Assembly: GCF_900111745.1 (NCBI RefSeq)
Contig: NZ_FOIJ01000014.1
Location: 124,001-188,000, forward strand
DNA from: Stigmatella erecta
GTDB lineage: Bacteria > Myxococcota > Myxococcia > Myxococcales > Myxococcaceae
Length of the DNA: 64,000 nt
Direction: 5' to 3'
Shown here: positions 1-64,000 of the stretch, one piece after another
Layout: every line of letters begins with the position of its first letter
How positions within the stretch are numbered: position 1 is the stretch's first letter
Made by a program: the position numbers and the translations under genes
The notes under the pieces: generated by a model
The model's input: the letters and a program-made list of their open reading frames with translations, nothing else
Told to the model about the DNA's origin: nothing
Databases searched by the model: none

Positions 1-3000
1 GAGGCGGTGGGATCGTTCAGCGGAAACTCATACGAGGCGTCACGGTGGGAGGCGGCGAGCCACGCATCGAGCTCGGCCCGGGCGTTCGGCGACCCAGCGT
101 AGGCCTCCAGGCGCTTCGCCCAGTGCTGGAAGGACGTCGTCTTCGGCTGGAGCCCCACTGCTTGACCGCTCGAGAGCTGGCCGTACGCGGTCAGCAGATC
201 CTCGAAGATGATCCCCCACGAGACGGCGTCCACCACCAGGTGGTGGGCCACCAGGGCGAGCCGCGTGGAGCTGGGACCCAGGCGCAGGATCGCGGCACGC
301 AGGAGCGGGCCACGCTCAAGATCAAGGGACCCGTGGAGCTTGGCGAGCGCCCCCTCCACTGCGTCGCTTCCGTCGATGTCCCATTCCTCCAGGGGAATCC
401 CCAGAGCCTCGCCTTCCGCGTGGGACTGGCTCCAGGCCGTGCCGTCCCGGCGGAAACGGAGCCGGAGCGCATCATGGTGGAGTTCCACCGCGTCGAGCGC
501 GCGGCGGAGCACGGCGAGATCGATGCCAGGCTCAACGTCGAGCAACACCGCCATGTTGAAGTGCTGTGGCTCAGCGCGCTCCTGCTCGAAGAACCAGTGC
601 TGGATGGGCGTGAGCGGCGCGCTCCCCGTCACCTTCCCTTGCTCGGCGTGAATCACCTGGGCGCTGGAAGCCACTCGCGCCAGCTCCGCGATCGTCTGGT
701 GATCGAACAGCTGGCGCGGCCTCAGGCGGAGCCCCCGCTGGGTGGCACGCGAGATGATCTGCAGGCCGAGGATCGAGTCCCCCCCGAGCGCGAAGAAGTT
801 GTCGTGGATTCCGATCGGCCCCTTCTTCAGCACCGTGGCCCAGATCTCGGCGAGGATCTGCTCCTCGCGGGACTGGGGAACGGCGAAGGTGGTGGGCTCC
901 TGGGCTTCCACGGGATCCGGCAGCTTCTTGCGATCAATCTTCCCACTCGGCGTCAGGGGAAACGCCTCAAGGAGGATGAAGTGCGCTGGCACCATGTATC
1001 CGGGGAGCTGGCTCTTCGCGTGCTCCCGGAGCGCCTGGACCGTGAATGCTGCGCCGCCGCGGCCCGCGACGTAGGCGGCGAGCTGGCCTTTGTAGACGAT
1101 GACGAGCGACCGCTGGACGCCAGGATGGCCGTCGAGGACCGCTTCCACCTCACCCAGTTCGATCCGGAAGCCCCGGAGCTTCACCTGATGGTCGAGGCGG
1201 CCGAGGAAGTCGATGTTGCCGTCGCTCCTCCAGCGCGCGAGATCGCCGGTGCGGTAGAGCCGGGCGCCGGGGCTGGTCGAGAACGGATCCTGGATGAAGC
1301 GCTCGCGGGAGAGTTCCTCGAGCCCGTGATACCCGCGCGCAACAGCGAGCCCTCCCACGTGCAGCTCGCCGGGAACACCGATGGGCACCTGGCGCTGGTT
1401 GGTGTCGAGGATCCGGGCCACCAGTCCCGGAAGGGGGCGGCCGATGGGCGGAGCTCCCGTATCGCCCTTCTGGACGGCGGTGAGCGTCGCGATGACGGTC
1501 GTCTCCGTCGGACCGTAGGCATTGATGAAGCGCCGGGACTCCGTGGCCCACTTCTTCACCAGCTCCGCAGGGCAGGCCTCTCCGGCGGTGGTGAGCACGC
1601 GGAGATCTGGATACGGGCCCTCTGGCAGCGCCGCGATGGCCGACGCCGTCAGGCACACATGGGTGATGTGCTTCTCCCGCAGCAGTGCCGCCTGGCCCTC
1701 GCCAGCACGCGAAGTCTCGTCAACGGGCAGCACCAGCCGGGCACCGCTCGCGAACGCCATGACGATGTCCCAGACCGAGACATCGAAGGACGTGGAGGCC
1801 GCCTGGAGCACCCTGCTGTCCGGGCTGAGCGACAGGAGTTCCCGCGAGGCGACAGCGATGTTCGCTACCCCACGGTGCTCCAGCACCGCACCCTTCGGCT
1901 TCCCCGTCGAGCCCGAGGTGTAGATGATGTAGGCCATCGAGCCCGCGCTCGGGAGCGCCAGGGTGGACGGTTCCGCACGGTCCGGCAGCGCCTCGTCCAT
2001 CCAGAGCGTTTGCCCTCGGAAGCCCGGCCGCTCGCCCAACGCGCGCACCGTGAGCAGCAGTTCCGCGCCCGAGTCCTCCAGCATGTGGCCGAGGCGCGCC
2101 TCGGGGTACTCCGGATCCAGCGGGACATACGCCCCGCCTGCCTTCCACACGCCTAGCAAGGAGACGATGAACTCAACCGATTTCGGAAGGCAGAGCGCGG
2201 CCCGCTTCTCCGGCCCCAGGCCTAGCGAGACGAGATGCCGTGCCAGGCGTGTGGAGCGCTGATCGAGCTCCGCATAGCTCAGCCTGACGTCACCTTGCTC
2301 AAGCGCAATCGCATCCGGCGTGCGCTGGGCCTGGGCCTGGAACAGCTCCACCACCGAGGCAGGAGCGGACGGGGCACTGGGGCCCATGGCCCACTCCGCC
2401 AACAGCCCGGCCTCACGTGCTCCGAGGAAGTCGAGCTCGTGCACATGCCGCTGCGGATGCTCCACCGCCTCACGCAGGAACACCACGAGGTGCTCGGCCA
2501 TCCGCTCGATGCGCTCCCGGTCGAACAGCTCCGCGCTGTACTCGAAGAGGCCAGACAGGCCGTCTGCGGACTCCTGCATGGACAACGTCAGATCGAACTT
2601 GGAGGTGACGCTGTCCAGATCGAGGAGTTCCACGTGGAGGCCGTCGAGCGCAGGCGGCGAGAACGGCGCGTTCTGGAGCGCGAACATCACCTGGACCAGG
2701 GGCTGGCGGCTGACGCTCCGCTCGGGCGCGGCCACCTCCACCAGCTTCTCGAAGGGCACGTCCTGATCCGCGTACGCGTCGAGCGCCGTCCGCCGGACGC
2801 GCGCCAGAAGCTCGAGGAAGGTCGGATCTCCCGACAGATCCATCCGGAGCGCGAGCGTGTTGACGAAGAAGCCGATCAGCGGCTCCGTCGCGGCGCGGTT
2901 CCGGTTCGCTACCGGCGATCCGATGATCAGGTCCTTCTGACCGCTCAGGCGCGAAAGGTACGCCGAGAAGGCAGCCAGCAGGGTCATATACAGCGTTGAA

Positions 3001-6000
3001 CCCTCGCGGCGGCTCATCTCCCTGAGGCGTGCCGAGAGGGCGCGATCCACAGCGAAGCGGACCACACCTCCCTTGTACGAGGGGGTCTCCGGCCGGGGCC
3101 GATCCGTGGGAAGGTTGAGGGAGGTGGGCGCCCCGGCGAGCCGCTGCTTGTGGGCCTCGATGGACTCGGCGAGCGCGCCGTCCCGCAGGAGCTGCCGCTG
3201 CCAGAGGGCAAAGTCCGCGTACTGGACCGGAAGCGCTGGCAGCACCACCTCGCGCCGCGAGCAGAGCGCGTTGTAACCAGCCGAGAGTTCACGCGCGAGG
3301 ATCCCAACGGACCAACCGTCAGAGACGATGTGGTGCATCGTCAGGACAAGCACGTGGTCGCCCTCCGCGATGCGGAAGAGGCGCATCCGGATCAGCGGGC
3401 CGCGCTCGAGATCAAACGGACGGGAGACCTCGAGTCCCACCTCCTTTTGAATGAGACTCGTGAGTTCCGCCTCGGTGGCCCCCGGACCGTTGCCGAGCGC
3501 CTCACCAGGCGGAAGCTCAACGTGCAGCTCCCCGGCGATCTCCTGGATGGGCTGTCCCTCCACCACGGAGAATCGGGTGCGCAACACCTCGTGGCGCTGG
3601 ATGATCCCGTCAAGGCTTTGACGGAGCGCATCCTGGTGGAGCGGGCCGCGGAGCCGCAGCACCAGGGGAATGACGTAGATGGGCGCCCGCGTCTCCACGA
3701 TGCGGTCGAGGATCCACAGCCGCTCTTGCGAGGAAGAGAGCGGGATCTGAGGCGGCCGCTCCATCGGCGAGGTGAAGTCGAGCACAGCGGAGCCCGAGCG
3801 CTTGCGCAGCTGCTGCACCACCGCCGCGAGCCCCCCGACGGTCGGGTTGTCAAAGAACGTGCGCAGCGGAACATCGACACCAAAGACCGCGCGGACGCGC
3901 GAGACCACCTGTGTGGCCAGGAGCGAGTGTCCCCCCAGGTCAAAGAAGCTCTCTCGCACCCCTACCCGTTCCGCACCCAGCAGTTCAGCGAAGATGCTCA
4001 CCAGGATCTCCTCTTCGCCGGTCCTGGGTTCGACGTACGCGATCTCCAGACCATGCGGAGCCGCAGGAACCGGCAGGGCTCGCCGGTCCACCTTGCCGTT
4101 CCCGGTCAGCGGGAGTTCGTCAATCACCATGATGCTCGCCGGCACCATGTACTCAGGGAGGTGCTCCTGCGCCCTCTTCCGAAGGTCGCTCTCCAAGCGG
4201 CGCTCCAGGCGTCCACGGAGAGGATCGTTGGCCTGGCGCGCACCCGGCACAGCCTCTGGCGCCGTCCCGAAGAGCGCGACCGGCTCAGCGGAGAGTCTTG
4301 GGGCCGCAGGCTCGCCCGAAGGAGCCCGGCGCGTGAAGACCGCGTCGAAGGAGCCGTCCACCCCTCCACGAGACCAGTCCAGGGTGACGGTGCATGAGGC
4401 CTCCCGGGCAAGCTGCTCAAGGGCCATCGGATCAACGCCGGGCTCGGGCTCACTGGCGGGGACCGAGCCGTCGCGATCCAACAGGCGCCGGCGGAGCTTC
4501 TCGAACGAACCTGGCCGCGCTGGAGCCTGATCGCTCAGGCTCACCAGGGCCTCAAGGGCCGCTTCGACGCGGGCATTCCTGATGCCGCGCAGGCCGATGC
4601 GCTGGGTGCCCTCCCGGCCAAGGCGCGCACGGAGCTCAGGCAGGCTCACGTTGCCCGGGCCCCAGGCCACATCGGGAGCGGGGACCGGTGAGGTGTCCAG
4701 GTGGAGGAGCACGTCGTAGCGGAAGCGTGTGAGCTCATTCAGACACTCGCCACGCTTCGGGCGGATCTCGACATGGCTCAGCCGGGGGATGCGCTGCTTC
4801 AAGGCCCAGAAGAAGCCCGGATCGAGCACCAGCTCTTCCTCTCCGGCCACCCGCCGCGACACGAGTCCCTTCAGCGTGTGGGGCTCAAGCGTGCCAGAGC
4901 TCTGTGCCAGGATAATCGACGCATGGAATGCCTCCAGCAGACGGAGGTTCCGCACGTCCCCGACGAAGATGAAGCCCCCTGTGCTCACGCGCGCCGAGGC
5001 GGACTCCAGTGCACGGGCGAGGTACTCCGCGCTCGGGAAGTACTGCACCACCGAGTTCAAGATCACCGCCTCGAAGCGCTCGCCGCCGAAGTCGATGCCC
5101 TCAAGCTGGTCCGCAGCGCAGTGGAAGAGCTGCGCATGCTCGAGGCCGGGAGTTTTCTTCGTCACCCCGCGGAGCATGTTGACCACGACCCCGGAGACGT
5201 CGGTCGCCCAGTACGCGGCTGTGGAGGGTGCGATCCGCGTGAGAAGGAGGCCCGTCCCGCATCCAATCTCAAGCACTCGCGACGGCTTCCGCTCGAGGAT
5301 CTGCTCAACGGTGTGGTTGACCCACTCCTTCATGGCCTCGGCACTGAGCGGCGCGCCGGTGTAGCTGCTGTTCCAGCCTGCGATGTTGAAGCTGGGATCC
5401 GTCTGTGACTCGCCAGCAGCGCGTGCGTAGAGCTCGTCGTAGAGCGCCTTCCACTCTCCGACGTGGGTATCACCGATTCCCCCGTCCGAGCTGGAAGAGA
5501 GGAGCGTTTCCGCCGCGCCCGGTTTGGGCACCACGTAGGCGGCGATCCGCCGGTCATCCGCGCTCCGCTCATAGGTGGAGACGTAGGCACTGGCGACAGC
5601 CGGGTGGCGGGCGATCACCGACTGGATTTCGCCCAGCTCAATGCGGAAGCCGCGGATCTTGACCTGATCGTCGATGCGGCCAAGGTACGAGAAGGTTCCG
5701 TCCTGCTGGCGGATGGCGAGGTCGCCCGAGCGGTAAAGACGCTCCCCAGGAGAGACCGGGTCCTCGATGAAGCGCTGCGCGGTGAGCTCCGGCCGCTTCA
5801 GATAACCCCTCGCGACCCCGGCCCCCCCCACGTACATCTCCCCAGGAACGCCGTCCGGAACGGGCTGGCCGTGCTCGTCGAGCAGGCGAATCATGAGGTC
5901 CGGGATCGGACGGCCGATCGGGCTCGCCGCAGATGCGAGGTCTGTCTCGGTCACCCGGTGGTACGTGACATGCACCGTGGTCTCGGTGATGCCATACATG

Positions 6001-8393
6001 TTGATCAGGCGCGTGTCCGCCCCTGGATACCGCTCAAACCACGGACGGACGGTCGAGGCATCGAGCGCTTCACCGCCGAAGATGATCCACTTGAGCTTCT
6101 GGCCCCCTACCCCATCCTCGATCGAGGGCGCCCGGACGAGCGCCCGGAATGCGGACGGCGTCTGGTTGAGGACCGTCACCCCTTCGCGCGCGATCAGCTC
6201 GCCAAAGGCCTCGGGAGAGCGGGTCATCCAGTGAGGGACGACGACCAGGCGGCCTCCATAGAAAAGCGGCCCCCAGAGTTCCCAGACAGAAAAATCGAAA
6301 GCAGCGGAGTGGAACAGCGTCCAGACATCGTCCGGCCCGAAACCAAACAGCGCCTCGGTCGTGGTGAACAGGCGAGTGGCGTTGGCGTGGGTGACAATCA
6401 CGCCCTTGGGGCGCCCGGTGGATCCGGAGGTGTAAATGACATAGGCGGCGTTGTCTGGCGTCAGGCCAGGCGCCGGATTCGGCGCACGCGGCCCAGCCTG
6501 CCACTGGAGCGCGTCCACGAAGATCGTCGGCACCTTCTCCGTGGGGAGTTCACCGGTGCGCCGGGTCTCGGTGACGAGCGCGGAAACGTCCGCGTCCTCG
6601 AGGATCAGCGCAAGCCGCTCGCGCGGGCTGGCTGGATCCAGCGGGACATACGCCCCGCCAGCTTTGAGCACGCCCAGGATGGAGATGACCAGCTCCGCGC
6701 TCCGCTCGACACAGATGCCCACCAAGGACTCAGGGCCGACACCGCGGCTTCGGACCTCATGAGCCAGAACGTTCGCGCGGGCGTTGAGCTCGGCGTAGCT
6801 GAGGTGCACGTCCCCGAAGCTGAGTGCGACCGCTTCGGGGGTTCGCGCAGCCTGCGCCTCGAACCAAGCGGTGATGGTGCTCCCGCCAGCTTGGTCCAGC
6901 CGGACCGCAGGCTGCGGGTCCTCCCGGAGTTGCGCGGCCGGGACAGGATCGGCCAGCGCCAGCCGGGCAATCGGCTCATCCGGAGCGCGCACCATCTGCT
7001 CGAGGAGCTTCTCGAAGTAGCCGCGCCACAGGCCCACCGTGCCGTCGTTGAAGAGCGCCCGGTTGAAGCGCAACGCGCCAGCGAACGCGCCGCGGACCTC
7101 CCACATCTCCAGGGCGAGATCGAACTGGGTCTCCTGGTCGCTGAGGGGATAGGGCTCAAGTTCCAGGACCCCCCAACGGACGCGGGTTTCCTCATCAGGC
7201 GTGGCCCAGAGTGCCATGGCGCCTCCACCCTCGCGCGAGGAGTGGAACGTCATGGACGCCTGGAAGATGGGCGACACTCCGGGGCGGCGCTCGATTCCCA
7301 ACCGCTCCACGAGCGACGCGAACGGGAAATCCTGGTGCTCCAGCGCCTCGTGCACCACATCGCGCATCCGCGCGATCAGCGTCCGGGTGGACGGAGCACC
7401 GGAGAGATCCGCTCGAAGCGCCACGGAGTTGGCGAAGTAGCCCACCACACCATGAGAGGCCGTGTCCGGGCGCCCGGCCGTCGGGGAGCCGATCAGGACG
7501 TCGTCTTGACGGGCCAGACGCCCGAGCAGGGCTGCATAGGCGGACAAGAGCACTACGAAGGGAGTGGCCTCTGAACTTTGCGCGAGCTCCTTGATCCGGT
7601 TCGTCAGCTCGGGCTGGAGCTTGAGCGAGCACGCTCCGCTCCGATTCGCCGCGAGGGCCGAATGGCTCCGATCCGCAGGGAGCGTCAGAACAGGCAGCTC
7701 GCCGGAGAGCTTCTTCTGCCAGTAATCCCAGTGCTTGCGCCCCACAGCCCCCGAAAGCATCTCCGACTGCTGTGCGACGAAGTCGGCATAGCTGCCCGTG
7801 ACGGGCGCCAACGACGGCTGCTCGCCACGCGAGAGCACCTGATAGAGTTGCGTGAGCTCTTGCTGAACGATCCCAGCCGACCACCCGTCGTAGACGATGT
7901 GGTGAACAGTGATCAGGAGCACGTGGTCATCGGGCTGGGAGCTGAACAGATCGCCCCGGAGAAGCGGACCACGCTCCAATGAGAACGGCTGGCGATAGGC
8001 GCGAACGACGGCAGACTGAAGCTGTTCGGCGGTCCAACCTGTCGCATCGATGTGAGCGAAGTGCGGCTCGAGCACGGGATGGCTCGTCTGGAGGAGCTGG
8101 CCGTCCGCAGTCGCCGAGACCGTGGTTCGCAGGCTTGGGTGGCGCGCGGCCACCATCTCGAAGGCGCGCTTCAATGCCCCTACATCGACCTGAGACCGAA
8201 TGCGGAGTGCGAAAGGCGTGTTGTAGGCAGCTCCGTCCGGAGCCTGCTGCTGCAGAAGCCAGAGTGCCTTCTGTCCAGAAGCGAGGGAAAAGATACGGGG
8301 GGCACTCTTCCCTGACTTCGCCAAGAGTTCAGCGAGGAGCTTGCGCTTCTCCTCAATGCTGAGGCCGCTCATGTTGTCGCGGGGGGTGCTCAT
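1..8393 (-). CDS. mchB: Myxochromide-type NRPS, first two modules (3' end outside window)
   Basis: Runs open from ATG at 8393 to the window edge, about 2797 codons, so the end is missing. Domains by eye: C1 (HHIVYDGW near residue 164); A1 (TSGSTG near 657); a SAM methyltransferase inserted between A8 and A10 (LEIGCGTG near 1045); A10 near 1430; PCP1 (LGGHSLL near 1487); C2 (HHIVSDGW near 1690); A2 (TSGSTG near 2163); PCP2 (LGGDSIL near 2540); then a domain starting LTPIQHWFF with HHLVVDAVSW near 2722, typical of epimerisation domains. The A1 specificity residues read DFWNIGMVH(K), the classical threonine code, so module 1 should add N-methyl-threonine. A2 reads DVWCTAAVI(K), which I cannot assign. 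The E domain implies a D-residue at position 2. The ATG overlaps the PKS stop (ATGA). Acyl-PKS, then N-Me-Thr, then a D-residue matches the myxochromide assembly line; the symbol is inferred from this architecture. Confidence 0.85.
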   Translation of the reverse strand, partial: MSTPRDNMSGLSIEEKRKLLAELLAKSGKSAPRIFSLASGQKALWLLQQQAPDGAAYNTPFALRIRSQVDVGALKRAFEMVAARHPSLRTTVSATADGQLLQTSHPVLEPHFAHIDATGWTAEQLQSAVVRAYRQPFSLERGPLLRGDLFSSQPDDHVLLITVHHIVYDGWSAGIVQQELTQLYQVLSRGEQPSLAPVTGSYADFVAQQSEMLSGAVGRKHWDYWQKKLSGELPVLTLPADRSHSALAANRSGACSLKLQPELTNRIKELAQSSEATPFVVLLSAYAALLGRLARQDDVLIGSPTAGRPDTASHGVVGYFANSVALRADLSGAPSTRTLIARMRDVVHEALEHQDFPFASLVERLGIERRPGVSPIFQASMTFHSSREGGGAMALWATPDEETRVRWGVLELEPYPLSDQETQFDLALEMWEVRGAFAGALRFNRALFNDGTVGLWRGYFEKLLEQMVRAPDEPIARLALADPVPAAQLREDPQPAVRLDQAGGSTITAWFEAQAARTPEAVALSFGDVHLSYAELNARANVLAHEVRSRGVGPESLVGICVERSAELVISILGVLKAGGAYVPLDPASPRERLALILEDADVSALVTETRRTGELPTEKVPTIFVDALQWQAGPRAPNPAPGLTPDNAAYVIYTSGSTGRPKGVIVTHANATRLFTTTEALFGFGPDDVWTLFHSAAFDFSVWELWGPLFYGGRLVVVPHWMTRSPEAFGELIAREGVTVLNQTPSAFRALVRAPSIEDGVGGQKLKWIIFGGEALDASTVRPWFERYPGADTRLINMYGITETTVHVTYHRVTETDLASAASPIGRPIPDLMIRLLDEHGQPVPDGVPGEMYVGGAGVARGYLKRPELTAQRFIEDPVSPGERLYRSGDLAIRQQDGTFSYLGRIDDQVKIRGFRIELGEIQSVIARHPAVASAYVSTYERSADDRRIAAYVVPKPGAAETLLSSSSDGGIGDTHVGEWKALYDELYARAAGESQTDPSFNIAGWNSSYTGAPLSAEAMKEWVNHTVEQILERKPSRVLEIGCGTGLLLTRIAPSTAAYWATDVSGVVVNMLRGVTKKTPGLEHAQLFHCAADQLEGIDFGGERFEAVILNSVVQYFPSAEYLARALESASARVSTGGFIFVGDVRNLRLLEAFHASIILAQSSGTLEPHTLKGLVSRRVAGEEELVLDPGFFWALKQRIPRLSHVEIRPKRGECLNELTRFRYDVLLHLDTSPVPAPDVAWGPGNVSLPELRARLGREGTQRIGLRGIRNARVEAALEALVSLSDQAPARPGSFEKLRRRLLDRDGSVPASEPEPGVDPMALEQLAREASCTVTLDWSRGGVDGSFDAVFTRRAPSGEPAAPRLSAEPVALFGTAPEAVPGARQANDPLRGRLERRLESDLRKRAQEHLPEYMVPASIMVIDELPLTGNGKVDRRALPVPAAPHGLEIAYVEPRTGEEEILVSIFAELLGAERVGVRESFFDLGGHSLLATQVVSRVRAVFGVDVPLRTFFDNPTVGGLAAVVQQLRKRSGSAVLDFTSPMERPPQIPLSSSQERLWILDRIVETRAPIYVIPLVLRLRGPLHQDALRQSLDGIIQRHEVLRTRFSVVEGQPIQEIAGELHVELPPGEALGNGPGATEAELTSLIQKEVGLEVSRPFDLERGPLIRMRLFRIAEGDHVLVLTMHHIVSDGWSVGILARELSAGYNALCSRREVVLPALPVQYADFALWQRQLLRDGALAESIEAHKQRLAGAPTSLNLPTDRPRPETPSYKGGVVRFAVDRALSARLREMSRREGSTLYMTLLAAFSAYLSRLSGQKDLIIGSPVANRNRAATEPLIGFFVNTLALRMDLSGDPTFLELLARVRRTALDAYADQDVPFEKLVEVAAPERSVSRQPLVQVMFALQNAPFSPPALDGLHVELLDLDSVTSKFDLTLSMQESADGLSGLFEYSAELFDRERIERMAEHLVVFLREAVEHPQRHVHELDFLGAREAGLLAEWAMGPSAPSAPASVVELFQAQAQRTPDAIALEQGDVRLSYAELDQRSTRLARHLVSLGLGPEKRAALCLPKSVEFIVSLLGVWKAGGAYVPLDPEYPEARLGHMLEDSGAELLLTVRALGERPGFRGQTLWMDEALPDRAEPSTLALPSAGSMAYIIYTSGSTGKPKGAVLEHRGVANIAVASRELLSLSPDSRVLQAASTSFDVSVWDIVMAFASGARLVLPVDETSRAGEGQAALLREKHITHVCLTASAIAALPEGPYPDLRVLTTAGEACPAELVKKWATESRRFINAYGPTETTVIATLTAVQKGDTGAPPIGRPLPGLVARILDTNQRQVPIGVPGELHVGGLAVARGYHGLEELSRERFIQDPFSTSPGARLYRTGDLARWRSDGNIDFLGRLDHQVKLRGFRIELGEVEAVLDGHPGVQRSLVIVYKGQLAAYVAGRGGAAFTVQALREHAKSQLPGYMVPAHFILLEAFPLTPSGKIDRKKLPDPVEAQEPTTFAVPQSREEQILAEIWATVLKKGPIGIHDNFFALGGDSILGLQIISRATQRGLRLRPRQLFDHQTIAELARVASSAQVIHAEQGKVTGSAPLTPIQHWFFEQERAEPQHFNMAVLLDVEPGIDLAVLRRALDAVELHHDALRLRFRRDGTAWSQSHAEGEALGIPLEEWDIDGSDAVEGALAKLHGSLDLERGPLLRAAILRLGPSSTRLALVAHHLVVDAVSWGIIFEDLLTAYGQLSSGQAVGLQPKTTSFQHWAKRLEAYAGSPNARAELDAWLAASHRDASYEFPLNDPTA

Positions 8394-11300
8394 GACTTCA
8401 CCCCGCCCTGTCCTGCCTGGGCTTCCAGCATGGCACGGAGGATCGTCTCCACTTCGCTCTCTGACATGTTGTTCACTTGCCGCTCAATCTGGGCTTCCGC
8501 AGTGACAGGCACCGGCGCGGGTGCCACGGAGGCTGGTTTGTCGAACTTCGCGGACACGGTGCTGGCAACCTGCACCAGGTTTCCTCCTCGAAGGAGTTCG
8601 AGCGCAGGAATCTCGACGCCGAACGCCTCGCGGATGGCTCCCTGGACCTGCATCGACAGGAGTGAGTCCACGCCCAACATCGACAGAGACTTCTGCGGAT
8701 CCACTCGGTCGATGGGGACCTGGAGGATGAGGGAGATGCGTTGCGCGATGAAGCGCTCGATCTCGGGCTGCCGGGCCTCCGGGCTCAGCTCCGCCAGGTG
8801 ACGGCGAAGCCCCTCCGCATCGCTCTGCGCGCCTCCCTGGGAGGCTCCGATCAAGTGCGCCGTCCTCGGAGTCCGGCCGAGGTTCGGAGCGGCACGCCCA
8901 AGCTGGGGCCAGCTGACATCGAAGATCCCGATCTGAGGGGTGCGGATTCGAAGCACCCGCTTGAGCGCCTCCAGTACCGAGGCTGGGGGCATCGCGTGGA
9001 GGCCGAGGGACTCGAGATAGGCACGCACTGCACCCTCCTGAGCCATTCCGATCTCTCCGAGGACCCCCCAGTGGATGCTGGTCGCGGCCAGGCCTCGCGC
9101 GGCACGGTGCTCCGCGAGCGCGTCGAGGAAGCTGTTCGCGGCAACGTAGTTTCCCTGCCGGGGATTGCCGATCAGGGCGGCGACCGAGGAGAACAGGACG
9201 AAGAAGTCCAGCGGGCGATCCTGCGTCAGCTCGTGGAGGATCCACGCGCCGCCGGCCTTGGGGGTCATGACACGCTGGATGCGCTCGTGGCTCAGATCGG
9301 CCAGCGGCGCATCATCGAGCACGGCCGCGGTATGCAGCACACCCTTGAGAGGGGGGTGCGTGGCATCGATTCGTGCGAACAGCGCCCGCATCTCGTCTCT
9401 GTTGCTGACGTCCGCGGCAACCCCGGTGATGCGAACCCCTGAGGCCTCGAGGTCCTGGATCAGCTGTTTTGCCTCGGGGGTGACAGCCCCCTTCCGGCCG
9501 GTGAGCACAAGGTGGCGCGCGCCTTCGGCGACCATCCAGCGCGCGAGGGCGAGACCGAAGCCTCCGAAGCCACCGGTCACGAGGTAGGCCGCGTTCGCGT
9601 CGAACAAGCGCTCGTCCGCCGCAGGTGCCAGCGCAACCGGCCCGGCCTCCGTGAACGAGAGCGTGAGGCGGGCAATCCCATCCTCCCGCGCGCGCTCCGA
9701 GAGCCAGCGCCGCGCGTCGCCCGCGCGGGTGGCCGGCCAATTCTCTGACGAGAGCGCCGGGAGTTCTCCAAACCGCTCAAGGACAGCCTGAAGCCGCCCG
9801 GCTGCCTCCTGGGGGCGCTGCTGCAGCAGGGCCGCAGCATCCACTCTGGAGCAGGAGATGCCTCGCGGCCAGGCGGTGGCGAAGAGACCGTCCGCCGGTG
9901 CGATCGGATCCGCATCGACGAAGCGGCCGAAGGCCCCGAGAACGCTGGTGAGGGTGGACTCCGGATCACGAGACGCATTCACCAGGAGATCCACACCCTC
10001 ACCCCCCGTCCACTCCATGATTTCGTCCGTGAGCGTGGGGGAGCGCCGATCGAAGACGCGAATCCCTTGCGGCACCGGGCCGGTATCAGGGTCCAGGACA
10101 GCCGCAGCCTGAGCGCCCGCAGCCCGCCCGAGCTCAAGCACCGCGGAGCCAATTCCAGCAGCGTTTCCGAGGACCAGGAGCCGCTCCCCGGACTGGAGCC
10201 GGCCGTGGGTGTGGAGCGCGTACTCCGCTGCAAGGAATGGCAGCAACCGGCCCTGCGAGGCGCCAGTGCGGACCCAGTCGCGTCCCAGCCGCACCAGCGC
10301 GTGCGTCCCTATCACGGACGCCTCTTGCGCGATCAGCGCCTGCACCTGCTGTCCGGGCACGAACCCTGGCGTGTCTTCACCGGCCGCGACAACCACTCCC
10401 CCCAGTTCCACCGGCCAGAGGGAGGTGGCCGAGCGCCGGCCTTGAGCAGCCGCCCCGCGCGTTAGCGTCACGCTGGCGACCTTGAGCTCGATCTCTCCAC
10501 GTCCCGGCTGCCGCCGCGAGGCCCTCCTCGGCCGCCGCTCCGAACCATCGAGGGAGACCTCGAAGACCTGCTCCTTCTCCTCGGAGCCCACTGGCTCCTT
10601 TGTCCCTTCCTCCCACTCGGGGAGGGGCTTGTGCTTGAGGCGCCTGACGAGCCTCCGGGTGTCACGAAGCGCGACCTCGTCCTCCTGGGTCTCTGCCAGG
10701 ATCTCGTGAGCGAGGCGCTCGATCATCTCCGGTTGAGCGGCGGAGGCCCCCTGGGGGAGATCAATGGTGCGCATCCGCAGATGTGGGAACTCGGCCGCCA
10801 CCACGCGCGAGAAGCCGATCAGGGGCGCAGCGGCGAGCGCGGACAACGCATCCTCTGGAAGCGCGCGCTGCGCATCCCTCGTGACGACGCGGATCGAAGC
10901 GCCTTCCCCCGGGGACAGCGCCAACACCACGCGGAGGAACTCCATTACGTCGCCCGCTCCCGCCACCTGGCTCGCATCCAGGCCCAGGAGATAAGCGATG
11001 TTCCGGAACCGCGCGAGGCCGAGGGCCTCCACCAGACGACGGGCATCCTCCGCGTCCCCAGGACGAACCTGGAAGCGCGTGGCCGACTCGCGGGCGAACG
11101 CCTCTCCCGGCACCACCTGTACCAGGTCCTGGACTCCGGCCCGCTCGAGCGCGCGTCCAAGCTCGGCGCCCAGCCCGCCGCGATCCGCGAACACGACCCA
11201 GCCGCCGCTGCTCTTCGCTGCCGCCTCTTCGAGCTTGGCCTCTTCAAAGACGTGCTCGTAGGTCCAGTCGTAGAAGGACGGTCTGGGTGCCTTCTCCTCG

Positions 11301-14300
11301 TGGTCCGCGAGCGCGGCGCACTCGACGCCCACGAGCTTGGCCACCACCTGGCCACCACCATCGATCAAGGTGATGTCGCTCTCGAGCGCGTTGGCCACCT
11401 GCTTCCGGACTTGTGCGTGACAGAACAGCGGCTCTCGGGGATCAGGCCGTCTGAAGCACCGGATGCTCCGGCACCCCATCGGGAGGTAGAGCCGCTGATC
11501 GTCCTCGGGCAGCCAGGCCACCATGGCCTGAAAGCAAGGATCCAGCCAGACCGGATCCAGGACGATGCTCTCGTCGGCGGCGATCCGTTTTGCCTCCGCG
11601 GCGGGGAGCATGAGCTCGGCGAGGAGATCCGTCTCGCCGCGGCGCAACCAGCGGATGCCACGAAGGCTTGGGCCGTAATCGAGGCCACGCGCTAGGAGCA
11701 TCCGGTAGAGCGTCTCCGTGTCGAGCTGAGGCGCGGCGTGCGCGGCCAGGCTGGCAAGCTGGACGTGCTCCGGCGGAGGCGTCAGGAGGTTCCGCCGGAG
11801 GCGCGCGGTAGCGTGCCGCGTCCAGTTGGTGCGGATATCGCGGGGGCGGCTGTAGATCGCCACCGTCTGAGTCACTTCGTCATACGTGGTCCGGACCACA
11901 GGCTCGTCGTTCCCAGCGACGACGAGCGCGTTCTCGAACCGCACGTCCTCCAACATGTGTGGCTCGGAGAGCCCCAGCTCGCGGCGCAGGCTGAGCGCCA
12001 GCTCAACGTAGGCGGCACCTGGAACAACGAGCGCATTCCGGACGCGGTGATCCGCCAGACAGGGCAGGAATCGCGCGTTCAAACCGCGCTCCCAAGTGGG
12101 CATGGGCGCGGAGATCCTGAGCCCGAGCAATGCATGATCGTTCGAAGCCCGGCGATCCATGAGCGCCTCTTCCGACTCGTGCCAGTGCTTCTCCCGCTGC
12201 CAGGGGTAGCTGGGAAGCTGGGTGAAGTGGCAACCTTCGGGATAGAGCCCAGCCCATGAGATCCGGGCTCCGGCGACATAGAGCTCCGCCAAGGCCTTGG
12301 CGAAGGTCTTCTGCTCCGGCTCCTGCCGCCTGAGCGAGGAGAACATCCGTCCCTCGACACGCGCCTCCGCGCAGCACTCCTTGATGGAGGCCAGCAGGAC
12401 GGGATGGGGGCCCAGCTCAAGGAAGAGCCGATAGCCGTCTTTCAAGAGCTGGCGGACGGCCTTCGCGAAGAGGGTGGGCTCGCGGATGTTGTCGCACCAG
12501 TACTCGGCGTCATAGGACACGCCCTCGACAAGACCGCCCGTGACCGTGGAGTAGATGGGAAGGTTCCCCCCCGAAGGCTGGAGCGTGGCGAGACAGCGGC
12601 GAAGCTCCGGCTTGAGCGGATCCATCGCGGGGCTGTGGTACGGCACCTCGACCTTCAAGATGCGCTGGAAAACACCGCGGGCCTCAAGCTCGGCTGAGAT
12701 CTCCTCGATCGCCTTGGCGTCTCCGGAGAGGGTTACGGCGCTCGGCCCGTTGATCGCGGCGATCGAGACCACGTCCTCACGCCCTCTGATGGCGGCGCGG
12801 GCGCCCTCCTCGGTGAGGCCTACCGCCAGCAGCTTGCCAAGCCCCGCCGCCTTGGCCTGGATCCGGCTCCGCTCGTAGATCACGAGCATGGCCTGCTCGA
12901 GGGTAAAACGTCCCGCAGCGTAGGCGGAGGCAACCTCGCCTGCGCTGTGGCCTACCACCGCAGCGGGCTCGACGCCCGCGCGCCGCCAGAGTTCAAGCAG
13001 GCCAATCTGCAGGAACGCGTTCGCGGGCTGCGCGATGTCCGTCCGCGCCATATTGGAGGACTTCTCGTCAGCGAGCATCTGAGCCAGCAACGACCAACCC
13101 GAGAGCCGCTGGAAGATAGCGTCGCAGCGATCGAGGGTGGAGCGGAACAGCGCGTCCCGCTCATAGAGCTCACGGCCCATGGCCCACCACTGGGGCCCCA
13201 TGCCGGTGAACACAAAGACCGGCTTCGCCGCCTCCGCTGGAAGCGTGCGGCCCGAGGCACCGTCCTCGGCAGGATTGTTGGCGGCGAAAGACTCCAGCCG
13301 TGCCGCGAGCCCGGCCGCGTCCTCGGTGGCCACCAATGCGAGGCGGTGTTCGTGGTGGCTCCGCCGGACCGCCGCGGAGAAGCAGATGTCCGCGAGCGGC
13401 GCGTGGTCCGGAGCGGAGAGGAGGCCCGCGTAGGATCGCGCGAGCGCTCGAAGCGCCTCGGGGCTGCGGGCAGAGAGCGGGAGAAGCACCGGCGCGGACA
13501 GGCTCACGGCGCGCTTCGCTTGCGCCTCCGGAGCGTGCGGGCGCACGCCGCCGGACGGCGCCTGCTCAAGCAAGCAGTGCGCATTCGTCCCGCCGTAGCC
13601 GAAGGAGTTGACGCCCATCTTCAGGGATTCGCCATTCCGGGGCTCAAGCGCCTCGAGGCGCTGCGGAATCCGGAGCCCCAGGTTCTCGAAGGGGATGGCC
13701 GGGTTGAGCTTCTGGAGGTTGGCTTGCGGAGGAAGCTGCCGGTGTTGCAAGCACAGGCTCGCCTTGATCAACCCCGCCACGCCGGCCGCCGCTTCGAGGT
13801 GCCCGATACTGGCCTTGAGCGAGCCGACCCACGGCCCCTGCCCACCGGGACGTTTCGAGACGGCGCCCAGCCCGCCCATCTCCGCGGGATCTCCGACGGC
13901 GGTTCCCGTCCCATGGGCCTCGAAGGCATGGAGTTCGGTGGGATTCACCGAGGCGCTGGCGCACACCTGGCGGATCAGCGCCTCCTGCGCGCGCGCGCTC
14001 GGCGCCGTCATCGAGTCGCTGTGCCCATCCTGGTTGACGCCTGTCGCCCGGATCAGCGCGTAGACGCGGTCGTTGTCACGCACCGCGTCGGCGAGCCGCT
14101 TGAGCACCACGATGCCAGCGCCCTCTCCCCGGCCGTAGCCGTCGGCGCGCGCATCGAAGCTCTTGGAGTACCCATCCGCCGACAGGAACTTGCCCTTGCT
14201 CATCGCCACGAAGATCTCGGGCCGGAACATGACGTTGACGCCACCGGCCAGCCCGAGCGACGTCGTACCGCTCCACAAGTCCTGGCAAGCGAGGTGGACG

Positions 14301-14860
14301 GCGACGAGCGAGGAGGAGCACGCGGTGTCCAGCGAGATGCTCGGCCCCCGGAAGTCGAACATGAAAGACAGCCGGTTGGAGAGCACCGTCATGGTCGAGC
14401 CAACCGCGGTATGAGAGCCGATCAGGTCGCGGTTAATCGGCCCCATGTGCGTGAGCATGCTGTCGAGCATGAACCCGCCGATGTAGACGCCGGTCTGGCT
14501 GCCCGCCAGGCTGTCCGGCGGAAAGCCCGCGTCCTCCAGGCTCTCCCAGGCTACCTCGGCCAGGAGGCGCTGCTGAGGATCGAGCGTCGCCGCCTCGCGT
14601 GGCGAGATGGAGAAGAAGGCGGCGTCGAAGACGTCGATCGGCTCCTGCAGAAAGCCGCCATGGCGGACGTATGTCTTGCCCGGCTTGTCCGGATCAGGAT
14701 CGTAGTAGCGGCGATGATCCCAGCGATCCTTCGGCACCTCGACGATCGCGCTGCGTCCTTGTGTGAGAAGGTCCCAGAGGTGACGAGGCGACTTCGCACC
14801 TCCCGGAAACCGACAACCGATGCCAACAATCGCGATGGGGTCACGCACAGTATTGAACAC
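8390..14860 (-). CDS. mchA: Iterative-type highly reducing PKS, KS-AT-DH-ER-KR-ACP (MchA-like)
   Basis: About 2156 residues. KS near the N-terminus (DTACSSSL near 180, HGTGT near 317, GHLEAAAG near 355); AT (GHSAGE near 638, VPYHSP near 740); DH (DHRVRNALVVPG near 940, LDPCFQ near 1110); a structural KR half; an ER-like region (LGNAAGIG near 1566); KR (TGGFGGFG near 1760, LDD motif, catalytic Tyr in QGNYVAAN near 1905); one ACP (LGVDSLLS near 2065). There is no loading module and only one extension module. In MchA-type enzymes one module acts iteratively to make the polyene acyl chain that the NRPS condenses onto Thr. The ER looks eroded, which fits an unsaturated product. The start is GTG at 14860, just before the KS; an upstream in-frame ATG at 15031 would add 57 non-conserved residues across an AT-rich stretch. 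The AT motifs are not the standard malonyl or methylmalonyl signatures. Confidence 0.85.
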   Translation of the reverse strand: MFNTVRDPIAIVGIGCRFPGGAKSPRHLWDLLTQGRSAIVEVPKDRWDHRRYYDPDPDKPGKTYVRHGGFLQEPIDVFDAAFFSISPREAATLDPQQRLLAEVAWESLEDAGFPPDSLAGSQTGVYIGGFMLDSMLTHMGPINRDLIGSHTAVGSTMTVLSNRLSFMFDFRGPSISLDTACSSSLVAVHLACQDLWSGTTSLGLAGGVNVMFRPEIFVAMSKGKFLSADGYSKSFDARADGYGRGEGAGIVVLKRLADAVRDNDRVYALIRATGVNQDGHSDSMTAPSARAQEALIRQVCASASVNPTELHAFEAHGTGTAVGDPAEMGGLGAVSKRPGGQGPWVGSLKASIGHLEAAAGVAGLIKASLCLQHRQLPPQANLQKLNPAIPFENLGLRIPQRLEALEPRNGESLKMGVNSFGYGGTNAHCLLEQAPSGGVRPHAPEAQAKRAVSLSAPVLLPLSARSPEALRALARSYAGLLSAPDHAPLADICFSAAVRRSHHEHRLALVATEDAAGLAARLESFAANNPAEDGASGRTLPAEAAKPVFVFTGMGPQWWAMGRELYERDALFRSTLDRCDAIFQRLSGWSLLAQMLADEKSSNMARTDIAQPANAFLQIGLLELWRRAGVEPAAVVGHSAGEVASAYAAGRFTLEQAMLVIYERSRIQAKAAGLGKLLAVGLTEEGARAAIRGREDVVSIAAINGPSAVTLSGDAKAIEEISAELEARGVFQRILKVEVPYHSPAMDPLKPELRRCLATLQPSGGNLPIYSTVTGGLVEGVSYDAEYWCDNIREPTLFAKAVRQLLKDGYRLFLELGPHPVLLASIKECCAEARVEGRMFSSLRRQEPEQKTFAKALAELYVAGARISWAGLYPEGCHFTQLPSYPWQREKHWHESEEALMDRRASNDHALLGLRISAPMPTWERGLNARFLPCLADHRVRNALVVPGAAYVELALSLRRELGLSEPHMLEDVRFENALVVAGNDEPVVRTTYDEVTQTVAIYSRPRDIRTNWTRHATARLRRNLLTPPPEHVQLASLAAHAAPQLDTETLYRMLLARGLDYGPSLRGIRWLRRGETDLLAELMLPAAEAKRIAADESIVLDPVWLDPCFQAMVAWLPEDDQRLYLPMGCRSIRCFRRPDPREPLFCHAQVRKQVANALESDITLIDGGGQVVAKLVGVECAALADHEEKAPRPSFYDWTYEHVFEEAKLEEAAAKSSGGWVVFADRGGLGAELGRALERAGVQDLVQVVPGEAFARESATRFQVRPGDAEDARRLVEALGLARFRNIAYLLGLDASQVAGAGDVMEFLRVVLALSPGEGASIRVVTRDAQRALPEDALSALAAAPLIGFSRVVAAEFPHLRMRTIDLPQGASAAQPEMIERLAHEILAETQEDEVALRDTRRLVRRLKHKPLPEWEEGTKEPVGSEEKEQVFEVSLDGSERRPRRASRRQPGRGEIELKVASVTLTRGAAAQGRRSATSLWPVELGGVVVAAGEDTPGFVPGQQVQALIAQEASVIGTHALVRLGRDWVRTGASQGRLLPFLAAEYALHTHGRLQSGERLLVLGNAAGIGSAVLELGRAAGAQAAAVLDPDTGPVPQGIRVFDRRSPTLTDEIMEWTGGEGVDLLVNASRDPESTLTSVLGAFGRFVDADPIAPADGLFATAWPRGISCSRVDAAALLQQRPQEAAGRLQAVLERFGELPALSSENWPATRAGDARRWLSERAREDGIARLTLSFTEAGPVALAPAADERLFDANAAYLVTGGFGGFGLALARWMVAEGARHLVLTGRKGAVTPEAKQLIQDLEASGVRITGVAADVSNRDEMRALFARIDATHPPLKGVLHTAAVLDDAPLADLSHERIQRVMTPKAGGAWILHELTQDRPLDFFVLFSSVAALIGNPRQGNYVAANSFLDALAEHRAARGLAATSIHWGVLGEIGMAQEGAVRAYLESLGLHAMPPASVLEALKRVLRIRTPQIGIFDVSWPQLGRAAPNLGRTPRTAHLIGASQGGAQSDAEGLRRHLAELSPEARQPEIERFIAQRISLILQVPIDRVDPQKSLSMLGVDSLLSMQVQGAIREAFGVEIPALELLRGGNLVQVASTVSAKFDKPASVAPAPVPVTAEAQIERQVNNMSESEVETILRAMLEAQAGQGGVKS

Positions 14861-14900
14861 TACCCCATGGCAAGAAACACCGGTCAACAGGGGAGTTCCC

Positions 14901-14945
14901 GCAAAACAAATAATAAATTTCTTATACTTTGAGATTCCAATGCAT
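14901..14945 (-). promoter_or_regulatory. AT-rich candidate promoter of the PKS-NRPS operon
   Basis: This is the only strongly AT-rich patch in the left third of the window. Read on the minus strand it has TTGGAA (14935-14940) and TTATTA (14911-14916) with an 18-base spacer, about 50 bases before the chosen GTG start. It is also the reason for preferring the internal start over ATG 15031. Inference only. Confidence 0.35.
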
Positions 14946-15303
14946 TGAGTAGGGTTTGTTTCTTGTAGCACCCAATGTGTTGGAAAGGGTTGGGGACTGC
15001 CAGCGTCGCGGTTTCGCCAAATCCGATACACATCTACACATCACCCGCCACGCAATGGCCGATACACCTTCAATCCAAACGCTCTCTGCTCTTGATATGG
15101 CATTGCGAGCAGCAGTGTCACATTCGCAGAGGCTGGGTGTTCGCCTCCCCGCGCGTTGAAGGACGAGGCGCCCCGGTAATTTCTTCCTGGCTCGGGCAAG
15201 AAGTCCCCCTACGGGTAGACTCTTGATAGACCCCATGGGTTTATAGATAGTAGCCCTTGAACCGCGCGCACCGCGGGACATGCCCTCCTTCCCGGAAGCC
15301 CAC
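14946..15303. other. Intergenic region between divergent mchA and kinase genes
   Basis: About 360 bases without a convincing gene. Short open frames here lack ribosome sites and change composition along their length. It presumably carries the leader and promoter of the plus-strand kinase, but no clear -35/-10 pair or operator stood out. Confidence 0.4.
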
Positions 15304-16332
15304 ATGACCGATGCCAAGACGCCGCCCAACGAACGGATCCAGTTCGTCCTGGGGGACATCACCTACGAGACCGTCCGGCCCCTGGCTCAGCGGGCCAACG
15401 GGGAGGTGATCTTCCTGGCGGAGCGCCGCCTCCGCCATGGCCCCTCGGACCCCGTCACCATCAAGCGCATGAAGGCTCCGGCGTCCTTCGAGCGCCGTCT
15501 GCGGCTCATCCAGGAGGTCGAACTCGCCTTCCGGCTGGAGCACCCGGCCATCGCCCCGGTCCACCACCTGATGCTCCGGGATGGGTTGCCTCACGTCATC
15601 GAGGAGTATGTCGAGGGCCCCTCGCTGGAGACGGTCATCCGCTTGGCCACCGTGCGCCAGAAGCCCGTCTCCCTCCCCTTCGCGCTGTATGTCGCCGCGG
15701 AGGCCGCCGACGCCCTCCACCATGCCCATACCCGCCGGGGCGAGGACCATCAGCCCCTGGGCATCGTCCACCGCGACGTGAGCCCCCGGAACATCCGCAT
15801 GGCGCGGAGCGGAGACGTGAAGGTGATGAACTTCGGAGCCGCCTACTCCCACCTGGTGGGCCGCGAGGAGACCCCTGGCCTCCTGCTCAAGGACGATGTG
15901 GCGTATGCCTCGCCCGAGTATCTGCACCGCCGGCCCATGGATGGCCGTTCAGATCTTTTCTCCTTGGGCCTGGTGCTGCTGGAGTTGCTGACGAACCGGC
16001 GCCTCTTCGCGTTGGAAGACGTCCCGGCTCCCGCCCAGAACGGCCAGGCCGAGGACACCCTCTCGATTCCCCTGCTGCAGATGATGACGTTCATCCAGCG
16101 TGAGGGGACTGAAGACCTGGAGCGCGCCGCCGGGCACCTGCCCGAGGCGCTCCGGGCCATTCTCCACCGGGTGCTCCAGCTTCAGCCCTCCGGCCGCTAC
16201 GCCTCCGCCTCCGGGATGCGCGATGACTTGAAGGCCGTGCTCAGGGCGAACGCACAGCCCTTTGGCCGGTTCGAGGCCAGCGAGGAGCTGGCCCTCATGC
16301 TGGCGGAGTCTGTCCCTTCGCCGGACGCTTGA
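15304..16332 (+). CDS. Ser/Thr protein kinase-like protein with NFG in place of DFG
   Basis: 342 residues, one eukaryotic-type kinase fold and no membrane or sensor domain, so probably cytoplasmic. The beta-3 lysine (VTIK, near residue 54), the catalytic loop HRDVSPRN (near 155), SPE in place of APE, and the GRSDLFSLG helix are visible. The glycine loop is not recognisable (LAQRANGEV), and the Mg-binding DFG is NFG (VMNFGAA, near 176). Loss of that Asp usually removes or changes activity, so this may be a pseudokinase or scaffold. The start at 15304 has GGAAG upstream; ATG 15280 is an alternative adding 8 residues. It converges on the XRE regulator with a 21-base gap that contains a short CGGACGC/GCGTCCG inverted repeat. 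Confidence 0.8.
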   Translation: MTDAKTPPNERIQFVLGDITYETVRPLAQRANGEVIFLAERRLRHGPSDPVTIKRMKAPASFERRLRLIQEVELAFRLEHPAIAPVHHLMLRDGLPHVIEEYVEGPSLETVIRLATVRQKPVSLPFALYVAAEAADALHHAHTRRGEDHQPLGIVHRDVSPRNIRMARSGDVKVMNFGAAYSHLVGREETPGLLLKDDVAYASPEYLHRRPMDGRSDLFSLGLVLLELLTNRRLFALEDVPAPAQNGQAEDTLSIPLLQMMTFIQREGTEDLERAAGHLPEALRAILHRVLQLQPSGRYASASGMRDDLKAVLRANAQPFGRFEASEELALMLAESVPSPDA

Positions 16333-16353
16333 GGGGACGGCGTCCGCCCGGGA

Positions 16354-16713
16354 TTACCGCAGCAGCACCTGGGCCACGGTCACCAACGCATCCAGTTTGT
16401 CCTCGTCCATCTTGCGCGCGAGCCCCAGGAGCTGGCGCACCCGGGGCAGCTCCGTCTCTGCGCGAGGTCCCCGCGCCTGACGGCTCCCCCGCTCTGCTTC
16501 CGCGATCCCCAGCAGCTCGTCCGAGGAGATGTGCAGCACGGCGCACATTCGCAGGAGCGTCTGGACACTGGGCAGCATCTTCCCCCGCTCCAGGCGGCTG
16601 TAGACCATGTGCGCGATGCCCAGCTTTTCGGCCACCTCCGCCTGGGTGAGCCCCAGGTGCGTCCGGGCATCACGGGCGGCACTTCCAATCCGGCTCGCCA
16701 GCTCTTCGTTCAT
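16354..16713 (-). CDS. XRE/Cro-CI family transcriptional regulator
   Basis: 119 residues. The N-terminal two-thirds is a helix-turn-helix of the XRE family (LGLTQAEVAEKLGIA, then SRLERGKMLPSVQTLLRM), which binds DNA as a dimer. The C-terminal tail is short and helical with no ligand-binding domain. The start has a good ribosome site (AGGAGG) about 12 bases upstream. A perfect palindrome lies directly in the leader, so autoregulation is likely. Targets are unknown; the adjacent helicase shares its strand but begins upstream of a separate region. Confidence 0.85.
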   Translation of the reverse strand: MNEELASRIGSAARDARTHLGLTQAEVAEKLGIAHMVYSRLERGKMLPSVQTLLRMCAVLHISSDELLGIAEAERGSRQARGPRAETELPRVRQLLGLARKMDEDKLDALVTVAQVLLR

Positions 16714-16718
16714 CGGTA

Positions 16719-16748
16719 AGGGGTACCCCTCCTGAGAGGTCTACCCCT
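16719..16748. promoter_or_regulatory. Palindrome AGGGGTACCCCT plus repeated half-site before the XRE gene
   Basis: 16719-16730 is a 12-base perfect palindrome lying 6 bases before the XRE start codon. Its half TACCCCT recurs at 16742-16748. Position and symmetry suit an autoregulatory operator for the XRE protein. It overlaps the ribosome-binding region, so binding could also block translation. Confidence 0.45.
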
Positions 16749-16803
16749 TCTATCTTCTTCGGGTTTAACCGTGAAGCGCAAGAAGAGCGCTCGGGGAGCC
16801 CCG

Positions 16804-18540
16804 TTACCCGCGGTCCCTGCGGACGGTGATCTTCCGGCCCCTCAACGTGGCCTGGCGCAGGGCGCTGACGATGTCGTTCGCGTGCGCCTCCGGGACTTCC
16901 ACGAGCGAGAAGGTGTCGGCGATCTGGATGGCGCCGATCTGCGAGGACTCCAGCCCCGCCTCCCCGGCGATGGCCCCCACGAGATCCGCCGGGCGGATGC
17001 CCAGGCGCCGGCCCGCGCCGATGTACAGCCGCGTGATGTCCCAGTCGGGCGAGGTTCCACGCCGGGACGGGCCCTTCTCTGCCGAACGGGGCCGTTCCGG
17101 GGGCGCCTCTCCCTTGCCCCTCCGCTCGGGGGGGGCTCCCTTCGGGGGCTTATCGGTCCGGCTCCGCTTCTCCGTGGGCGGCGCCACCAAGGGGATCTCC
17201 TCCTCGTCCTGGGCGTGGCCCGCGTCCCGGGCCTCCTGCAGCAGCTTCACCGCCGCGGCGGCCACCTCCATCACGTCGAACTCGGCGGCCAGCCCCTCCA
17301 CCATTCCCCGGAAGGAATCCAGCCCGCCCGCCTCCAGCGCCTCCCGGAGCGAGGCCCGGGTGAGCTCCAGCCGCTTGGCGCGCAGGTCCGCCACGGTGGG
17401 CACCGTGGCCACCTCGATGCGCTGGCCCGTGAGCTTCTCGATGTTGCGCAGGAGCCGGTGCTCCCGGGGCTCCACGAGCGTGATGGCCACGCCCTCCCGG
17501 CCGGCCCGGCCCGTGCGGCCGATGCGGTGCACGTACGCCTCGGGCGCATTGGGCACATCGAAGTTCACCACGTGGGACAGCCGGGAGATGTCCAGGCCCC
17601 GCGCCGCCACATCCGTGGCCACCAGCAGGTCCGCCGAGTGGGACTTCAGCTGCTTGATGACCCGGTCGCGCTGCTCCTGGCTCATGCCGCCGTGGAGCGC
17701 GAGGGCCCTCCAGCCGTGGCCGTTGAGCGAGAGGGTCAGCTCGTCCACCTCGGTGCGGGTGCGGCAGAAGACGATGGCCGCCGTGGGCGCCTCCACGTCG
17801 AGCACCCGGCTCAGGGTGGGCACCTTGAAGGGCCGCTGGACGATGTAGGCCGTCTGCCTCACGCGCGGCAGTTCGCCCGACTCCACCTTCTCGCGGGCGA
17901 TGCGCACGCGCACCGGCTCGTGCAGGTGGCGCTCGGCGATGCTGGCGATGCGCGGGGGCAGCGTCGCGGAGAAGAGCGCCGTCTGCCGCTTCTCCGGCGT
18001 GGCGGACAGGATGGCCTCGAGGTCCTCGGCGAAGCCCATATCGAGCATCTCGTCCGCCTCGTCGAGCACCACGACGCGCACCTGCTCCAGCTTGAGCGTC
18101 TTGCGCTGGAGGTGATCCAACGCCCGGCCCGGGGTCGCCACCACCACGTCCACCCCGCGCTTGAGCGCCCGGAGCTGCTGGCTGATCACCTGGCCGCCGT
18201 ACAGCGGCACCACGCTGATGCCGAGCTTCTGGCCGTAGCGGTGGATGGCCTCAGCCACCTGCATGGCCAGCTCCCGCGTGGGCACCAGCACCAGCGCCGA
18301 GGTGGTGAACGGAGCGTGCGCCCCCGGGGTGATCTGCTGGAGGAGCGGAAGCGAGAAGGCCGCCGTCTTTCCCGTGCCCGTCGCGGCGATTCCCAGCAGG
18401 TCCTTGCCCTCGAGCAGCGGGGGGAGCGCGGCGCGCTGGATGGGCGTGGGCTCCTCGTATCCCAGGGCGCTCAGCGCCTCGACGAGGGGGGGCACCAGGC
18501 CCAGCGACTCAAACGTGTTATTGGCGGAGGTTTCTTTCAC
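16804..18540 (-). CDS. DEAD-box RNA helicase with DbpA-type RNA-binding domain
   Basis: 578 residues. RecA-like core with Q motif region, Walker A AATGTGKT, PTREL, DEAD, SAT and HRIGRTGRAG motifs. After residue about 420 comes a charged, low-complexity linker rich in Pro, Lys and Arg, then a C-terminal DbpA/CsdA RNA-binding domain (RLYIGAGRRLGI onward). Enzymes of this build unwind structured RNA in ribosome assembly, cold adaptation and mRNA decay. The exact subtype (DeaD/CsdA versus DbpA) cannot be fixed from motifs. It is divergent from the histidine phosphatase across about 117 bases that include a small GCACC-GTC-GGTGC inverted repeat (18557-18569). Confidence 0.93.
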   Translation of the reverse strand: MKETSANNTFESLGLVPPLVEALSALGYEEPTPIQRAALPPLLEGKDLLGIAATGTGKTAAFSLPLLQQITPGAHAPFTTSALVLVPTRELAMQVAEAIHRYGQKLGISVVPLYGGQVISQQLRALKRGVDVVVATPGRALDHLQRKTLKLEQVRVVVLDEADEMLDMGFAEDLEAILSATPEKRQTALFSATLPPRIASIAERHLHEPVRVRIAREKVESGELPRVRQTAYIVQRPFKVPTLSRVLDVEAPTAAIVFCRTRTEVDELTLSLNGHGWRALALHGGMSQEQRDRVIKQLKSHSADLLVATDVAARGLDISRLSHVVNFDVPNAPEAYVHRIGRTGRAGREGVAITLVEPREHRLLRNIEKLTGQRIEVATVPTVADLRAKRLELTRASLREALEAGGLDSFRGMVEGLAAEFDVMEVAAAAVKLLQEARDAGHAQDEEEIPLVAPPTEKRSRTDKPPKGAPPERRGKGEAPPERPRSAEKGPSRRGTSPDWDITRLYIGAGRRLGIRPADLVGAIAGEAGLESSQIGAIQIADTFSLVEVPEAHANDIVSALRQATLRGRKITVRRDRG

Positions 18541-18657
18541 GGTAGACGGGCTTGTAGCACCGTCGGTGCCTCCTGGGGGTCGAAGTCACACCTGCCTGCT
18601 CCGTCCTGCCGGCTCCCCCTCCTTCCGGAGCAGGCGGTATTGTCGAGAATTGCCCCC

Positions 18658-19353
18658 ATGACGCGCATCTACCTCGTCCGCCACGGCCAGGCTTCCTTCG
18701 GAACCGGCCACTATGACCGGCTCTCTCCCCTGGGCGAGCGCCAGGCCGTCCTGCTCGGCCAGCACCTGCGGCGCACCGGCTTTCGCGCCGATACCTGGCT
18801 CAGCGGCTCCCTGGACCGGCAGCGCTCCACGCTCGCCGCGATGCTCCAGGGGCTGGAGGGAGCCGCTCCCGCCGAGGCCCACGAGGGCTTCAACGAGTAC
18901 GACCACGAGGCCATCCTCGGCGCCTACCTGCCCCGGGTGATGGCGGACCGGGGGCTCACGCAGGAGACGCTTGCCCCCCTGCTCGGCGACAACCGCCAGT
19001 TCCAGAGCCTCTTCACGCAGGTGATGCAGCACTGGGTGGAGGGCACCGCCCATGAGCGGCCCCCGTTCGAGACGTGGCACGCCTTCCAGGCCCGCGTCCA
19101 GGCGGGTCTGGAGCGGCTGGCCCGCTCCGGCCAGGAGCGCATCGTCGCCGTCAGCTCCGGGGGCCCCATCTCCCTGGCCGTGCAGGTGGCGCTGGGCCTG
19201 TCCCTGGAGAAGACCCTGGCGCTCAACTGGAGCATCTACAACGCCTCGATCACCGAGCTGAGGGTGCGCCGGGATGGCCTGGCCCTGGCCGGCTTCAACA
19301 ACGTGACCCACCTGGAGCTGGCCGGAGAGCCGGGCCTGCTCACGTACCGCTGA
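18658..19353 (+). CDS. Histidine phosphatase (phosphoglycerate mutase family)
   Basis: 231 residues. The catalytic RHG motif is at residues 8-10, followed by the LSPLGERQA segment; a second His region is expected in the C-terminal half near VAVSSGGPIS, where Ser-Ser replaces the usual SHG, so the second catalytic His is not obvious. Substrate is unknown; relatives dephosphorylate small metabolites or proteins. A single gene, converging tightly on the DUF6232 gene. Confidence 0.85.
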   Translation: MTRIYLVRHGQASFGTGHYDRLSPLGERQAVLLGQHLRRTGFRADTWLSGSLDRQRSTLAAMLQGLEGAAPAEAHEGFNEYDHEAILGAYLPRVMADRGLTQETLAPLLGDNRQFQSLFTQVMQHWVEGTAHERPPFETWHAFQARVQAGLERLARSGQERIVAVSSGGPISLAVQVALGLSLEKTLALNWSIYNASITELRVRRDGLALAGFNNVTHLELAGEPGLLTYR

Positions 19354-19367
19354 AGGCCCCCCTTCAG
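19350..19367. terminator. Hairpin spanning the stop codons of two convergent genes
   Basis: CTGAAGG-CCCC-CCTTCAG, a 7-base perfect stem with a 4-base loop. The left arm holds the TGA of the phosphatase gene and the right arm holds the stop of the minus-strand gene. It lacks a T tract, so it may slow or protect transcripts rather than terminate strongly. Confidence 0.35.
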
Positions 19368-19822
19368 GGCCGTGGCCGCGCCGCCCGGAGCGCCTCGGTC
19401 ACGCCTTGCGCGAGCCGGGAGATGTGCTCGGGGTCCCGGCTGAGCAGGACACGCCGCGCGCTGCCCCGCGTCCACAGAACCAGCCAGTACTGGTCCTGCG
19501 CCAGGAGCAGGCCCGCGATGGAGCCGAAGGCCACCACCGTCATGCACCCCAGGGCCGCCTCGTAGATGCCCTGGCCGAGCGCATCGCGGGCCACCATGGC
19601 GGTCATGATGGCGGGAAGCCCCAGCACCGTGCTCACGCCCAGGAGAACCAGGAGCGGCAGCACCCGGGGCGACTGGTGGATGGCCTCCACGCGCAGCACC
19701 TCCCCCAGGGGCCAGGCCCGGCCCCCCGCGACCAGCCGCTCGGTGGTCACCAGCACCCCGTCCGCCTGGAACAGCGTGTTCTCGGCCCGAGGGGCCACCC
19801 TGCTTGGGATGGCGTCGCTCAT
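19364..19822 (-). CDS. Small membrane protein of DUF6232 type
   Basis: 152 residues. The N-terminal part (FQADGVLVTTERLVAGGRAW) is the strand-rich segment typical of DUF6232, followed by two hydrophobic segments (around residues 60-80 and 90-115) and a short basic tail. Function of the family is unknown. Start ATG at 19822 has a strong GGAGGGGAAAGG site. The ATG overlaps the stop of the preceding pseudo-receiver gene (ATGA), so the two are translationally coupled. Confidence 0.7.
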   Translation of the reverse strand: MSDAIPSRVAPRAENTLFQADGVLVTTERLVAGGRAWPLGEVLRVEAIHQSPRVLPLLVLLGVSTVLGLPAIMTAMVARDALGQGIYEAALGCMTVVAFGSIAGLLLAQDQYWLVLWTRGSARRVLLSRDPEHISRLAQGVTEALRAARPRP

Positions 19823-20217
19823 GACCTTTCCCCTCCCTCGCCCGGGAGCCCCACGAGCACCATGCGCCGCAGCTCCTCCATGGGCTGGCCCAGGGCGAAA
19901 CACCCGTGGGCCCCCAGCCGCAGCGCGAGCTGCGTCAGCCGCTCATCGGCGAACGGCAGCAGGATGAAGATGGGCGCAGGGCTGAAGGTGTCCTGGGCGC
20001 ATTGCAGGGCACTCAGGATGTTGCCCCCCCGCTGCACCATCACCAGCACCGCCTCGGGCCGCTCCCCACTCGCGTCCTCCGTGCGCACGGTGATGCCCGC
20101 CTCCCCGAGCACGTCCGACAGGAGCGAGACCAGCGAGCCATCGGCCCCCAGCAGCAGGAGCTGGGCGGACCGCGGGGCGTCCTCCTTCCGGGCCACCTCG
20201 CCAGGGTCAGCGCGCAT
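19819..20217 (-). CDS. Degenerate receiver-like protein
   Basis: 132 residues from ATG 20217, which overlaps the Pal-like gene by 11 bases. The pattern of alternating strands and helices (QLLLLGADGSLVSLLSDVL ... PIFILLPFA ... LGAHGCFALGQP) follows a response-regulator receiver. The paired acidic residues, the phospho-acceptor Asp and the conserved Lys all appear to be missing (the Lys-Pro position reads Gln-Pro). It probably works without phosphorylation, as a protein-interaction module. Alternative: an unrelated Rossmann-like fold. Encoded between Pal and DUF6232 in one unit. Confidence 0.65.
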   Translation of the reverse strand: MRADPGEVARKEDAPRSAQLLLLGADGSLVSLLSDVLGEAGITVRTEDASGERPEAVLVMVQRGGNILSALQCAQDTFSPAPIFILLPFADERLTQLALRLGAHGCFALGQPMEELRRMVLVGLPGEGGERS

Positions 20218-20743
20218 CCAGCCTCGCCTGGGCCACCGAGAGGTTGAACTCGCTGCGGCGATTCCGGGACCAGACGTCTTCACCGCTCCCCTGCACCGCC
20301 GGGCTCTCCTCGCCGTAGGAGACCACCTTGATGGCGTTGCGTCCCACGCCGAGCTTCACCAGGTAGTCCTTCGCCATCGCGGCCCGGCGCTGCCCCAGGG
20401 CCAGATTGTACTCCGTGGTGCCCAGCTCACAGGTGTGCCCGGAGATCGTCACCTGGGCCCCGGGCCGCCGCCGCAGGGCCTCGGCGAGCCGGTCCAGCGT
20501 GTCCCGCGACTCGGGCCGCAACGTGGTGGAGTCGAGCTCGTAATAGATGGGGCCGAACGTCAGCGACGACAGCCCGGCGTCCTCGCCGGTGACGGGAGGC
20601 TTGGGGGCCACCGGCGCGGGCGGCGGGGGCGGCGTCGCCCGGCCCGAGAGGCCCTCGTTGGAGGAGACCGTGGCCGCGGACTTCGTGGCACACGCACTCG
20701 CGCCGAGCGCGAGCAGGAGGCAGGGAAGCAGGAAAGAGCGCAT
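20207..20743 (-). CDS. OmpA/Pal-like peptidoglycan-binding lipoprotein
   Basis: 178 residues. Signal sequence with lipobox LGASAC (Cys near 18), a Pro-rich linker (residues about 36-52), then an OmpA-C domain: YYELDSTTLRPES, ISGHTCELGTTEYN, and a C-terminal SRNRRSEF segment that matches the diaminopimelate-binding region. It should sit in the outer membrane and grip peptidoglycan. At 178 residues it is close to classical Pal, but no tol genes are nearby, so it is a Pal-like paralogue and not necessarily the Tol-Pal member. First gene of a three-gene overlapping unit. Confidence 0.88.
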   Translation of the reverse strand: MRSFLLPCLLLALGASACATKSAATVSSNEGLSGRATPPPPPAPVAPKPPVTGEDAGLSSLTFGPIYYELDSTTLRPESRDTLDRLAEALRRRPGAQVTISGHTCELGTTEYNLALGQRRAAMAKDYLVKLGVGRNAIKVVSYGEESPAVQGSGEDVWSRNRRSEFNLSVAQARLDAR

Positions 20744-20830
20744 GCGTCCCTCTCAAGCAACCCCCATGCCCATCCGTCTTCCCTCGGAAGCCCCCTCCAG
20801 GGCGGCCCCGCTCCGGGGTATCCCGCCAGC

Positions 20831-22204
<1,374 letters not shown>

Positions 22205-24390
22205 GCCGCTCCTCTACGGTTGCCGGCCCGGCCACGGGCCACAGCAGCGTGAAACAGGTTCCCTGCCCCGGCTCGCTCTCCAGCTCCACGCGGCCCCCGT
22301 GGTTGCGGACGATCTGCGCGACGATCGCCAGGCCCAGCCCCGTGCCCTGGCCCCGCTTCTTCGTCGTGAAGAACGGATCGAACACCTGGTTGCGGCTCTC
22401 CGCGGGGATGCCGCACCCATCGTCCCGCACCAACAGCGTCACGAAGCCCCAGGCCCCCGCCGAGGAGCCATCCGGGGCCGTCGCGGACAGGTGCACCCGC
22501 CCGCCCGCGCTGCAGGCGTCACACGCGTTGAGGACCAGGTTCACCAGGGCCTGCTGGAGCTGATCGGGATCCGCGGCCAGCAGGGGCAGCCCCTCGGGCA
22601 CGTCCAGCTCCAGCACCACCTGCCGCCGCTCCGCCTCCAGGCGCAGCAGCTCGTACACGTCGCGCAGGAGCCGGCTCAGGGCCACGGGCCGCGCCACCGC
22701 CGGTTGCAGCCGCGAGAAGTCCAGGAGCTGGCGGATGGTGCGGCTCACCTGGTCGATCTGATCGACGATGACGCCCACGCCCGCCGCCTGGGGATGCGCG
22801 GCCCCGAGCTTGCCGAGCACGTACTCGGCGCGGCCCCGCACCACGCCCAGCGGCGTGCCGATCTCGTGGGCGATGCCTGCGGCGAGCACCCCCACCGTGG
22901 CGAGCTTCTCGGCGCGCAGCAGCTGGGTCTCCAGGGCCCGGACGTTGCTCAGGTCCTCGATGACCAGCAGCGTGCGGACCTCGGGGTCCCTCGCCTCCAG
23001 CGGCACGACGTGAAGGTTGTACTGCCCTTCCTCGCCGAACAGCGTGAGCGGCTCGCCCAGCAGGCTGCGCACCCGCGACTCGCCCGCGGCGGCCTCCACG
23101 AGCGCCGTCAGCCGGGCCACCACCGGCTCCGGCGCCTGCGGAAACGTGGAGGCCAGCGGGGAGCCAATCGCGTCCGGGGGCAGCCGGGCCCGCAGCGGCT
23201 GGTTCACCGCGCTCACCCGGCCCTCGGCGGTGAGCGCCAGCACCCCGGTGGGAATGTGATCGAGGATCTTCTGCGTCTTGTCATGCAGGTGCGCGAGCCG
23301 GTCCGCGTGCCGGCGGCTCTCCCGCAGCGCCACCGCGCGGCGCTGGGCCACCATGACATAGACGCCGAAGGCGACCAGGAAGAGCGCGACCAGCAGCGCC
23401 GCCAGCGACAGCCGCAACACGAGCCCCCGCTCGTGCGAGCGCAGCGCGGCCGTGGACACCAGGGTGGCCGCCGACCAGTGACTGCCTCCCTTGAGCGGAA
23501 TGGGCGTGAAGGCCGCCACCGCCTCCGCGGTGCCCAGCCCCAGCCGGGCCGCTTCCTGCTCACCCAGCAAGAGCGTGCCCCGCTCCCCCTTCCTCATTTT
23601 CTCAGCAAGCGAGGCGTACAGGGTCATGCGCCCGGTGTCCCCCGCTACCCGCTGGTACCAGTCCGCCAGCACCGGATCACTCGCGGGGCTGGGGCGCCCG
23701 TGGGCCCCGATGAGCAGCAGGCGCGCCTCGGAGTCCGAGGTGACGATCCGCAACGGGAGAAAGAAGGACTCCATGTCCACCAGCACCGCCACCACGCCCC
23801 CGGGCCCCCCTTCATCCTGGGGGATGGCGGTGGCCAGGACGCGCAGCCAGGCGCCCCCCGCCTCCTCGAGCGGCGGCGAGCTGGTGATGTCGCCCGGCGG
23901 GCTCTGGAGCGCCAGGGGCACCAGCTCCGCCATCCGGGGAAAGAGCTGCCCCTGGGCCACCCGGGGCTCCGCGCGCCGGTCCACCAGGCGCAGCCGCTCC
24001 GTGCCCTGCGCGTCATAGACCGCGATGGCCTTGAACTGCCCGACGACCTCCAGCAGCGCCCGCAGCTCCCGGCGGTGCTCCTCCAGCGGGCCCGGCTGGG
24101 AGAGCAGCTCTCCGGCGAAGCTCAGGTCCTCGCCAATCTGCTCCAGTGAGTCCGTCACGCCCCGGGTCGCCTCGGTGAGCTGCGCCTGGCGATCCACAGT
24201 GAATTGCCGAACCAACTCAGCCCGGTTATGCCGGATGACCGTGAGGACGCCTGCTCCCACGCTTGCCAGCGCCACGCACAACAGAAGGATGGGAACCAGC
24301 GTGTGGCGCATGGCGGTCAATCCAGCCCTTAGCAACCTGCGTACCCGGATGCTCCCGGAAGCCCCCCCGCCCTAGCCCCTTGCCGAACCC

Positions 24391-24427
24391 TGGCACTTTG
24401 CCACACCCGCCCTGGCATTCCGCCAGG
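24391..24427. promoter_or_regulatory. Two tandem TGGC-N5-GCCA palindromes in a divergent promoter region
   Basis: Site 1 is TGGC-ACTTT-GCCA at 24391-24403. Site 2 is TGGC-ATTCC-GCCA at 24413-24425, extended by one C/G pair on each side. The centres are 22 bases apart, two helical turns. They lie between the histidine kinase start (24311) and the radical SAM start (24480), so a dimeric regulator could control either gene. Seen directly; the binding protein is unknown. Confidence 0.5.
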
Positions 24428-24479
24428 AACGCGGGCCGCATCTTTTTGCCACCCGTGAAACATCCTTCATTGTCCTCCA

Positions 24480-25895
24480 ATGCGGATTGCCATCATCGCG
24501 ACGTACACCCACCCCACCCGGCGGCGCGTCAAAGAGCCGTCCATCATGCAATCGGCCGTGCCGGAGCTCATCGCGGGCCTGTGCCCGCGCGACGCGGAGA
24601 TCGAACTCTTCAACGAGAAGGAGCAGGACATCCCGCTCGACCGGCACTGGGATCTCGTCTTCTTCTCCTATCTGCACTCCTACTACGAGCACACCAAGGT
24701 GCTCTCCACGCTCTTCCGCCAGCGCGGCATGGTGACGGTGGCGGGCGGCCGCCATGCGGGCCACTTCGCCGATGACGCGGAGCAGTACTTCGATGCCGTC
24801 ATCACCGGCGAGCCGGAGCCCAACGTGCCCGCCCTCCTCCGGGACTTCGAGAAGGGACAGCTCCAGAAGCGCTACAGCCTGCCCTCCTCCGGCCCGGACG
24901 CCATCCAGCCGTACCGGTATGATCTCATCGACTTCAAGAACAACCGGGTGCGGCTGGCAGGCATCGAGGCCTCGCGCGGCTGTCCCTTCCGCTGCAACTT
25001 CTGCGTGCTCACCGGCCACGAGCGCTACCGCTACCGGGCCATTCCTCAGGTCATCGAGGAGATCCGCACGAAGATGACGTGGAACAAGAACTTCTTCGGG
25101 GCGATGGACAACGTCTTCATCTTCCTGGACAACAACCTGGGCGGCTCGCCCAAGTACCTGCGCGAGCTGTGCGAGGCGCTCATTCCCCTGAAAAAGATCT
25201 GGGGCTGCGCGCTCACCTTCAACATCCTCAAGGATGAGTCGCTCGTGCGGCTGATGGCCCAGGCCGGGTGCCGCTACATCTACACCGGCATGGAGTCGCT
25301 CAACCCCGAGTCGCTCAAGGCCATGAACAAGGGCCAGAACAAGCTGAGCGAGGTGGACACCATCATCCGGCGCACCTTCTCGCACGGCATCGTCCTGTCC
25401 TTCGGCCTCATCGTCGGCTCGGATGGGGACACCAACGAGTACCTGGAGAGGCTCCCCGAGTACCTGTCGGACCTGAAGTACTTCGCGGTGACGTTCCTGG
25501 GCATCGTCTGCCCCTACCCGGAGACGCCCTTCTTCCGGGAGGTGCAGTCCGAGGGCCGCCTGCTGCCGGGCACCATCAGCCGGGACTACGACGGCTACAC
25601 CCTGTGCCACCGGCCGAAGAACCTGCACCCCTCCGAGGTGGTGGAGCACTTCACCCGGCTGTGCGACACGCTGGGCACGCTGCCCAACATCGTCCGGCAC
25701 TACGGCGCCTGGTTGATGCGCAGCGACATGCCGCGCTACCGCAGCACCCTGTTCTTCTCCGGGCCGGAGATCCTCAGCATCCGCAACCCCGTGAAGAACA
25801 AGGAGCGCCGCTACATCGCCGGCATGGACCCCCTCGAGGACTGGGACGCCCAGCAGATGAAGGCCCTGGGGCTACAGCCTCAGCGTCTCAGCTGA
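24480..25895 (+). CDS. B12-binding/radical SAM protein of unknown substrate
   Basis: 471 residues. An N-terminal Rossmann-like region (residues 1 to about 130) resembles cobalamin-binding domains of class B radical SAM enzymes, although the DxHxxG motif is not evident. The radical SAM centre is RGCPFRCNFC (CxxxCxxC, near residue 165-175), which holds a 4Fe-4S cluster, followed by a TIM-barrel with GMESLNPESL. The family includes methyltransferases, BchE-type cyclases and lipid-modifying enzymes; the reaction here cannot be read. No obvious Shine-Dalgarno is present. The 3' end overlaps the convergent cyclase gene by 24 bases. Confidence 0.85.
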   Translation: MRIAIIATYTHPTRRRVKEPSIMQSAVPELIAGLCPRDAEIELFNEKEQDIPLDRHWDLVFFSYLHSYYEHTKVLSTLFRQRGMVTVAGGRHAGHFADDAEQYFDAVITGEPEPNVPALLRDFEKGQLQKRYSLPSSGPDAIQPYRYDLIDFKNNRVRLAGIEASRGCPFRCNFCVLTGHERYRYRAIPQVIEEIRTKMTWNKNFFGAMDNVFIFLDNNLGGSPKYLRELCEALIPLKKIWGCALTFNILKDESLVRLMAQAGCRYIYTGMESLNPESLKAMNKGQNKLSEVDTIIRRTFSHGIVLSFGLIVGSDGDTNEYLERLPEYLSDLKYFAVTFLGIVCPYPETPFFREVQSEGRLLPGTISRDYDGYTLCHRPKNLHPSEVVEHFTRLCDTLGTLPNIVRHYGAWLMRSDMPRYRSTLFFSGPEILSIRNPVKNKERRYIAGMDPLEDWDAQQMKALGLQPQRLS

Positions 25896-28800
25896 GCGCT
25901 CCGAGGAGGCCGGGAGCGCCGGACGGGGCCGGGGCAGGCTGGGGGTATCCGCCTGCTCCAGCCGCTCCACCCGGCGCAGCTCGGCCCGGGCGCCAATGGC
26001 GGTGAAGATCTCCCGCGCGCGCGCGAGCAGCTCCGCGCGGCGGTGCGGCAAGGCCACCGCCGCATCGAAGTACGCCACGCCCGTCTCCCACCGGTTGGGG
26101 CTCTTCTCCAGGAGGTCGAGGGCCTGCTGGAAGGCGGGCTCGGCGGCGGCCACGCCCTTGCGCAGCCGCAGCGCGCGGGCCGTCACCCGCTGGGCGGGGC
26201 CCCGCATATAAGGATACAGCCGCGAGATAGCCCGGGCCTTGAAGCCGCCCAGCCGGACAATCCGCAGCAGCTTCGCGCGGGGCACCGACGTGGCGCCCTC
26301 CTCCAGGGCGAAGAGCGCCGCCTCCACCGCGTCCACCAGGCCGATCTGCAGGAACGGCACGAGCACCTGGTAGCTCCAGACGGTCTCGAAGGCCCGCACG
26401 GCCATCTGGGCCGACTCCTCCACCATGTGCTCGCGCACGGCGAGCTGGGCCAGGTGGTTGAGGCTGGCGCACTGGTTGGCCAGGTCCTTCACCTCGATGC
26501 TGATGCGCAGCCCCTTCTCCATCTCCGCGCTCAGCGCCTCCACCTCGCCCTCGCCCCGCAGGTACTGGCAGAACGGCACCCACGCGTGTGCCCAGCCCTG
26601 GTGCATCAGCGCGTTGAGCTCCGAGCCCAGCTCGCCCATCTGCCGGAACACCTGCTCGGCGGTCTCGAAGCGCGAGGCGAAGAAGTGGCTGGTGGCCAGG
26701 ATCATCATCGCGGTCTGGACTTCCCACCGCTCGCCCACCTGGCGCAGCACGCCCACGGCCTCTTCCTGCAGCTTCACCGCCTGGTCCAGCTCGTTGCGGA
26801 AGAGCGCGTTGGTGCCCACGCGGCTCAGGGCGATGCCCTCGGCCACCGCGTCGCGCGACTGCCGGCCGTGCTCCAGGGCCCGGTCCAGGTAGCGCGTGGA
26901 GCGCCCCAGGAGCCCTGCGCCAAACAGCATGGTGCCGTAGTAGCCGCTGGCCTGGCTCAGGCCGTAGTCCGAGTGCAGGCGCTCGGCCATGTTGATGGCC
27001 ACCAGCGTCGCCCAGGAGAGCTTCGCCAGGTCCGCGAAGTAGTAGATGCGGATGAGCGAGATGAGCGTGTTGAGCTGCTTGATGTAGAGCGGCAGGCGCT
27101 GCTGCGGCACGGGCCGGATGAGCCAGGGGAACGCCTGACTCAGCACGTGCATGCTGAACTGCACCCCGGTGCGCAGCGCCAGCCCCACCTTGGTGTGCGG
27201 GGCGCCCTTGCCCAGCAGCTTCAGCGCGTGCTCCAGCTCGGGGATGGCCCGGCTGGAGTCCCCCTTCTCCTGGAAGGCCCGCCCCAGCCCGATGTGGATG
27301 TCCGCGCGCCGGTCATCCCGCGTCTCGTCGAACAGGCACTGCTCGAACATCTGGATGGCGGAGGCGTACTGGCCCGCCTGCAGGAGCGTCTCGGCCAGCT
27401 CCACCATGATCTGCCGCGTGTGCAGCAGCATCTCCTCCCGCTCGCCCGTCTCGGCGGTGAAGAACAAGTCCAGGGCGCGGTTGTAGTGGTGGATGGCCTC
27501 CTCGTTCGCGTACTGCCGCTTGGCGGCACGCGCGGCGGCCAGCGTGTACTCCAGGCCCTTCTTCTCGTCGTTTCCCGCCAGGTAGTGGTAGGCGAGGATG
27601 CCCGCGGGCTTGACGGGGTTGTCCGCCGCCTTCTGCTCCAGGTACCGCGCCAGCCGCCGGTGCAGGTCCTCCCGCTGCCGCACGAGCAGCGTGTTGTACG
27701 CCACGTCGCGGATGACGATGTGCTTGAAGAGGCAGGTGTAGGGCTCCTCCACCTCCAGGAGAATCATCCCCAGGTGGGTGAGCGCCTTCATCGCCCGCTT
27801 CGCCTCTTCCAGATCGATGGCGCCCGGCAGGAGCGCGTGCACGGCATCCAGCGAGAAGATGCGCCCGATGACGGAGGCGACCTTCACGATGAGCCGCTCC
27901 ATGTCCGGCAGCAAGTCGATGCGGTTGAGCACCACGTCCTGGATGGAGTCCGGAATCCGGATGTCCTGGAGCGCCCGGCGCAGCACCCGCTTGCCGTCCG
28001 GCCCTTCCTCCAGGTGCCCCTCCTCCACCAGCCCCTCCACCAGCGACTCGATGAAGAACGGGTTGCCCTGGACCTTGGCCTGCAGCAGGTTCTCCAGCGC
28101 CCGGTTGGGGGGCTCCAGCTTCAGGTGGAGCCGCAGCAGCTCGCGCGTGTCCTCCTCGCTCAGGTGCGACAAGTCCACCCGGCGCAGGCTCTCCAGGGAC
28201 TGCAGCGCGCGCAGCGCCTCGCTCGGCCGCATCGTGACCAGCACCGTGAGGCGCAAGGGCCCCAGCCGGGTGGCCACGTACTCGATGAGATCCAGCGAGA
28301 TGCGGTCCGCCCAGTGCAGATCCTCGAAGAACAGGAGCAGCGGGGTGAGCTGCGTGCGCCGGTCCAGCAGCTGGTGGATGATGTGGAAGACCTGCTGGTT
28401 CTTCTGCCGCGCGTCCAGCGCCGCCGTCCGCTCGTCCTCCATCACGGACAGGCCCATGATGCCCGCCAGCACGGGAATCCACTCGGGCCCCACGCCCTCC
28501 AGCTCCTGGAACTCGCGCTCGACGTGGGCGAGCTGTTCCGCGGGCTCGTCCACCCCGTGGAGCTGGAAGAGCTGCAGCAGCACCTCCTTCCAGGGGAAGA
28601 AGGGGGTGAACATCTCGTACGAGTAGCAGATGCCGTACAGCGTGCGAGCCCCCAGCGCCTCGGCCTCGTCCACGAGCCGGCTGGACAGGCGGGACTTGCC
28701 GATCCCCGCCTCGCCCGAGACGATGCAGACGCGCCCCGCCCCGGCGATGGACTCCTCCACCGCCTTGAGCAGCAGCTCCATCTCGGAGCGGCGGCCGACG

Positions 28801-30194
28801 ATCTCGCCCTTGCCCTTGAGCAGCAGGCTGCGCACCTGCCGCGACGCGGGCTGGAGCTGGTAGGCCGGCACCGGGCGGGGAATGCCGCGCAGCGCCAGAT
28901 CCCCCACGTGCGTGGTGACGAACTCCCGCTGGAGCTTCCGTTCCGTCTGCGCATCCAGCAGGACGCCGGACTCGCGCACCGAGGCCATCAGCCGGGCGGA
29001 GAGGTTCACCACCTCGCCCAGGGCCCAGAAGCCCTTGCGGGACGGGGCCCCCATCTCCCCCCAGTAGGCATGCCCGGTGGCGATGCCCACGCGCAGCGCC
29101 TCGATGAACGGGAAGGCCACCTGCGCCTTCAGGAGCTTGGAGGCGAAGTGGCAGGCCAGCAGCTCCTTGTTCTCCTGCGCCGTGGGTGCCCCGAAGACGA
29201 TGTAGAGGACGTTGCCCTTGTCCGTGAAGTCCGTCATGAGCAGCACGCCCCCGTGGAGGGTGCTCTCGCGCTGGGCGAAGGTGAAGAACGCGTTCAGCTC
29301 GCGCACGAACTCCACGGCCTCATCGTGCGAGCGCCGTGTCCCCACGCGCACGAAGACACAGGTGAGCTCGCGGAAGTCCGCGCTGAAGCCCTGGTGCGCG
29401 CTGATGGCCGTGCGCTGCAGCTCCGGGTGCATCATCCGCGCCCGGGGCCCCAGCGTCAGCGCGCTGCCCACCGCCAGGTTGCGGGGCGGCTGCGTGGGGA
29501 TGGCCGAGGAGGGAACGAACTGGAAGAAGCCCGCGCGCGCCTCCCCGAGCAGGCCCGGCGGCAGCAGGGCACTGGCCTCCTGGCTGAGGAACACCTCGCC
29601 GCCCCGGGACTTCTTCTCCGCGGCCACGGCCTGCTCCATCGGCTGGCCAATGAGGGCCGGGTGCAGCCACTGCTCGGACTCCCCGAGCATGACGCGGTGG
29701 CACTCGCCAAAGCCCACGCCCACGCGCGAGGACAGGGTGAAGTGCTTGCCCAGCAGCTCCACGCTGCCAAAGCTGGCCAGCTTGCGCTGCACGAAGGCCC
29801 CGCAGAGCGCGGCGCGGCGCACCACGTCCTCGTCCCGCTCGGCCCGCTCCGGCTCGAAGAGCGCCAGCACCGAGTCCCCGGCGAACTGGTAGATGTCGCC
29901 GCCGAAGTCCCGGATGCCCTCCACCACCGCGGAGAAGTAGCTGGACAGGAGCCGCTGCAGCGCGTCGATGCCCCGGGGGCCGGCGCTGCTCAGCGAGAGC
30001 ACGATGGGCGTGAAGCCCGCGATGTCCAGCAGCAGGCTCGCCCCGCGCACGGGCTCCACGGGCGCGGGCGGCGCCCCGCCCCCCTGGGCCAGCCGGCGGA
30101 CGATCGCCGCCGGCACATAGGGGGCCAGCGACGCCAGGGTCATCCGCTCGCTGGCGGGCCGCAGTGCCTGGCCGGTGTCCATGCCCAGGCTCAT
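25872..30194 (-). CDS. Giant signalling protein: two cyclase-like domains, AAA ATPase, TPR repeats
   Basis: 1440 residues. The N-terminal class III nucleotide cyclase domain (LLLDIAGFT near 55; YQFAGDSVLALF near 105) keeps both metal-binding Asp positions. A second cyclase-like domain (residues about 270-420, LTCVFVRVG ... GNVLYIVFGAP) lacks them and is probably regulatory. Then comes a STAND/AAA-type ATPase with Walker A GEAGIGKS (near 496) and Walker B LLLFFEDLHWAD (near 623), and from about 850 onward TPR-like helical repeats. The order matches soluble adenylyl cyclase (ADCY10-like) proteins. It should be cytoplasmic and may make cAMP. It starts 4 bases after the upstream membrane protein stop, so they are cotranscribed. 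Confidence 0.88.
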   Translation of the reverse strand: MSLGMDTGQALRPASERMTLASLAPYVPAAIVRRLAQGGGAPPAPVEPVRGASLLLDIAGFTPIVLSLSSAGPRGIDALQRLLSSYFSAVVEGIRDFGGDIYQFAGDSVLALFEPERAERDEDVVRRAALCGAFVQRKLASFGSVELLGKHFTLSSRVGVGFGECHRVMLGESEQWLHPALIGQPMEQAVAAEKKSRGGEVFLSQEASALLPPGLLGEARAGFFQFVPSSAIPTQPPRNLAVGSALTLGPRARMMHPELQRTAISAHQGFSADFRELTCVFVRVGTRRSHDEAVEFVRELNAFFTFAQRESTLHGGVLLMTDFTDKGNVLYIVFGAPTAQENKELLACHFASKLLKAQVAFPFIEALRVGIATGHAYWGEMGAPSRKGFWALGEVVNLSARLMASVRESGVLLDAQTERKLQREFVTTHVGDLALRGIPRPVPAYQLQPASRQVRSLLLKGKGEIVGRRSEMELLLKAVEESIAGAGRVCIVSGEAGIGKSRLSSRLVDEAEALGARTLYGICYSYEMFTPFFPWKEVLLQLFQLHGVDEPAEQLAHVEREFQELEGVGPEWIPVLAGIMGLSVMEDERTAALDARQKNQQVFHIIHQLLDRRTQLTPLLLFFEDLHWADRISLDLIEYVATRLGPLRLTVLVTMRPSEALRALQSLESLRRVDLSHLSEEDTRELLRLHLKLEPPNRALENLLQAKVQGNPFFIESLVEGLVEEGHLEEGPDGKRVLRRALQDIRIPDSIQDVVLNRIDLLPDMERLIVKVASVIGRIFSLDAVHALLPGAIDLEEAKRAMKALTHLGMILLEVEEPYTCLFKHIVIRDVAYNTLLVRQREDLHRRLARYLEQKAADNPVKPAGILAYHYLAGNDEKKGLEYTLAAARAAKRQYANEEAIHHYNRALDLFFTAETGEREEMLLHTRQIMVELAETLLQAGQYASAIQMFEQCLFDETRDDRRADIHIGLGRAFQEKGDSSRAIPELEHALKLLGKGAPHTKVGLALRTGVQFSMHVLSQAFPWLIRPVPQQRLPLYIKQLNTLISLIRIYYFADLAKLSWATLVAINMAERLHSDYGLSQASGYYGTMLFGAGLLGRSTRYLDRALEHGRQSRDAVAEGIALSRVGTNALFRNELDQAVKLQEEAVGVLRQVGERWEVQTAMMILATSHFFASRFETAEQVFRQMGELGSELNALMHQGWAHAWVPFCQYLRGEGEVEALSAEMEKGLRISIEVKDLANQCASLNHLAQLAVREHMVEESAQMAVRAFETVWSYQVLVPFLQIGLVDAVEAALFALEEGATSVPRAKLLRIVRLGGFKARAISRLYPYMRGPAQRVTARALRLRKGVAAAEPAFQQALDLLEKSPNRWETGVAYFDAAVALPHRRAELLARAREIFTAIGARAELRRVERLEQADTPSLPRPRPALPASSERSAETLRL

Positions 30195-30198
30195 ACAC

Positions 30199-30600
30199 TC
30201 ATGCCAGCGTGGAGTAACGCAGCCACAGCGCCATGAAGCCCACCGCGGCCCAGAACAACGTTTCGATGGTCTCCGTCATGGGTTGAATGCGCCGGATGGC
30301 GCCCCACACGTGCACGGCCACCATCAGCCCGGCCGTCAGGGCCACGAGCTCGAACAGCCTCAGGTTGCTCTTCGGCTCCGGGATGCCTTGGGCCACGACG
30401 ATGATGATCGCCAGGGACACCGCCCCCAGGCAACGGCCGAAGTAGACCGTCAGGTCCCTGCCCTCCTCGGGCAATTTCCACCTGAACACGCGCGCCCACG
30501 CCAACGGAACGAACAGCAACGGGAGCGCCACCACCACCAGGAAGAAGCTGGTGGCAAAGACGAGAAACCAACTGGCCAGCGGATAGTCGGAGCTGATCAT
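30199..30600 (-). CDS. Small four-helix membrane protein, function unknown
   Basis: 133 residues with four hydrophobic segments (about 10-33, 50-70, 80-98, 108-126) and few charged residues between them. I recognise no family. It is directly upstream of, and probably cotranscribed with, the giant cyclase, so a role as a membrane partner or sensor for it is possible. It has its own promoter-like element and palindrome just upstream. Confidence 0.7.
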   Translation of the reverse strand: MISSDYPLASWFLVFATSFFLVVVALPLLFVPLAWARVFRWKLPEEGRDLTVYFGRCLGAVSLAIIIVVAQGIPEPKSNLRLFELVALTAGLMVAVHVWGAIRRIQPMTETIETLFWAAVGFMALWLRYSTLA

Positions 30601-30647
30601 GGCGCGGCCCAGAGCCAGGGTGGCGAGATGCCACCTCCGAGGCGCTG

Positions 30648-30674
30648 GAGCGGAAATGTCCGCTCTCTATCATA
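30648..30674 (-). promoter_or_regulatory. Extended -10 promoter with adjacent palindrome
   Basis: On the minus strand TGATATGAT (hexamer TATGAT, 30669-30674) forms a good extended -10. Just downstream, 30648-30665 is a perfect 7-base inverted repeat (GAGCGGA-AATG-TCCGCTC) at the expected transcription start. A repressor site or 5' hairpin controlling the membrane protein and cyclase operon is plausible. Confidence 0.45.
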
Positions 30675-30747
30675 TCAGGCCCCGTTCCCCACTGCCCACC
30701 TGGGAGGTTCTCCGCGAGCTTCCCTGCCCGGGGCGCCCGGGGCCACC

Positions 30748-31275
30748 CTAGCGCATCACGCCCAGCAGCCAGTCACAAACCCGCTCCAGGGAGGGCGTCC
30801 GCTCGAAGCCTTCCGGAAATCTCCGGAACTCCCGCACCTCGCCGAACAGGATGGTGGGCCGCCGGTAGCGCGCCGCCAGCGCCGCCTCGGCCCGTGTGCC
30901 CTCCCCGCCCGGCAGCACGACGAGCGCCTGGGCCGACAGGACATTGAGGTGATTGCGGCTCGACAGCGCCTGGCCCTGTTTGCCGCCCAGCGGCAAGTGG
31001 GTGAACAGGGGCAGCTCGATGCCTGGGTTGGGATAGCCCGGCCGGGGCCGGTAGCCCCGGGCGGTGACCTTGCCGGGGACGATGCCGATGGAGATGCCCT
31101 TGCGCCCCGCCACGGCGACGAACGCCTCCGCCGCAGCCCGCATCACCCCGTGGCCCGCGCCCGTGAGCAAGTCATACCCATGCTCGGCGATCCACCTCGC
31201 GAGCGGCACCACCCGCTCCGGGTGCGGTGCGGTGCCCGAGCCCATCACGCCGATGACCCTTCTGCGCTGAAACAT
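30748..31275 (-). CDS. LOG-like (TIGR00725-type) nucleotide-binding protein
   Basis: 175 residues. The N-terminus (VIGVMGSGTAPHP) and the PGGEGTRAE motif (near residue 120) define the LOG/SLOG Rossmann family, which includes cytokinin-activating phosphoribohydrolases and poorly characterised TIGR00725 proteins. LLTGAGHGVMRA forms the nucleotide-binding segment. Probable substrate: a nucleoside monophosphate or related compound; not determinable here. Monocistronic as far as can be seen. Confidence 0.8.
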   Translation of the reverse strand: MFQRRRVIGVMGSGTAPHPERVVPLARWIAEHGYDLLTGAGHGVMRAAAEAFVAVAGRKGISIGIVPGKVTARGYRPRPGYPNPGIELPLFTHLPLGGKQGQALSSRNHLNVLSAQALVVLPGGEGTRAEAALAARYRRPTILFGEVREFRRFPEGFERTPSLERVCDWLLGVMR

Positions 31276-31345
31276 ACCCCTGCCTGGTCAAACGAATGTC
31301 GGACATCCCCTTTACCTTGTTCCGCATCCGTCGGGAGGTGGAGCG

Positions 31346-31597
31346 ATGTTCGAGACCGGTGCGCAGCAGACGTGGGGCGTCGCGGAGCGCGGTTCCAGCC
31401 ATTCACCTCGGGATGCGTCCGCCCCCCCTGGGTCACGCGTGTTTCAGGTGGGTTCAGAGGACCCCAGTGCACAGGACGCCCTGCCGGAACACTTCGGCGG
31501 CCGGTGCTGTCCGCAGGCCCGGGCGGTGGCCTGTTCCTGTGCCTTCCTCTGGGTCTGCGCGCACCATGGAGAACAGCACATCGGCACACACGATTGA
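31346..31597 (+). CDS. Possible small Cys-containing protein (83 aa)
   Basis: Listed because ATG 31346 has an unusually strong ribosome site (GGGAGGTGGA ending 4 bases before it). The product has five Cys clustered in the second half (RCCPQARAVACSCAF ... VCAHH). No family is recognised. Third-position GC looks lower than in neighbours, and the rest of this 450-base gap (31276-31727) is otherwise empty, so it may be spurious. Confidence 0.25.
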   Translation: MFETGAQQTWGVAERGSSHSPRDASAPPGSRVFQVGSEDPSAQDALPEHFGGRCCPQARAVACSCAFLWVCAHHGEQHIGTHD

Positions 31598-31666
31598 CGC
31601 ATTCGGCCAGCACGCGGACCAGGGAGGCCCCCGCCTTCCTGGCTGTTCTTCCCTTCCAAGAATGAC

Positions 31667-31701
31667 TTGAACAAAGGTTTGTTTGGATGAGAATTCCAAA
31701 C
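31667..31701 (+). promoter_or_regulatory. Promoter with palindromic operator for the 2-oxo-acid island
   Basis: TTGAAC (31667-31672) and GAGAAT (31689-31694) with a 16-base spacer form a candidate promoter. A perfect 7-base inverted repeat, GTTTGGA-TGAGAAT-TCCAAAC (31681-31701), is centred on the -10, so a bound regulator would block polymerase. It lies 27 bases before the HisC-type start codon. Seen in sequence; function inferred. Confidence 0.5.
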
Positions 31702-31727
31702 AGTGCCCTCCGCGTCCTGGGAGCTCC

Positions 31728-32789
31728 ATGAAGCCTGTTCTTCTTCCCCCGCTGGACGTTCCCCCCACCCTGGAGCTGGCCTCCAACGAGAACCCTCTCG
31801 GGCCCTCGCGCCGCGCCAGCAAAGCCATCCAGGACGCACTGCTGCGCATCAACCGTTATCCCGAGCGCGACTGCTTCGCCACCGAGGAGCGCCTGGCGCG
31901 GTTGCACAAGCTCACCCCTTCGCACGTGGTGCTGGGGCCGGGTTCCTTCGGCGTGCTGCGGCTGCTGGTGGAGGCGTGCATGCCCGCGGGCAGCGAGGCC
32001 ATCCACGCCGAGCCCAGCTACCCCATGTACCGCGCGTTGATCCACAAGGTGGGCGGCCGGCCCATCGCCGTGCCCCTCACCGCGGATCACCGCCATGATC
32101 TGGCCGCCATGGGCCAGGCCATCGGGCCCGCCACGCGGCTCGTCATCATCTGCAACCCGAACAACCCCACGGGCCGGCCGGTGTCGCGCGAGGAGCTGGA
32201 TGCCTTCATGGACCAGGTTCCTCCCCACGTCATGGTCGTCATCGACGAGGCCTATTACGAGTATGCCGAGGGGCCGGGGCTGCCCAACGGCATCGACTGG
32301 CTCCGCAAGGGGCACAACCTGTTGGTGCTGCGCACCTTCTCGAAGGTGCACGGGCTCGCGGGGCTGCGCATCGGCTATGGGATTGCCCAGCCCCAGGTGG
32401 CCGCCATGCTGCGCCAGCTGAGGGATCCGTTCGCGGTCAGCTCCCTGGCGCAGGTGGCCGCGCAGGCGGCGCTCGATGACCGGACGCACGTGGCCGCGGT
32501 GCGCGTGCTCAACGAGCAGGTCCGCTCCGAGCTGTGCGCCGCGCTGGATCGCGAGGGGCTGCACTACATCCGCTCGGTCACCAACTTCGTGATGATTCAG
32601 TGCGGGGGCGATGACGTGTCGCTGGTGGAGCGGCTCGCGGAGCAGGGCGTGCGGGTCCGCCCGGGCACCGAGTACGGCATGCGCGGCTGGCTGCGCGTCA
32701 CCGTGGGGACGTCCGAGCAGACGCAGCGCTTCCTCTCCACCCTGCTCTCCTGCCTGGACTGGTCGCTGGTACGCGCATCCTGTCCATGA
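31728..32789 (+). CDS. HisC-type PLP aminotransferase
   Basis: 353 residues, a class I/II fold I aminotransferase closest to histidinol-phosphate aminotransferases: SNENPLGPS at the N-terminus, NPNNPTGRPV, DEAYYEY, and the PLP lysine in TFSKVHGLAGLRIGYG (near residue 205). Start ATG 31728 follows GGGAG; an upstream TTG (31683) lies inside the operator and is rejected. First gene of an operon with keto-acid elongation genes, so the likely job is to aminate a lengthened 2-oxo acid or supply the starting oxo acid from an amino acid. A true histidine role is unlikely since no his genes are nearby. Confidence 0.85.
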   Translation: MKPVLLPPLDVPPTLELASNENPLGPSRRASKAIQDALLRINRYPERDCFATEERLARLHKLTPSHVVLGPGSFGVLRLLVEACMPAGSEAIHAEPSYPMYRALIHKVGGRPIAVPLTADHRHDLAAMGQAIGPATRLVIICNPNNPTGRPVSREELDAFMDQVPPHVMVVIDEAYYEYAEGPGLPNGIDWLRKGHNLLVLRTFSKVHGLAGLRIGYGIAQPQVAAMLRQLRDPFAVSSLAQVAAQAALDDRTHVAAVRVLNEQVRSELCAALDREGLHYIRSVTNFVMIQCGGDDVSLVERLAEQGVRVRPGTEYGMRGWLRVTVGTSEQTQRFLSTLLSCLDWSLVRASCP

Positions 32790-32852
32790 CTGAACGGCGG
32801 CTGCGACCGGGGGGCCCTTGCAGTCTCCCCGCGCGGTAAGCTGACGCAGCCG

Positions 32853-33833
32853 ATGCCCCTTCTGAGCCTCGTCCAAGCCGTGAACGATGCGCTCAAGCTG
32901 GAGATGCGGCGCAATCCGGACCTCGTCGTCCTGGGCGAGGACGTGGGGCGCCTGGGCGGCGTCTTCCGCGCCACCGCGGGCCTGCAGGAGGAGTTCGGCC
33001 CCGGGCGCGTCGTGGACACCCCGCTGTCCGAGGGCGGCATCCTCGGCGCCGCCATTGGCATGGCGCTCTACGGGCTGAAGCCCGTGCCGGAGATTCAGTT
33101 CGCCGACTTCCTGTTCCCCGCCATGGATCAGCTCGTCAACGAGCTGGCGAAGCTGCGCTACCGCTCGGGCGGGCAGTACGCCGCGCCCATGGTCATCCGC
33201 GCGCCCTATGGCGGCACCGGCAAGGGCGGGCTCTACCACTCGCAGAGCCCCGAGGCGCTCTTCATCCACACCGCGGGCCTGAAGGTGGTGGTGCCCTCCA
33301 GCCCGTATGACGCCAAGGGGCTGCTGCTCGCGGCGCTCCGCCAGCCAGACCCCATCCTCTTCTTCGAGCCCAAGCGCCTCTACCGCTCGCAGCGGCAGGA
33401 GGTGCCCGAGGGCGACTACACCGTGGCGCTGGGCCGGGCCCAGGTGGTCCGCCCCGGCCAGGCGCTCACCGTCATCGCCTGGGGGGCCATGCTCCACGAG
33501 GCGGCGGTGGCCACCGGGCAGGCCCAGGCCCAGGGCATCGACTGTGAGCTCATCGATCTGCGGACGCTCTGGCCCCTGGACATCGGCTGTGTCGAGGAGA
33601 GCGTCCGCAAGACGGGACGCGCCCTCATCGTGCACGAGGCGCCCCGGACGTGTGGCCTGGGCGCGGAGCTGGCGGCGTTGATCCAGGAGCGCTGCTTTCT
33701 GTCGCTAGAGGCCCCCGTGCGGCGCGTCACCGGCTGGGACACGCCCTTTCCCTACGCCCTGGAGCAGGACTACCTCCCCCGCGCCCCCCGCATCCTTCAA
33801 GGCATCCAGGAGACCGTGGCCTTCCAGGCCTGA
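32853..33833 (+). CDS. 2-oxo acid dehydrogenase E1 component, beta subunit (first pair)
   Basis: 326 residues, full length for E1-beta. VLGEDVGRLGGVFRAT, DTPLSEGGILGAAIGMA and the QFADFLFPAMDQLVNE segment are typical of branched-chain/pyruvate dehydrogenase E1-beta; the C-terminal transketolase domain carries LIDLRTLWPLD. It binds thiamine diphosphate at the alpha/beta interface and decarboxylates a 2-oxo acid. The order is beta then alpha, opposite to the second pair at 58023. No E2 or E3 gene is in the island, so it must borrow a core from elsewhere or act as a decarboxylase. Confidence 0.92.
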   Translation: MPLLSLVQAVNDALKLEMRRNPDLVVLGEDVGRLGGVFRATAGLQEEFGPGRVVDTPLSEGGILGAAIGMALYGLKPVPEIQFADFLFPAMDQLVNELAKLRYRSGGQYAAPMVIRAPYGGTGKGGLYHSQSPEALFIHTAGLKVVVPSSPYDAKGLLLAALRQPDPILFFEPKRLYRSQRQEVPEGDYTVALGRAQVVRPGQALTVIAWGAMLHEAAVATGQAQAQGIDCELIDLRTLWPLDIGCVEESVRKTGRALIVHEAPRTCGLGAELAALIQERCFLSLEAPVRRVTGWDTPFPYALEQDYLPRAPRILQGIQETVAFQA

Positions 33834-33858
33834 GGTCCCCTCGCGCCCGGAGCCTCCC

Positions 33859-34908
33859 ATGACGCCCTTCGAGCCCCGCGAACTCACCGAAGCCCAGCTC
33901 GTCACGGTGTACCGGGCCATGCTCCAGAGCCGGTTGCTGGACGAGCGCATGGTGTCCCTGCAGCGGCAGGGGCGAATCTCCTTCTACGGCACGGGCATCG
34001 GCCAGGAGGCCACGTGCATCGCGAGCGCCTTCGCGCTGCGGCCCTCGGACTGGCTCTTCCCCGGGCTCCGGGAGAACGCGGCCATGCTGCTGCGCGGCTA
34101 CCCGCTGGTGCCCTACCTCGCGCAGCTCTTCGGCAACGCGGGAGACGAGGCGAAGGGCCGGCAGATGCCCGCCCACCAGTCCTCGCGCCGGGTGAATCAG
34201 GTGAGCTGGTCCTCGTGCATCGGCACGCAGCTGCCCCAGGCGGTGGGCGCGGCCTGGGCCGCCCGGAGCAAGGGGCATGACACGGTGGTGCTGGCCTGCC
34301 TCGGCGATGGGGCGACGTCCACGGGCGACTTCCACGCCGCGATGAACTTCGCCGGCGTGCTCCAGGCCCCCGTCGTCTTCCTCTGCCAGAACAACCACTG
34401 GTCCATCTCCCTGCACGTCTCCCAGCAGACGCGCAGCGAGACCCTCGCCCTCAAGGCCTCCGCCTATGGCTTCCCGGGCGTGCGGGTGGATGGCAACGAC
34501 GCGGAGGCCGTGTATGCCGCCACGGCCACGGCGGTGGCGCGCGCCCGGGCGGGCCAGGGGCCCACGTTCATCGAGGCGCTCACCTACCGGGTGAGCGCGC
34601 ACTCCTCGTCGGACGATCCCACGCTCTACCAGGACGCGCAGGAGGTCCAGGCCTGGAAGGCGAAGGATCCGATCGAGCGGCTCCGGGCCCGCCTCATCGA
34701 GCGCCAGGCGTGGGATGCGGCCCGGGACGAGGCCCTGCGCGGTGAGCTGCTCTCGGCGCTTCACGCGGCGCTGAGCGAGGCGGAGGCCCTGCCCCCGGTG
34801 CCGCCGGAGTCCCTCTTCGACGATGTCTACGCGGAAGAACCCTGGCACCTCGCCGAGCAGCGAGAGGAACTCCGGCGGGCCGTGCGCGGCTCCCGGAGTG
34901 AGGGCTAG
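33859..34908 (+). CDS. 2-oxo acid dehydrogenase E1 component, alpha subunit (first pair)
   Basis: 349 residues. The ThDP motif is present (LGDGATSTGDFHAAMNFA, then NNHWSIS), as is the regulatory/active loop YRVSAHSSSDDP typical of branched-chain keto-acid E1-alpha. It partners the beta subunit encoded 25 bases upstream. Downstream, the LeuCD start abuts its stop codon, so the operon is tight. A bkd-like substrate (branched or aryl-substituted oxo acid) is likelier than pyruvate on motif grounds, but this is not decisive. Confidence 0.92.
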   Translation: MTPFEPRELTEAQLVTVYRAMLQSRLLDERMVSLQRQGRISFYGTGIGQEATCIASAFALRPSDWLFPGLRENAAMLLRGYPLVPYLAQLFGNAGDEAKGRQMPAHQSSRRVNQVSWSSCIGTQLPQAVGAAWAARSKGHDTVVLACLGDGATSTGDFHAAMNFAGVLQAPVVFLCQNNHWSISLHVSQQTRSETLALKASAYGFPGVRVDGNDAEAVYAATATAVARARAGQGPTFIEALTYRVSAHSSSDDPTLYQDAQEVQAWKAKDPIERLRARLIERQAWDAARDEALRGELLSALHAALSEAEALPPVPPESLFDDVYAEEPWHLAEQREELRRAVRGSRSEG

Positions 34909-36891
34909 ATGCACCGGGCTGCCCACCATCCCCCGATGACGCTCACCCAGAAGATCCTCGCGCACCATGCGCGGGGGCTGTCCCGGCCGTGGGTACAGGC
35001 GGGCGACATCCTCCAGCTCCGGGTGGACTGGACGCTGGCCAGCGAGCTGGCCTGGAACGGCATGGAGCGGACCTACCAGCGGCTGGGCCGCCCGGGGGTT
35101 CATGATCCGGGCCGCTTCTTCCTCGCGGTGGACCACACGGTGGACGAGGTGACGCTGCGCACGGACGCCAAGGCCCAGCGGCTCACCGCCCAGGCCCGCG
35201 CGTTCGCCCAGGAGGCGGGGCTGCGGCACTTCCAGGACGCCAACGTCACCATCCTGCACACGAAGTTCTACCGGGAGCTGGTCCAGCCGGGCCAGGTGGT
35301 GCTCGGCGCCGACTCCCACACCTCCTCGCACGGCGGCCTGGGTGCATTCTCCATCGGCCTGGGGGGCGCGGACGTCACGGCGGCCCTGGTGCTGGGCCAG
35401 TCGTGGCTCGAAGTCCCCGAGGCCATCGCCGTCGAATACGAGGGCGAGCCCGCCTTCGGCATCGGCGGCAAGGACATCATCCTGAAGACGCTGGGAGAGC
35501 TGGGCCGCAACACCGTGGCCCTGGAGCGCAGCGTGGAGTACCGGGGCTCCGCCGTGCGCGCCTTCTCCACGGACATGCGCTTCACCATCGCCAACATGAC
35601 GGCGGAGTTCGGCGGGCTCAACGGCATCTTCGAGGCGGACGAGACGGCGGCCCGCTGGCTCTCCCAGCGCAGCGGGAACCAGGACGAGGCGCTCTACTTC
35701 CAGGCCGACCCGGATGCGCCCTACGTGGCGCGGCACCGCATCGCCCTGGACCGGCTGGGGCCGCTGCTGGCCAAGCCCTTCTCCCCCGACAACGTGATGG
35801 AGGTGGAGGGGGCGGTGGGCATGGCGCTGGATGGCTGCTTCATCGGCGCCTGCACCACCTCGGAGGAGGAGCTGGTCCTGGCCGCGCTCGTCCTCGAACA
35901 GGCCCTCCAGGGCCGCTCGCCGCTGCCGCCCTCTCCCCGGAAGCTGATGGTGCCCGGAGACCTCTCCATCGCCGCGCGCCTGCGCCAGACCGGGCTCTGG
36001 GCCGTCTACGAGCGGGCGGGCTTCCGCATGGGCGCGCCCGGCTGCTCCATGTGCCTGGGCGTCGCCTCCGAGAAGGCCCGGCCCGGCGAGGTGTGGTTGA
36101 CGTCGCAGAACCGCAACTACGAGAACCGCATGGGGGCAGGTTCCCTGGCGTGGCTGGCCTCGGCGGCCACCGTGGCCGCCTCCTCGGTGGCGATGACGGT
36201 GGCCGATCCCCGCCCCCTCCTGGCGCGCATCGATCGCGGCCGGTTCCTCCAGCTCCTGGGACGTCCGGACCCTTCCCGCCCCATCGAGGTGCGCCGCGCC
36301 GAGCCCGCCGTGGCCGTGGAGAACCCGCCGGCTTCGGCGTCCTCACCGTCCTCCCAGGGGCACAGGCGGCTCACGGGCCGGGTGCAGCGGTTCGGCGACC
36401 ATGTGGACACGGACGCCATCATCCCCGGCGAGTTCTGCCACCTCATGGACATGGAGGAGATTGGCCGCCATGCCTTCCACCACGTCCGGCCGGCGTTCCA
36501 CGCGCGGGCCCAGGCAGGCCAGACGCTGGTGGTGGCCGGCGAGGGCTGGGGCTCGGGCAGCTCCCGCGAGCACGCGGTGTGGGCGCTCCAGGGCGCGGGC
36601 ATCCAGGCCGTCATCGCGCGCAGCTATGGCTTCATCCACAAGCGCAACCTCGTCAACGAGGGGCTGCCCTACCTCGTGGTGAAGGCGCCCGCGTTCCACG
36701 CGCTCGTGGAGGAAGACGCGGCGCTGGAGGTGGACCTCGCGGCCGGCACCGTGCGCCACCTGGCCTCGGGGCAGACCTTCGAGGCGGAGCGGCCCAGCGC
36801 CATCGTGCAGGCGCTGCACCAGGAAGGCGGGCTCACCGCGGCCATCGAGCGGCATGGCCCCCGGGTCTTCGAGGCCCTGAGCACGCAGTGA
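34909..36891 (+). CDS. Fused LeuC-LeuD-type aconitase (homoaconitase/HphCD-like)
   Basis: 660 residues in one chain. Residues about 10-455 are the LeuC-like large subunit, with GADSHTSSHGGLG, one cluster Cys in GACTTSEEE (near 313) and two in GAPGCSMCLG (near 379 and 382) for the 4Fe-4S cluster. After a Pro/Ser-rich linker (about 460-485) the LeuD-like swivel domain follows with GDHVDTDAIIPG and GSGSSREHA (near 549). It should isomerise a 2-substituted malate by dehydration and rehydration. Bacterial leucine enzymes are normally two proteins; fusions occur in HphCD and HtyD of homo-amino acid pathways and in fungal enzymes. Start 34909 has GAGGG upstream and abuts the preceding stop; ATG 34936 is an alternative. 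Confidence 0.9.
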   Translation: MHRAAHHPPMTLTQKILAHHARGLSRPWVQAGDILQLRVDWTLASELAWNGMERTYQRLGRPGVHDPGRFFLAVDHTVDEVTLRTDAKAQRLTAQARAFAQEAGLRHFQDANVTILHTKFYRELVQPGQVVLGADSHTSSHGGLGAFSIGLGGADVTAALVLGQSWLEVPEAIAVEYEGEPAFGIGGKDIILKTLGELGRNTVALERSVEYRGSAVRAFSTDMRFTIANMTAEFGGLNGIFEADETAARWLSQRSGNQDEALYFQADPDAPYVARHRIALDRLGPLLAKPFSPDNVMEVEGAVGMALDGCFIGACTTSEEELVLAALVLEQALQGRSPLPPSPRKLMVPGDLSIAARLRQTGLWAVYERAGFRMGAPGCSMCLGVASEKARPGEVWLTSQNRNYENRMGAGSLAWLASAATVAASSVAMTVADPRPLLARIDRGRFLQLLGRPDPSRPIEVRRAEPAVAVENPPASASSPSSQGHRRLTGRVQRFGDHVDTDAIIPGEFCHLMDMEEIGRHAFHHVRPAFHARAQAGQTLVVAGEGWGSGSSREHAVWALQGAGIQAVIARSYGFIHKRNLVNEGLPYLVVKAPAFHALVEEDAALEVDLAAGTVRHLASGQTFEAERPSAIVQALHQEGGLTAAIERHGPRVFEALSTQ

Positions 36892-36904
36892 ATCGAGAGA
36901 CCCC

Positions 36905-38218
36905 ATGAGCGGACCGTCCACCCCTTCCAGCCCCCGCGCCCCGGCGCCCCTGCCCCCGGACGGCAGCCCCCCGGCCTCTCCGGAGTCACTCATCTACGAC
37001 TGGAACCAGGCCGAGGCGGCCCCCCGCCCCCCGCAGCCCTTCGGGCTGATCGACGAGACGCTGCGCGACGGCATCCAGTCGCCTTCCGCCACCCACCCCT
37101 CCCTGGAGGACAAGCTGGAGCTGCTGGAGCTCATCCAGGCCATCGGCGTGGACTCGGTGAACCTCGGCATGCCGTGCGCCAGCCCCCGGGCCCTGGCGGA
37201 CGCGGTGGCCATGAGCCGCCACATCCAGGCACGGCGGCTGGCCCTCACGCCCGCAGTGGCGGCGCGCACGGTGCTCGGGGATGTCGAGAAGGCGCTCGAC
37301 GTGGTCCAGCAAGGCGGCATGCCGGTGGTGCTCTACGTCTTCATCGGCGCCTCGACGCTCCGGCAGTGGGCCGAGGGGTGGAACCTGGACTTCCTGGCCA
37401 AGGCCTCCGCCAGCGCCATCAGCCTCGCGGTGCGCGAGGGGCTGGAGGTCGCCTTCGTCACGGAGGACACGAGCCGCTCGTCCCCCGAGATTCTGGACCC
37501 GCTCTTCCGCGCGGCCCTGGGCCACGGCGCGCGCCGGCTCGTGCTCTGCGACACCGTGGGGCACGCCACGCCCGCAGGGGCCCGGGCGCTGGTGCGGTGG
37601 ACGCGGCGGCTCATCGCCAGCACGGGGGTGCCGGGCCAGGTGGAGTGGCATGGCCACAATGACCGGGGGCTGAGCCTGGACAACGCCCTGGCGGCGCTGA
37701 GCGCGGGGGCGGACCGGCTCCAGGCCTGCGGGCTGGGCGTGGGCGAGCGCGTGGGCAACACCGCCATGGACGTGCTGCTGCTCAACCTCAAGCTGCTGGG
37801 CTGGTACGAGCACGACCTGTCCCGGCTGGCCGACTACACGCGCAAGGTCTCCGAGGCCCTGCGCATCCCCATCCCCTTCAACCACCCCCTCTCCGGCCGG
37901 GATGCGTTCCGCACCGGCACGGGCGTCCACGCCTCCGCCCTCATCAAGGCCCTGGGGCGGGACGATGGCCGGCTCGCCGACCACCTCTACTCCAGCATCC
38001 CCGCCCGGGAGTTCGGCCGCGAGCAGCGCATCGAGGTGGGCTTCATGAGCGGGCTGAGCAACGTGCGCTTCTGGCTCGAGTCGCGCGGGCTGACCTCGGA
38101 CGAGCCGCTCTGCCAGGAGCTGCTCGCCTGGGCCAAGAGCCGCGACAGCCTCCCCCGGGAGGAGGAGATTCTCCAGGCGGTGGACGCCTACCACTACCGG
38201 AAGCAGACCGCCGGGTAG
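36905..38218 (+). CDS. LeuA-type 2-alkylmalate synthase (isopropylmalate/homocitrate synthase family)
   Basis: 437 residues. The HMGL-like TIM barrel has IDETLRDGIQSP near residue 45, an EDTSRSS segment and the metal-binding EWHGHNDRG motif near 250. It should condense acetyl-CoA with a 2-oxo acid to a 2-substituted malate. It lacks the long C-terminal LeuA regulatory domain (standard LeuA is about 510-550 residues), so it is likely free of leucine feedback and closer in size to homocitrate or HphA-like enzymes. A Pro-rich N-terminal extension of about 35 residues is unusual. It starts 13 bases after LeuCD. Confidence 0.88.
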   Translation: MSGPSTPSSPRAPAPLPPDGSPPASPESLIYDWNQAEAAPRPPQPFGLIDETLRDGIQSPSATHPSLEDKLELLELIQAIGVDSVNLGMPCASPRALADAVAMSRHIQARRLALTPAVAARTVLGDVEKALDVVQQGGMPVVLYVFIGASTLRQWAEGWNLDFLAKASASAISLAVREGLEVAFVTEDTSRSSPEILDPLFRAALGHGARRLVLCDTVGHATPAGARALVRWTRRLIASTGVPGQVEWHGHNDRGLSLDNALAALSAGADRLQACGLGVGERVGNTAMDVLLLNLKLLGWYEHDLSRLADYTRKVSEALRIPIPFNHPLSGRDAFRTGTGVHASALIKALGRDDGRLADHLYSSIPAREFGREQRIEVGFMSGLSNVRFWLESRGLTSDEPLCQELLAWAKSRDSLPREEEILQAVDAYHYRKQTAG

Positions 38219-38233
38219 CCCCTACGCTGGGGC
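38218..38233. terminator. Short hairpin between convergent LeuA-like and LeuB-like genes
   Basis: GCCCC-TACGCT-GGGGC, 5-base stem, overlapping the last base of the LeuA-like stop and the end of the LeuB-like gene. The genes are only 3 bases apart, so this is the only room for a terminator. Weak without a T tract. Confidence 0.25.
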
Positions 38234-39277
38234 CTCCAGGTGCCGCAGCACCGCCTCCATCACCCCGGTGGTGGAGAGCGTCCCCCCCAGGTCCCGCGTC
38301 ACCTGCCCCGCGCGGATCGCCCGGAGGACGGCGTTCTCCAGCCGGGCCGCGGGTTGCGCGTGGCCCAGCTCCTCCAGCATCAGCCCGGCCGTCAGGAACA
38401 TGGCCATGGGGTTCACCCGCCCCTGGCCCACGAGGTCCGGCGCGGAGCCGTGCACCGGCTCGAAGAGCGGCGTGGAGTCCGGGTTGAGGTTGGCCGAGGC
38501 GCTCAGCCCCAGCCCGCCCACCAGCGCCGCCCCCAGGTCCGTGAGGATGTCGCCAAAGAGGTTCGTGGTGACGATGACCTCGAAGGTCTCGGGCCGCTGC
38601 ACGAGCTGGAGCGCCAGGTTGTCCACGTACAGGTGGCGCGCCTCGAGCTCCGGGTACCCGGCGGCCACCTCCCGGAAGACGCGCAGCCAGAGCTGGTGGG
38701 CGGGGATGGCATTGGACTTGTCCCCGAGCACCACGCTGCGCTTGCCCTTCTTCCGGGCCCACGCGAAGGCGGCGCGAATGATGCGCTCCACCCCCTTGCG
38801 CGTGCTGAGCTCCGTGGAGACCGCCACCTCGTCCCCCGTCCCCGGCTTCTGGGAGCCTCCGATGCCGGTGTAGGGGCCCTCCGTGTTCTCCCGGAACACC
38901 ACGAAGTCGATCTGCCCCTCGCGCTGGCCCTTCAGGGGACTGAGGGATTCCGCGTAGAGCCGGCACGGCCGGAAGTTGATGTAGAGGTCCAACCCGAAGC
39001 GCAGGCCCAGGAGAATCTCCCGCGCGTGGGCCCCGTCCGGCACGCGCGCATCCCCGATGGCCCCCAGCAGAATGGCGTCGTACTCACGGCGAAATGTTTC
39101 AAGCTGCCCTGGGGGCAACCCCACGCCCGTCTCAAGGTATCGCTCCGCCCCGAAGTCGAAGGTGTCGAACACCAGCCCCAGCCCCTCCGAGACATCCAGC
39201 GCCTGGAGGATGCGCAGCGTGGGAGCCATCACCTCGGCCCCCACCCCGTCGCCTGGAATCACCGCGATGCGTGCCAT
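38222..39277 (-). CDS. LeuB-type 3-alkylmalate dehydrogenase
   Basis: 351 residues, full length. IPGDGVGAEV at the N-terminus, the substrate-side arginines in the LDLYINFRP region, FRENTEGPYTG, and VTTNLFGDILTDLGA with metal-binding Asp residues are those of the isopropylmalate/homoisocitrate/tartrate dehydrogenase family. It oxidises and decarboxylates a 3-substituted malate with NAD, the third step of 2-oxo acid elongation. It is on the opposite strand but ends 3 bases from the LeuA-like gene, so the pairing is tight. Specificity cannot be read from sequence alone. Confidence 0.9.
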   Translation of the reverse strand: MARIAVIPGDGVGAEVMAPTLRILQALDVSEGLGLVFDTFDFGAERYLETGVGLPPGQLETFRREYDAILLGAIGDARVPDGAHAREILLGLRFGLDLYINFRPCRLYAESLSPLKGQREGQIDFVVFRENTEGPYTGIGGSQKPGTGDEVAVSTELSTRKGVERIIRAAFAWARKKGKRSVVLGDKSNAIPAHQLWLRVFREVAAGYPELEARHLYVDNLALQLVQRPETFEVIVTTNLFGDILTDLGAALVGGLGLSASANLNPDSTPLFEPVHGSAPDLVGQGRVNPMAMFLTAGLMLEELGHAQPAARLENAVLRAIRAGQVTRDLGGTLSTTGVMEAVLRHLEAPA

Positions 39278-39339
39278 TCGGACCCTTCCCTCCCGCCGGA
39301 GACAGCGGCCAACGTCACCGGGGATGCAGCAGTGGCCTG

Positions 39340-39367
39340 TTCAGCGTCGGTGACCTTGGCTTATACT
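39340..39367 (+). promoter_or_regulatory. Candidate sigma-70 type promoter for the O-methyltransferase gene
   Basis: TTCAGC (39340-39345) and TATACT (39362-39367) are 16 bases apart and end 47 bases before the O-methyltransferase ATG. It lies in the 137-base gap between divergent genes. The TATACT hexamer is the best -10 match in this gap. Confidence 0.4.
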
Positions 39368-39414
39368 TGTCTTGCGTCGTTTGACGGCGGCCCTCGTCGC
39401 GTCAGGAATCCTGC

Positions 39415-40431
39415 ATGGGAGAACGTCCCCCCCGGCCGCGAGTGGCCCTCCTCCAACTGCTGAACGGCGCATGGGTGACCCAGGCGCTCCATGCCGCCGC
39501 GAAGCTGCGGCTGGCGGACTTTCTGGCTGCGGGGCCGCTGCCGGTGGACGAGCTGGCCCGGCAGGCCGGGACCGACTTGCGGAGCACCGGGCGGCTGCTG
39601 CGCACGCTGGCCATGTTCGGGGTGTTCAGCGAGGTGGAGCCGGACCGGTTCACGCTCACGCCCATGGCCGAGCACCTGCGCTCGGACCGCCCCGACAGCC
39701 TTTACCACTGGGCCGTCATGCAGGGCGAGGCCTGGCACTGGGACGCGTGGGGCGGGCTGGCCGAGAACGTTCGCACGGGGCAAACGGCTTTCGAGCTGGC
39801 GCACCAGCTGCCCCTGTTCGAGTTCCTCGACCGGCAGCCCGAGGCCTCCACCCTCTTCAACTCGGCGATGGCGGAGATGTCCTCCCTGGCGGTGAAGGCC
39901 ATCGTCCAGAGCTATGACTTCTCGGCGTTCCCCCGCGTGGTGGATGTCGGGGGCGGCGAAGGCGTGCTGCTCCAGCACGTGCTCGAAGCCCATGGCTCGG
40001 TCCAAGGCATCCTCTTCGACCGGCCCGCGGCGCTGGACCAGGCGCGCGCCCGGCTGAAGGGCACGCACCTGGAGGGCCGCATCACGTACCAGAGCGGCAG
40101 CTTCTTCGAGGCGGTCCCCGCCGGAGGGGATGCCTACCTGCTGAAGCACATCCTGCACGACTGGAACGATGCCCAGGCGGGCAAGGTGCTCCGCGCCTGC
40201 CGCGCCCAGCTCCCGCGCCAGGGCCGGCTGCTCGCCATCGAGTACGTGCTCCCGCCCGGAGACACGTTCTCCCCCGGCAAGCTGCTGGACCTGGAGATGC
40301 TGGTGGTCTGCGGGGGGCAAGAGCGGACCCTGGAACACTGGAAGTCACTGATGGCAGACAACGGATTGGCGCTCGAGCGGGTGATTGCCACCCCCTCGGG
40401 TGTCTCCATCATCGAGGCAAGCCCGGCATGA
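39415..40431 (+). CDS. SAM-dependent O-methyltransferase (plant-type, O-methyltransf_2)
   Basis: 338 residues. An N-terminal winged-helix dimerisation domain (VTQALHAAAKLRLADFL, LARQAGTDLRSTGRLLRTLA), then the SAM fold with VVDVGGGEG (near 178) and the catalytic His in LKHILHDWND (near 247). Such enzymes methylate phenolic or enolic hydroxyls of specialised metabolites. It stands beside the oxo-acid elongation island and overlaps the VOC gene by 4 bases, so it may act on an aromatic product of that island. Substrate unknown. Confidence 0.9.
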   Translation: MGERPPRPRVALLQLLNGAWVTQALHAAAKLRLADFLAAGPLPVDELARQAGTDLRSTGRLLRTLAMFGVFSEVEPDRFTLTPMAEHLRSDRPDSLYHWAVMQGEAWHWDAWGGLAENVRTGQTAFELAHQLPLFEFLDRQPEASTLFNSAMAEMSSLAVKAIVQSYDFSAFPRVVDVGGGEGVLLQHVLEAHGSVQGILFDRPAALDQARARLKGTHLEGRITYQSGSFFEAVPAGGDAYLLKHILHDWNDAQAGKVLRACRAQLPRQGRLLAIEYVLPPGDTFSPGKLLDLEMLVVCGGQERTLEHWKSLMADNGLALERVIATPSGVSIIEASPA

Positions 40432-40982
40432 GCCCTCCCCCCCCGACCCCCATGGAAAAGCTGGAGTTCTTTTCGGCCATCGTGCTCGTCTCGAAGGACA
40501 CGCGCCGGCTGGCCGCATTCTACCGCGACACGCTGGGCCTGCCCCTGGAGGAGGAGATCCACCCGGACTCCGACGTCCACTACGCCTGCGAGATCGGCGA
40601 CATCCACTTCGCCATCTTCCCCGAGCCGCAGAAGCACCTGGATCGCGGCGCCCGGGTGGGCCACGGGCAGGTGAAGTTCGCCTTCACCGTGTTCGACCTG
40701 GATGCGCTGGTGAAGGCGCTGCGCGAGCGCGGCGTCGAGGTGACGTACCCGCCCATGCAGGCCGAGGACTTCATCCGCATGACGGCGATCCGGGATCCGG
40801 ACGGCAACTACATCGAGCTGACGCAGATGGATGAGCGGTGGTTCAAGCACCTGGCCAGCCGCAAGCGCCAGGGCATCGATGTGGTGCACCGCTGGAAGGA
40901 GCGCACCGGCGCCGCGCAGCCCGCGCCGGCCGAGGGACCCGAGGACGGGCCGAAGTGGTTCGACAAGCCGCGCCCCGCCTGA
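40428..40982 (+). CDS. VOC/glyoxalase-family protein
   Basis: 184 residues. A vicinal-oxygen-chelate fold: two beta-alpha-beta-beta-beta repeats, with FYRDTLGLPLEEE and DPDGNYIELTQ as landmarks; the terminal Glu in IEL is the usual metal ligand. The family covers glyoxalases, dioxygenases and resistance proteins. The start overlaps the methyltransferase stop (ATGA); ATG 40452 (MEKLEFF) is an alternative. The last 40 residues are a charged tail. It could process or protect against the product of the neighbouring genes. Confidence 0.82.
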   Translation: MSPPPPTPMEKLEFFSAIVLVSKDTRRLAAFYRDTLGLPLEEEIHPDSDVHYACEIGDIHFAIFPEPQKHLDRGARVGHGQVKFAFTVFDLDALVKALRERGVEVTYPPMQAEDFIRMTAIRDPDGNYIELTQMDERWFKHLASRKRQGIDVVHRWKERTGAAQPAPAEGPEDGPKWFDKPRPA

Positions 40983-41012
40983 GCGGCCCGCGCGGACAGT
41001 CCCCGGACATGA

Positions 41013-41046
41013 AAAAGGCCTGCCCGCGGAAGCGGACAGGCCTTTT
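41013..41046. terminator. Strong bidirectional intrinsic terminator
   Basis: A 15-pair stem (AAAAGGCCTGCCCGC / GCGGACAGGCCTTTT) with one C-A mismatch and a GGAA loop, flanked by A and T runs on both strands. It lies between the VOC gene and the convergent lipoprotein gene and closes both transcription units. The clearest terminator in the window. Confidence 0.9.
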
Positions 41047-41069
41047 CTACGCCCCAGCGGGGCCCCCGC

Positions 41070-42257
41070 TCAGGGGGCCGGCAGGGGCAGGCAGAGGTTG
41101 GGCGACACGGCGCCCTCGGGACCGTTCGGCTGGTCCTTGCGCCACATCTGGTTGCCCGCGAAGGTGATGATGCCGGGCATGGGCGGCGCGGCGATGGTCT
41201 GGAAGCGCCACGGGTTGAACTGCTCGCCCTTGATCTGGCCCCTGTCCTTCACCCGGTTCTTCAGGAGGCACGGCTTCGCCGTCGGATCCGCGTCCGGCAC
41301 CAGGGTGTCGTTGGCGGGATTGTACGGCGGCGTCGGATCCACCAGGTTGAAGGTGATCTCCCGCGGGGGCGCGCTCGTGCTGGCACGCAGCAGGAACACG
41401 GTGATGCCCAGGCCGCTCACCTTGGTGCCCGAGCCATCCGTGGCGTCCTGATCATCCACGAAGTAGCCGCGCGTGGACTGCTGCAGGAACGGGGGCAGCA
41501 CGCCCGGAGGCGCCCAGTTCACGTTGTACGACTCGCCCACGGGGGTGTTGTTGACGGTGGCCTTGACGGTGGTGCAGCTGGCGGGCGCGCGCAGCAGCGG
41601 CGAGCCCGGCTGGTAGTTCCAGAAGACCACCACGCTCGCGAAGCGCTTGTCGTTGGTGAAGTCCGCCACCGTGGTGGGGCTGCCGTTGGCGGTCAGGCGC
41701 TTGGCCACCGCCTCCAGGATGCCCACCGTGCTGATGCTGGCGGCCTCCTGCACGTGGCACACGCTGTTGTGGGTCACCACGGGGCGCAGCGTGACGGTGG
41801 GCAGGTAGTTGCCCCTGGGAACCTGGGCGGCGGGGCTCAGCGAGCCGGTGGGCAGCGCCGTCACGAAGTAGGGCACGGTGGAGCGGCTGGGCACGCCGTA
41901 CAGGCTCCACACCCCCAGGTCATCCGACTGGACCGGCTCTCCGGTGGGCCCGCCCGTGATGGGATCGAACGCGACGATGGAGGACTTCTGCATGGCGGAG
42001 AAGCCGTACAGCGGCCCCTGGTCCAGCAGGAACGGCGCGCAGCGGATGTCCGGGAACGGGCACCCCACCAGGTTGATGAAGAAGGCCTCCGGGTCCCACG
42101 CGAAGCCCGACAGCTGCGAGGTGGACTGGGCCGGATCGTCGTCGACGTACTCCGGCGTGGGGTAGAGGTTGGACTCGGGCGGCGGATCATCCGAGCCGCA
42201 GGCTCCCAGCAACAGCGAGCCGGCCAGAAGGGTTCCGTAACGAAGGGTTCGGTTCAT
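41070..42257 (-). CDS. Secreted lipoprotein, last gene of the cytochrome cluster
   Basis: 395 residues from ATG 42257. Signal sequence with lipobox LLLGAC, then an Asp/Pro-rich linker. The rest looks like a beta-rich secreted domain with six or more Cys (GCPFPDIRCAP, VCHVQE, ASCTTVK, PCLLK, LCLPLP) but no CXXCH. No family is recognised. It follows the multiheme cytochrome by 21 bases and ends at the strong terminator, so it probably works with the cytochromes at the cell surface. Confidence 0.75.
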   Translation of the reverse strand: MNRTLRYGTLLAGSLLLGACGSDDPPPESNLYPTPEYVDDDPAQSTSQLSGFAWDPEAFFINLVGCPFPDIRCAPFLLDQGPLYGFSAMQKSSIVAFDPITGGPTGEPVQSDDLGVWSLYGVPSRSTVPYFVTALPTGSLSPAAQVPRGNYLPTVTLRPVVTHNSVCHVQEAASISTVGILEAVAKRLTANGSPTTVADFTNDKRFASVVVFWNYQPGSPLLRAPASCTTVKATVNNTPVGESYNVNWAPPGVLPPFLQQSTRGYFVDDQDATDGSGTKVSGLGITVFLLRASTSAPPREITFNLVDPTPPYNPANDTLVPDADPTAKPCLLKNRVKDRGQIKGEQFNPWRFQTIAAPPMPGIITFAGNQMWRKDQPNGPEGAVSPNLCLPLPAP

Positions 42258-42278
42258 GGCGGGAAGGAAATCCTTCAA

Positions 42279-44210
42279 TCAGTTCGCGGGGAGGATGTGG
42301 CCCTTGGGGACGGTGTCCACGTGGCAGCTCTGGGCGCAGTTGCCGAAGCGGCTCGGCTCACCCGTGTTGGAGAACTTCACCTGGAAGTACTGGTTGTCGT
42401 GCGCCGAGGGGTGGCACGAGGCGCACACGGTGATGCTGGGCCGCAGCGCGCTCTCCCGCGTCAGGTGGCACAGGGTGCAGTCGCCCTTGTCGGAGGGGTA
42501 GCGCGGCGAGCTCATGTGAATCTTGTGCACGAAGTCCTGGGGCCGGTTGTACAGGTCGTTGTTGAACGAGTGGCACACCTTGCAGCTCTCCACGTGGTCC
42601 ACCGACAGGCCGTGGCGCAGGTTGTCCAGCGACAGCACGCCGCGGTGGCAGATCTGGCAGTTGCCCACCGCGTTCGGATAGGTGGTGCGCTCCTCCTGGC
42701 CCACCTGGAAGAAGAAGGGGTTCAGCTTCGAGGTGCGCTCGCCCATGAAGTAGCGGTTGCTCTTGATGAGGGCCACGTACGTGCCGGGCTCCGCGGTGGT
42801 GGGCAGCGTGCGGGTGACGCGCGTGGGCCACTGCATGAAGTGCTGGCCGGTGGGCAGCCGCACCGTGGCCGGCTCATCCACCAGCGCCCAGAAGAAGTCC
42901 GGCCCGAAGAACGGGGACTTCTCGGTGGGGTTGCTGCGCGGCGTCATCTTGTGCAGGGGCCCGGCGATCTGCACCGCCGGGACCATGTCGTACTCGAGCA
43001 GGGTGTCCAGGAAGGGGATCTGCGTGTAGAGCAGGCCGTTGCTCTTGCCGGTGATGGCCTCGAAGCCGCTGGGCAGCAGCTGCGCGTTGTGCAGGCGGTT
43101 GCCCTCGTTGTCGCGGATGTCCACGAAGAGGTTCATCGTCTCGCCCGGCATGTAGAACTTGCCGTTGGCGGGCTTGGAGAGCTTCAGGCGCGGATCCAGA
43201 CCGAAGCCGCACGTGGTGGGGTTGCCCGCGTCATCCGTGCACCCCGGCTCCACCTCGGAGGGCGGCACGAAGTCCACCGGGAAGTAGAACGGCTCGTCCG
43301 GCAGCTGGCTCCACGTCACGCGGATGGCGCCGGGGCCGCGCAGGTCCGGCACGTCGAAGGTCTTGAAGGGGTTGGTGCTGCCCACGAAGTCCAGGCGCAC
43401 CATGGTGCGGAACACCGGGGGCGAGGGCGGCCAGCCCGGCAGCTGCGGCGTGGGGTGCACCGCCGTGTCGCCGGGGAACTGGGGCGGCAGCACGCGCTCC
43501 ATGCGCCACATGATGCGCGAGTGGCCCGCGGACGAGGTGTCGGTGACGAACTCGGCGCGCTCGTAGCTCACCGGCGAGCCCACCACGGTGCCGTCCGCGT
43601 TGAGGATCTCGACCTTGAACCCGTCGCCCCGCACCTTGCGCCAGTCCGCGTTGTCGAAGAGCACCTGGCGCGCCCACGAGTCCTGCGTGGAGCCGGGCAC
43701 CGCGGGGATGAACTTCCACTCGTCCGACACCTGGCCCAGGTTGCTCCAGTTCAGGTTCTTGAACCGGGACTGCGTTTTGATCCACCGCACGGGCTCGGCC
43801 AGGTCCCCGGCGTTCTTGTGCGACTCCACATCCACGACGGTGTCGGTGATGGTGAACTGGTTGAGGAAGTACTTCGTGCGGCCCTGGATGCGCAGCCGCC
43901 CGGTGGGGGGCACCAGCGTGGCGGTCGGCTCGTTGAGCGGCGTGGCCAGGCTGGGGCACAGCGTGGGGTAGCTGTCCGGCACGGGCGAGTCGCCCTTGGC
44001 GCCCATCTGCCCGTCGGGCATCACCGCGCAGCCATTGAAATGCTGCAGGCTCAGGCGAATGGCCCCCGAGGCGGCTGCCTGGTAGGGGTCAAACACCTTG
44101 GCTCCCCGTCCCGAGGCATTCTCGTTGTCACTCACCGAGAGCAGATCACAACCGGCAACAGGTACCAGCAGTGCACAGAGTGCACCGGTCAGCAGAGAGG
44201 AGCGTTTCAT
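42279..44210 (-). CDS. OmcA/MtrC-like multiheme c-type cytochrome lipoprotein
   Basis: 643 residues. Lipobox LVPVAGC, a long beta-rich N-terminal part (to about 500), then a compact C-terminal heme cluster: CQICH (near 518), CKVCH (544), CTLCH (579), CASCH (598) and a CXXXCH variant CAQSCH (628), with extra His residues (HKIH, HPSAH) as distal ligands. This resembles the heme modules of OmcA/MtrC-family outer-membrane cytochromes, which have ten hemes, so it looks like a half-size relative. It is expected on the outer membrane surface as an electron carrier. Start 44210 is preferred over GTG 44216. Confidence 0.85.
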   Translation of the reverse strand: MKRSSLLTGALCALLVPVAGCDLLSVSDNENASGRGAKVFDPYQAAASGAIRLSLQHFNGCAVMPDGQMGAKGDSPVPDSYPTLCPSLATPLNEPTATLVPPTGRLRIQGRTKYFLNQFTITDTVVDVESHKNAGDLAEPVRWIKTQSRFKNLNWSNLGQVSDEWKFIPAVPGSTQDSWARQVLFDNADWRKVRGDGFKVEILNADGTVVGSPVSYERAEFVTDTSSAGHSRIMWRMERVLPPQFPGDTAVHPTPQLPGWPPSPPVFRTMVRLDFVGSTNPFKTFDVPDLRGPGAIRVTWSQLPDEPFYFPVDFVPPSEVEPGCTDDAGNPTTCGFGLDPRLKLSKPANGKFYMPGETMNLFVDIRDNEGNRLHNAQLLPSGFEAITGKSNGLLYTQIPFLDTLLEYDMVPAVQIAGPLHKMTPRSNPTEKSPFFGPDFFWALVDEPATVRLPTGQHFMQWPTRVTRTLPTTAEPGTYVALIKSNRYFMGERTSKLNPFFFQVGQEERTTYPNAVGNCQICHRGVLSLDNLRHGLSVDHVESCKVCHSFNNDLYNRPQDFVHKIHMSSPRYPSDKGDCTLCHLTRESALRPSITVCASCHPSAHDNQYFQVKFSNTGEPSRFGNCAQSCHVDTVPKGHILPAN

Positions 44211-44293
44211 GAGCACTGAGACAGCGGGCTGCGGGAGGGGAAAGGTTCAGTGAAGCGCGGGGGGCGCTGGGGAGCACGGGGCTCCCCTGCCCT

Positions 44294-45502
44294 TTACGGA
44301 ATCTTGGCGGCGTAGGCCTGGACCCAGGTGGCCAGCTCCGCGGCCTGCTCGTCGTTGAGCAGATCGTGGTAGGTGGGCATCTGGGTGCCCGGCAGCGTGG
44401 CCTCCGGGTTGCGGATCCACCGGGCCACCTCGGCGACGGGCTTGCCCACCGCGGGCTTGATGCGCTCGTGGTACTTGGCGCCCTCGCCGTGGCACAGCGC
44501 GCAGCCCAGCTGGCTGAAGAGCTTCTCGGGCCCGGCGTTGAAGTCGGCCTTCACGCGCGGCGCGGCGTCCGCGGGCAGCGTGGCCTCGGCCTTGGGCACC
44601 GACTGCAGGTAGGTGTAGAGCGCCTGCACGTCCACGTCGTCCAGGTTGCGCACGCGCACCATCGGCAGGCGCAGGGGGATGCCCTCGCGGTTGATGCCGT
44701 GCTGCAGCGCGCGGGAGAACTCTGGCACGGTGTACTTCGCCAGGCCCGTCTCCCCGAAGGTGATGTTGGTGGAGTAGATGCCGCCCTCGGGGGTGTCCAC
44801 GAACTTGAAGCCGCCCTTGAAGGCGTCCGGCCCGCGGGCCTTCGCGCCGTCCACGCCGGGCGTGTGGCACTCGGCGCACACGTAGACTTCGTTGGCCAGG
44901 TAGGCGCCGTACTCCGCCGTGGGCCCCTTGGGCGGGGCCTTGATGCCCGAGGCGGGCCAGGTGGGCAGCGGCGCCAGGCCCATGCCCAGCGCCAGCTTGC
45001 CCACCGGGGACAGCTGCGGGTTGGGCTGCACGCGCTCATCCGGCGCGAACATCTCGTCGTTGGAGCGCAGGAAGCCGATGACCGCCGACAGGTCCTCGTC
45101 GGACATGCCGAACAGCGGCATGGTCACCATGCGGTGCCCATCGCGGCGGACGCCGAAGCGGACCGCCCGGGCAATCAGCCCATCCGGCACGCCCTGGATG
45201 CCCGCGGTGGGGTGCGACGTGAGGTTCGCCGTGATGACGGCGCCAAAGGCCTTGGGCAGGTCCGGCATGACGCCGCCCGCCGCCCGGCCGCTGCTGTCCT
45301 GCACGTGGCAGTCGTAGCAGACGCTCTCGAAGATGTGCTTGCCCCGCGCGAGGCTCTGCGGGTCCGTGGCCGCGGTGAGGGGAGGCGTCGGCGCCTCGAC
45401 CGTGGCCGAGAGCTTCGAGCTGGCCACCAGGAACAACGCCACGGCCGCCACCACCACCAGCGCGACCAGTCCACCTATGCCGATCAGGATCTTTTTGACC
45501 AT
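44294..45502 (-). CDS. Membrane-anchored triheme cytochrome c
   Basis: 402 residues from ATG 45502. An N-terminal membrane anchor (KKILIGIGGLVALVVVAAV, residues 3-28), then three cytochrome c domains with CYDCH (residues 62-66), CAECH (middle) and CALCH (C-terminal third). Axial Met candidates follow each (for example RMVTMPLFGMSDEDL and GTQMPTYHDL). The build resembles triheme subunits of periplasmic dehydrogenases. It should sit on the periplasmic face of the inner membrane and pass electrons outward, probably to the multiheme lipoprotein encoded 84 bases downstream. First gene of a three-gene unit with a palindrome in its promoter. Confidence 0.88.
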   Translation of the reverse strand: MVKKILIGIGGLVALVVVAAVALFLVASSKLSATVEAPTPPLTAATDPQSLARGKHIFESVCYDCHVQDSSGRAAGGVMPDLPKAFGAVITANLTSHPTAGIQGVPDGLIARAVRFGVRRDGHRMVTMPLFGMSDEDLSAVIGFLRSNDEMFAPDERVQPNPQLSPVGKLALGMGLAPLPTWPASGIKAPPKGPTAEYGAYLANEVYVCAECHTPGVDGAKARGPDAFKGGFKFVDTPEGGIYSTNITFGETGLAKYTVPEFSRALQHGINREGIPLRLPMVRVRNLDDVDVQALYTYLQSVPKAEATLPADAAPRVKADFNAGPEKLFSQLGCALCHGEGAKYHERIKPAVGKPVAEVARWIRNPEATLPGTQMPTYHDLLNDEQAAELATWVQAYAAKIP

Positions 45503-45595
45503 ACCCTGCCCTAAAGAAGATGCGCCAAACCCGGTACCCACCGGCCCGCCGGCGGCCCTGGGCGAGTCCATGCCTCAGAACGTCGAGTTCCGGAC

Positions 45596-45623
45596 ATTAA
45601 CACAACTTCTCCAACCTGGAGAA
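45596..45623 (-). promoter_or_regulatory. 17-base palindromic operator at the cytochrome operon promoter
   Basis: TTCTCCA-ACC-TGGAGAA (45607-45623) is a perfect 7-base inverted repeat. On the minus strand GTTAAT (45596-45601), preceded by TGT, is a candidate -10, so the palindrome covers the -35 and spacer region. This suits a dimeric repressor or redox regulator of the triheme/multiheme operon. Confidence 0.5.
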
Positions 45624-45653
45624 TTGAGCACCACACCTGCTGGATAGGGTGCA

Positions 45654-48600
45654 TCACGGCTGCTCCCGGAGCCGCAGGTGGACCTCCTGCCCGGGCACCG
45701 CCATCACCCACTGCGAGCGCTCCGCCTGGCCCTGGCAGGAGACAATCACCTGCAGCTCCTTGCTCGCCTCGATGGACAGCTTCAGGGCCGCGTCCCCGGG
45801 CAGCGCCTGGTCGCCGACCTTCACCTGGCACCCCGGCAGGGGCTCCGAGAGCAGCGTGCCGGGGGTGTTACCCGAGATCATCGGCACCTCGGGGATGGAG
45901 TGCACGTCCAGGCGGTCCTCGATCGTCATCCGGCCGAAGCGCTGCACCCGGCCCCGGAGCACCGTGGAGACGAGCACTTCCTCGGGCTGCGTCAGGCGCA
46001 GGTTGCCCTCGATGCGGTGCCCGTCGATGTAGAGGTGCTCGCCGCGCCGCAGGTTGACCACCCGGATGCCCTCCTCCGACGGCAAGAGGAAGAAGGCGGC
46101 CACGCCCGCGGCGGCCAGCAGCCCCGCCCCCACGGCCAGGGCGGCCCACAGGCGGGACGCGCGCGCGGGGGCCGCCGCGGCGGCCGGGGACACCTGGGCC
46201 AGAGGGGGGGCGGCAGGCATTGGCGCCGGAGGCGGCATTGGCGCCGGGGCGGGCGCGACCGCCGGAATGCCCATGCGCGAAGGGGCGGACTGCACGGGGA
46301 TCTGCTGGGTGGAACGCGGGACGCTCCCCTGAACGGAGGGCATCTGCGTGCTGGCGCGGGCCGGCGGCGGGGCCACCGAGGGCATGACCGTGGACGGCCG
46401 GGCCGGGGCGGGGGCCGCGGGCGGCGGGGCCGCGGCGGGCGGCATCGCCCGGATGCCCGAGCGCGTGGAGCTGCTCACCGGGGGGTGCGCCCCCGAGGCG
46501 GGCGCCACGGAGCGCATGGCGACCTGGCTGGGACGGCTGGGGCTTGCCGCCGCGGGGGCCGAGGGCCGGGCCTCGCCCCTCGAGGCGCCCGCGGGGCCCT
46601 CGGCCGGCGCGCCCTGCGGCGCGGAGGCCGGAACCGCCCGGGGACCACTGCCCGTGGGGCGCGAGGCGGTGGCCCCCGTGCCCGGCCGGGAGCCCGTCAG
46701 GTTCTGGCGCGAGCCGGAGCCCGTGCCCGAGTTGGCCACCGCCCCGGCGAGCCGCGCCGAGGACGCATCCGTGCCGCCCGCGGGGATGCGCGGGTGCGAG
46801 CCGGAGCCAGAGGAGGCCACGGCCGGGGCGTACTCGGCCAGCCGGTCCGCCAGCGTGTCCTTGAAGAACTGGGCCACCGCGGCCGGCGAGGAGTTGAGGC
46901 GGTGGTGGGCCATCACCGCCTCGATCTCCTCCCGCAGCGCCGCCGCCGAGGGCGTGCGCCGCGCGGGGTCCTTCACCAGGGCGCGCAGGATGAGGTCCGA
47001 CACGTCCTGGGGAATGCTCGGCTTGAGCTGCGAGGGCACGGGCGCAGGCTCGCGCACCACCGCGTTGAGCGAGGCCGCATCATGGTCCCGGCGGAACGGC
47101 AGCGTGCCGGTGAGCAGCTCGAAGAGCACCACGCCCAGGGCGAACACGTCGTTGCGCGCGTCCAGCGGCCGGCCCGCGGCGGCCTCCGGGGAGATGTAGG
47201 AGATCTTCCCCTTGAGCACGCCCGCCTGCGTGTGGTCCTCGCCCTGCACCTTGGCGATGCCGAAGTCGCTCAGCTTGATGGCGCCATCGAGCGAGATGAG
47301 GACGTTGTGGGGGCTCACGTCGCGGTGCACCACCGGGTGGGCATTGCCCGCCGGGTCCACGTAGCTGTGGGCGTAGTGCAGGCCCGCGGCCGTCTCCGCG
47401 ACGATGCGCAGCGCGTGCTCCATGGGCAGGGCCAGCCCCTTGCGCCGCAGGTCGTTCATCAGCCGCTTGAGGTCCGGGCCGCGCACGTACTCCATGAGGA
47501 TGTACGCCACGCCGTCGGTGACGCCCACGTCGAAGGTCTGCACGACGTTGGGGTGCGTGAGCCGCGCGTTCGCCCGGGCCTCGGCGAAGAGCATGTCCAC
47601 GAACTCAGGATTCTCGGCGAACTGCGCGAGAATCTTCTTCATCACCACGAACTTCTCGAAGCCCTTGACGCCCACCTGCTTGGCGAGGAACACCTCCGCC
47701 ATGCCGCCCTGCCCCAGCCGGCGGATGATCTGCAGCTTGCTGCCGCCGTGGGAGCTGCTGATGTCCGTGTGGTTGCCGCCGCCCGGCTGAGCCTCGGCGT
47801 TGACGGCGCCGAAGAGGAACTGGGTGAGCGCCTTGGCCTCCAGCGCCTCCACGTCCTCCAGGGGCTGGTCGGTCAGCGGCAGGCGCCCGAGCATCTGCGC
47901 CAGGTTGGGGATGTTGGCCAGCCGCGAGGCGCCGCCGCAGATGACGCACGGGCGCTCCTGGCCCTCGTTGGCGCGCAGCTGCTGGACGAAGCCCGCGGCG
48001 TGGGTGCGCTGGTGGTGCAGCTGGCCGCAGTTCTGGCACTCGTAGGGCAGCCACAGGGAGTGGACGCGCGCCGGCAGCGGCTTGCCGGACTTGGCCAGCG
48101 GGGCCATCAGCGCGGGCGGCACCCGGCAGAGCACCACCTGGGCGCCCTTGGCGGCCGTCTCCAGCACCTGCTCCAGCTTCACCACGCCCTCGAGCTCCAC
48201 CTTCGCCACGTGCGAGAAGTCGAACGCGACGCGCCCCTCCAGGCCCGAGGCCAGCCGGCGCACGTTGAGGTCGCCCCGGATGACGCTCGCCAGGGTGATG
48301 TAGGTGATGTCGTCCTGGACCGTCTTCAGGTGCGAGGGCAGATCCAGGGGCTCGGAGGCGGCCGCCAGGCGCAGGTAGCGCAGCACCACCGGATCCACGG
48401 TGCCCAGGTGCTGCCTGCGCGCGTAGTCGAAGAACTCGCTGGGAAGGTCCGCGAACTCCAGGGGCTGGGTGCACACCGGGCAGGTGTGCTCGGGGGCGCG
48501 GTTCTCGGAGATGAGCTGTGCGTCATCCACGAGGTTGATGGCGCGCAGCCGGTCCTCGCTGCACGTGCGGCAGGTGTAGGGCGCCAGCACCGACAGCACG

Positions 48601-48914
48601 CGCGAGACGCCCGAGAAGCCCTCCACCATGTTGAGCTGATCCACCACCACCGGGGGGGCGTAGACCACGTACAGGCTGATGGCGCCGTTGGGGAGCTTGG
48701 AGACGAACTCGATCCACTTGCGCACACCGAACGAGCTGATCCGGTCCACGCACCCGAGATCGACGATGACGATGCCGTTGAGGTCCGGGGAGGTGGACGA
48801 CAGCGGGAACGTCTCGTCGATGACGCCAGAAATCCGGACGTGGGAGATGTTCCCCACCCGGGATCGGCTGATGCTTGCGTTCGAACCCTGGTTCTCCACC
48901 GTCCCTACCCTCAT
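45654..48914 (-). CDS. STAS-CXXC-STAS-CXXC Ser/Thr kinase with membrane anchor
   Basis: 1086 residues. Two tandem STAS-like units come first: unit 1 (about 15-170) has VIVDLGCVDRISSFGV followed by CRTC and CPVC; unit 2 (about 195-350) has AFDFSHVAKVELEGVV followed by CQNC and CVIC. Then a complete STPK: glycine loop LGQGGMAEV (near 398), VMKK, HRDVSPHN (near 530), SDFGIAK (near 552). A Pro/Ser-rich linker of about 250 residues leads to one TM helix (near 930) and a C-terminal periplasmic beta domain. STAS domains are the substrates of RsbW kinases; the ATPase gene upstream overlaps it by 4 bases. Unit 1 keeps Ser at the usual phosphosite, unit 2 has Glu. The combination is unusual. Confidence 0.88.
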   Translation of the reverse strand: MRVGTVENQGSNASISRSRVGNISHVRISGVIDETFPLSSTSPDLNGIVIVDLGCVDRISSFGVRKWIEFVSKLPNGAISLYVVYAPPVVVDQLNMVEGFSGVSRVLSVLAPYTCRTCSEDRLRAINLVDDAQLISENRAPEHTCPVCTQPLEFADLPSEFFDYARRQHLGTVDPVVLRYLRLAAASEPLDLPSHLKTVQDDITYITLASVIRGDLNVRRLASGLEGRVAFDFSHVAKVELEGVVKLEQVLETAAKGAQVVLCRVPPALMAPLAKSGKPLPARVHSLWLPYECQNCGQLHHQRTHAAGFVQQLRANEGQERPCVICGGASRLANIPNLAQMLGRLPLTDQPLEDVEALEAKALTQFLFGAVNAEAQPGGGNHTDISSSHGGSKLQIIRRLGQGGMAEVFLAKQVGVKGFEKFVVMKKILAQFAENPEFVDMLFAEARANARLTHPNVVQTFDVGVTDGVAYILMEYVRGPDLKRLMNDLRRKGLALPMEHALRIVAETAAGLHYAHSYVDPAGNAHPVVHRDVSPHNVLISLDGAIKLSDFGIAKVQGEDHTQAGVLKGKISYISPEAAAGRPLDARNDVFALGVVLFELLTGTLPFRRDHDAASLNAVVREPAPVPSQLKPSIPQDVSDLILRALVKDPARRTPSAAALREEIEAVMAHHRLNSSPAAVAQFFKDTLADRLAEYAPAVASSGSGSHPRIPAGGTDASSARLAGAVANSGTGSGSRQNLTGSRPGTGATASRPTGSGPRAVPASAPQGAPAEGPAGASRGEARPSAPAAASPSRPSQVAMRSVAPASGAHPPVSSSTRSGIRAMPPAAAPPPAAPAPARPSTVMPSVAPPPARASTQMPSVQGSVPRSTQQIPVQSAPSRMGIPAVAPAPAPMPPPAPMPAAPPLAQVSPAAAAAPARASRLWAALAVGAGLLAAAGVAAFFLLPSEEGIRVVNLRRGEHLYIDGHRIEGNLRLTQPEEVLVSTVLRGRVQRFGRMTIEDRLDVHSIPEVPMISGNTPGTLLSEPLPGCQVKVGDQALPGDAALKLSIEASKELQVIVSCQGQAERSQWVMAVPGQEVHLRLREQP

Positions 48915-49771
48915 TCCATGCAGAACAGCAGCGATTTGGGGAGCGCGGCACGGCGGCGCGCCTCACCCAGGTCCACCGCGCACAATACCCGAGACTCCCG
49001 CCCCTGGCTCACGTGCACGGCGATGGCATCACTGTGCTCGATCATCCGCCGCAACCCCAGTCCCGCGCCTCCACCGGAGGCATTCACCTGCACCCGCTTG
49101 CCATACGAGGCCAACGCCTGCACGAACGGCCGGGGCGTGAGCCGGCCAAACCGGTCCACCGCCTCCAGATAGATGCGTCCCTCGGCCACCGACAGCGCCA
49201 GCTCGCAGGCATCCTCCGCGTCGATCTCCTTCACCTCGGTGCGCCGGTGGGCATACTTCGGCTGCCCCTGCGCGTCCACGGGCGCGTCCAGCATCGCATT
49301 GACGGCCAGCTCGTGCAGCACATCCGCCGCCAGCGTGGCCGCCGTCCGCGAGCCGCCTGCCTCCTCCACCACCATGGAGGCAGCCTCCGCCGCGTGCTGA
49401 ATGTCCACCAGGCGCCTCAGCCGCTGGCGCACCACGCTCCCCTGCTCAGGAACCAGGGAGCCCCCGCGCAGCACCGCGCCCAGCAGCATCGCCTCCCACT
49501 CCGTCGGCCCCCGCTCCGCGCCCCGGGTGGCCAGGAGCAGCGCGGGCGGCTCGCGCGACAGGAGGTCGGCGTGCGCCGGGCCCAGCAGCCCGTCGAACAG
49601 CACGAGCCTCCGGGCATGGCGCGCCGCCTCCGCCCCATCGAGGCCCGTCTGCAGGGCCACCCCGCCGCGCGCGAGCGTGGGGGCCACCTGCTCGAGCACC
49701 GTGGGCGCCAGCGAGGGGTCGGCAATCAGCAGGAGCCCGCGGGAGGGGCCCACCTGGGTCGAGGCTCTCAA
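48911..49771 (-). CDS. RsbW-like HATPase (anti-sigma/switch kinase type)
   Basis: 286 residues. Residues 1-120 look like a degenerate receiver-type domain. The C-terminal part is a GHKL ATPase: N box HELAVNAMLDA (near 155), AVDRFGRL as the G1 equivalent, and GGGAGLGLRRMIEHSDA as the G2 loop, ending without a dimerisation His box. That is the pattern of switch-protein kinases such as RsbW and RsbT, which phosphorylate STAS domains. Start is TTG at 49771, 4 bases after the TonB-receptor stop, with no strong ribosome site. Translationally coupled to the STAS-kinase gene (ATGA), which strongly suggests they interact. Confidence 0.78.
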   Translation of the reverse strand: MRASTQVGPSRGLLLIADPSLAPTVLEQVAPTLARGGVALQTGLDGAEAARHARRLVLFDGLLGPAHADLLSREPPALLLATRGAERGPTEWEAMLLGAVLRGGSLVPEQGSVVRQRLRRLVDIQHAAEAASMVVEEAGGSRTAATLAADVLHELAVNAMLDAPVDAQGQPKYAHRRTEVKEIDAEDACELALSVAEGRIYLEAVDRFGRLTPRPFVQALASYGKRVQVNASGGGAGLGLRRMIEHSDAIAVHVSQGRESRVLCAVDLGEARRRAALPKSLLFCME

Positions 49772-49775
49772 GGGG

Positions 49776-52244
49776 TTAGTAACGAAGCTTGAGTTCGCTG
49801 TAGACGCCGCGGGGCGGCGCCGGGAAGCCGTGCGACTCCTCGTACTGGGAGTCGAACAGGTTGGTGCCCAGCAGCGACACGGAGATGCCCTCGTTGATGT
49901 TCACCCCCACCCGGGCGCTGGCCGTCACGTAGTCCGGCAGCTTCACCCGGTTGACCTCGCCGGTGGCCTCCACCAGGAAGCCCGGATCGAAGCGCTGGCC
50001 CACGTACAGGGCGTACACCTCGGCGAAGCCCACCTTGCCGATGTTGGTCCGGGCGCGCGCGTACAGGCGGTGGTGCGGGGCGTAGTCGAGCTGGGCGGAC
50101 GGCCCGTCGCCATAGGGCTGGGAGCGCGCATCCAGGTACTGGTAGGCCACGTCGAACGAGGAGTTGGCGGCGGGCAGCTGCGCGGCCACCTCGGCCTCGA
50201 AGCCCACCACCTGCGCATCGCCGATGTTCTGGAACTGCGAGGTGGAGCCGAAGACGAGGTTCTGGTTAATGAAGTTCTTGGCGCGGTTGTAGAAGCCCGT
50301 GGCCGTCAGGCGCATGCGCCGGTCGAAGGCCCAGTAGTCCACCGCGGCCTCGTAGGTGTCCAGCGTCTCGGCCCGGAGGGCGGAGTTGCCCAGGAGCGTG
50401 GCCGCGTACATCTGCTGGTTGATGGCGAGCTCGGCGAGCGTGGGGGCCCGGAAGGCGCGCCCGTAGTTGGTGCGCAGCGTGAGCTCCGGCAGCGCGTGGA
50501 ACACCACGCTGGCGCGGGGCGAGAGCTGGTTGGTGCGCTCGGTCCACACCTCCTCGGGGATGAGGTACGCGTCGTAGCGCACGCCGGCGCCCAGCACCAG
50601 GCGGCTCATCGGCCGGTACTCCGCGTCCACGAAGCCGCCGAGGATGCTCTGCGTGGTGTCATCCACCGTCAGCCCCGAGAGGACGTTCTGGTTGTTGACC
50701 AGGTCGTCCTTCACGTCGCCGCCGAAGGTGACGTTGAGGTTGCCCGCGGTGAGCAGCGCGCGCGCCTCGGCGCCGTAGCGGCGGCGCTTGCCCAGCGCCG
50801 GCTCCAGCTTGCCGGTGATCATGTTCATCTGATCCACGACGCGGCGCTTGTAGAGCGTGTAGGCCTGGCCGAAGACGCGCAGGTTGTCCGACACCTGCGT
50901 GTCCACCTGGGCCGCGGCGTTGAGGTTCTGCACGTTCTCGGTGTCGCTCGGCGTGTAGTGGCACCGGCCGCAGTTGCCCACGGTGGAGATCTGCGTGCCG
51001 CCCGGACGGCCGATCTCCGCGTCGGTGAAGTCCGCGTCGAGCGCGAACGCGCCCACCTTCACCTTGCCGCTGACCTGGTGCACCTGCGAGTCCTGGTTGG
51101 TGTCCACCAGGCCCGTCTGCGGGTTGTTGAAGAGCTGCGGGCCATCCGAGCCGAAGCCGTAGTAGCTGGCCAGCGCCTCCACGGGGCCTCCGCGGCCCGC
51201 CGCCGTGGCGTTCACGCGGAAGGTGCTGTCCTGCCCCGCCAGCACGCGGCCGTCGAAGCCCACGTTGCGGCCCTCCTTGATGAGGTCCGAGGGCTGGCGC
51301 TCGATGAGGTTGATGACGCCGCTGAAGGCGTTGGAGCCGTAGAGCGAGGAGCCGGGGCCGCGAATCACTTCCACCTGCTTGAGGTTCGACAGCGGCGTCG
51401 TCTCATCCGCGTAGAACTGGCCCGTCCAGGGGTCCGTCAGCGGCCGGCCGTCCTTCAGGAGCAGCAGCCGGTTGGACAGGTAGTTGGAGCCCAGGCCGCG
51501 CGCGCTGACCGCCGCCTTGCGCATGGAGCCGCGCCGGCACTCCAGGCCGGGGAAGTACTGGATCGCCTCGCAGAGCGTGAAGGCGCCCGTGCCCTCCAGC
51601 TCCTCGGCGGGGATCCACGCCACCGTCATGGGCACGTCCTTGATGCGCTGGCGGCGCTTGGAGGCGGTCGTCACCACCGCCTCGCTCAGCAGCGCGTTCA
51701 CCGAGTCCTCGATGGAGGAGGCATCCCCGGCGGGATCCGGCAGGTCCAGGCCCGCCAGGCCCGAGGGCGGCGGCAGCGCCCGCGACGAGGCGGGATCCGC
51801 GAAGGGCGCCGTGGGGGGCACCCGGTCCTGCTGCGCGGGCTTCACCGCGGTCTGCTTGGGCGCGGGCGCGGCCACCGGGGCCGGCGGCGGCGGCACGGGG
51901 GCGGGATCCGCCAGCACGGAGTCCGGAATGGGCTCGCGCGTCCGGTAGTCGGACGGGGGCGGCACGCTGCCCGCGGCGGGCGTGGAGGACGGCGCGTCGC
52001 TGCCCGTCATCGGATCATCGGTGCCGAAATCGTCGGCCGGCGGGGCCACCACGGGCGCCGGCGGCGGCGGCGGGGCCTTCTTGGATGTCCCCGGCCGGCG
52101 CTTGGTGGGCTTCGGCTTTGTTTGTGCCTCGGCGTTGCCGGCGGCCAGGCCCATGATTACGCATACGCCAACGACCAGGGGAAACCGCAGGAACGCCCTT
52201 GCCGCGATGCGTCGCGGCCAGTCGAATACAGTCGAGTGCATCAT
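49776..52244 (-). CDS. TonB-dependent outer-membrane receptor with a CXXCH motif
   Basis: 822 residues. Signal peptide ending near AEAQ, then about 140 residues rich in Pro and Ala, then a plug domain (SEAVVTTASKRRQRIKDVP, IRGPGSSLYGSNAFSGVINLI) and a 22-strand type barrel ending LKLRY with the terminal aromatic. It is of the BtuB/siderophore receptor class. Near residue 426 it has NCGRCHYTP, a heme-c attachment motif that such barrels normally lack, lying in what should be a loop between strands. The long Pro-rich N-terminus could span the periplasm. Ligand unknown. First gene of the second half of the circuit, with about 200 bases upstream. Confidence 0.9.
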   Translation of the reverse strand: MMHSTVFDWPRRIAARAFLRFPLVVGVCVIMGLAAGNAEAQTKPKPTKRRPGTSKKAPPPPPAPVVAPPADDFGTDDPMTGSDAPSSTPAAGSVPPPSDYRTREPIPDSVLADPAPVPPPPAPVAAPAPKQTAVKPAQQDRVPPTAPFADPASSRALPPPSGLAGLDLPDPAGDASSIEDSVNALLSEAVVTTASKRRQRIKDVPMTVAWIPAEELEGTGAFTLCEAIQYFPGLECRRGSMRKAAVSARGLGSNYLSNRLLLLKDGRPLTDPWTGQFYADETTPLSNLKQVEVIRGPGSSLYGSNAFSGVINLIERQPSDLIKEGRNVGFDGRVLAGQDSTFRVNATAAGRGGPVEALASYYGFGSDGPQLFNNPQTGLVDTNQDSQVHQVSGKVKVGAFALDADFTDAEIGRPGGTQISTVGNCGRCHYTPSDTENVQNLNAAAQVDTQVSDNLRVFGQAYTLYKRRVVDQMNMITGKLEPALGKRRRYGAEARALLTAGNLNVTFGGDVKDDLVNNQNVLSGLTVDDTTQSILGGFVDAEYRPMSRLVLGAGVRYDAYLIPEEVWTERTNQLSPRASVVFHALPELTLRTNYGRAFRAPTLAELAINQQMYAATLLGNSALRAETLDTYEAAVDYWAFDRRMRLTATGFYNRAKNFINQNLVFGSTSQFQNIGDAQVVGFEAEVAAQLPAANSSFDVAYQYLDARSQPYGDGPSAQLDYAPHHRLYARARTNIGKVGFAEVYALYVGQRFDPGFLVEATGEVNRVKLPDYVTASARVGVNINEGISVSLLGTNLFDSQYEESHGFPAPPRGVYSELKLRY

Positions 52245-52350
52245 TCTCACATCCGCCAGTGGAGCAGCCAAACCGGGTGAGGCCCGTACGGCATCCGGGT
52301 GCGGGAGGAGACCCTCTGCGCCAAGGGTCCGCCCGTGAACACCCAGACTG

Positions 52351-52392
52351 TTGAATTCAAGTTACCCTACTGTCTTCACTTGCGCCAAGGGA
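52351..52392 (-). promoter_or_regulatory. Intergenic control region before the TonB receptor
   Basis: The 204-base gap 52245-52448 holds a 10-base palindrome TTGAATTCAA (52351-52360) and, overlapping it, CAAGT/ACTTG arms about 16 bases apart. No convincing promoter hexamers. The CACTTGCG half resembles one arm of the palindrome at 57712, so a shared regulator is possible. Confidence 0.3.
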
Positions 52393-52448
52393 TTGCCCCG
52401 GAGCGATGCGCCGCCCCGGCGCCCTGCCCTGTTCTGAGGCCTGGATCC

Positions 52449-53348
52449 TCAGTCGTCCGGCTGTTCGGACGAGACGTCCATCACGCTCGTGAAGGAGGGC
52501 AGCACGGGGGTGAGCTGCCCGGAGCGCACCAGCGCGTCGGTGTCCACGCGCAGCTGCGGCGACTCGACGATGGCCGGCTGGCGCGGGGCGGGCCCCTTCT
52601 GGGCCAGCTTGCGGAAGTCCTCGAACTCCTTGCCCTGCACCCGCACGAAGCCGCTGAAGGGCGCCACGGGCTCCAGCTTCGGCAGCTTCTCGGCCAGCTC
52701 GCCGGGCCGCAGGGTCACCAGCACCGCCCCCGGCACCTTGATGCTGCGGAAGAGCACGCGCACGTCCTTGGGCACGTGCGACAGCGGCACCAGCGCGGCC
52801 TCCGCCCCCTTGGCCTCCAGCATCTTCAGCGCCGACTCCACGTTGGGCACCAGGATGGGCTTGCCGAAGTGGTCCTCAGGCAGGTCTCCCCCGAAGACGA
52901 CGCGGGAGACGAACTTCGCATCCAGGCCCCCCGCGCTCCGGGTGAGCGCCAGCCGCTTGCCCTTCAGGTCCTTCACGCTCCCCTTCAGGTTGGAGATGAG
53001 GGCCCACCGCTGGGCCGTCTCCCCCGCGAGCGCGGCGAAGGCCAGGGGGGTGGCCTTCTCCTCCATCTGCACCGCGGACAGGGCATCCACCACGGCGAAG
53101 TCGACGAGCCCATCCTTGACCGCCTTGTCGAAGTCCTCGTAGCGGCCGAAGCTCTTGGCCGCCACGGGCTGCCCGAGCACGGTGCTCAGCTGCGACGCCA
53201 GCTTCTCGGCGAAGGTGAAGCGCTCCTGGCCATCGGTCAGCGTGGTGGGCAGGAACACGCCGAGCGTGGTCTTCTTCTCGGCCCACGCGGCGGGGGTCCA
53301 GGCACAGAGTACGGCCAGTCCAAGCATCAGCAAACGGGGGGTCTTCAT
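52449..53348 (-). CDS. PhnD-like periplasmic binding protein
   Basis: 299 residues. Signal peptide (cleavage near AWAEKK), then a type II periplasmic binding fold with LGVFLPTTLTDGQERFTF, GRYEDFDKAVKDGLVDFAVVDALS and GKRLALTRSAGGLDAKFVSRV, matching the PhnD/phosphate-phosphonate binding family. No ABC permease or ATPase is nearby, so it is probably a sensor or scavenging partner and not part of a transporter. Its start overlaps the TPR gene stop (ATGA). Confidence 0.85.
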   Translation of the reverse strand: MKTPRLLMLGLAVLCAWTPAAWAEKKTTLGVFLPTTLTDGQERFTFAEKLASQLSTVLGQPVAAKSFGRYEDFDKAVKDGLVDFAVVDALSAVQMEEKATPLAFAALAGETAQRWALISNLKGSVKDLKGKRLALTRSAGGLDAKFVSRVVFGGDLPEDHFGKPILVPNVESALKMLEAKGAEAALVPLSHVPKDVRVLFRSIKVPGAVLVTLRPGELAEKLPKLEPVAPFSGFVRVQGKEFEDFRKLAQKGPAPRQPAIVESPQLRVDTDALVRSGQLTPVLPSFTSVMDVSSEQPDD

Positions 53349-55858
53349 GGCAGGGTCTCCGTGGCGGTGGCCTCGTTGGCCTCGGGGGCGGCGGCGCCGC
53401 CCAGGCCGTGCAGGGCCATCAGCCGGTCACGCCACTCGCGGGCCACCGCCACGCGGGGGCCACCAGCGGTCAGGTATCGGCGGTAGGACTCCACCGCCTC
53501 GGAAACTTCACCGCGGCGCTGGGCGTCGATGCCGAGGTTGAACGAGGCCATGGGCACCGAGGCCTCCAGCTTGCGCCACACGGCCGCGGCGTCGGCGTGC
53601 TTGCGCTTGCCGTAGGTCACGCACGCGAGGTTGTGCTGCAGCGCGGCGTCCTCCTGCGCGCTGGCCAGCGCGGCCTTGAAGGCCTTCTCGGCCAGCTTGA
53701 AGTTGCCCGTGGCGTAGGCGCGCTCCCCCTCGAGCCGGTGGAGCGAGTTGGCCAGCGAGGCAATCCACTTGGCCTGCCAGGACGAGGGCTTCTTCGAGGC
53801 GGCGGCCAGCGCCTTGCGCGCGAAGGGCACCTGGCCCTTGCGGTAGAGGACGTACGCCTCCGCCAGGGCGCGCGTGTTGGGCTCGGCCCAGGTGGGCATG
53901 GGCGTCAGCGCGCGCTTGAGGAGGGGGCTGGCCTCGGCGAAGCGGCCCTGCTCGGCGTGGACGAGCGCCCGGGTGAGCAGCGCCAGCTTGGCCAGGTCCT
54001 GCTGCTTGGACAGGTTGAACTTCTCCGTCAGGTCCACGTCCTTGCGCGCGTTCTCCACGTCGCCGGTCTCCAGGCGCGTGAGCGCGCGGCGCAGCAGCAT
54101 GAGCGGCAGGTTGGCCTCCGCCAGTTGCCGGGCCGCCTTGGAGGGGCCCGGCTCGGTGAGGCGCTCCACCGCGTCATCCACGCGGCCCAGCTCCACCTCC
54201 GCGAGCGCCGCGCCCACGGACACATCCGCCAGGTCCGAGGGCTCCTCGGTGCGCTTCTCGGCCTGGATGAAGGCGCGCAGCGCGGCCTCGGCGTTGCCCT
54301 CGCCCAGGTACGCGTAGCCCAGCAGCCAGTGCTCGCGCCAGGTGGCGCCCTCCAGCGTCACGCCCTGCTCCAGCACCGGCCGGGCCTGCGCGAAGGCGCG
54401 CTGCTCCAGCAGCGCCGCGCCCAGCCTGCGGGACATGGCCGCGCTGCGCTCGAGATCGAACGCCCGGCGCAGATCCCTCACCGCGTCATCCATGCGGCTG
54501 GTGTCCGCGCGGCCCCGCGCCCGGTGCGCCAGCGCCTGGGCCAGCCAGTGCTGGGCCACCTCGTGCTGGGGCTCCACCCGGAGCGCGTTGGCGTAGTCCT
54601 CGATGGCCTGGTCCCACTGGCCGGTGGCGAAGTGGTCCGCGCCCAGCAGCACGTGGCCCAGGGCCTGCTGCGGGGCCATCTCCACGAGGCGCCGGTGCAC
54701 TTCCACCGCGCGCTGGAAGCGGCCCGCGCGGCGGTTAACGGAGCCCAGCGACGCCCACAGCTCCAGGTTGCCGCCGTCCTTCTCCAGCGCGGCCTCGAGG
54801 TACTTGATGGCCTCCTCGTTGCGCCCCTGCGCCTGCAGGGCCTTGCCCACGGCGATCTGCGCGGCCACCACGCCGGGCGCCATCTCCAGCACCTTGCGGA
54901 ACTGGGCCTCGGCCTCCTTGGGCTGCTTCTGCGCGAGCCGCACGTCGCCCAGCAGCAGGTGCGCCGAGGCGGTGCCCTCCAGCTTCACCAGCGCCAGGGC
55001 CTGCGTCTCCGCGCCCGCCACGTTGCCCTCGCGCAGGAACATCCGGCCCAGGCGCTCCTTGGGCTCCTTGGCCTGAGGGAAGCGCTCCACGAGCCCTTCC
55101 ACCAGCCGCAGCGCGTCCTCCTCCTTGCCCTCCAGCTCCAGCACGGAGGCCAGGCCCATCTGCGCGGTGACGGACTCGGGCCGTCCCTTCTGGGCCTGCT
55201 GGAAGGCCGCGCGCGCGGCGGCCACGTCCCGGCGCAGGAGCTGGCCCTGGCCGATGAGCTCGTGGATCTGGTAGTCGTTGACGGCCAGCTTCGGGGGCCG
55301 CTGCGCCAGGTACTGCTGGAACTTGGCGATGGCCAGGTCCCCGCGCCGGCCGTGCAGGTAGTACGAGCCCAGGTAGTAGTTGACGATGAGGTGCTCGGGG
55401 GCGTTGGCCTCGGACACCTTCTCCAGGAGCGGCACCGCCTCCTGGAAGCGGCGCAGCTTGAAGAACGCCACGCCCAGCGGGAACGTCAGCGCGATGTCCT
55501 CGGGGTTGGCGGCGCTCAGCACCGGCAGCTTCGCGGCGGTGCGGGCATAGTCGTTCAGCGCGTTGGCCGAGGCGCCCAGGCCCGCGCCGGCCGCGGCCGA
55601 GTTGGGATCGATGGCCAGCGCCTGCTCGAAGAGCTGGAGCGCCTTGCGGTGCTTCTCCTCCGCCTCCTTCTTGTTGCCCGAGGCGATGGCGGCGCTGGCC
55701 GCCACCTGCACGGTCTCCGCCTCCTTCACCAGGAGCTGGGACTCGGTGAGCGGCGGCGGACGGTACTGGGCGAAGGCCACCGGGCCCGAGAGCAAAGAGG
55801 AGAGGGCCAGCGCCGCGGCAAGGCGGCGCGCCGAGGGGGGTCTAGACATGCGGCTCAT
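53345..55858 (-). CDS. Exported TPR-repeat protein
   Basis: 837 residues from ATG 55858. Signal peptide (LAAALALSSLLSGPVAFAQ), then TPR-type helical repeats along the whole length, for example EEAIKYLEAALEKDGGN and AIEDYANALRVEPQ. Probably periplasmic or outer-membrane associated and a protein-interaction scaffold. It starts 13 bases after the phosphatase stop and is coupled to the PhnD-like gene. A longer open frame starting at 56032 would run through the phosphatase C-terminus and is rejected. Confidence 0.85.
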   Translation of the reverse strand: MSRMSRPPSARRLAAALALSSLLSGPVAFAQYRPPPLTESQLLVKEAETVQVAASAAIASGNKKEAEEKHRKALQLFEQALAIDPNSAAAGAGLGASANALNDYARTAAKLPVLSAANPEDIALTFPLGVAFFKLRRFQEAVPLLEKVSEANAPEHLIVNYYLGSYYLHGRRGDLAIAKFQQYLAQRPPKLAVNDYQIHELIGQGQLLRRDVAAARAAFQQAQKGRPESVTAQMGLASVLELEGKEEDALRLVEGLVERFPQAKEPKERLGRMFLREGNVAGAETQALALVKLEGTASAHLLLGDVRLAQKQPKEAEAQFRKVLEMAPGVVAAQIAVGKALQAQGRNEEAIKYLEAALEKDGGNLELWASLGSVNRRAGRFQRAVEVHRRLVEMAPQQALGHVLLGADHFATGQWDQAIEDYANALRVEPQHEVAQHWLAQALAHRARGRADTSRMDDAVRDLRRAFDLERSAAMSRRLGAALLEQRAFAQARPVLEQGVTLEGATWREHWLLGYAYLGEGNAEAALRAFIQAEKRTEEPSDLADVSVGAALAEVELGRVDDAVERLTEPGPSKAARQLAEANLPLMLLRRALTRLETGDVENARKDVDLTEKFNLSKQQDLAKLALLTRALVHAEQGRFAEASPLLKRALTPMPTWAEPNTRALAEAYVLYRKGQVPFARKALAAASKKPSSWQAKWIASLANSLHRLEGERAYATGNFKLAEKAFKAALASAQEDAALQHNLACVTYGKRKHADAAAVWRKLEASVPMASFNLGIDAQRRGEVSEAVESYRRYLTAGGPRVAVAREWRDRLMALHGLGGAAAPEANEATATETLP

Positions 55859-55871
55859 TCGGTTTCCAGGC

Positions 55872-57641
55872 TTAGGAGGCAGTGCTGAACTCGGCGACGA
55901 CGACGGTGATGTCATCGCGTTGCGGTTGACCCGCGCTGAAGGCGCGCACGTCCGCCAGGATGGCGTCGCGCAGGCCCTCGGCGGTGAGCTGGGCGTTGTT
56001 CTGGACGGCGGCGCCCAGGCGCTGGGTGCCATAGAGCTTGCCGGCCGCGTCGCGGGCCTCGGTGAGCCCGTCCGTGTACCAGACGATGATGTCGCCGGGG
56101 CGCAGCTGGGCCTGGCGCGAGGAGTACTGAGAGGACACGGAGGCGCCCAGCAGCGGCCCGCGGGCGGGCAGCGAGGCGAACTGCCCGGACAGGCGGTTGT
56201 AGACGCACGCGGCCGGGTGGCCGCCCGCCGCGTAGTCGATGAGGCCCGTGTGCACGTCGATGACGGCCAGGGCGCTGGACATCTGGTACTCGCCGCGGCC
56301 CAGGTGGGCCAGGGTGATGTTGAGCGCGCTGATGAGCACCTGGGAGTTGAGCTGATCCGGCTCGCGCATCGTCATGGCCGAGGCGAACCCGCTGGTGGCG
56401 CTGGTGGCCACCAGCGCCGTGGACAGGCCGTGGCCGGTGACATCGCCCACGCCCACCACCACGCGCTGCTCGTCCAGGGGCGCACGGAACCACCAGTCGC
56501 CGCCGCACGCATCCGCGGTGATGACGACGCCCGCCATGCGCATGGTGCCCATCTGGAAGGCCTCGCGGCCCGGCAGCAGCGTCTCCTGGACGGTGCGCGC
56601 CAGCGACACCTCGCGCTCCAGCTGCGCCTTGGAGCGCACGTCCTCCAGGAGGACCTTGATGCGCTCGGCCATGTGGTTGAACACGAGGCTCAGGGTGCGC
56701 ACCTCGCGCCCGGCGCCCGTGGCCTGGCCCGCGCGGGCGCTCAAGTCGCCCGCGGCCAGCTGCATCACCCGCCGCGTCAGCACGCCCAGGGGGCGGGTGA
56801 TGCGGCGGCTCTGGATGGCGGCCACCACGCTGGCCAGCAGCACGAAGCCCAGCCCCAGGATGAGCGCGTTGCGGATGGTGGTGCGCAGCGCCTCGTCCTT
56901 GTTGTCCTTGAGCACCTGGAGCTGGTGCTGGAGCTCGTCGAGCGAGTAGCTGATGACGATGAGCCCCTTGCCGCTCTGGGAGCCGTAGTCGAGCGGCTCC
57001 TGGAACTCGTAGACGGGCCGGTTCTTGAAGACCGCGCCCTGGATGGCCCGCTCGGCCTTGCGGCCGCCCGAGGCGGTGCCCAGCTTGGCGTCCGGATCCG
57101 AGTCGGCCACCAGGAGGCTTTCCGCGTCGAACATCTGCACGCGGAGGATGTTGCGGTTGGCCGCGATGATGGCGCGCGCCACGTCCGTCAGGAACGCGTA
57201 GTTGTTGTCGCGCAGGGACGTGGCGGAGGTGAGCGCCAGGGTGTGGCTCACCGTCTGGCCCAGCTCGCGCGCGTGGTTCTGGGTCCGCTCGGTGAAGGTG
57301 GCCGAGGCCTCCTCGAACTGGGACGTGGTGGACACCGCCGAGAGCGCCGTCAGCAGGCCGACGATGACCAGCACGAGCGCCGCGGTGGTGAACAGGAGGA
57401 TCTGATCCAGCCGCAGCCCGCGGATGGAGGCGACATCGGGCAGCTCGCCCGCCTCCAGCGGCGCCACGATGGTGCCCGTCATCTCTCCGGCCACCGGCGC
57501 GGCGACGGTCGTGCTGGTGAACTGCGCGTGCTGATGCGTGCCGGTGTGCTCGTACCGGGGGACAGTACCCGTCGCCCGGGAGGGCAGTGCCTCGGAAGCG
57601 GTGTCCTCGGGGGCAGGGGCAAGGCGTGTATTCGTCTTCAA
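55872..57641 (-). CDS. Membrane SpoIIE-type PP2C phosphatase with sensor and HAMP domains (RsbU-like)
   Basis: 589 residues. A Pro/Thr-rich N-terminal tail (1-75), TM1 ([19 protein letters not shown]), a periplasmic sensor of about 160 residues, TM2 ([18 protein letters not shown]), HAMP, a coiled linker ([17 protein letters not shown]) and the SpoIIE phosphatase domain with [24 protein letters not shown] and a terminal RDDITVVV holding the metal-binding Asp residues. RsbU-type enzymes dephosphorylate STAS-domain proteins in partner-switching pathways. It heads the unit that contains the RsbW-like ATPase and STAS-kinase genes, so it is the natural input of that circuit. Confidence 0.92.
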
Positions 57642-57711
57642 GGACCCACCTGGCTGCAGGCCGCGAGAGGGGAACGCGGCCCATCTGAAGAAAAAGTTTG
57701 CATGACTCTAG

Positions 57712-57731
57712 CGCACTTGAACACAAGTGCG
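57712..57731. promoter_or_regulatory. Palindrome CGCACTTG-AACA-CAAGTGCG upstream of the phosphatase gene
   Basis: A perfect 8-base inverted repeat 70 bases before the phosphatase start, in the 381-base divergent gap 57642-58022. It could be an operator for the phosphatase operon. The rest of the gap, apart from the E1 promoter region at 57961-58003, shows nothing I can name. Confidence 0.45.
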
Positions 57732-57960
57732 AGTCCCCGGGCTTTCCAGGCTCGCGGACAGGGGCGGCTCCCCGGATTCACCGCTTCTCCCACGCAATTG
57801 TCACAGATCTCGCGCCCCTGGCGCGAAACCAGGGCCCTGCCTGCCTGCTGTCCGGGCGGGCCTCACGGGCGTTCCGGGCAGGGCTTGACGGGGCCTCGCC
57901 GGTTGCCGCAACGCGGCACCCCACTCCGTCGCTCCAAAAACATCTCCGTGCGCGCGGCGC

Positions 57961-58003
57961 TTGAGTGCACCGGCCGGCTTTGGGTTATAGGGAGCGCTCT
58001 CCC
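57961..58003 (+). promoter_or_regulatory. Candidate promoter and inverted repeat for the second E1 operon
   Basis: TTGAGT (57961-57966), 18-base spacer, TTATAG (57985-57990). Right at the expected start, GGGAG-CGCT-CTCCC (57990-58003) is an inverted repeat. GAGAGGAAG follows as the ribosome site before GTG 58023. Confidence 0.4.
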
Positions 58004-58022
58004 ATTCGAGAGGAAGCCGCGC

Positions 58023-59036
58023 GTGTCACGACCCCGCCTGCTCAATCGCGAAGAAGCGTCCGCTCCGCTCACGCTCGACCGGGAGCTGCTCGTCCGCATC
58101 CATGATCTGATGGTGAAGGCGCGCGTCCTCGAGGAGCGCCTCATCCAGATGTACAAGCAGGGCCATGGGTTCTTCTGGATTGGCGGCCCCGGCGAGGAGG
58201 CGTTCAACGTCCCGCTCGGGCTGCTCATGAAGAAGGGCCAGGGGCCCGCCTTCGACTACCTGCACGCGCACTACCGGCAGTCGGCCACGATGCTGGCGCT
58301 GGGCGAGGAGCCCATCGGGGCCCTGCGGCAGATGAAGAACACCGCCTCGGACCCGTACTCGGGCGGGCGCAACTTCGCGGGCCACTTCTCCAAGCGGGAG
58401 TGGAACATCGCCCCCGTCTCCTCCCCCATCGAGGTGCAGTACGCCATCGCCCCGGGCACGGCCATGGCCCAGAAGCGGCACGGCGGCGACGGCATCACCA
58501 TCGTCACCGGCGGCGACGCCGGCACGGCCGAGGGCGACTTCGCCTCCTGCCTCATCTGGAGCAGCCGCCCCGCCAACCCGCTGCCCATCCTCATCATCGT
58601 CACCAACAACCACTGGGGCATCTCCACCTCGGCGGAGGACCAGCACGGCGAGACGCACGTCGCCGACCGCGGGCGCGCCTTCAACATCCGCAGCAAGACC
58701 ATCAACGGAAATGATCCCGTCACCTCCTACCGCGAGCTGAAGGAGGCGATGGAGTACGTGCGCCAGGAGCGCAAGCCGTTCCTGCTGGAGGCCCAGGTGT
58801 CGCGCCTGTACGGCCACTCCTCCGCCTCCGGGGCCAACTTCGTCACCCACGAGGTGGACTGTCTCAAGGAGTTCGAGACCCGGCTGGAGGGCGAGGGCGT
58901 GCTGACCCGGGAGCAGATGGACGCGCTGCGCAACCGCTACACCGAGGAGCTCGCCGCGGCGGCGCGCCTCGTCCGGGACGAGCCCCTGCCCGGTCCCGAA
59001 ACCCTCTGGAACCACGTCTACGCGGAGAAGAAATAA
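58023..59036 (+). CDS. 2-oxo acid dehydrogenase E1 component, alpha subunit (second pair)
   Basis: 337 residues from GTG 58023. The ThDP-binding segment reads GGDAGTAEGDFASC with GDA where most have GDG, followed by NNHWGIST. The regulatory loop near the C-terminus is SRLYGHSSASG, differing from the first pair. It probably acts on branched-chain or related keto acids; an orthologue of the Myxococcus esg locus (BCKDH E1, needed for iso-fatty acids and E-signalling) is possible. A longer open frame into the upstream phosphatase gene is rejected because it runs antisense to it. Confidence 0.9.
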   Translation: MSRPRLLNREEASAPLTLDRELLVRIHDLMVKARVLEERLIQMYKQGHGFFWIGGPGEEAFNVPLGLLMKKGQGPAFDYLHAHYRQSATMLALGEEPIGALRQMKNTASDPYSGGRNFAGHFSKREWNIAPVSSPIEVQYAIAPGTAMAQKRHGGDGITIVTGGDAGTAEGDFASCLIWSSRPANPLPILIIVTNNHWGISTSAEDQHGETHVADRGRAFNIRSKTINGNDPVTSYRELKEAMEYVRQERKPFLLEAQVSRLYGHSSASGANFVTHEVDCLKEFETRLEGEGVLTREQMDALRNRYTEELAAAARLVRDEPLPGPETLWNHVYAEKK

Positions 59037-59038
59037 CC

Positions 59039-60094
59039 ATGGCCAACATGGCACAGGCCATCCGGATGGCCCTGCACTACGCCGAGGAGAACCTCGGTGT
59101 GATGGACATCTTCGGCGAGGACGTGGGCCCGCCCCTGGGCGGCGTCTTCACGGTGACGCAAGGGCTCAAGAACGCCTGGAACACCCCGCTGGACGAGCGC
59201 GGCATCATCGGCACCGCCATTGGCCTGGCCATGGCGGGCCAGCGCCCCGTGGCGGAGATCCAGTTCGCCGACTACATCTTCAACACCATCGACCTGCTGA
59301 AGGTCGCCGGCAACACGTGCTGGGCCAGCAACGGCGACTGGAACCTGCCCATGGTGGTGAAGACGCCCGTGGGCAGCGGCATCCGCGGCTCCATCTACCA
59401 CTCGCACTCGTTCGATGCGACGGCCACCCACATCCCGGGCTGGAAGATCGTCATCCCCTCCAACCCGCTGGATGCCTACGGGCTGATGATCTCCGCCTGC
59501 CAGGAGCTCAACCCCGTCATGTTCCTGGAGCCCAAGGCGCTGCTGCGCGTCAAGGGCGAGGAGCGCCTCCCCGGCGAGCCGGAGGACGAGCGGCAGCTGT
59601 CGAAGATGATCGACGCGCCGCTGGGGGATCGCTCGGCGTGGAAGCCGCAGTGGCCCGCGCTGGAGCCGTACGCGGTGCCCATTGGCCAGGGCAAGGTGGT
59701 GCGCGAGGGCACCCAACTCACGGTGGTCAGCTACGGGCGCACCCTGCCCCTGTGCGCCAAGGCCGCCGACGCCCTGCGCGAGGAGGGGGTGAGCGCGGAG
59801 GTCATCGACCTGCGCTCGCTGTGGCCCTACGACTGGGAGCTCATCCGCCGCTCCATCGAGAAGACGGGGCGCGTGCTCTTCGTGAACGAGGACACCGAGG
59901 TGACGAACTTCGGCGAGCACCTGGTGCGCCGCACCGTGGAGGAGCTGTTCTACAAGCTGCTCGCCCCGCCCAGGCTGCTCGCGGGCAAGTTCCTGCCCGG
60001 CATCGGCCTGGCCGACCCGCTGGAAATGGCCTCCGTGCCGCAGCTCGCGGACATCACCCAGGCCATCCGGGCGCTCTCCACCGAGCAGCCCTGA
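59039..60094 (+). CDS. 2-oxo acid dehydrogenase E1 component, beta subunit (second pair)
   Basis: 351 residues, two bases after the alpha stop. FGEDVGPPLGGVFTVTQGL, DERGIIGTAIGLAMAG, QFADYIFNTIDLLK and VIDLRSLWPYDWELI are the family hallmarks. It is about 25 residues longer than the first E1-beta, mainly in the linker after FLEPKALLR. Partner of the alpha subunit. Followed by a hairpin that likely terminates the unit; E2 and E3 must be elsewhere. Confidence 0.93.
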   Translation: MANMAQAIRMALHYAEENLGVMDIFGEDVGPPLGGVFTVTQGLKNAWNTPLDERGIIGTAIGLAMAGQRPVAEIQFADYIFNTIDLLKVAGNTCWASNGDWNLPMVVKTPVGSGIRGSIYHSHSFDATATHIPGWKIVIPSNPLDAYGLMISACQELNPVMFLEPKALLRVKGEERLPGEPEDERQLSKMIDAPLGDRSAWKPQWPALEPYAVPIGQGKVVREGTQLTVVSYGRTLPLCAKAADALREEGVSAEVIDLRSLWPYDWELIRRSIEKTGRVLFVNEDTEVTNFGEHLVRRTVEELFYKLLAPPRLLAGKFLPGIGLADPLEMASVPQLADITQAIRALSTEQP

Positions 60095-60120
60095 GCCGCC
60101 AACCCCCTGTTTCGCATGAA

Positions 60121-60156
60121 GCCGCCGTCTCCTGTTTGAAGGAGCGGCGGCCCTTT
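60121..60156 (+). terminator. Hairpin terminator after the second E1 operon
   Basis: GCCGCCGTCTCCT-GTTTGA-AGGAGCGGCGGC, a 12-pair stem with one bulged T and a 6-base loop, followed by a short CCTTT run. It lies 27 bases after the E1-beta stop. Confidence 0.6.
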
Positions 60157-60175
60157 CGCTAGACTCCGGGCCGCC

Positions 60176-60661
60176 ATGCCGCCGTCCACCGCCACCAGCC
60201 CGAGTCCTTCGCCCCCCACGGCGACCGTTCCTGGATTTCGCATCCGCCGCGCCCGCCGGGGCGATGCCGAAGCGCTTGCCTCGCTTCTGCGCGAGCTGGG
60301 CTTCCCCGAGGGCTCGGACACCCAGACGGTGCACTGGGTCACCAGCCATCCGGAGATCGAAATCTTCGTGGCGTGTGATGCCCAGGACCGGCCCGTGGGG
60401 ATGATCAGCCTCTCGCACCGGCCCCAGCTGCGGCTCAAGGGCCGCATCGCCACGGTGGACGAGCTGGTGGTGACCGAGACCTGGCGCCGGCGCGGCGTGG
60501 GCCGGGCGCTGCTGCTGCACGCCATCGAGCGCACGCGCGTGCTGAGCGTGAAGCGGCTGGAGCTGGCGGCGCGCAGCGCCCAGGGCGACGGCCTGGCGCG
60601 CTTCTACCAGGCCTGCGGCTTCGTCGAGGACTGCATGGTGTTCCACCACGGCGGCGCCTAG
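60176..60661 (+). CDS. GNAT-family N-acetyltransferase
   Basis: 161 residues. GNAT fold with RRARRGDAEALASLLRELGFPEG at the start region, and the acetyl-CoA loop motif A (VVTETWRRRGVGRALLLHAIERT) followed by LARFYQACGFVED. The acceptor is unknown. Single gene, ending 13 bases before the convergent PilZ gene. Confidence 0.85.
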   Translation: MPPSTATSPSPSPPTATVPGFRIRRARRGDAEALASLLRELGFPEGSDTQTVHWVTSHPEIEIFVACDAQDRPVGMISLSHRPQLRLKGRIATVDELVVTETWRRRGVGRALLLHAIERTRVLSVKRLELAARSAQGDGLARFYQACGFVEDCMVFHHGGA

Positions 60662-60674
60662 CGCGCCCGCGCCC

Positions 60675-61037
60675 CTAGCGCTTGATGTTCTGCACCACGC
60701 GCTGGAGCCGGAGGCGGTCGCCCTCGCTCACGTCCGTGAAGCGCACGCCGATGGCCTCGGACTCGTCACGCACCCAGGCGATGACGCCCTGGAGCTGGAA
60801 GGCCTCCCCGTCGATGCTCATCTCCACGGTCACCGGCGAGCCCACGTCGTAGGCCTTCTGGGTGCGCAGGCACAGCCCCCCCGCCGAGATGTTCAGCGAG
60901 TAGGCGCGCAGCGCCCGGGCCGCGTCCTGCTTCTGAGCGAACCGGACCTCGAACTTCGCGGGGATCCGCTCCTCGGACCGGCGGTTCACCAGCGCTTCAT
61001 CGTCCAGATCAGGGGCATCTACGCGATGGGTGTTCAT
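60675..61037 (-). CDS. PilZ-domain protein (c-di-GMP receptor candidate)
   Basis: 120 residues from ATG 61037. It carries an arginine-rich segment before strand 1 (RRSEERIPAKFEVRF), matching the RxxxR motif, and NISAGGL matching (D/N)hSxxG. A C-terminal helix with basic residues follows. It should bind c-di-GMP. Stand-alone PilZ proteins often tune motility or polysaccharide; no partner gene is nearby. Confidence 0.88.
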   Translation of the reverse strand: MNTHRVDAPDLDDEALVNRRSEERIPAKFEVRFAQKQDAARALRAYSLNISAGGLCLRTQKAYDVGSPVTVEMSIDGEAFQLQGVIAWVRDESEAIGVRFTDVSEGDRLRLQRVVQNIKR

Positions 61038-61225
61038 ACGGGCCGGACCCTCCCAGGCAAAGCGCTTCGAATCAACGGCCCTCCTGGCGACTGTGCGCCA
61101 CCGGGCCTCTGGCCGCCGCGCGGGGAAGCGCAAGTGTCGGCTGTCTTCCAGCCCAGGTTCAAGGGCTCCCTGTGAGCCGCCGCATCGTGTAAGCCCGCCG
61201 GATTCTTTTCTGGGAGGCAGCTTCG

Positions 61226-62089
61226 ATGCGCGCGCACCCGATCTGGCTGTGGAGCGCCCTCGTCGCGGGGGTGTTGGGGGGAAGTCTGGGCTGTGACGGA
61301 GATGCTTCCGGCAAGCCGGACGCGGGCCTCGACGGGGGCCCGGGCGATGGCGGAGACGCGGGGCCCGATGGGGGCCCGTCGGCCTTCACCTGCGATGTAC
61401 CTCGACAACTGGGGTGTAATCCGGGAGAGCTCTGCCTCTTCTACCGGTGGGAGAACGGCGTTCAGGGCAGCCGGTGCCTGACGGGCGCGTGTGATCCGGT
61501 CCAGCAGGATTGCCCCTCCGGACAGCGGTGCACCTACGTGCGCACGGCGGACAAGACCGAGCGGGCGTGCGTGGAGGACGGCACCGCGGACGAGGGAAAC
61601 CCGTGCCAGCTGAGCGGCCCGGCCGAGGGCCAGGGGATCGACACCTGCAAGAAGGGGCTGTTCTGCACGGATGTCCTCCAGGAGGACGGGGGCACGGCGT
61701 TCCAGTGCGCGAAGCTCTGCCACGACACGGAGCAGTGCGGCGCCCCGCTCCAGTGCAACGAGGTGCTCTGGCTGAGCGGCACGCAGGAGACGCCCCTCGT
61801 GTGCGGGGGCCAGGCCAAGCCGTGTGACTTGCTGGCCCAGGACTGTGAGAGCCCCCTGGGGTGCTACCCCACCACGGGCACGCCCAGCTGCGCGAGCCAG
61901 GGCTCCCGGGCCGAGGGGGCCCGTTGCGAATTCTCCAACCAGTGCGCATTTGGCAGCGCTTGTGTCGGCTCGGGCAGCGAGAAGGCTTGCCGCCCGCTCT
62001 GCCGTCTGCCGGAAGGACAGCCCCTGTGTGCCCAGGGGAGCTGCCAGCCCCTCCAGGGTCATCCGGATGTAGGGGCGTGCATTCCCTGA
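61226..62089 (+). CDS. Cys-rich secreted lipoprotein
   Basis: 287 residues. Lipobox LGGSLGC, an Asp/Gly repeat linker (residues about 28-50), then a Cys-rich region with about 24 Cys in short repeated units (for example CDPVQQDCPSGQRC and CEFSNQCAFGSAC). Such lipoproteins are common in myxobacteria; function unknown. Probably on the outer membrane with many disulfides. Confidence 0.8.
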   Translation: MRAHPIWLWSALVAGVLGGSLGCDGDASGKPDAGLDGGPGDGGDAGPDGGPSAFTCDVPRQLGCNPGELCLFYRWENGVQGSRCLTGACDPVQQDCPSGQRCTYVRTADKTERACVEDGTADEGNPCQLSGPAEGQGIDTCKKGLFCTDVLQEDGGTAFQCAKLCHDTEQCGAPLQCNEVLWLSGTQETPLVCGGQAKPCDLLAQDCESPLGCYPTTGTPSCASQGSRAEGARCEFSNQCAFGSACVGSGSEKACRPLCRLPEGQPLCAQGSCQPLQGHPDVGACIP

Positions 62090-62197
62090 AGCGGGAATGT
62101 AGGTGCCGAGGACAGAGGGGACGTGCCCGGGAGGGTGCGCTCCCCGAACGGGGTTGGGATGCCTAGGTTGCAGCCAGGGTGGAATGGGAGGGGTGGG

Positions 62198-63475
62198 ATG
62201 GGCGGACGTTCGCGGCTTGGGCGTTGGATGTGCACGTGGGCGCTGCTGGGCCTGGGAGCCTTGGCGGGCTGCGGGGAAGGGACGGACGTGCCCATGGAGG
62301 CACGGGCGTCCGAAAGCGCCCCGTCCCAGGGCCAGGAAGTGGGTGAGCCCGTGCTCCCCCCTGCCCCGCTGGAAGTAGCCCCTGCCCTCATCCTTCATGG
62401 CGCGGATGAGGTGCGGCCCCCGCCGCCGCTGGCCCCCGCCGTGTCCTTCCAGCCCGCCTTCTACCAGGCGCTGCGCTGGTCCCGCAGCCTCAGCACCGTG
62501 ACGACGTTCCGGCTGCGGATTCCGGTGGCCCGCGCCGGCGAGCGGCTGCGCGTCACCTTCCGCGCCGGCGATGGCAGCATGACGCTCCAGAAGGCCACCG
62601 TGGCCCGGGCGGGCGCGAACGGCGCGCTGGCCACGGCGCCCATCGCCCTCACCTTCGGGGGCCAGCCCGGCTTCACCGTGGGCGCGCGCACCCATGCCGT
62701 GTCGGATCCGGTGCCCTTCACGGTGGGCCTCCAGGACGAGCTGGCCGTGTCCTTCGAGGTGAAGGGCTCGCTCTCCATCTCCGACATCGACGCCTTCCCC
62801 GGCAGCTTCATGAGGGAAGGGGCGTACGCGGGGAGCACGGCCGCCTTCGGCGGATCCTCCTGGCAGCGCGCCATCGGCGTCACCGCCCTTCACACCGAGG
62901 CGGAGACGGGCCGGAGCTTCGTGGCGCTCGGGGACAGCATCACCGAGGGCTACATCTCCACCTATAATGATACGCGCAACGCCTGGCCGGCGCTGGCGGG
63001 CAAGGCGCTGGGGGTGCCCATCGTCAACGCGGGCGTGTCCGGCCAGGGCTTCTACGATGGGCTGCAGTACCTGGATCGCGAGGCGCTCGCGCTCACGGGC
63101 GTCACCGACTGCATCATCCTCCTGGGCACCAATGATCTGGGGGCCTCGTCGGATGCGCAGCTGCAAGAGCGGATGACGCTCATGCTCAACCGGCTCAAGC
63201 CCCACTGCAAGCTCTGGGTCAGCACGCTCATCCCCCGGGAGCGGAGCAAGTACGCCGACTTCGAGACCGTGAAGGCCAGCCGGATCGTCTTCAACACCTG
63301 GCTGCGCCAGCAGACCCTCGCCGAGCTCATCGACCTGGAGGCCGTGACGCGCTCCCCGTCGGATGTGCACCAGTTCCTCGACGGGCTCGACGTGGACGGC
63401 ATCCACCCCAGCCAGCAAGGCCATCAGGTGATGGCCGCCGAGGTGGTCCGCGTGCTGCGCGCCAAGGGGCTGTGA
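62198..63475 (+). CDS. Secreted SGNH (GDSL) hydrolase lipoprotein
   Basis: 425 residues from ATG 62198, which follows GGGAGGGG. Signal sequence with lipobox LGALAGC, a Pro-rich linker, an N-terminal beta domain (about 70-235), then the SGNH fold: VALGDSITEG (catalytic Ser), GTNDLG (block III Asn), DGIHPSQQGH (Asp and His). It should hydrolyse an ester, such as an O-acetyl on polysaccharide. Located next to the Cys-rich lipoprotein in the same orientation. Confidence 0.88.
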   Translation: MGGRSRLGRWMCTWALLGLGALAGCGEGTDVPMEARASESAPSQGQEVGEPVLPPAPLEVAPALILHGADEVRPPPPLAPAVSFQPAFYQALRWSRSLSTVTTFRLRIPVARAGERLRVTFRAGDGSMTLQKATVARAGANGALATAPIALTFGGQPGFTVGARTHAVSDPVPFTVGLQDELAVSFEVKGSLSISDIDAFPGSFMREGAYAGSTAAFGGSSWQRAIGVTALHTEAETGRSFVALGDSITEGYISTYNDTRNAWPALAGKALGVPIVNAGVSGQGFYDGLQYLDREALALTGVTDCIILLGTNDLGASSDAQLQERMTLMLNRLKPHCKLWVSTLIPRERSKYADFETVKASRIVFNTWLRQQTLAELIDLEAVTRSPSDVHQFLDGLDVDGIHPSQQGHQVMAAEVVRVLRAKGL

Positions 63476-63497
63476 CGGCGCGGGAAAGCGCCCCGTC
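63474..63497. terminator. Hairpin between convergent SGNH and ppc genes
   Basis: GACGGCGC-GGGAAA-GCGCCCCGTC, an 8-pair stem interrupted by a two-base bulge. It fills the 22-base gap between the two stop codons. Again without a real T tract. Confidence 0.3.
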
Positions 63498-64000
63498 TCA
63501 CCCGGTGTTGCGCAGCCCGGCGGCGATGCCGTTGAGCGTGAGCAGCAAGGGCCGGTCACAATCCGGCTCCCCCGCCCGCTTGCGCCGCAGCAGCTCCACC
63601 TGCAGGAAGGACATGGGGTCCACGTAGGGGTTGCGCAGGGCGATGGAGCGCTGGAGCCGCGGGTTGTGGTCCAACAGCCGCTCCTCGCCCGTCAGGCGCT
63701 TCACCTGGCGGCGCGTCCGCACGTGCTCGGCCCGGATGAGCCGCCACAGCGGCCGGGTGGAGGCCGGGGCCAGCGTCGCGTAGCGCGAGGCGATGGCGAT
63801 GTCGCTCTTGGCCAGCACCATCGTCACGTTGTCGATGACGGTGCGGAAGAAGGGCCACTCCCGGTACATGCGCTTGAGCATGGCCAGCCCCTCGGGCTTG
63901 GCCGCGTACTCCTCCAGCGCCGAGCCCACCCCGAACCAGCCGGGCAGGATGGCCCGGTTCTGCGTCCAGGCGAACACCCAGGGGATGGCGCGCAGCGACT
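63498..64000 (-). CDS. ppc: Phosphoenolpyruvate carboxylase, C-terminal end (5' part outside window)
   Basis: The last 166 or so codons of a minus-strand gene open to the window edge. The sequence RAIPWVFAWTQNR, then GWFGVG, the WPFF segment, the YVDPMSFLQVELL block and the final glycine-terminated tail (RNTG) are those of the PEPC C-terminus. It carboxylates PEP to oxaloacetate and feeds the TCA cycle. The C-terminal tail is RNTG where the usual form is QNTG. Confidence 0.92.
   Translation of the reverse strand, partial: SLRAIPWVFAWTQNRAILPGWFGVGSALEEYAAKPEGLAMLKRMYREWPFFRTVIDNVTMVLAKSDIAIASRYATLAPASTRPLWRLIRAEHVRTRRQVKRLTGEERLLDHNPRLQRSIALRNPYVDPMSFLQVELLRRKRAGEPDCDRPLLLTLNGIAAGLRNTG

Follow-up and report, generated by a model that had tools for sequence, protein, structure and literature searches.

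The closest described relatives of the locus reported here are the SpoIIAA-SpoIIAB-SpoIIE and RsbV-RsbW-RsbU(P) systems, which like this locus combine a STAS phosphosite Ser, a GHKL protein of the SpoIIAB fold and a SpoIIE phosphatase, here encoded in one operon. SiaABCD of Pseudomonas is a partner switch, too; it uses a SpoIIE-type phosphatase, and its output is not a sigma factor but a diguanylate cyclase. LvrC of Leptospira likewise joins a receiver to a Bergerat/RsbW-like domain, as set out in the relevant part of PMC13269768.

Stigmatella erecta belongs to a group of predatory soil bacteria. Fusions of STAS (COG1366) to eukaryotic-like kinases in Sorangium cellulosum were mentioned already in 2010 (PMC2887360), in a section that describes neither a zinc-ribbon tail nor a duplication nor the present operon; the same section gives M. 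xanthus a single SpoIIE-like phosphatase, mxan4562. MasABK, going by the corresponding part of PMC3546991, is a different kinase operon and was rejected as a related system. Our literature search found no description of this operon or of a STAS-zinc-ribbon family, an earlier mention in the Perez 2008 kinome paper being possible.

Results and discussion

In the window, a stretch of 64,000 nucleotides, a protein of 1086 amino acids is encoded at 45654..48914 on the minus strand, as are all operon genes described below; the open reading frame, coordinates and strand assigned to it in an earlier note were correct, and the coding check gave a GC3 of 0.96. The chain consists of two STAS-zinc-ribbon units, a Hanks Ser/Thr kinase, a TM segment and a C-terminal tail, and its N-terminal 377 residues are 65-85% identical across 10 loci. 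The kinase domain (residues 395-660, 46935..47732; PF00069, E 1.4e-41) contains the HRD and DFG motifs, in agreement with the Ser/Thr kinase named in the earlier note. A single TM segment is predicted at about residues 926-944 (46083..46139; hydropathy 2.34), so that the “C-terminal membrane anchor” of that note stands as an anchor but not in its position: it is followed by 142 residues, presumed periplasmic (45657..46082), of which residues 948-1086 gave no Pfam match at E ≤ 0.01. We rejected a link with the cytochrome genes further downstream (41070-45571), since different genes lie 3′ of the kinase gene in the relatives listed.

The duplication of STAS-like units proposed earlier is borne out. 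Two HMM domains were found at residues 21-158 and 201-336, within unit 1 (residues 18-162, 48429..48863) and unit 2 (residues 196-342, 47889..48329). The profiles of the two copies align with an hhalign probability of 99.8 (E 7e-28). PF01740 (STAS) matches the whole protein in two stretches with 27.1 bits and residues 1-377 alone with 30.7 bits (cut-off 22.6), and each window unit scored separately lies below that cut-off. Among the best rows listed, beyond which other families may also match, the copy-2 model resembles stressosome, TM1442, RsbS, anti-sigma antagonist and SpoIIAA entries (Z 10.7 to 9.8). STAS domains of the RsbR-RsbS-RsbT stressosome stand near the top of this comparison (7b0u, Z 10.7; RsbS 6jhk, Z 10.4), whereas by gene order the window operon has no separate RsbR, RsbS or RsbT genes. 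The structure prediction that had been suggested as a check therefore agrees with a STAS fold for copy 2; copy 1 gave a poor model of low confidence, and its STAS fold accordingly rests on homology, i.e. on the hhalign match to copy 2 and the alignment with TM1442.

In that alignment Ser61 (codon 48732..48734) falls without a gap on the Ser of the D-S-x-G motif, which is the SpoIIAA-type phosphosite position. That copy 1 keeps a Ser, as had been noted before, holds throughout: it is present in all 51 copy-1 rows and in all 30 units of alignment A3, preceded by Ser or Thr rather than Asp in 50 of the 51 rows. The 51 copy-1, 50 copy-2 and 10 single-unit rows are distinct sequences from 60 loci plus the window, mostly of one family, and the counts are not independent because most rows are close relatives. 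Excluded from alignments A3 and A4 (22 units) are single units and second copies no longer than about 110 residues, most close relatives and the Ala-bearing unit L041_4950, likely copy 2 of a two-copy gene that is broken; the units of L077, which have no phosphosite Ser, are in neither alignment nor in the row sets. Copy 2 of the window carries Leu241 at the phosphosite, and the Glu read there earlier was off by one, because Leu241 sits between Glu240 and Glu242. The 50 copy-2 rows have lost the Ser in 49 cases, with Pro in 34 and Glu in one. The built-in phosphomimic is thus rejected; judged by its residues, copy 2 is a phospho-dead copy.

Directly upstream, and overlapping the kinase gene in an ATGA, lies a gene for a protein of 286 amino acids with a receiver-like and a GHKL ATPase part (48911..49771). 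Pfam, PHROGs and NCBIfam yielded no usable family for it (single NCBIfam match, E 0.006, far under the cut-off), and its identity was for this reason drawn from alignment and fold. The first 12 rows of the structure comparison are all SpoIIAB, UsfX, RsbW, SiaB, Rv1364c, LvrC or SigF anti-sigma entries (Z 12.8-10.4; next rows 6.7 and less), families outside the rows listed possibly matching as well; the SiaB-SiaC structure 6kko is among the matches, and Foldseek concurs (SpoIIAB, E 2e-6). The model thus predicts a GHKL kinase of the SpoIIAB/RsbW fold, in which E154, N158, D206, G209 and G235/G237/L238/G239 are kept in 13 of 13 rows. LvrC (9qih, Z 10.5) shares the domain combination, while in the Stigmatella protein the receiver-like part is degenerate and its usual phosphoacceptor column looks unconserved by eye.

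Upstream of this partner gene, on the same strand as the kinase gene, follow genes for a TonB-dependent receptor (49776..52271; PF00593, E 3.2e-39; PF07715, E 9.2e-19), a PhnD-like periplasmic binding protein (52449..53348; PF12974, E 2.3e-10), a TPR protein with a signal-peptide-like start and an inferred start codon (53345..55858), and a membrane SpoIIE-type PP2C phosphatase (55872..57641) with two TM segments (at 81 and 259), HAMP (PF00672, E 1.5e-8) and PP2C (PF07228, E 9.7e-39) domains. At E ≤ 1e-8 the genome has no SpoIIE match other than this phosphatase. In M. xanthus DK1622 the locus probably corresponds to MXAN_4557-4562, with mxan4562 as the SpoIIE gene and MXAN_4559 as that of the TonB receptor. 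The operon hence contains a STAS domain with Ser at the D-S-x-G position, a GHKL protein of predicted SpoIIAB fold and a linked SpoIIE PP2C. Compared with the SpoIIAA/AB/E and Rsb systems, its STAS part occurs twice, each time with a zinc-ribbon-like tail, and shares one chain with a Hanks kinase; its partner has a receiver-like N-terminus, and envelope genes belong to the operon.

Because a SpoIIAB-like partner gene and a SpoIIE phosphatase gene share the operon, we read it as a partner switch, and the 1086-residue protein is on balance probably both its STAS member and, through the fused Ser/Thr kinase, its output. From the domains, folds and conserved residues, and from gene order, co-occurrence and fusions, we infer the following reactions and direction of control. 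The receiver-like/GHKL protein would bind STAS copy 1 and phosphorylate Ser61, which would lead to release; the membrane SpoIIE phosphatase would strip the phosphate from Ser61 and restore binding, informed of a signal by the periplasmic binding protein, the TPR protein, the TonB receptor or its own periplasmic loop. How active the fused Hanks kinase is would depend on binding and release at copy 1, and the phospho-dead copy 2 would probably be an assembly aid. This arrangement suggests that a switch which normally acts on transcription factors is wired to a kinase instead.

Classical sigma control, with the receiver-like/GHKL protein as anti-sigma factor, the STAS units as antagonist and the kinase merely as an anchor or side branch, is rather unlikely. 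The partner has the fold of SpoIIAB/RsbW, and for LvrC, which combines a receiver with this fold, a role as anti-sigma factor is proposed in the pertinent part of PMC13269768. However, unlike in the SpoIIAA/AB/E and Rsb systems, no sigma-factor family is among the 25 most frequent of the 85 Pfam families matched by 66 immediate neighbours (those of 100-1200 residues), and non-sigma outputs recur, namely the kinase joined to the units and, in some relatives, fusions of the partner with GGDEF and PilZ. In comparison to SiaABCD, the output here would be the fused Ser/Thr kinase, GGDEF being confined to some relatives (L064, L065, L066).

Of 195 Myxococcota genomes, 71 have both the STAS-zinc-ribbon unit and the GHKL partner among the matches listed; 5 have the unit only, 6 the partner only (82 with either) and 113 neither. 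In the same matches, which include partner fragments and lack most second-copy rows of the units, 75 of 91 partners have a unit no more than 3 kb away, in 73 cases on the same strand. Adjacency that relies on our GC-based gene caller is a lower bound, because the caller missed the window SpoIIE and units in L051, L055, L061 and L068; the latter were recovered by a six-frame search. L061, L062 and L063 carry natural fusions, with partner and unit in a single open frame. Of the 65 partner-bearing genomes of the window's family, 57 have a SpoIIE within 10 kb on the same strand and 8 have none inside 10 kb; this match is the sole SpoIIE of the genome in 42 of 96 family genomes. SpoIIE matches more than 10 kb from any partner number 56 of 113 within the family and 19 of 25 outside it; like the 8 genomes just named, they count against the partner switch. 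L084, from outside the window's class, has TPR, PhnD-like, partner, standalone unit, SpoIIE and TonB genes together and no kinase. In the plasmid search, the L043 partner gave one match, in Sphaerotilus, and the L043 standalone unit and the PhnD-like binding protein of the window gave none.

Several observations bear on the coupling of these genes. In favour of partner switching, three genomes of a single genus lack the SpoIIE-TPR-PhnD-TonB-partner block between the kinase, which is retained, and the E1 genes (82-88% identical) found at the flank of the window operon; the remaining kinase has SFGVS for SFGVR and HCD for HRD. A fourth genome of that genus (L083) keeps all six genes. That the three genomes retain the phosphosite Ser and the kinase after the loss of partner and phosphatase counts against partner switching. 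A separate STAS/GHKL cluster that the Stigmatella genome seems to carry on contig 25 might be what the sole SpoIIE serves, which also counts against partner switching in this operon. Units without Ser and no partner found in G185 fit co-loss, and a Ser-bearing unit with no partner found in G188 counts against that pattern.

Cis autoregulation, in which the Hanks kinase itself would phosphorylate Ser61, perhaps the partner too, and the STAS units would mainly be a dimerisation platform, we regard as unlikely. One chain holds both the STAS units and a kinase with HRD and DFG, no partner gene adjoins the Archangium paralogue L011, and the kinases of G091-G093 have kept the Ser where partner and operon phosphatase are both absent. 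Against this, Ser-bearing standalone units without a kinase domain adjoin the partner in L050, L059, L066 and L067.

Each unit ends in CxxC-x26-CxxC, at residues 115-118/145-148 in copy 1 and 293-296/323-326 in copy 2, with a 30-residue step common to both copies, in agreement with the spacing described before. No copy-1 row lacks any of the four Cys (51 of 51), and 48-49 of 50 copy-2 rows have them all (one is gapped there), more than chance would give; the single-unit rows have the first pair in 10 of 10 and the second in 9, the tenth ORF breaking off. The two CxxC knuckles of each unit, with their conserved Cys, point to a zinc ribbon, an element mentioned on kinases of other systems in part of PMC7159879. 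The earlier view of these same Cys pairs as a possible metal- or redox-sensing switch of the kinase draws on the four conserved Cys per unit and on weak zinc-ribbon Pfam matches (Zn_ribbon_8 in 10 of 30 units, E ≤ 0.1), but is improbable, since the phospho-dead copy 2 retains them equally well, which fits a folding role and a structural zinc site better. We infer from this conservation that each CxxC-CxxC pair would form a structural zinc ribbon.

Conclusions

We are evenly divided on the wider reading, a module that would extend over several classes of Myxococcota and consist of a partly Pfam-matched STAS-zinc-ribbon, a receiver-like/GHKL kinase and a membrane SpoIIE. In the family of the window, an envelope assembly of TonB receptor, PhnD-like binding protein and TPR protein would feed the switch, and the STAS-fused Hanks kinase would be its output, joining Ser/Thr-kinase signalling and partner switching in one chain. 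To our knowledge, most eukaryotic-like kinases of M. xanthus and S. cellulosum have no known input. The relevant section of PMC2887360 counts 96 such kinases in M. xanthus and 315 in S. cellulosum. For one kinase, the input pathway can now be read from the genome, with a phosphosite, a putative writer kinase, a putative eraser phosphatase and, as possible sensors of the signal, envelope proteins. A role is suggested, too, for the phosphatase that is the sole SpoIIE match in 42 of the 96 family genomes, presumably including mxan4562 of M. xanthus.

Duplicated STAS units and the phosphosite

The gene at 45654-48914 on the reverse strand encodes a protein of 1086 residues, in which Pfam detects STAS in two stretches and a kinase domain at residues 395-660 (E 1.4e-41). 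A profile derived from the unit, i.e. a STAS domain followed by two CxxC pairs, places the copies at residues 21-158 and 201-336, and hhalign identifies them as homologous (99.8, E 7e-28). Both copies end with two CxxC pairs at a step of 30 residues, and thus the duplication and the Cys spacing of about 30 residues claimed in an earlier note hold. Among the zinc-ribbon Pfam models, Zn_ribbon_8 matches weakly in 10 of 30 units (E ≤ 0.1). The source genome encodes one such STAS-unit kinase protein, and its closest relative among named records is from Hyalangium versicolor (85% over residues 1-372). Downstream of the kinase, cytochrome c and multihaem-like genes follow on the same strand (41070-45571), where the listed relatives have other genes. 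At two loci (L045:3403-8555 and L046:2-5153) the order is reversed, with the kinase preceding two units, and a second two-unit protein without kinase adjoins.

In the model of the N-terminus (mean pLDDT 61.9), copy 2 is of fair quality but copy 1 is weak. Foldseek retrieved STAS domains with probabilities up to 1.00 at E of only ~0.01, with some unrelated rows interspersed. In VIA-align, residues ~190-361, which comprise copy 2, matched the stressosome (Z 10.7, rmsd 3.5 over 104), TM1442 (Z 10.4, rmsd 2.8 over 99), RsbS (Z 10.4, rmsd 3.4 over 104) and SpoIIAA (Z 9.8, rmsd 3.4 over 106). Structure prediction therefore bears out the proposed STAS fold for copy 2 and leaves it weakly modelled for copy 1.

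In the STAS-only profile, the invariant Ser of copy 1 (Ser61) aligns without gaps with the Ser of the D-S-x-G motif in TM1442 and with the matching Ser of 4hyl. The earlier note had copy 1 keep Ser in the phosphosite region; in this column all 51 copy-1 rows carry it. For single units (n = 10) the column holds Ser in 8 rows, Ala in 1 and a gap in 1, and copy 2 (n = 50) has Pro in 34, Leu in 9, Ala in 3, Asp in 2, Ser in 1 and Glu in 1. The Glu that the earlier note had read as a built-in phosphomimic in copy 2 is misplaced by one position, because the window reads K-V-E240-L241-E242-G with Leu241 in the column. Judged by these residues, copy 1 would be phosphorylatable at this position and copy 2 would not.

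A GHKL-type partner encoded upstream

The gene at 48911-49771 (reverse strand) lies upstream of the kinase gene with a four-base overlap and encodes a receiver-like/GHKL protein, here called the partner. The window's partner gave no Pfam match; HATPase_c or HATPase_c_2 matched weakly, below the cut-offs, in 4 of 7 distant relatives scanned, one of which also matched Response_reg. The model of the window's partner (mean pLDDT 66.3) matches SpoIIAB in Foldseek at E 2e-6, and the top 12 VIA-align rows are all SpoIIAB, UsfX, RsbW, SiaB, Rv1364c, LvrC or SigF anti-sigma proteins (Z 12.8-10.4), the next row having Z 6.7. In SpoIIAB the catalytic Glu belongs to an E-x3-N box. The partner residues E154, N158, D206, G209, G235, G237, L238 and G239 do not vary among the 13 rows aligned; by eye, the receiver-like part looks degenerate.

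We surveyed 195 Myxococcota genomes from 90 genera (unit E ≤ 1e-6, partner E ≤ 1e-8). The genes that went into the partner profile had been found beside units; the genome search itself was by sequence only. The unit was present in 76 genomes and the partner in 77, each in 25 genera; 71 genomes have both and 113 neither, with the unit alone in G091, G092, G093, G185 and G188 and the partner alone in G080, G083, G115, G133, G186 and G187. The Fisher value of 1.7e-39 ignores relatedness and should not be read as a probability. A unit lies within 3 kb of 75 of the 91 partner matches, 73 of these on the same strand, and at least four of the remaining 16 are at a contig end (G012, G080, G115, G133). 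A single open frame holds partner and unit at L061, L062 and L063.

Operon and association with SpoIIE

The sole SpoIIE match of the source genome (E ≤ 1e-8) falls within the window, at 55872-57641 on the reverse strand, and has two TM segments, HAMP and PP2C. On this strand the order is SpoIIE, TPR, PhnD-like binding protein, TonB receptor, partner and kinase, with gaps of 13, -4, 177, 4 and -4 bases (TPR start set at 55858); the six genes are presumably carried on one transcript. The order from TPR to kinase, or the portion within the fetched stretch, recurs at Hyalangium, Myxococcus, Pyxidicoccus and Archangium loci; at L006 the gene caller overlooked the PhnD-like gene. It is also found at L007, in a record labelled Comamonas sp. 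KCTC 72670, where the kinase N-terminus is 68% identical to the window's; the label is probably wrong. At the window start (3-15031), two very long ORFs of 2797 and 2213 aa look NRPS-like by eye.

In the family of the window's genome (96 genomes, presumably Myxococcaceae), 57 of the 113 SpoIIE matches have a partner gene within 10 kb, in every case on the same strand. These 57 are spread over 57 of the 65 partner-bearing genomes, the others being G067, G080, G083, G099, G111, G115, G120 and G139. In 42 family genomes this SpoIIE is the only match. Among the genomes searched outside the family, 6 of 25 SpoIIE matches are within 10 kb of a partner.

Two naturally occurring variants bear on the module. 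G016, from another class of the phylum, has the order TPR, PhnD-like, partner, standalone unit, SpoIIE, TonB, and no kinase was called within the 14 kb fetched. Its TPR, PhnD-like, SpoIIE and TonB proteins match those of the window at E 3e-18, 6e-12, 2e-59 and 2e-18, and partner and unit match by profile at 8e-109 and 3e-55. In G091, G092 and G093, all of one genus, the kinase is retained next to the pair of E1 dehydrogenase-type genes found at the border of the window operon as well (82-88% identical); the other five operon genes are absent beside it, the partner was not found genome-wide, and the sole SpoIIE match is weak and located elsewhere. All six genes are still present in G094, a fourth genome of this genus (L083), and the absence counts as one event. 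The retained kinase has SFGVS instead of SFGVR and HCD instead of HRD, but it need not be dead because HCD keeps the catalytic Asp. That its Ser is kept does not favour the partner as the only user of this residue.

Discussion

Partner switching is the best reading of the window operon. The GHKL protein would phosphorylate Ser61, SpoIIE would remove the phosphate, and whether copy 1 is bound or free would set the fused kinase. Elsewhere in the source genome, on contig 25 (G000:C25:35844-38605), two STAS matches are grouped with the two best HATPase_c_2 matches in a second STAS/GHKL cluster that resembles a classical RsbR/S/T-type one and might also be served by the single SpoIIE. Fusions of STAS with eukaryotic-like kinases have been noted in Sorangium cellulosum, and M. 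xanthus is reported to have one SpoIIE-like phosphatase, mxan4562, with HAMP (PMC2887360). The TonB receptor MXAN_4559 has been detected in outer-membrane vesicles (PMC4158809) and is one of the predicted beta-barrels (PMC3222651), which fits the operon order. The literature searched, with most subscription papers outside its scope, contained no recognisable description of the STAS-zinc-ribbon unit or the window operon.

A PhnD/STAS/SpoIIE/GHKL set recurs beyond Myxococcota on a Sphaerotilus sulfidivorans plasmid (L087:673-4751), where the C-terminal part of a PAS-SpoIIE protein matches the partner and its gene adjoins a STAS-PhnD fusion without CxxC tail. Single-unit proteins have a PilZ gene next door at L060:3697-5734 and, by similar starts only, at L052:3064-5123 and L069:3761-5804.

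In proteins of 898-1799 aa, the GHKL domain of the partner is joined to GGDEF plus PilZ (L064:3568-6264, L065:2586-7985) or to PilZ plus TPR (L070:862-5433, L071:6062-10624). A GGDEF gene adjoins the unit at L066 and histidine kinases adjoin at L041 and L043, and unit-kinase fusions occur beyond the window's class (L042, L043, L047, L049, L058). Among 66 immediate neighbours, PAS_4 is matched by 7, SpoIIE by 6, PilZ by 5 and Response_reg by 4. The module thus seems to be connected to several outputs.
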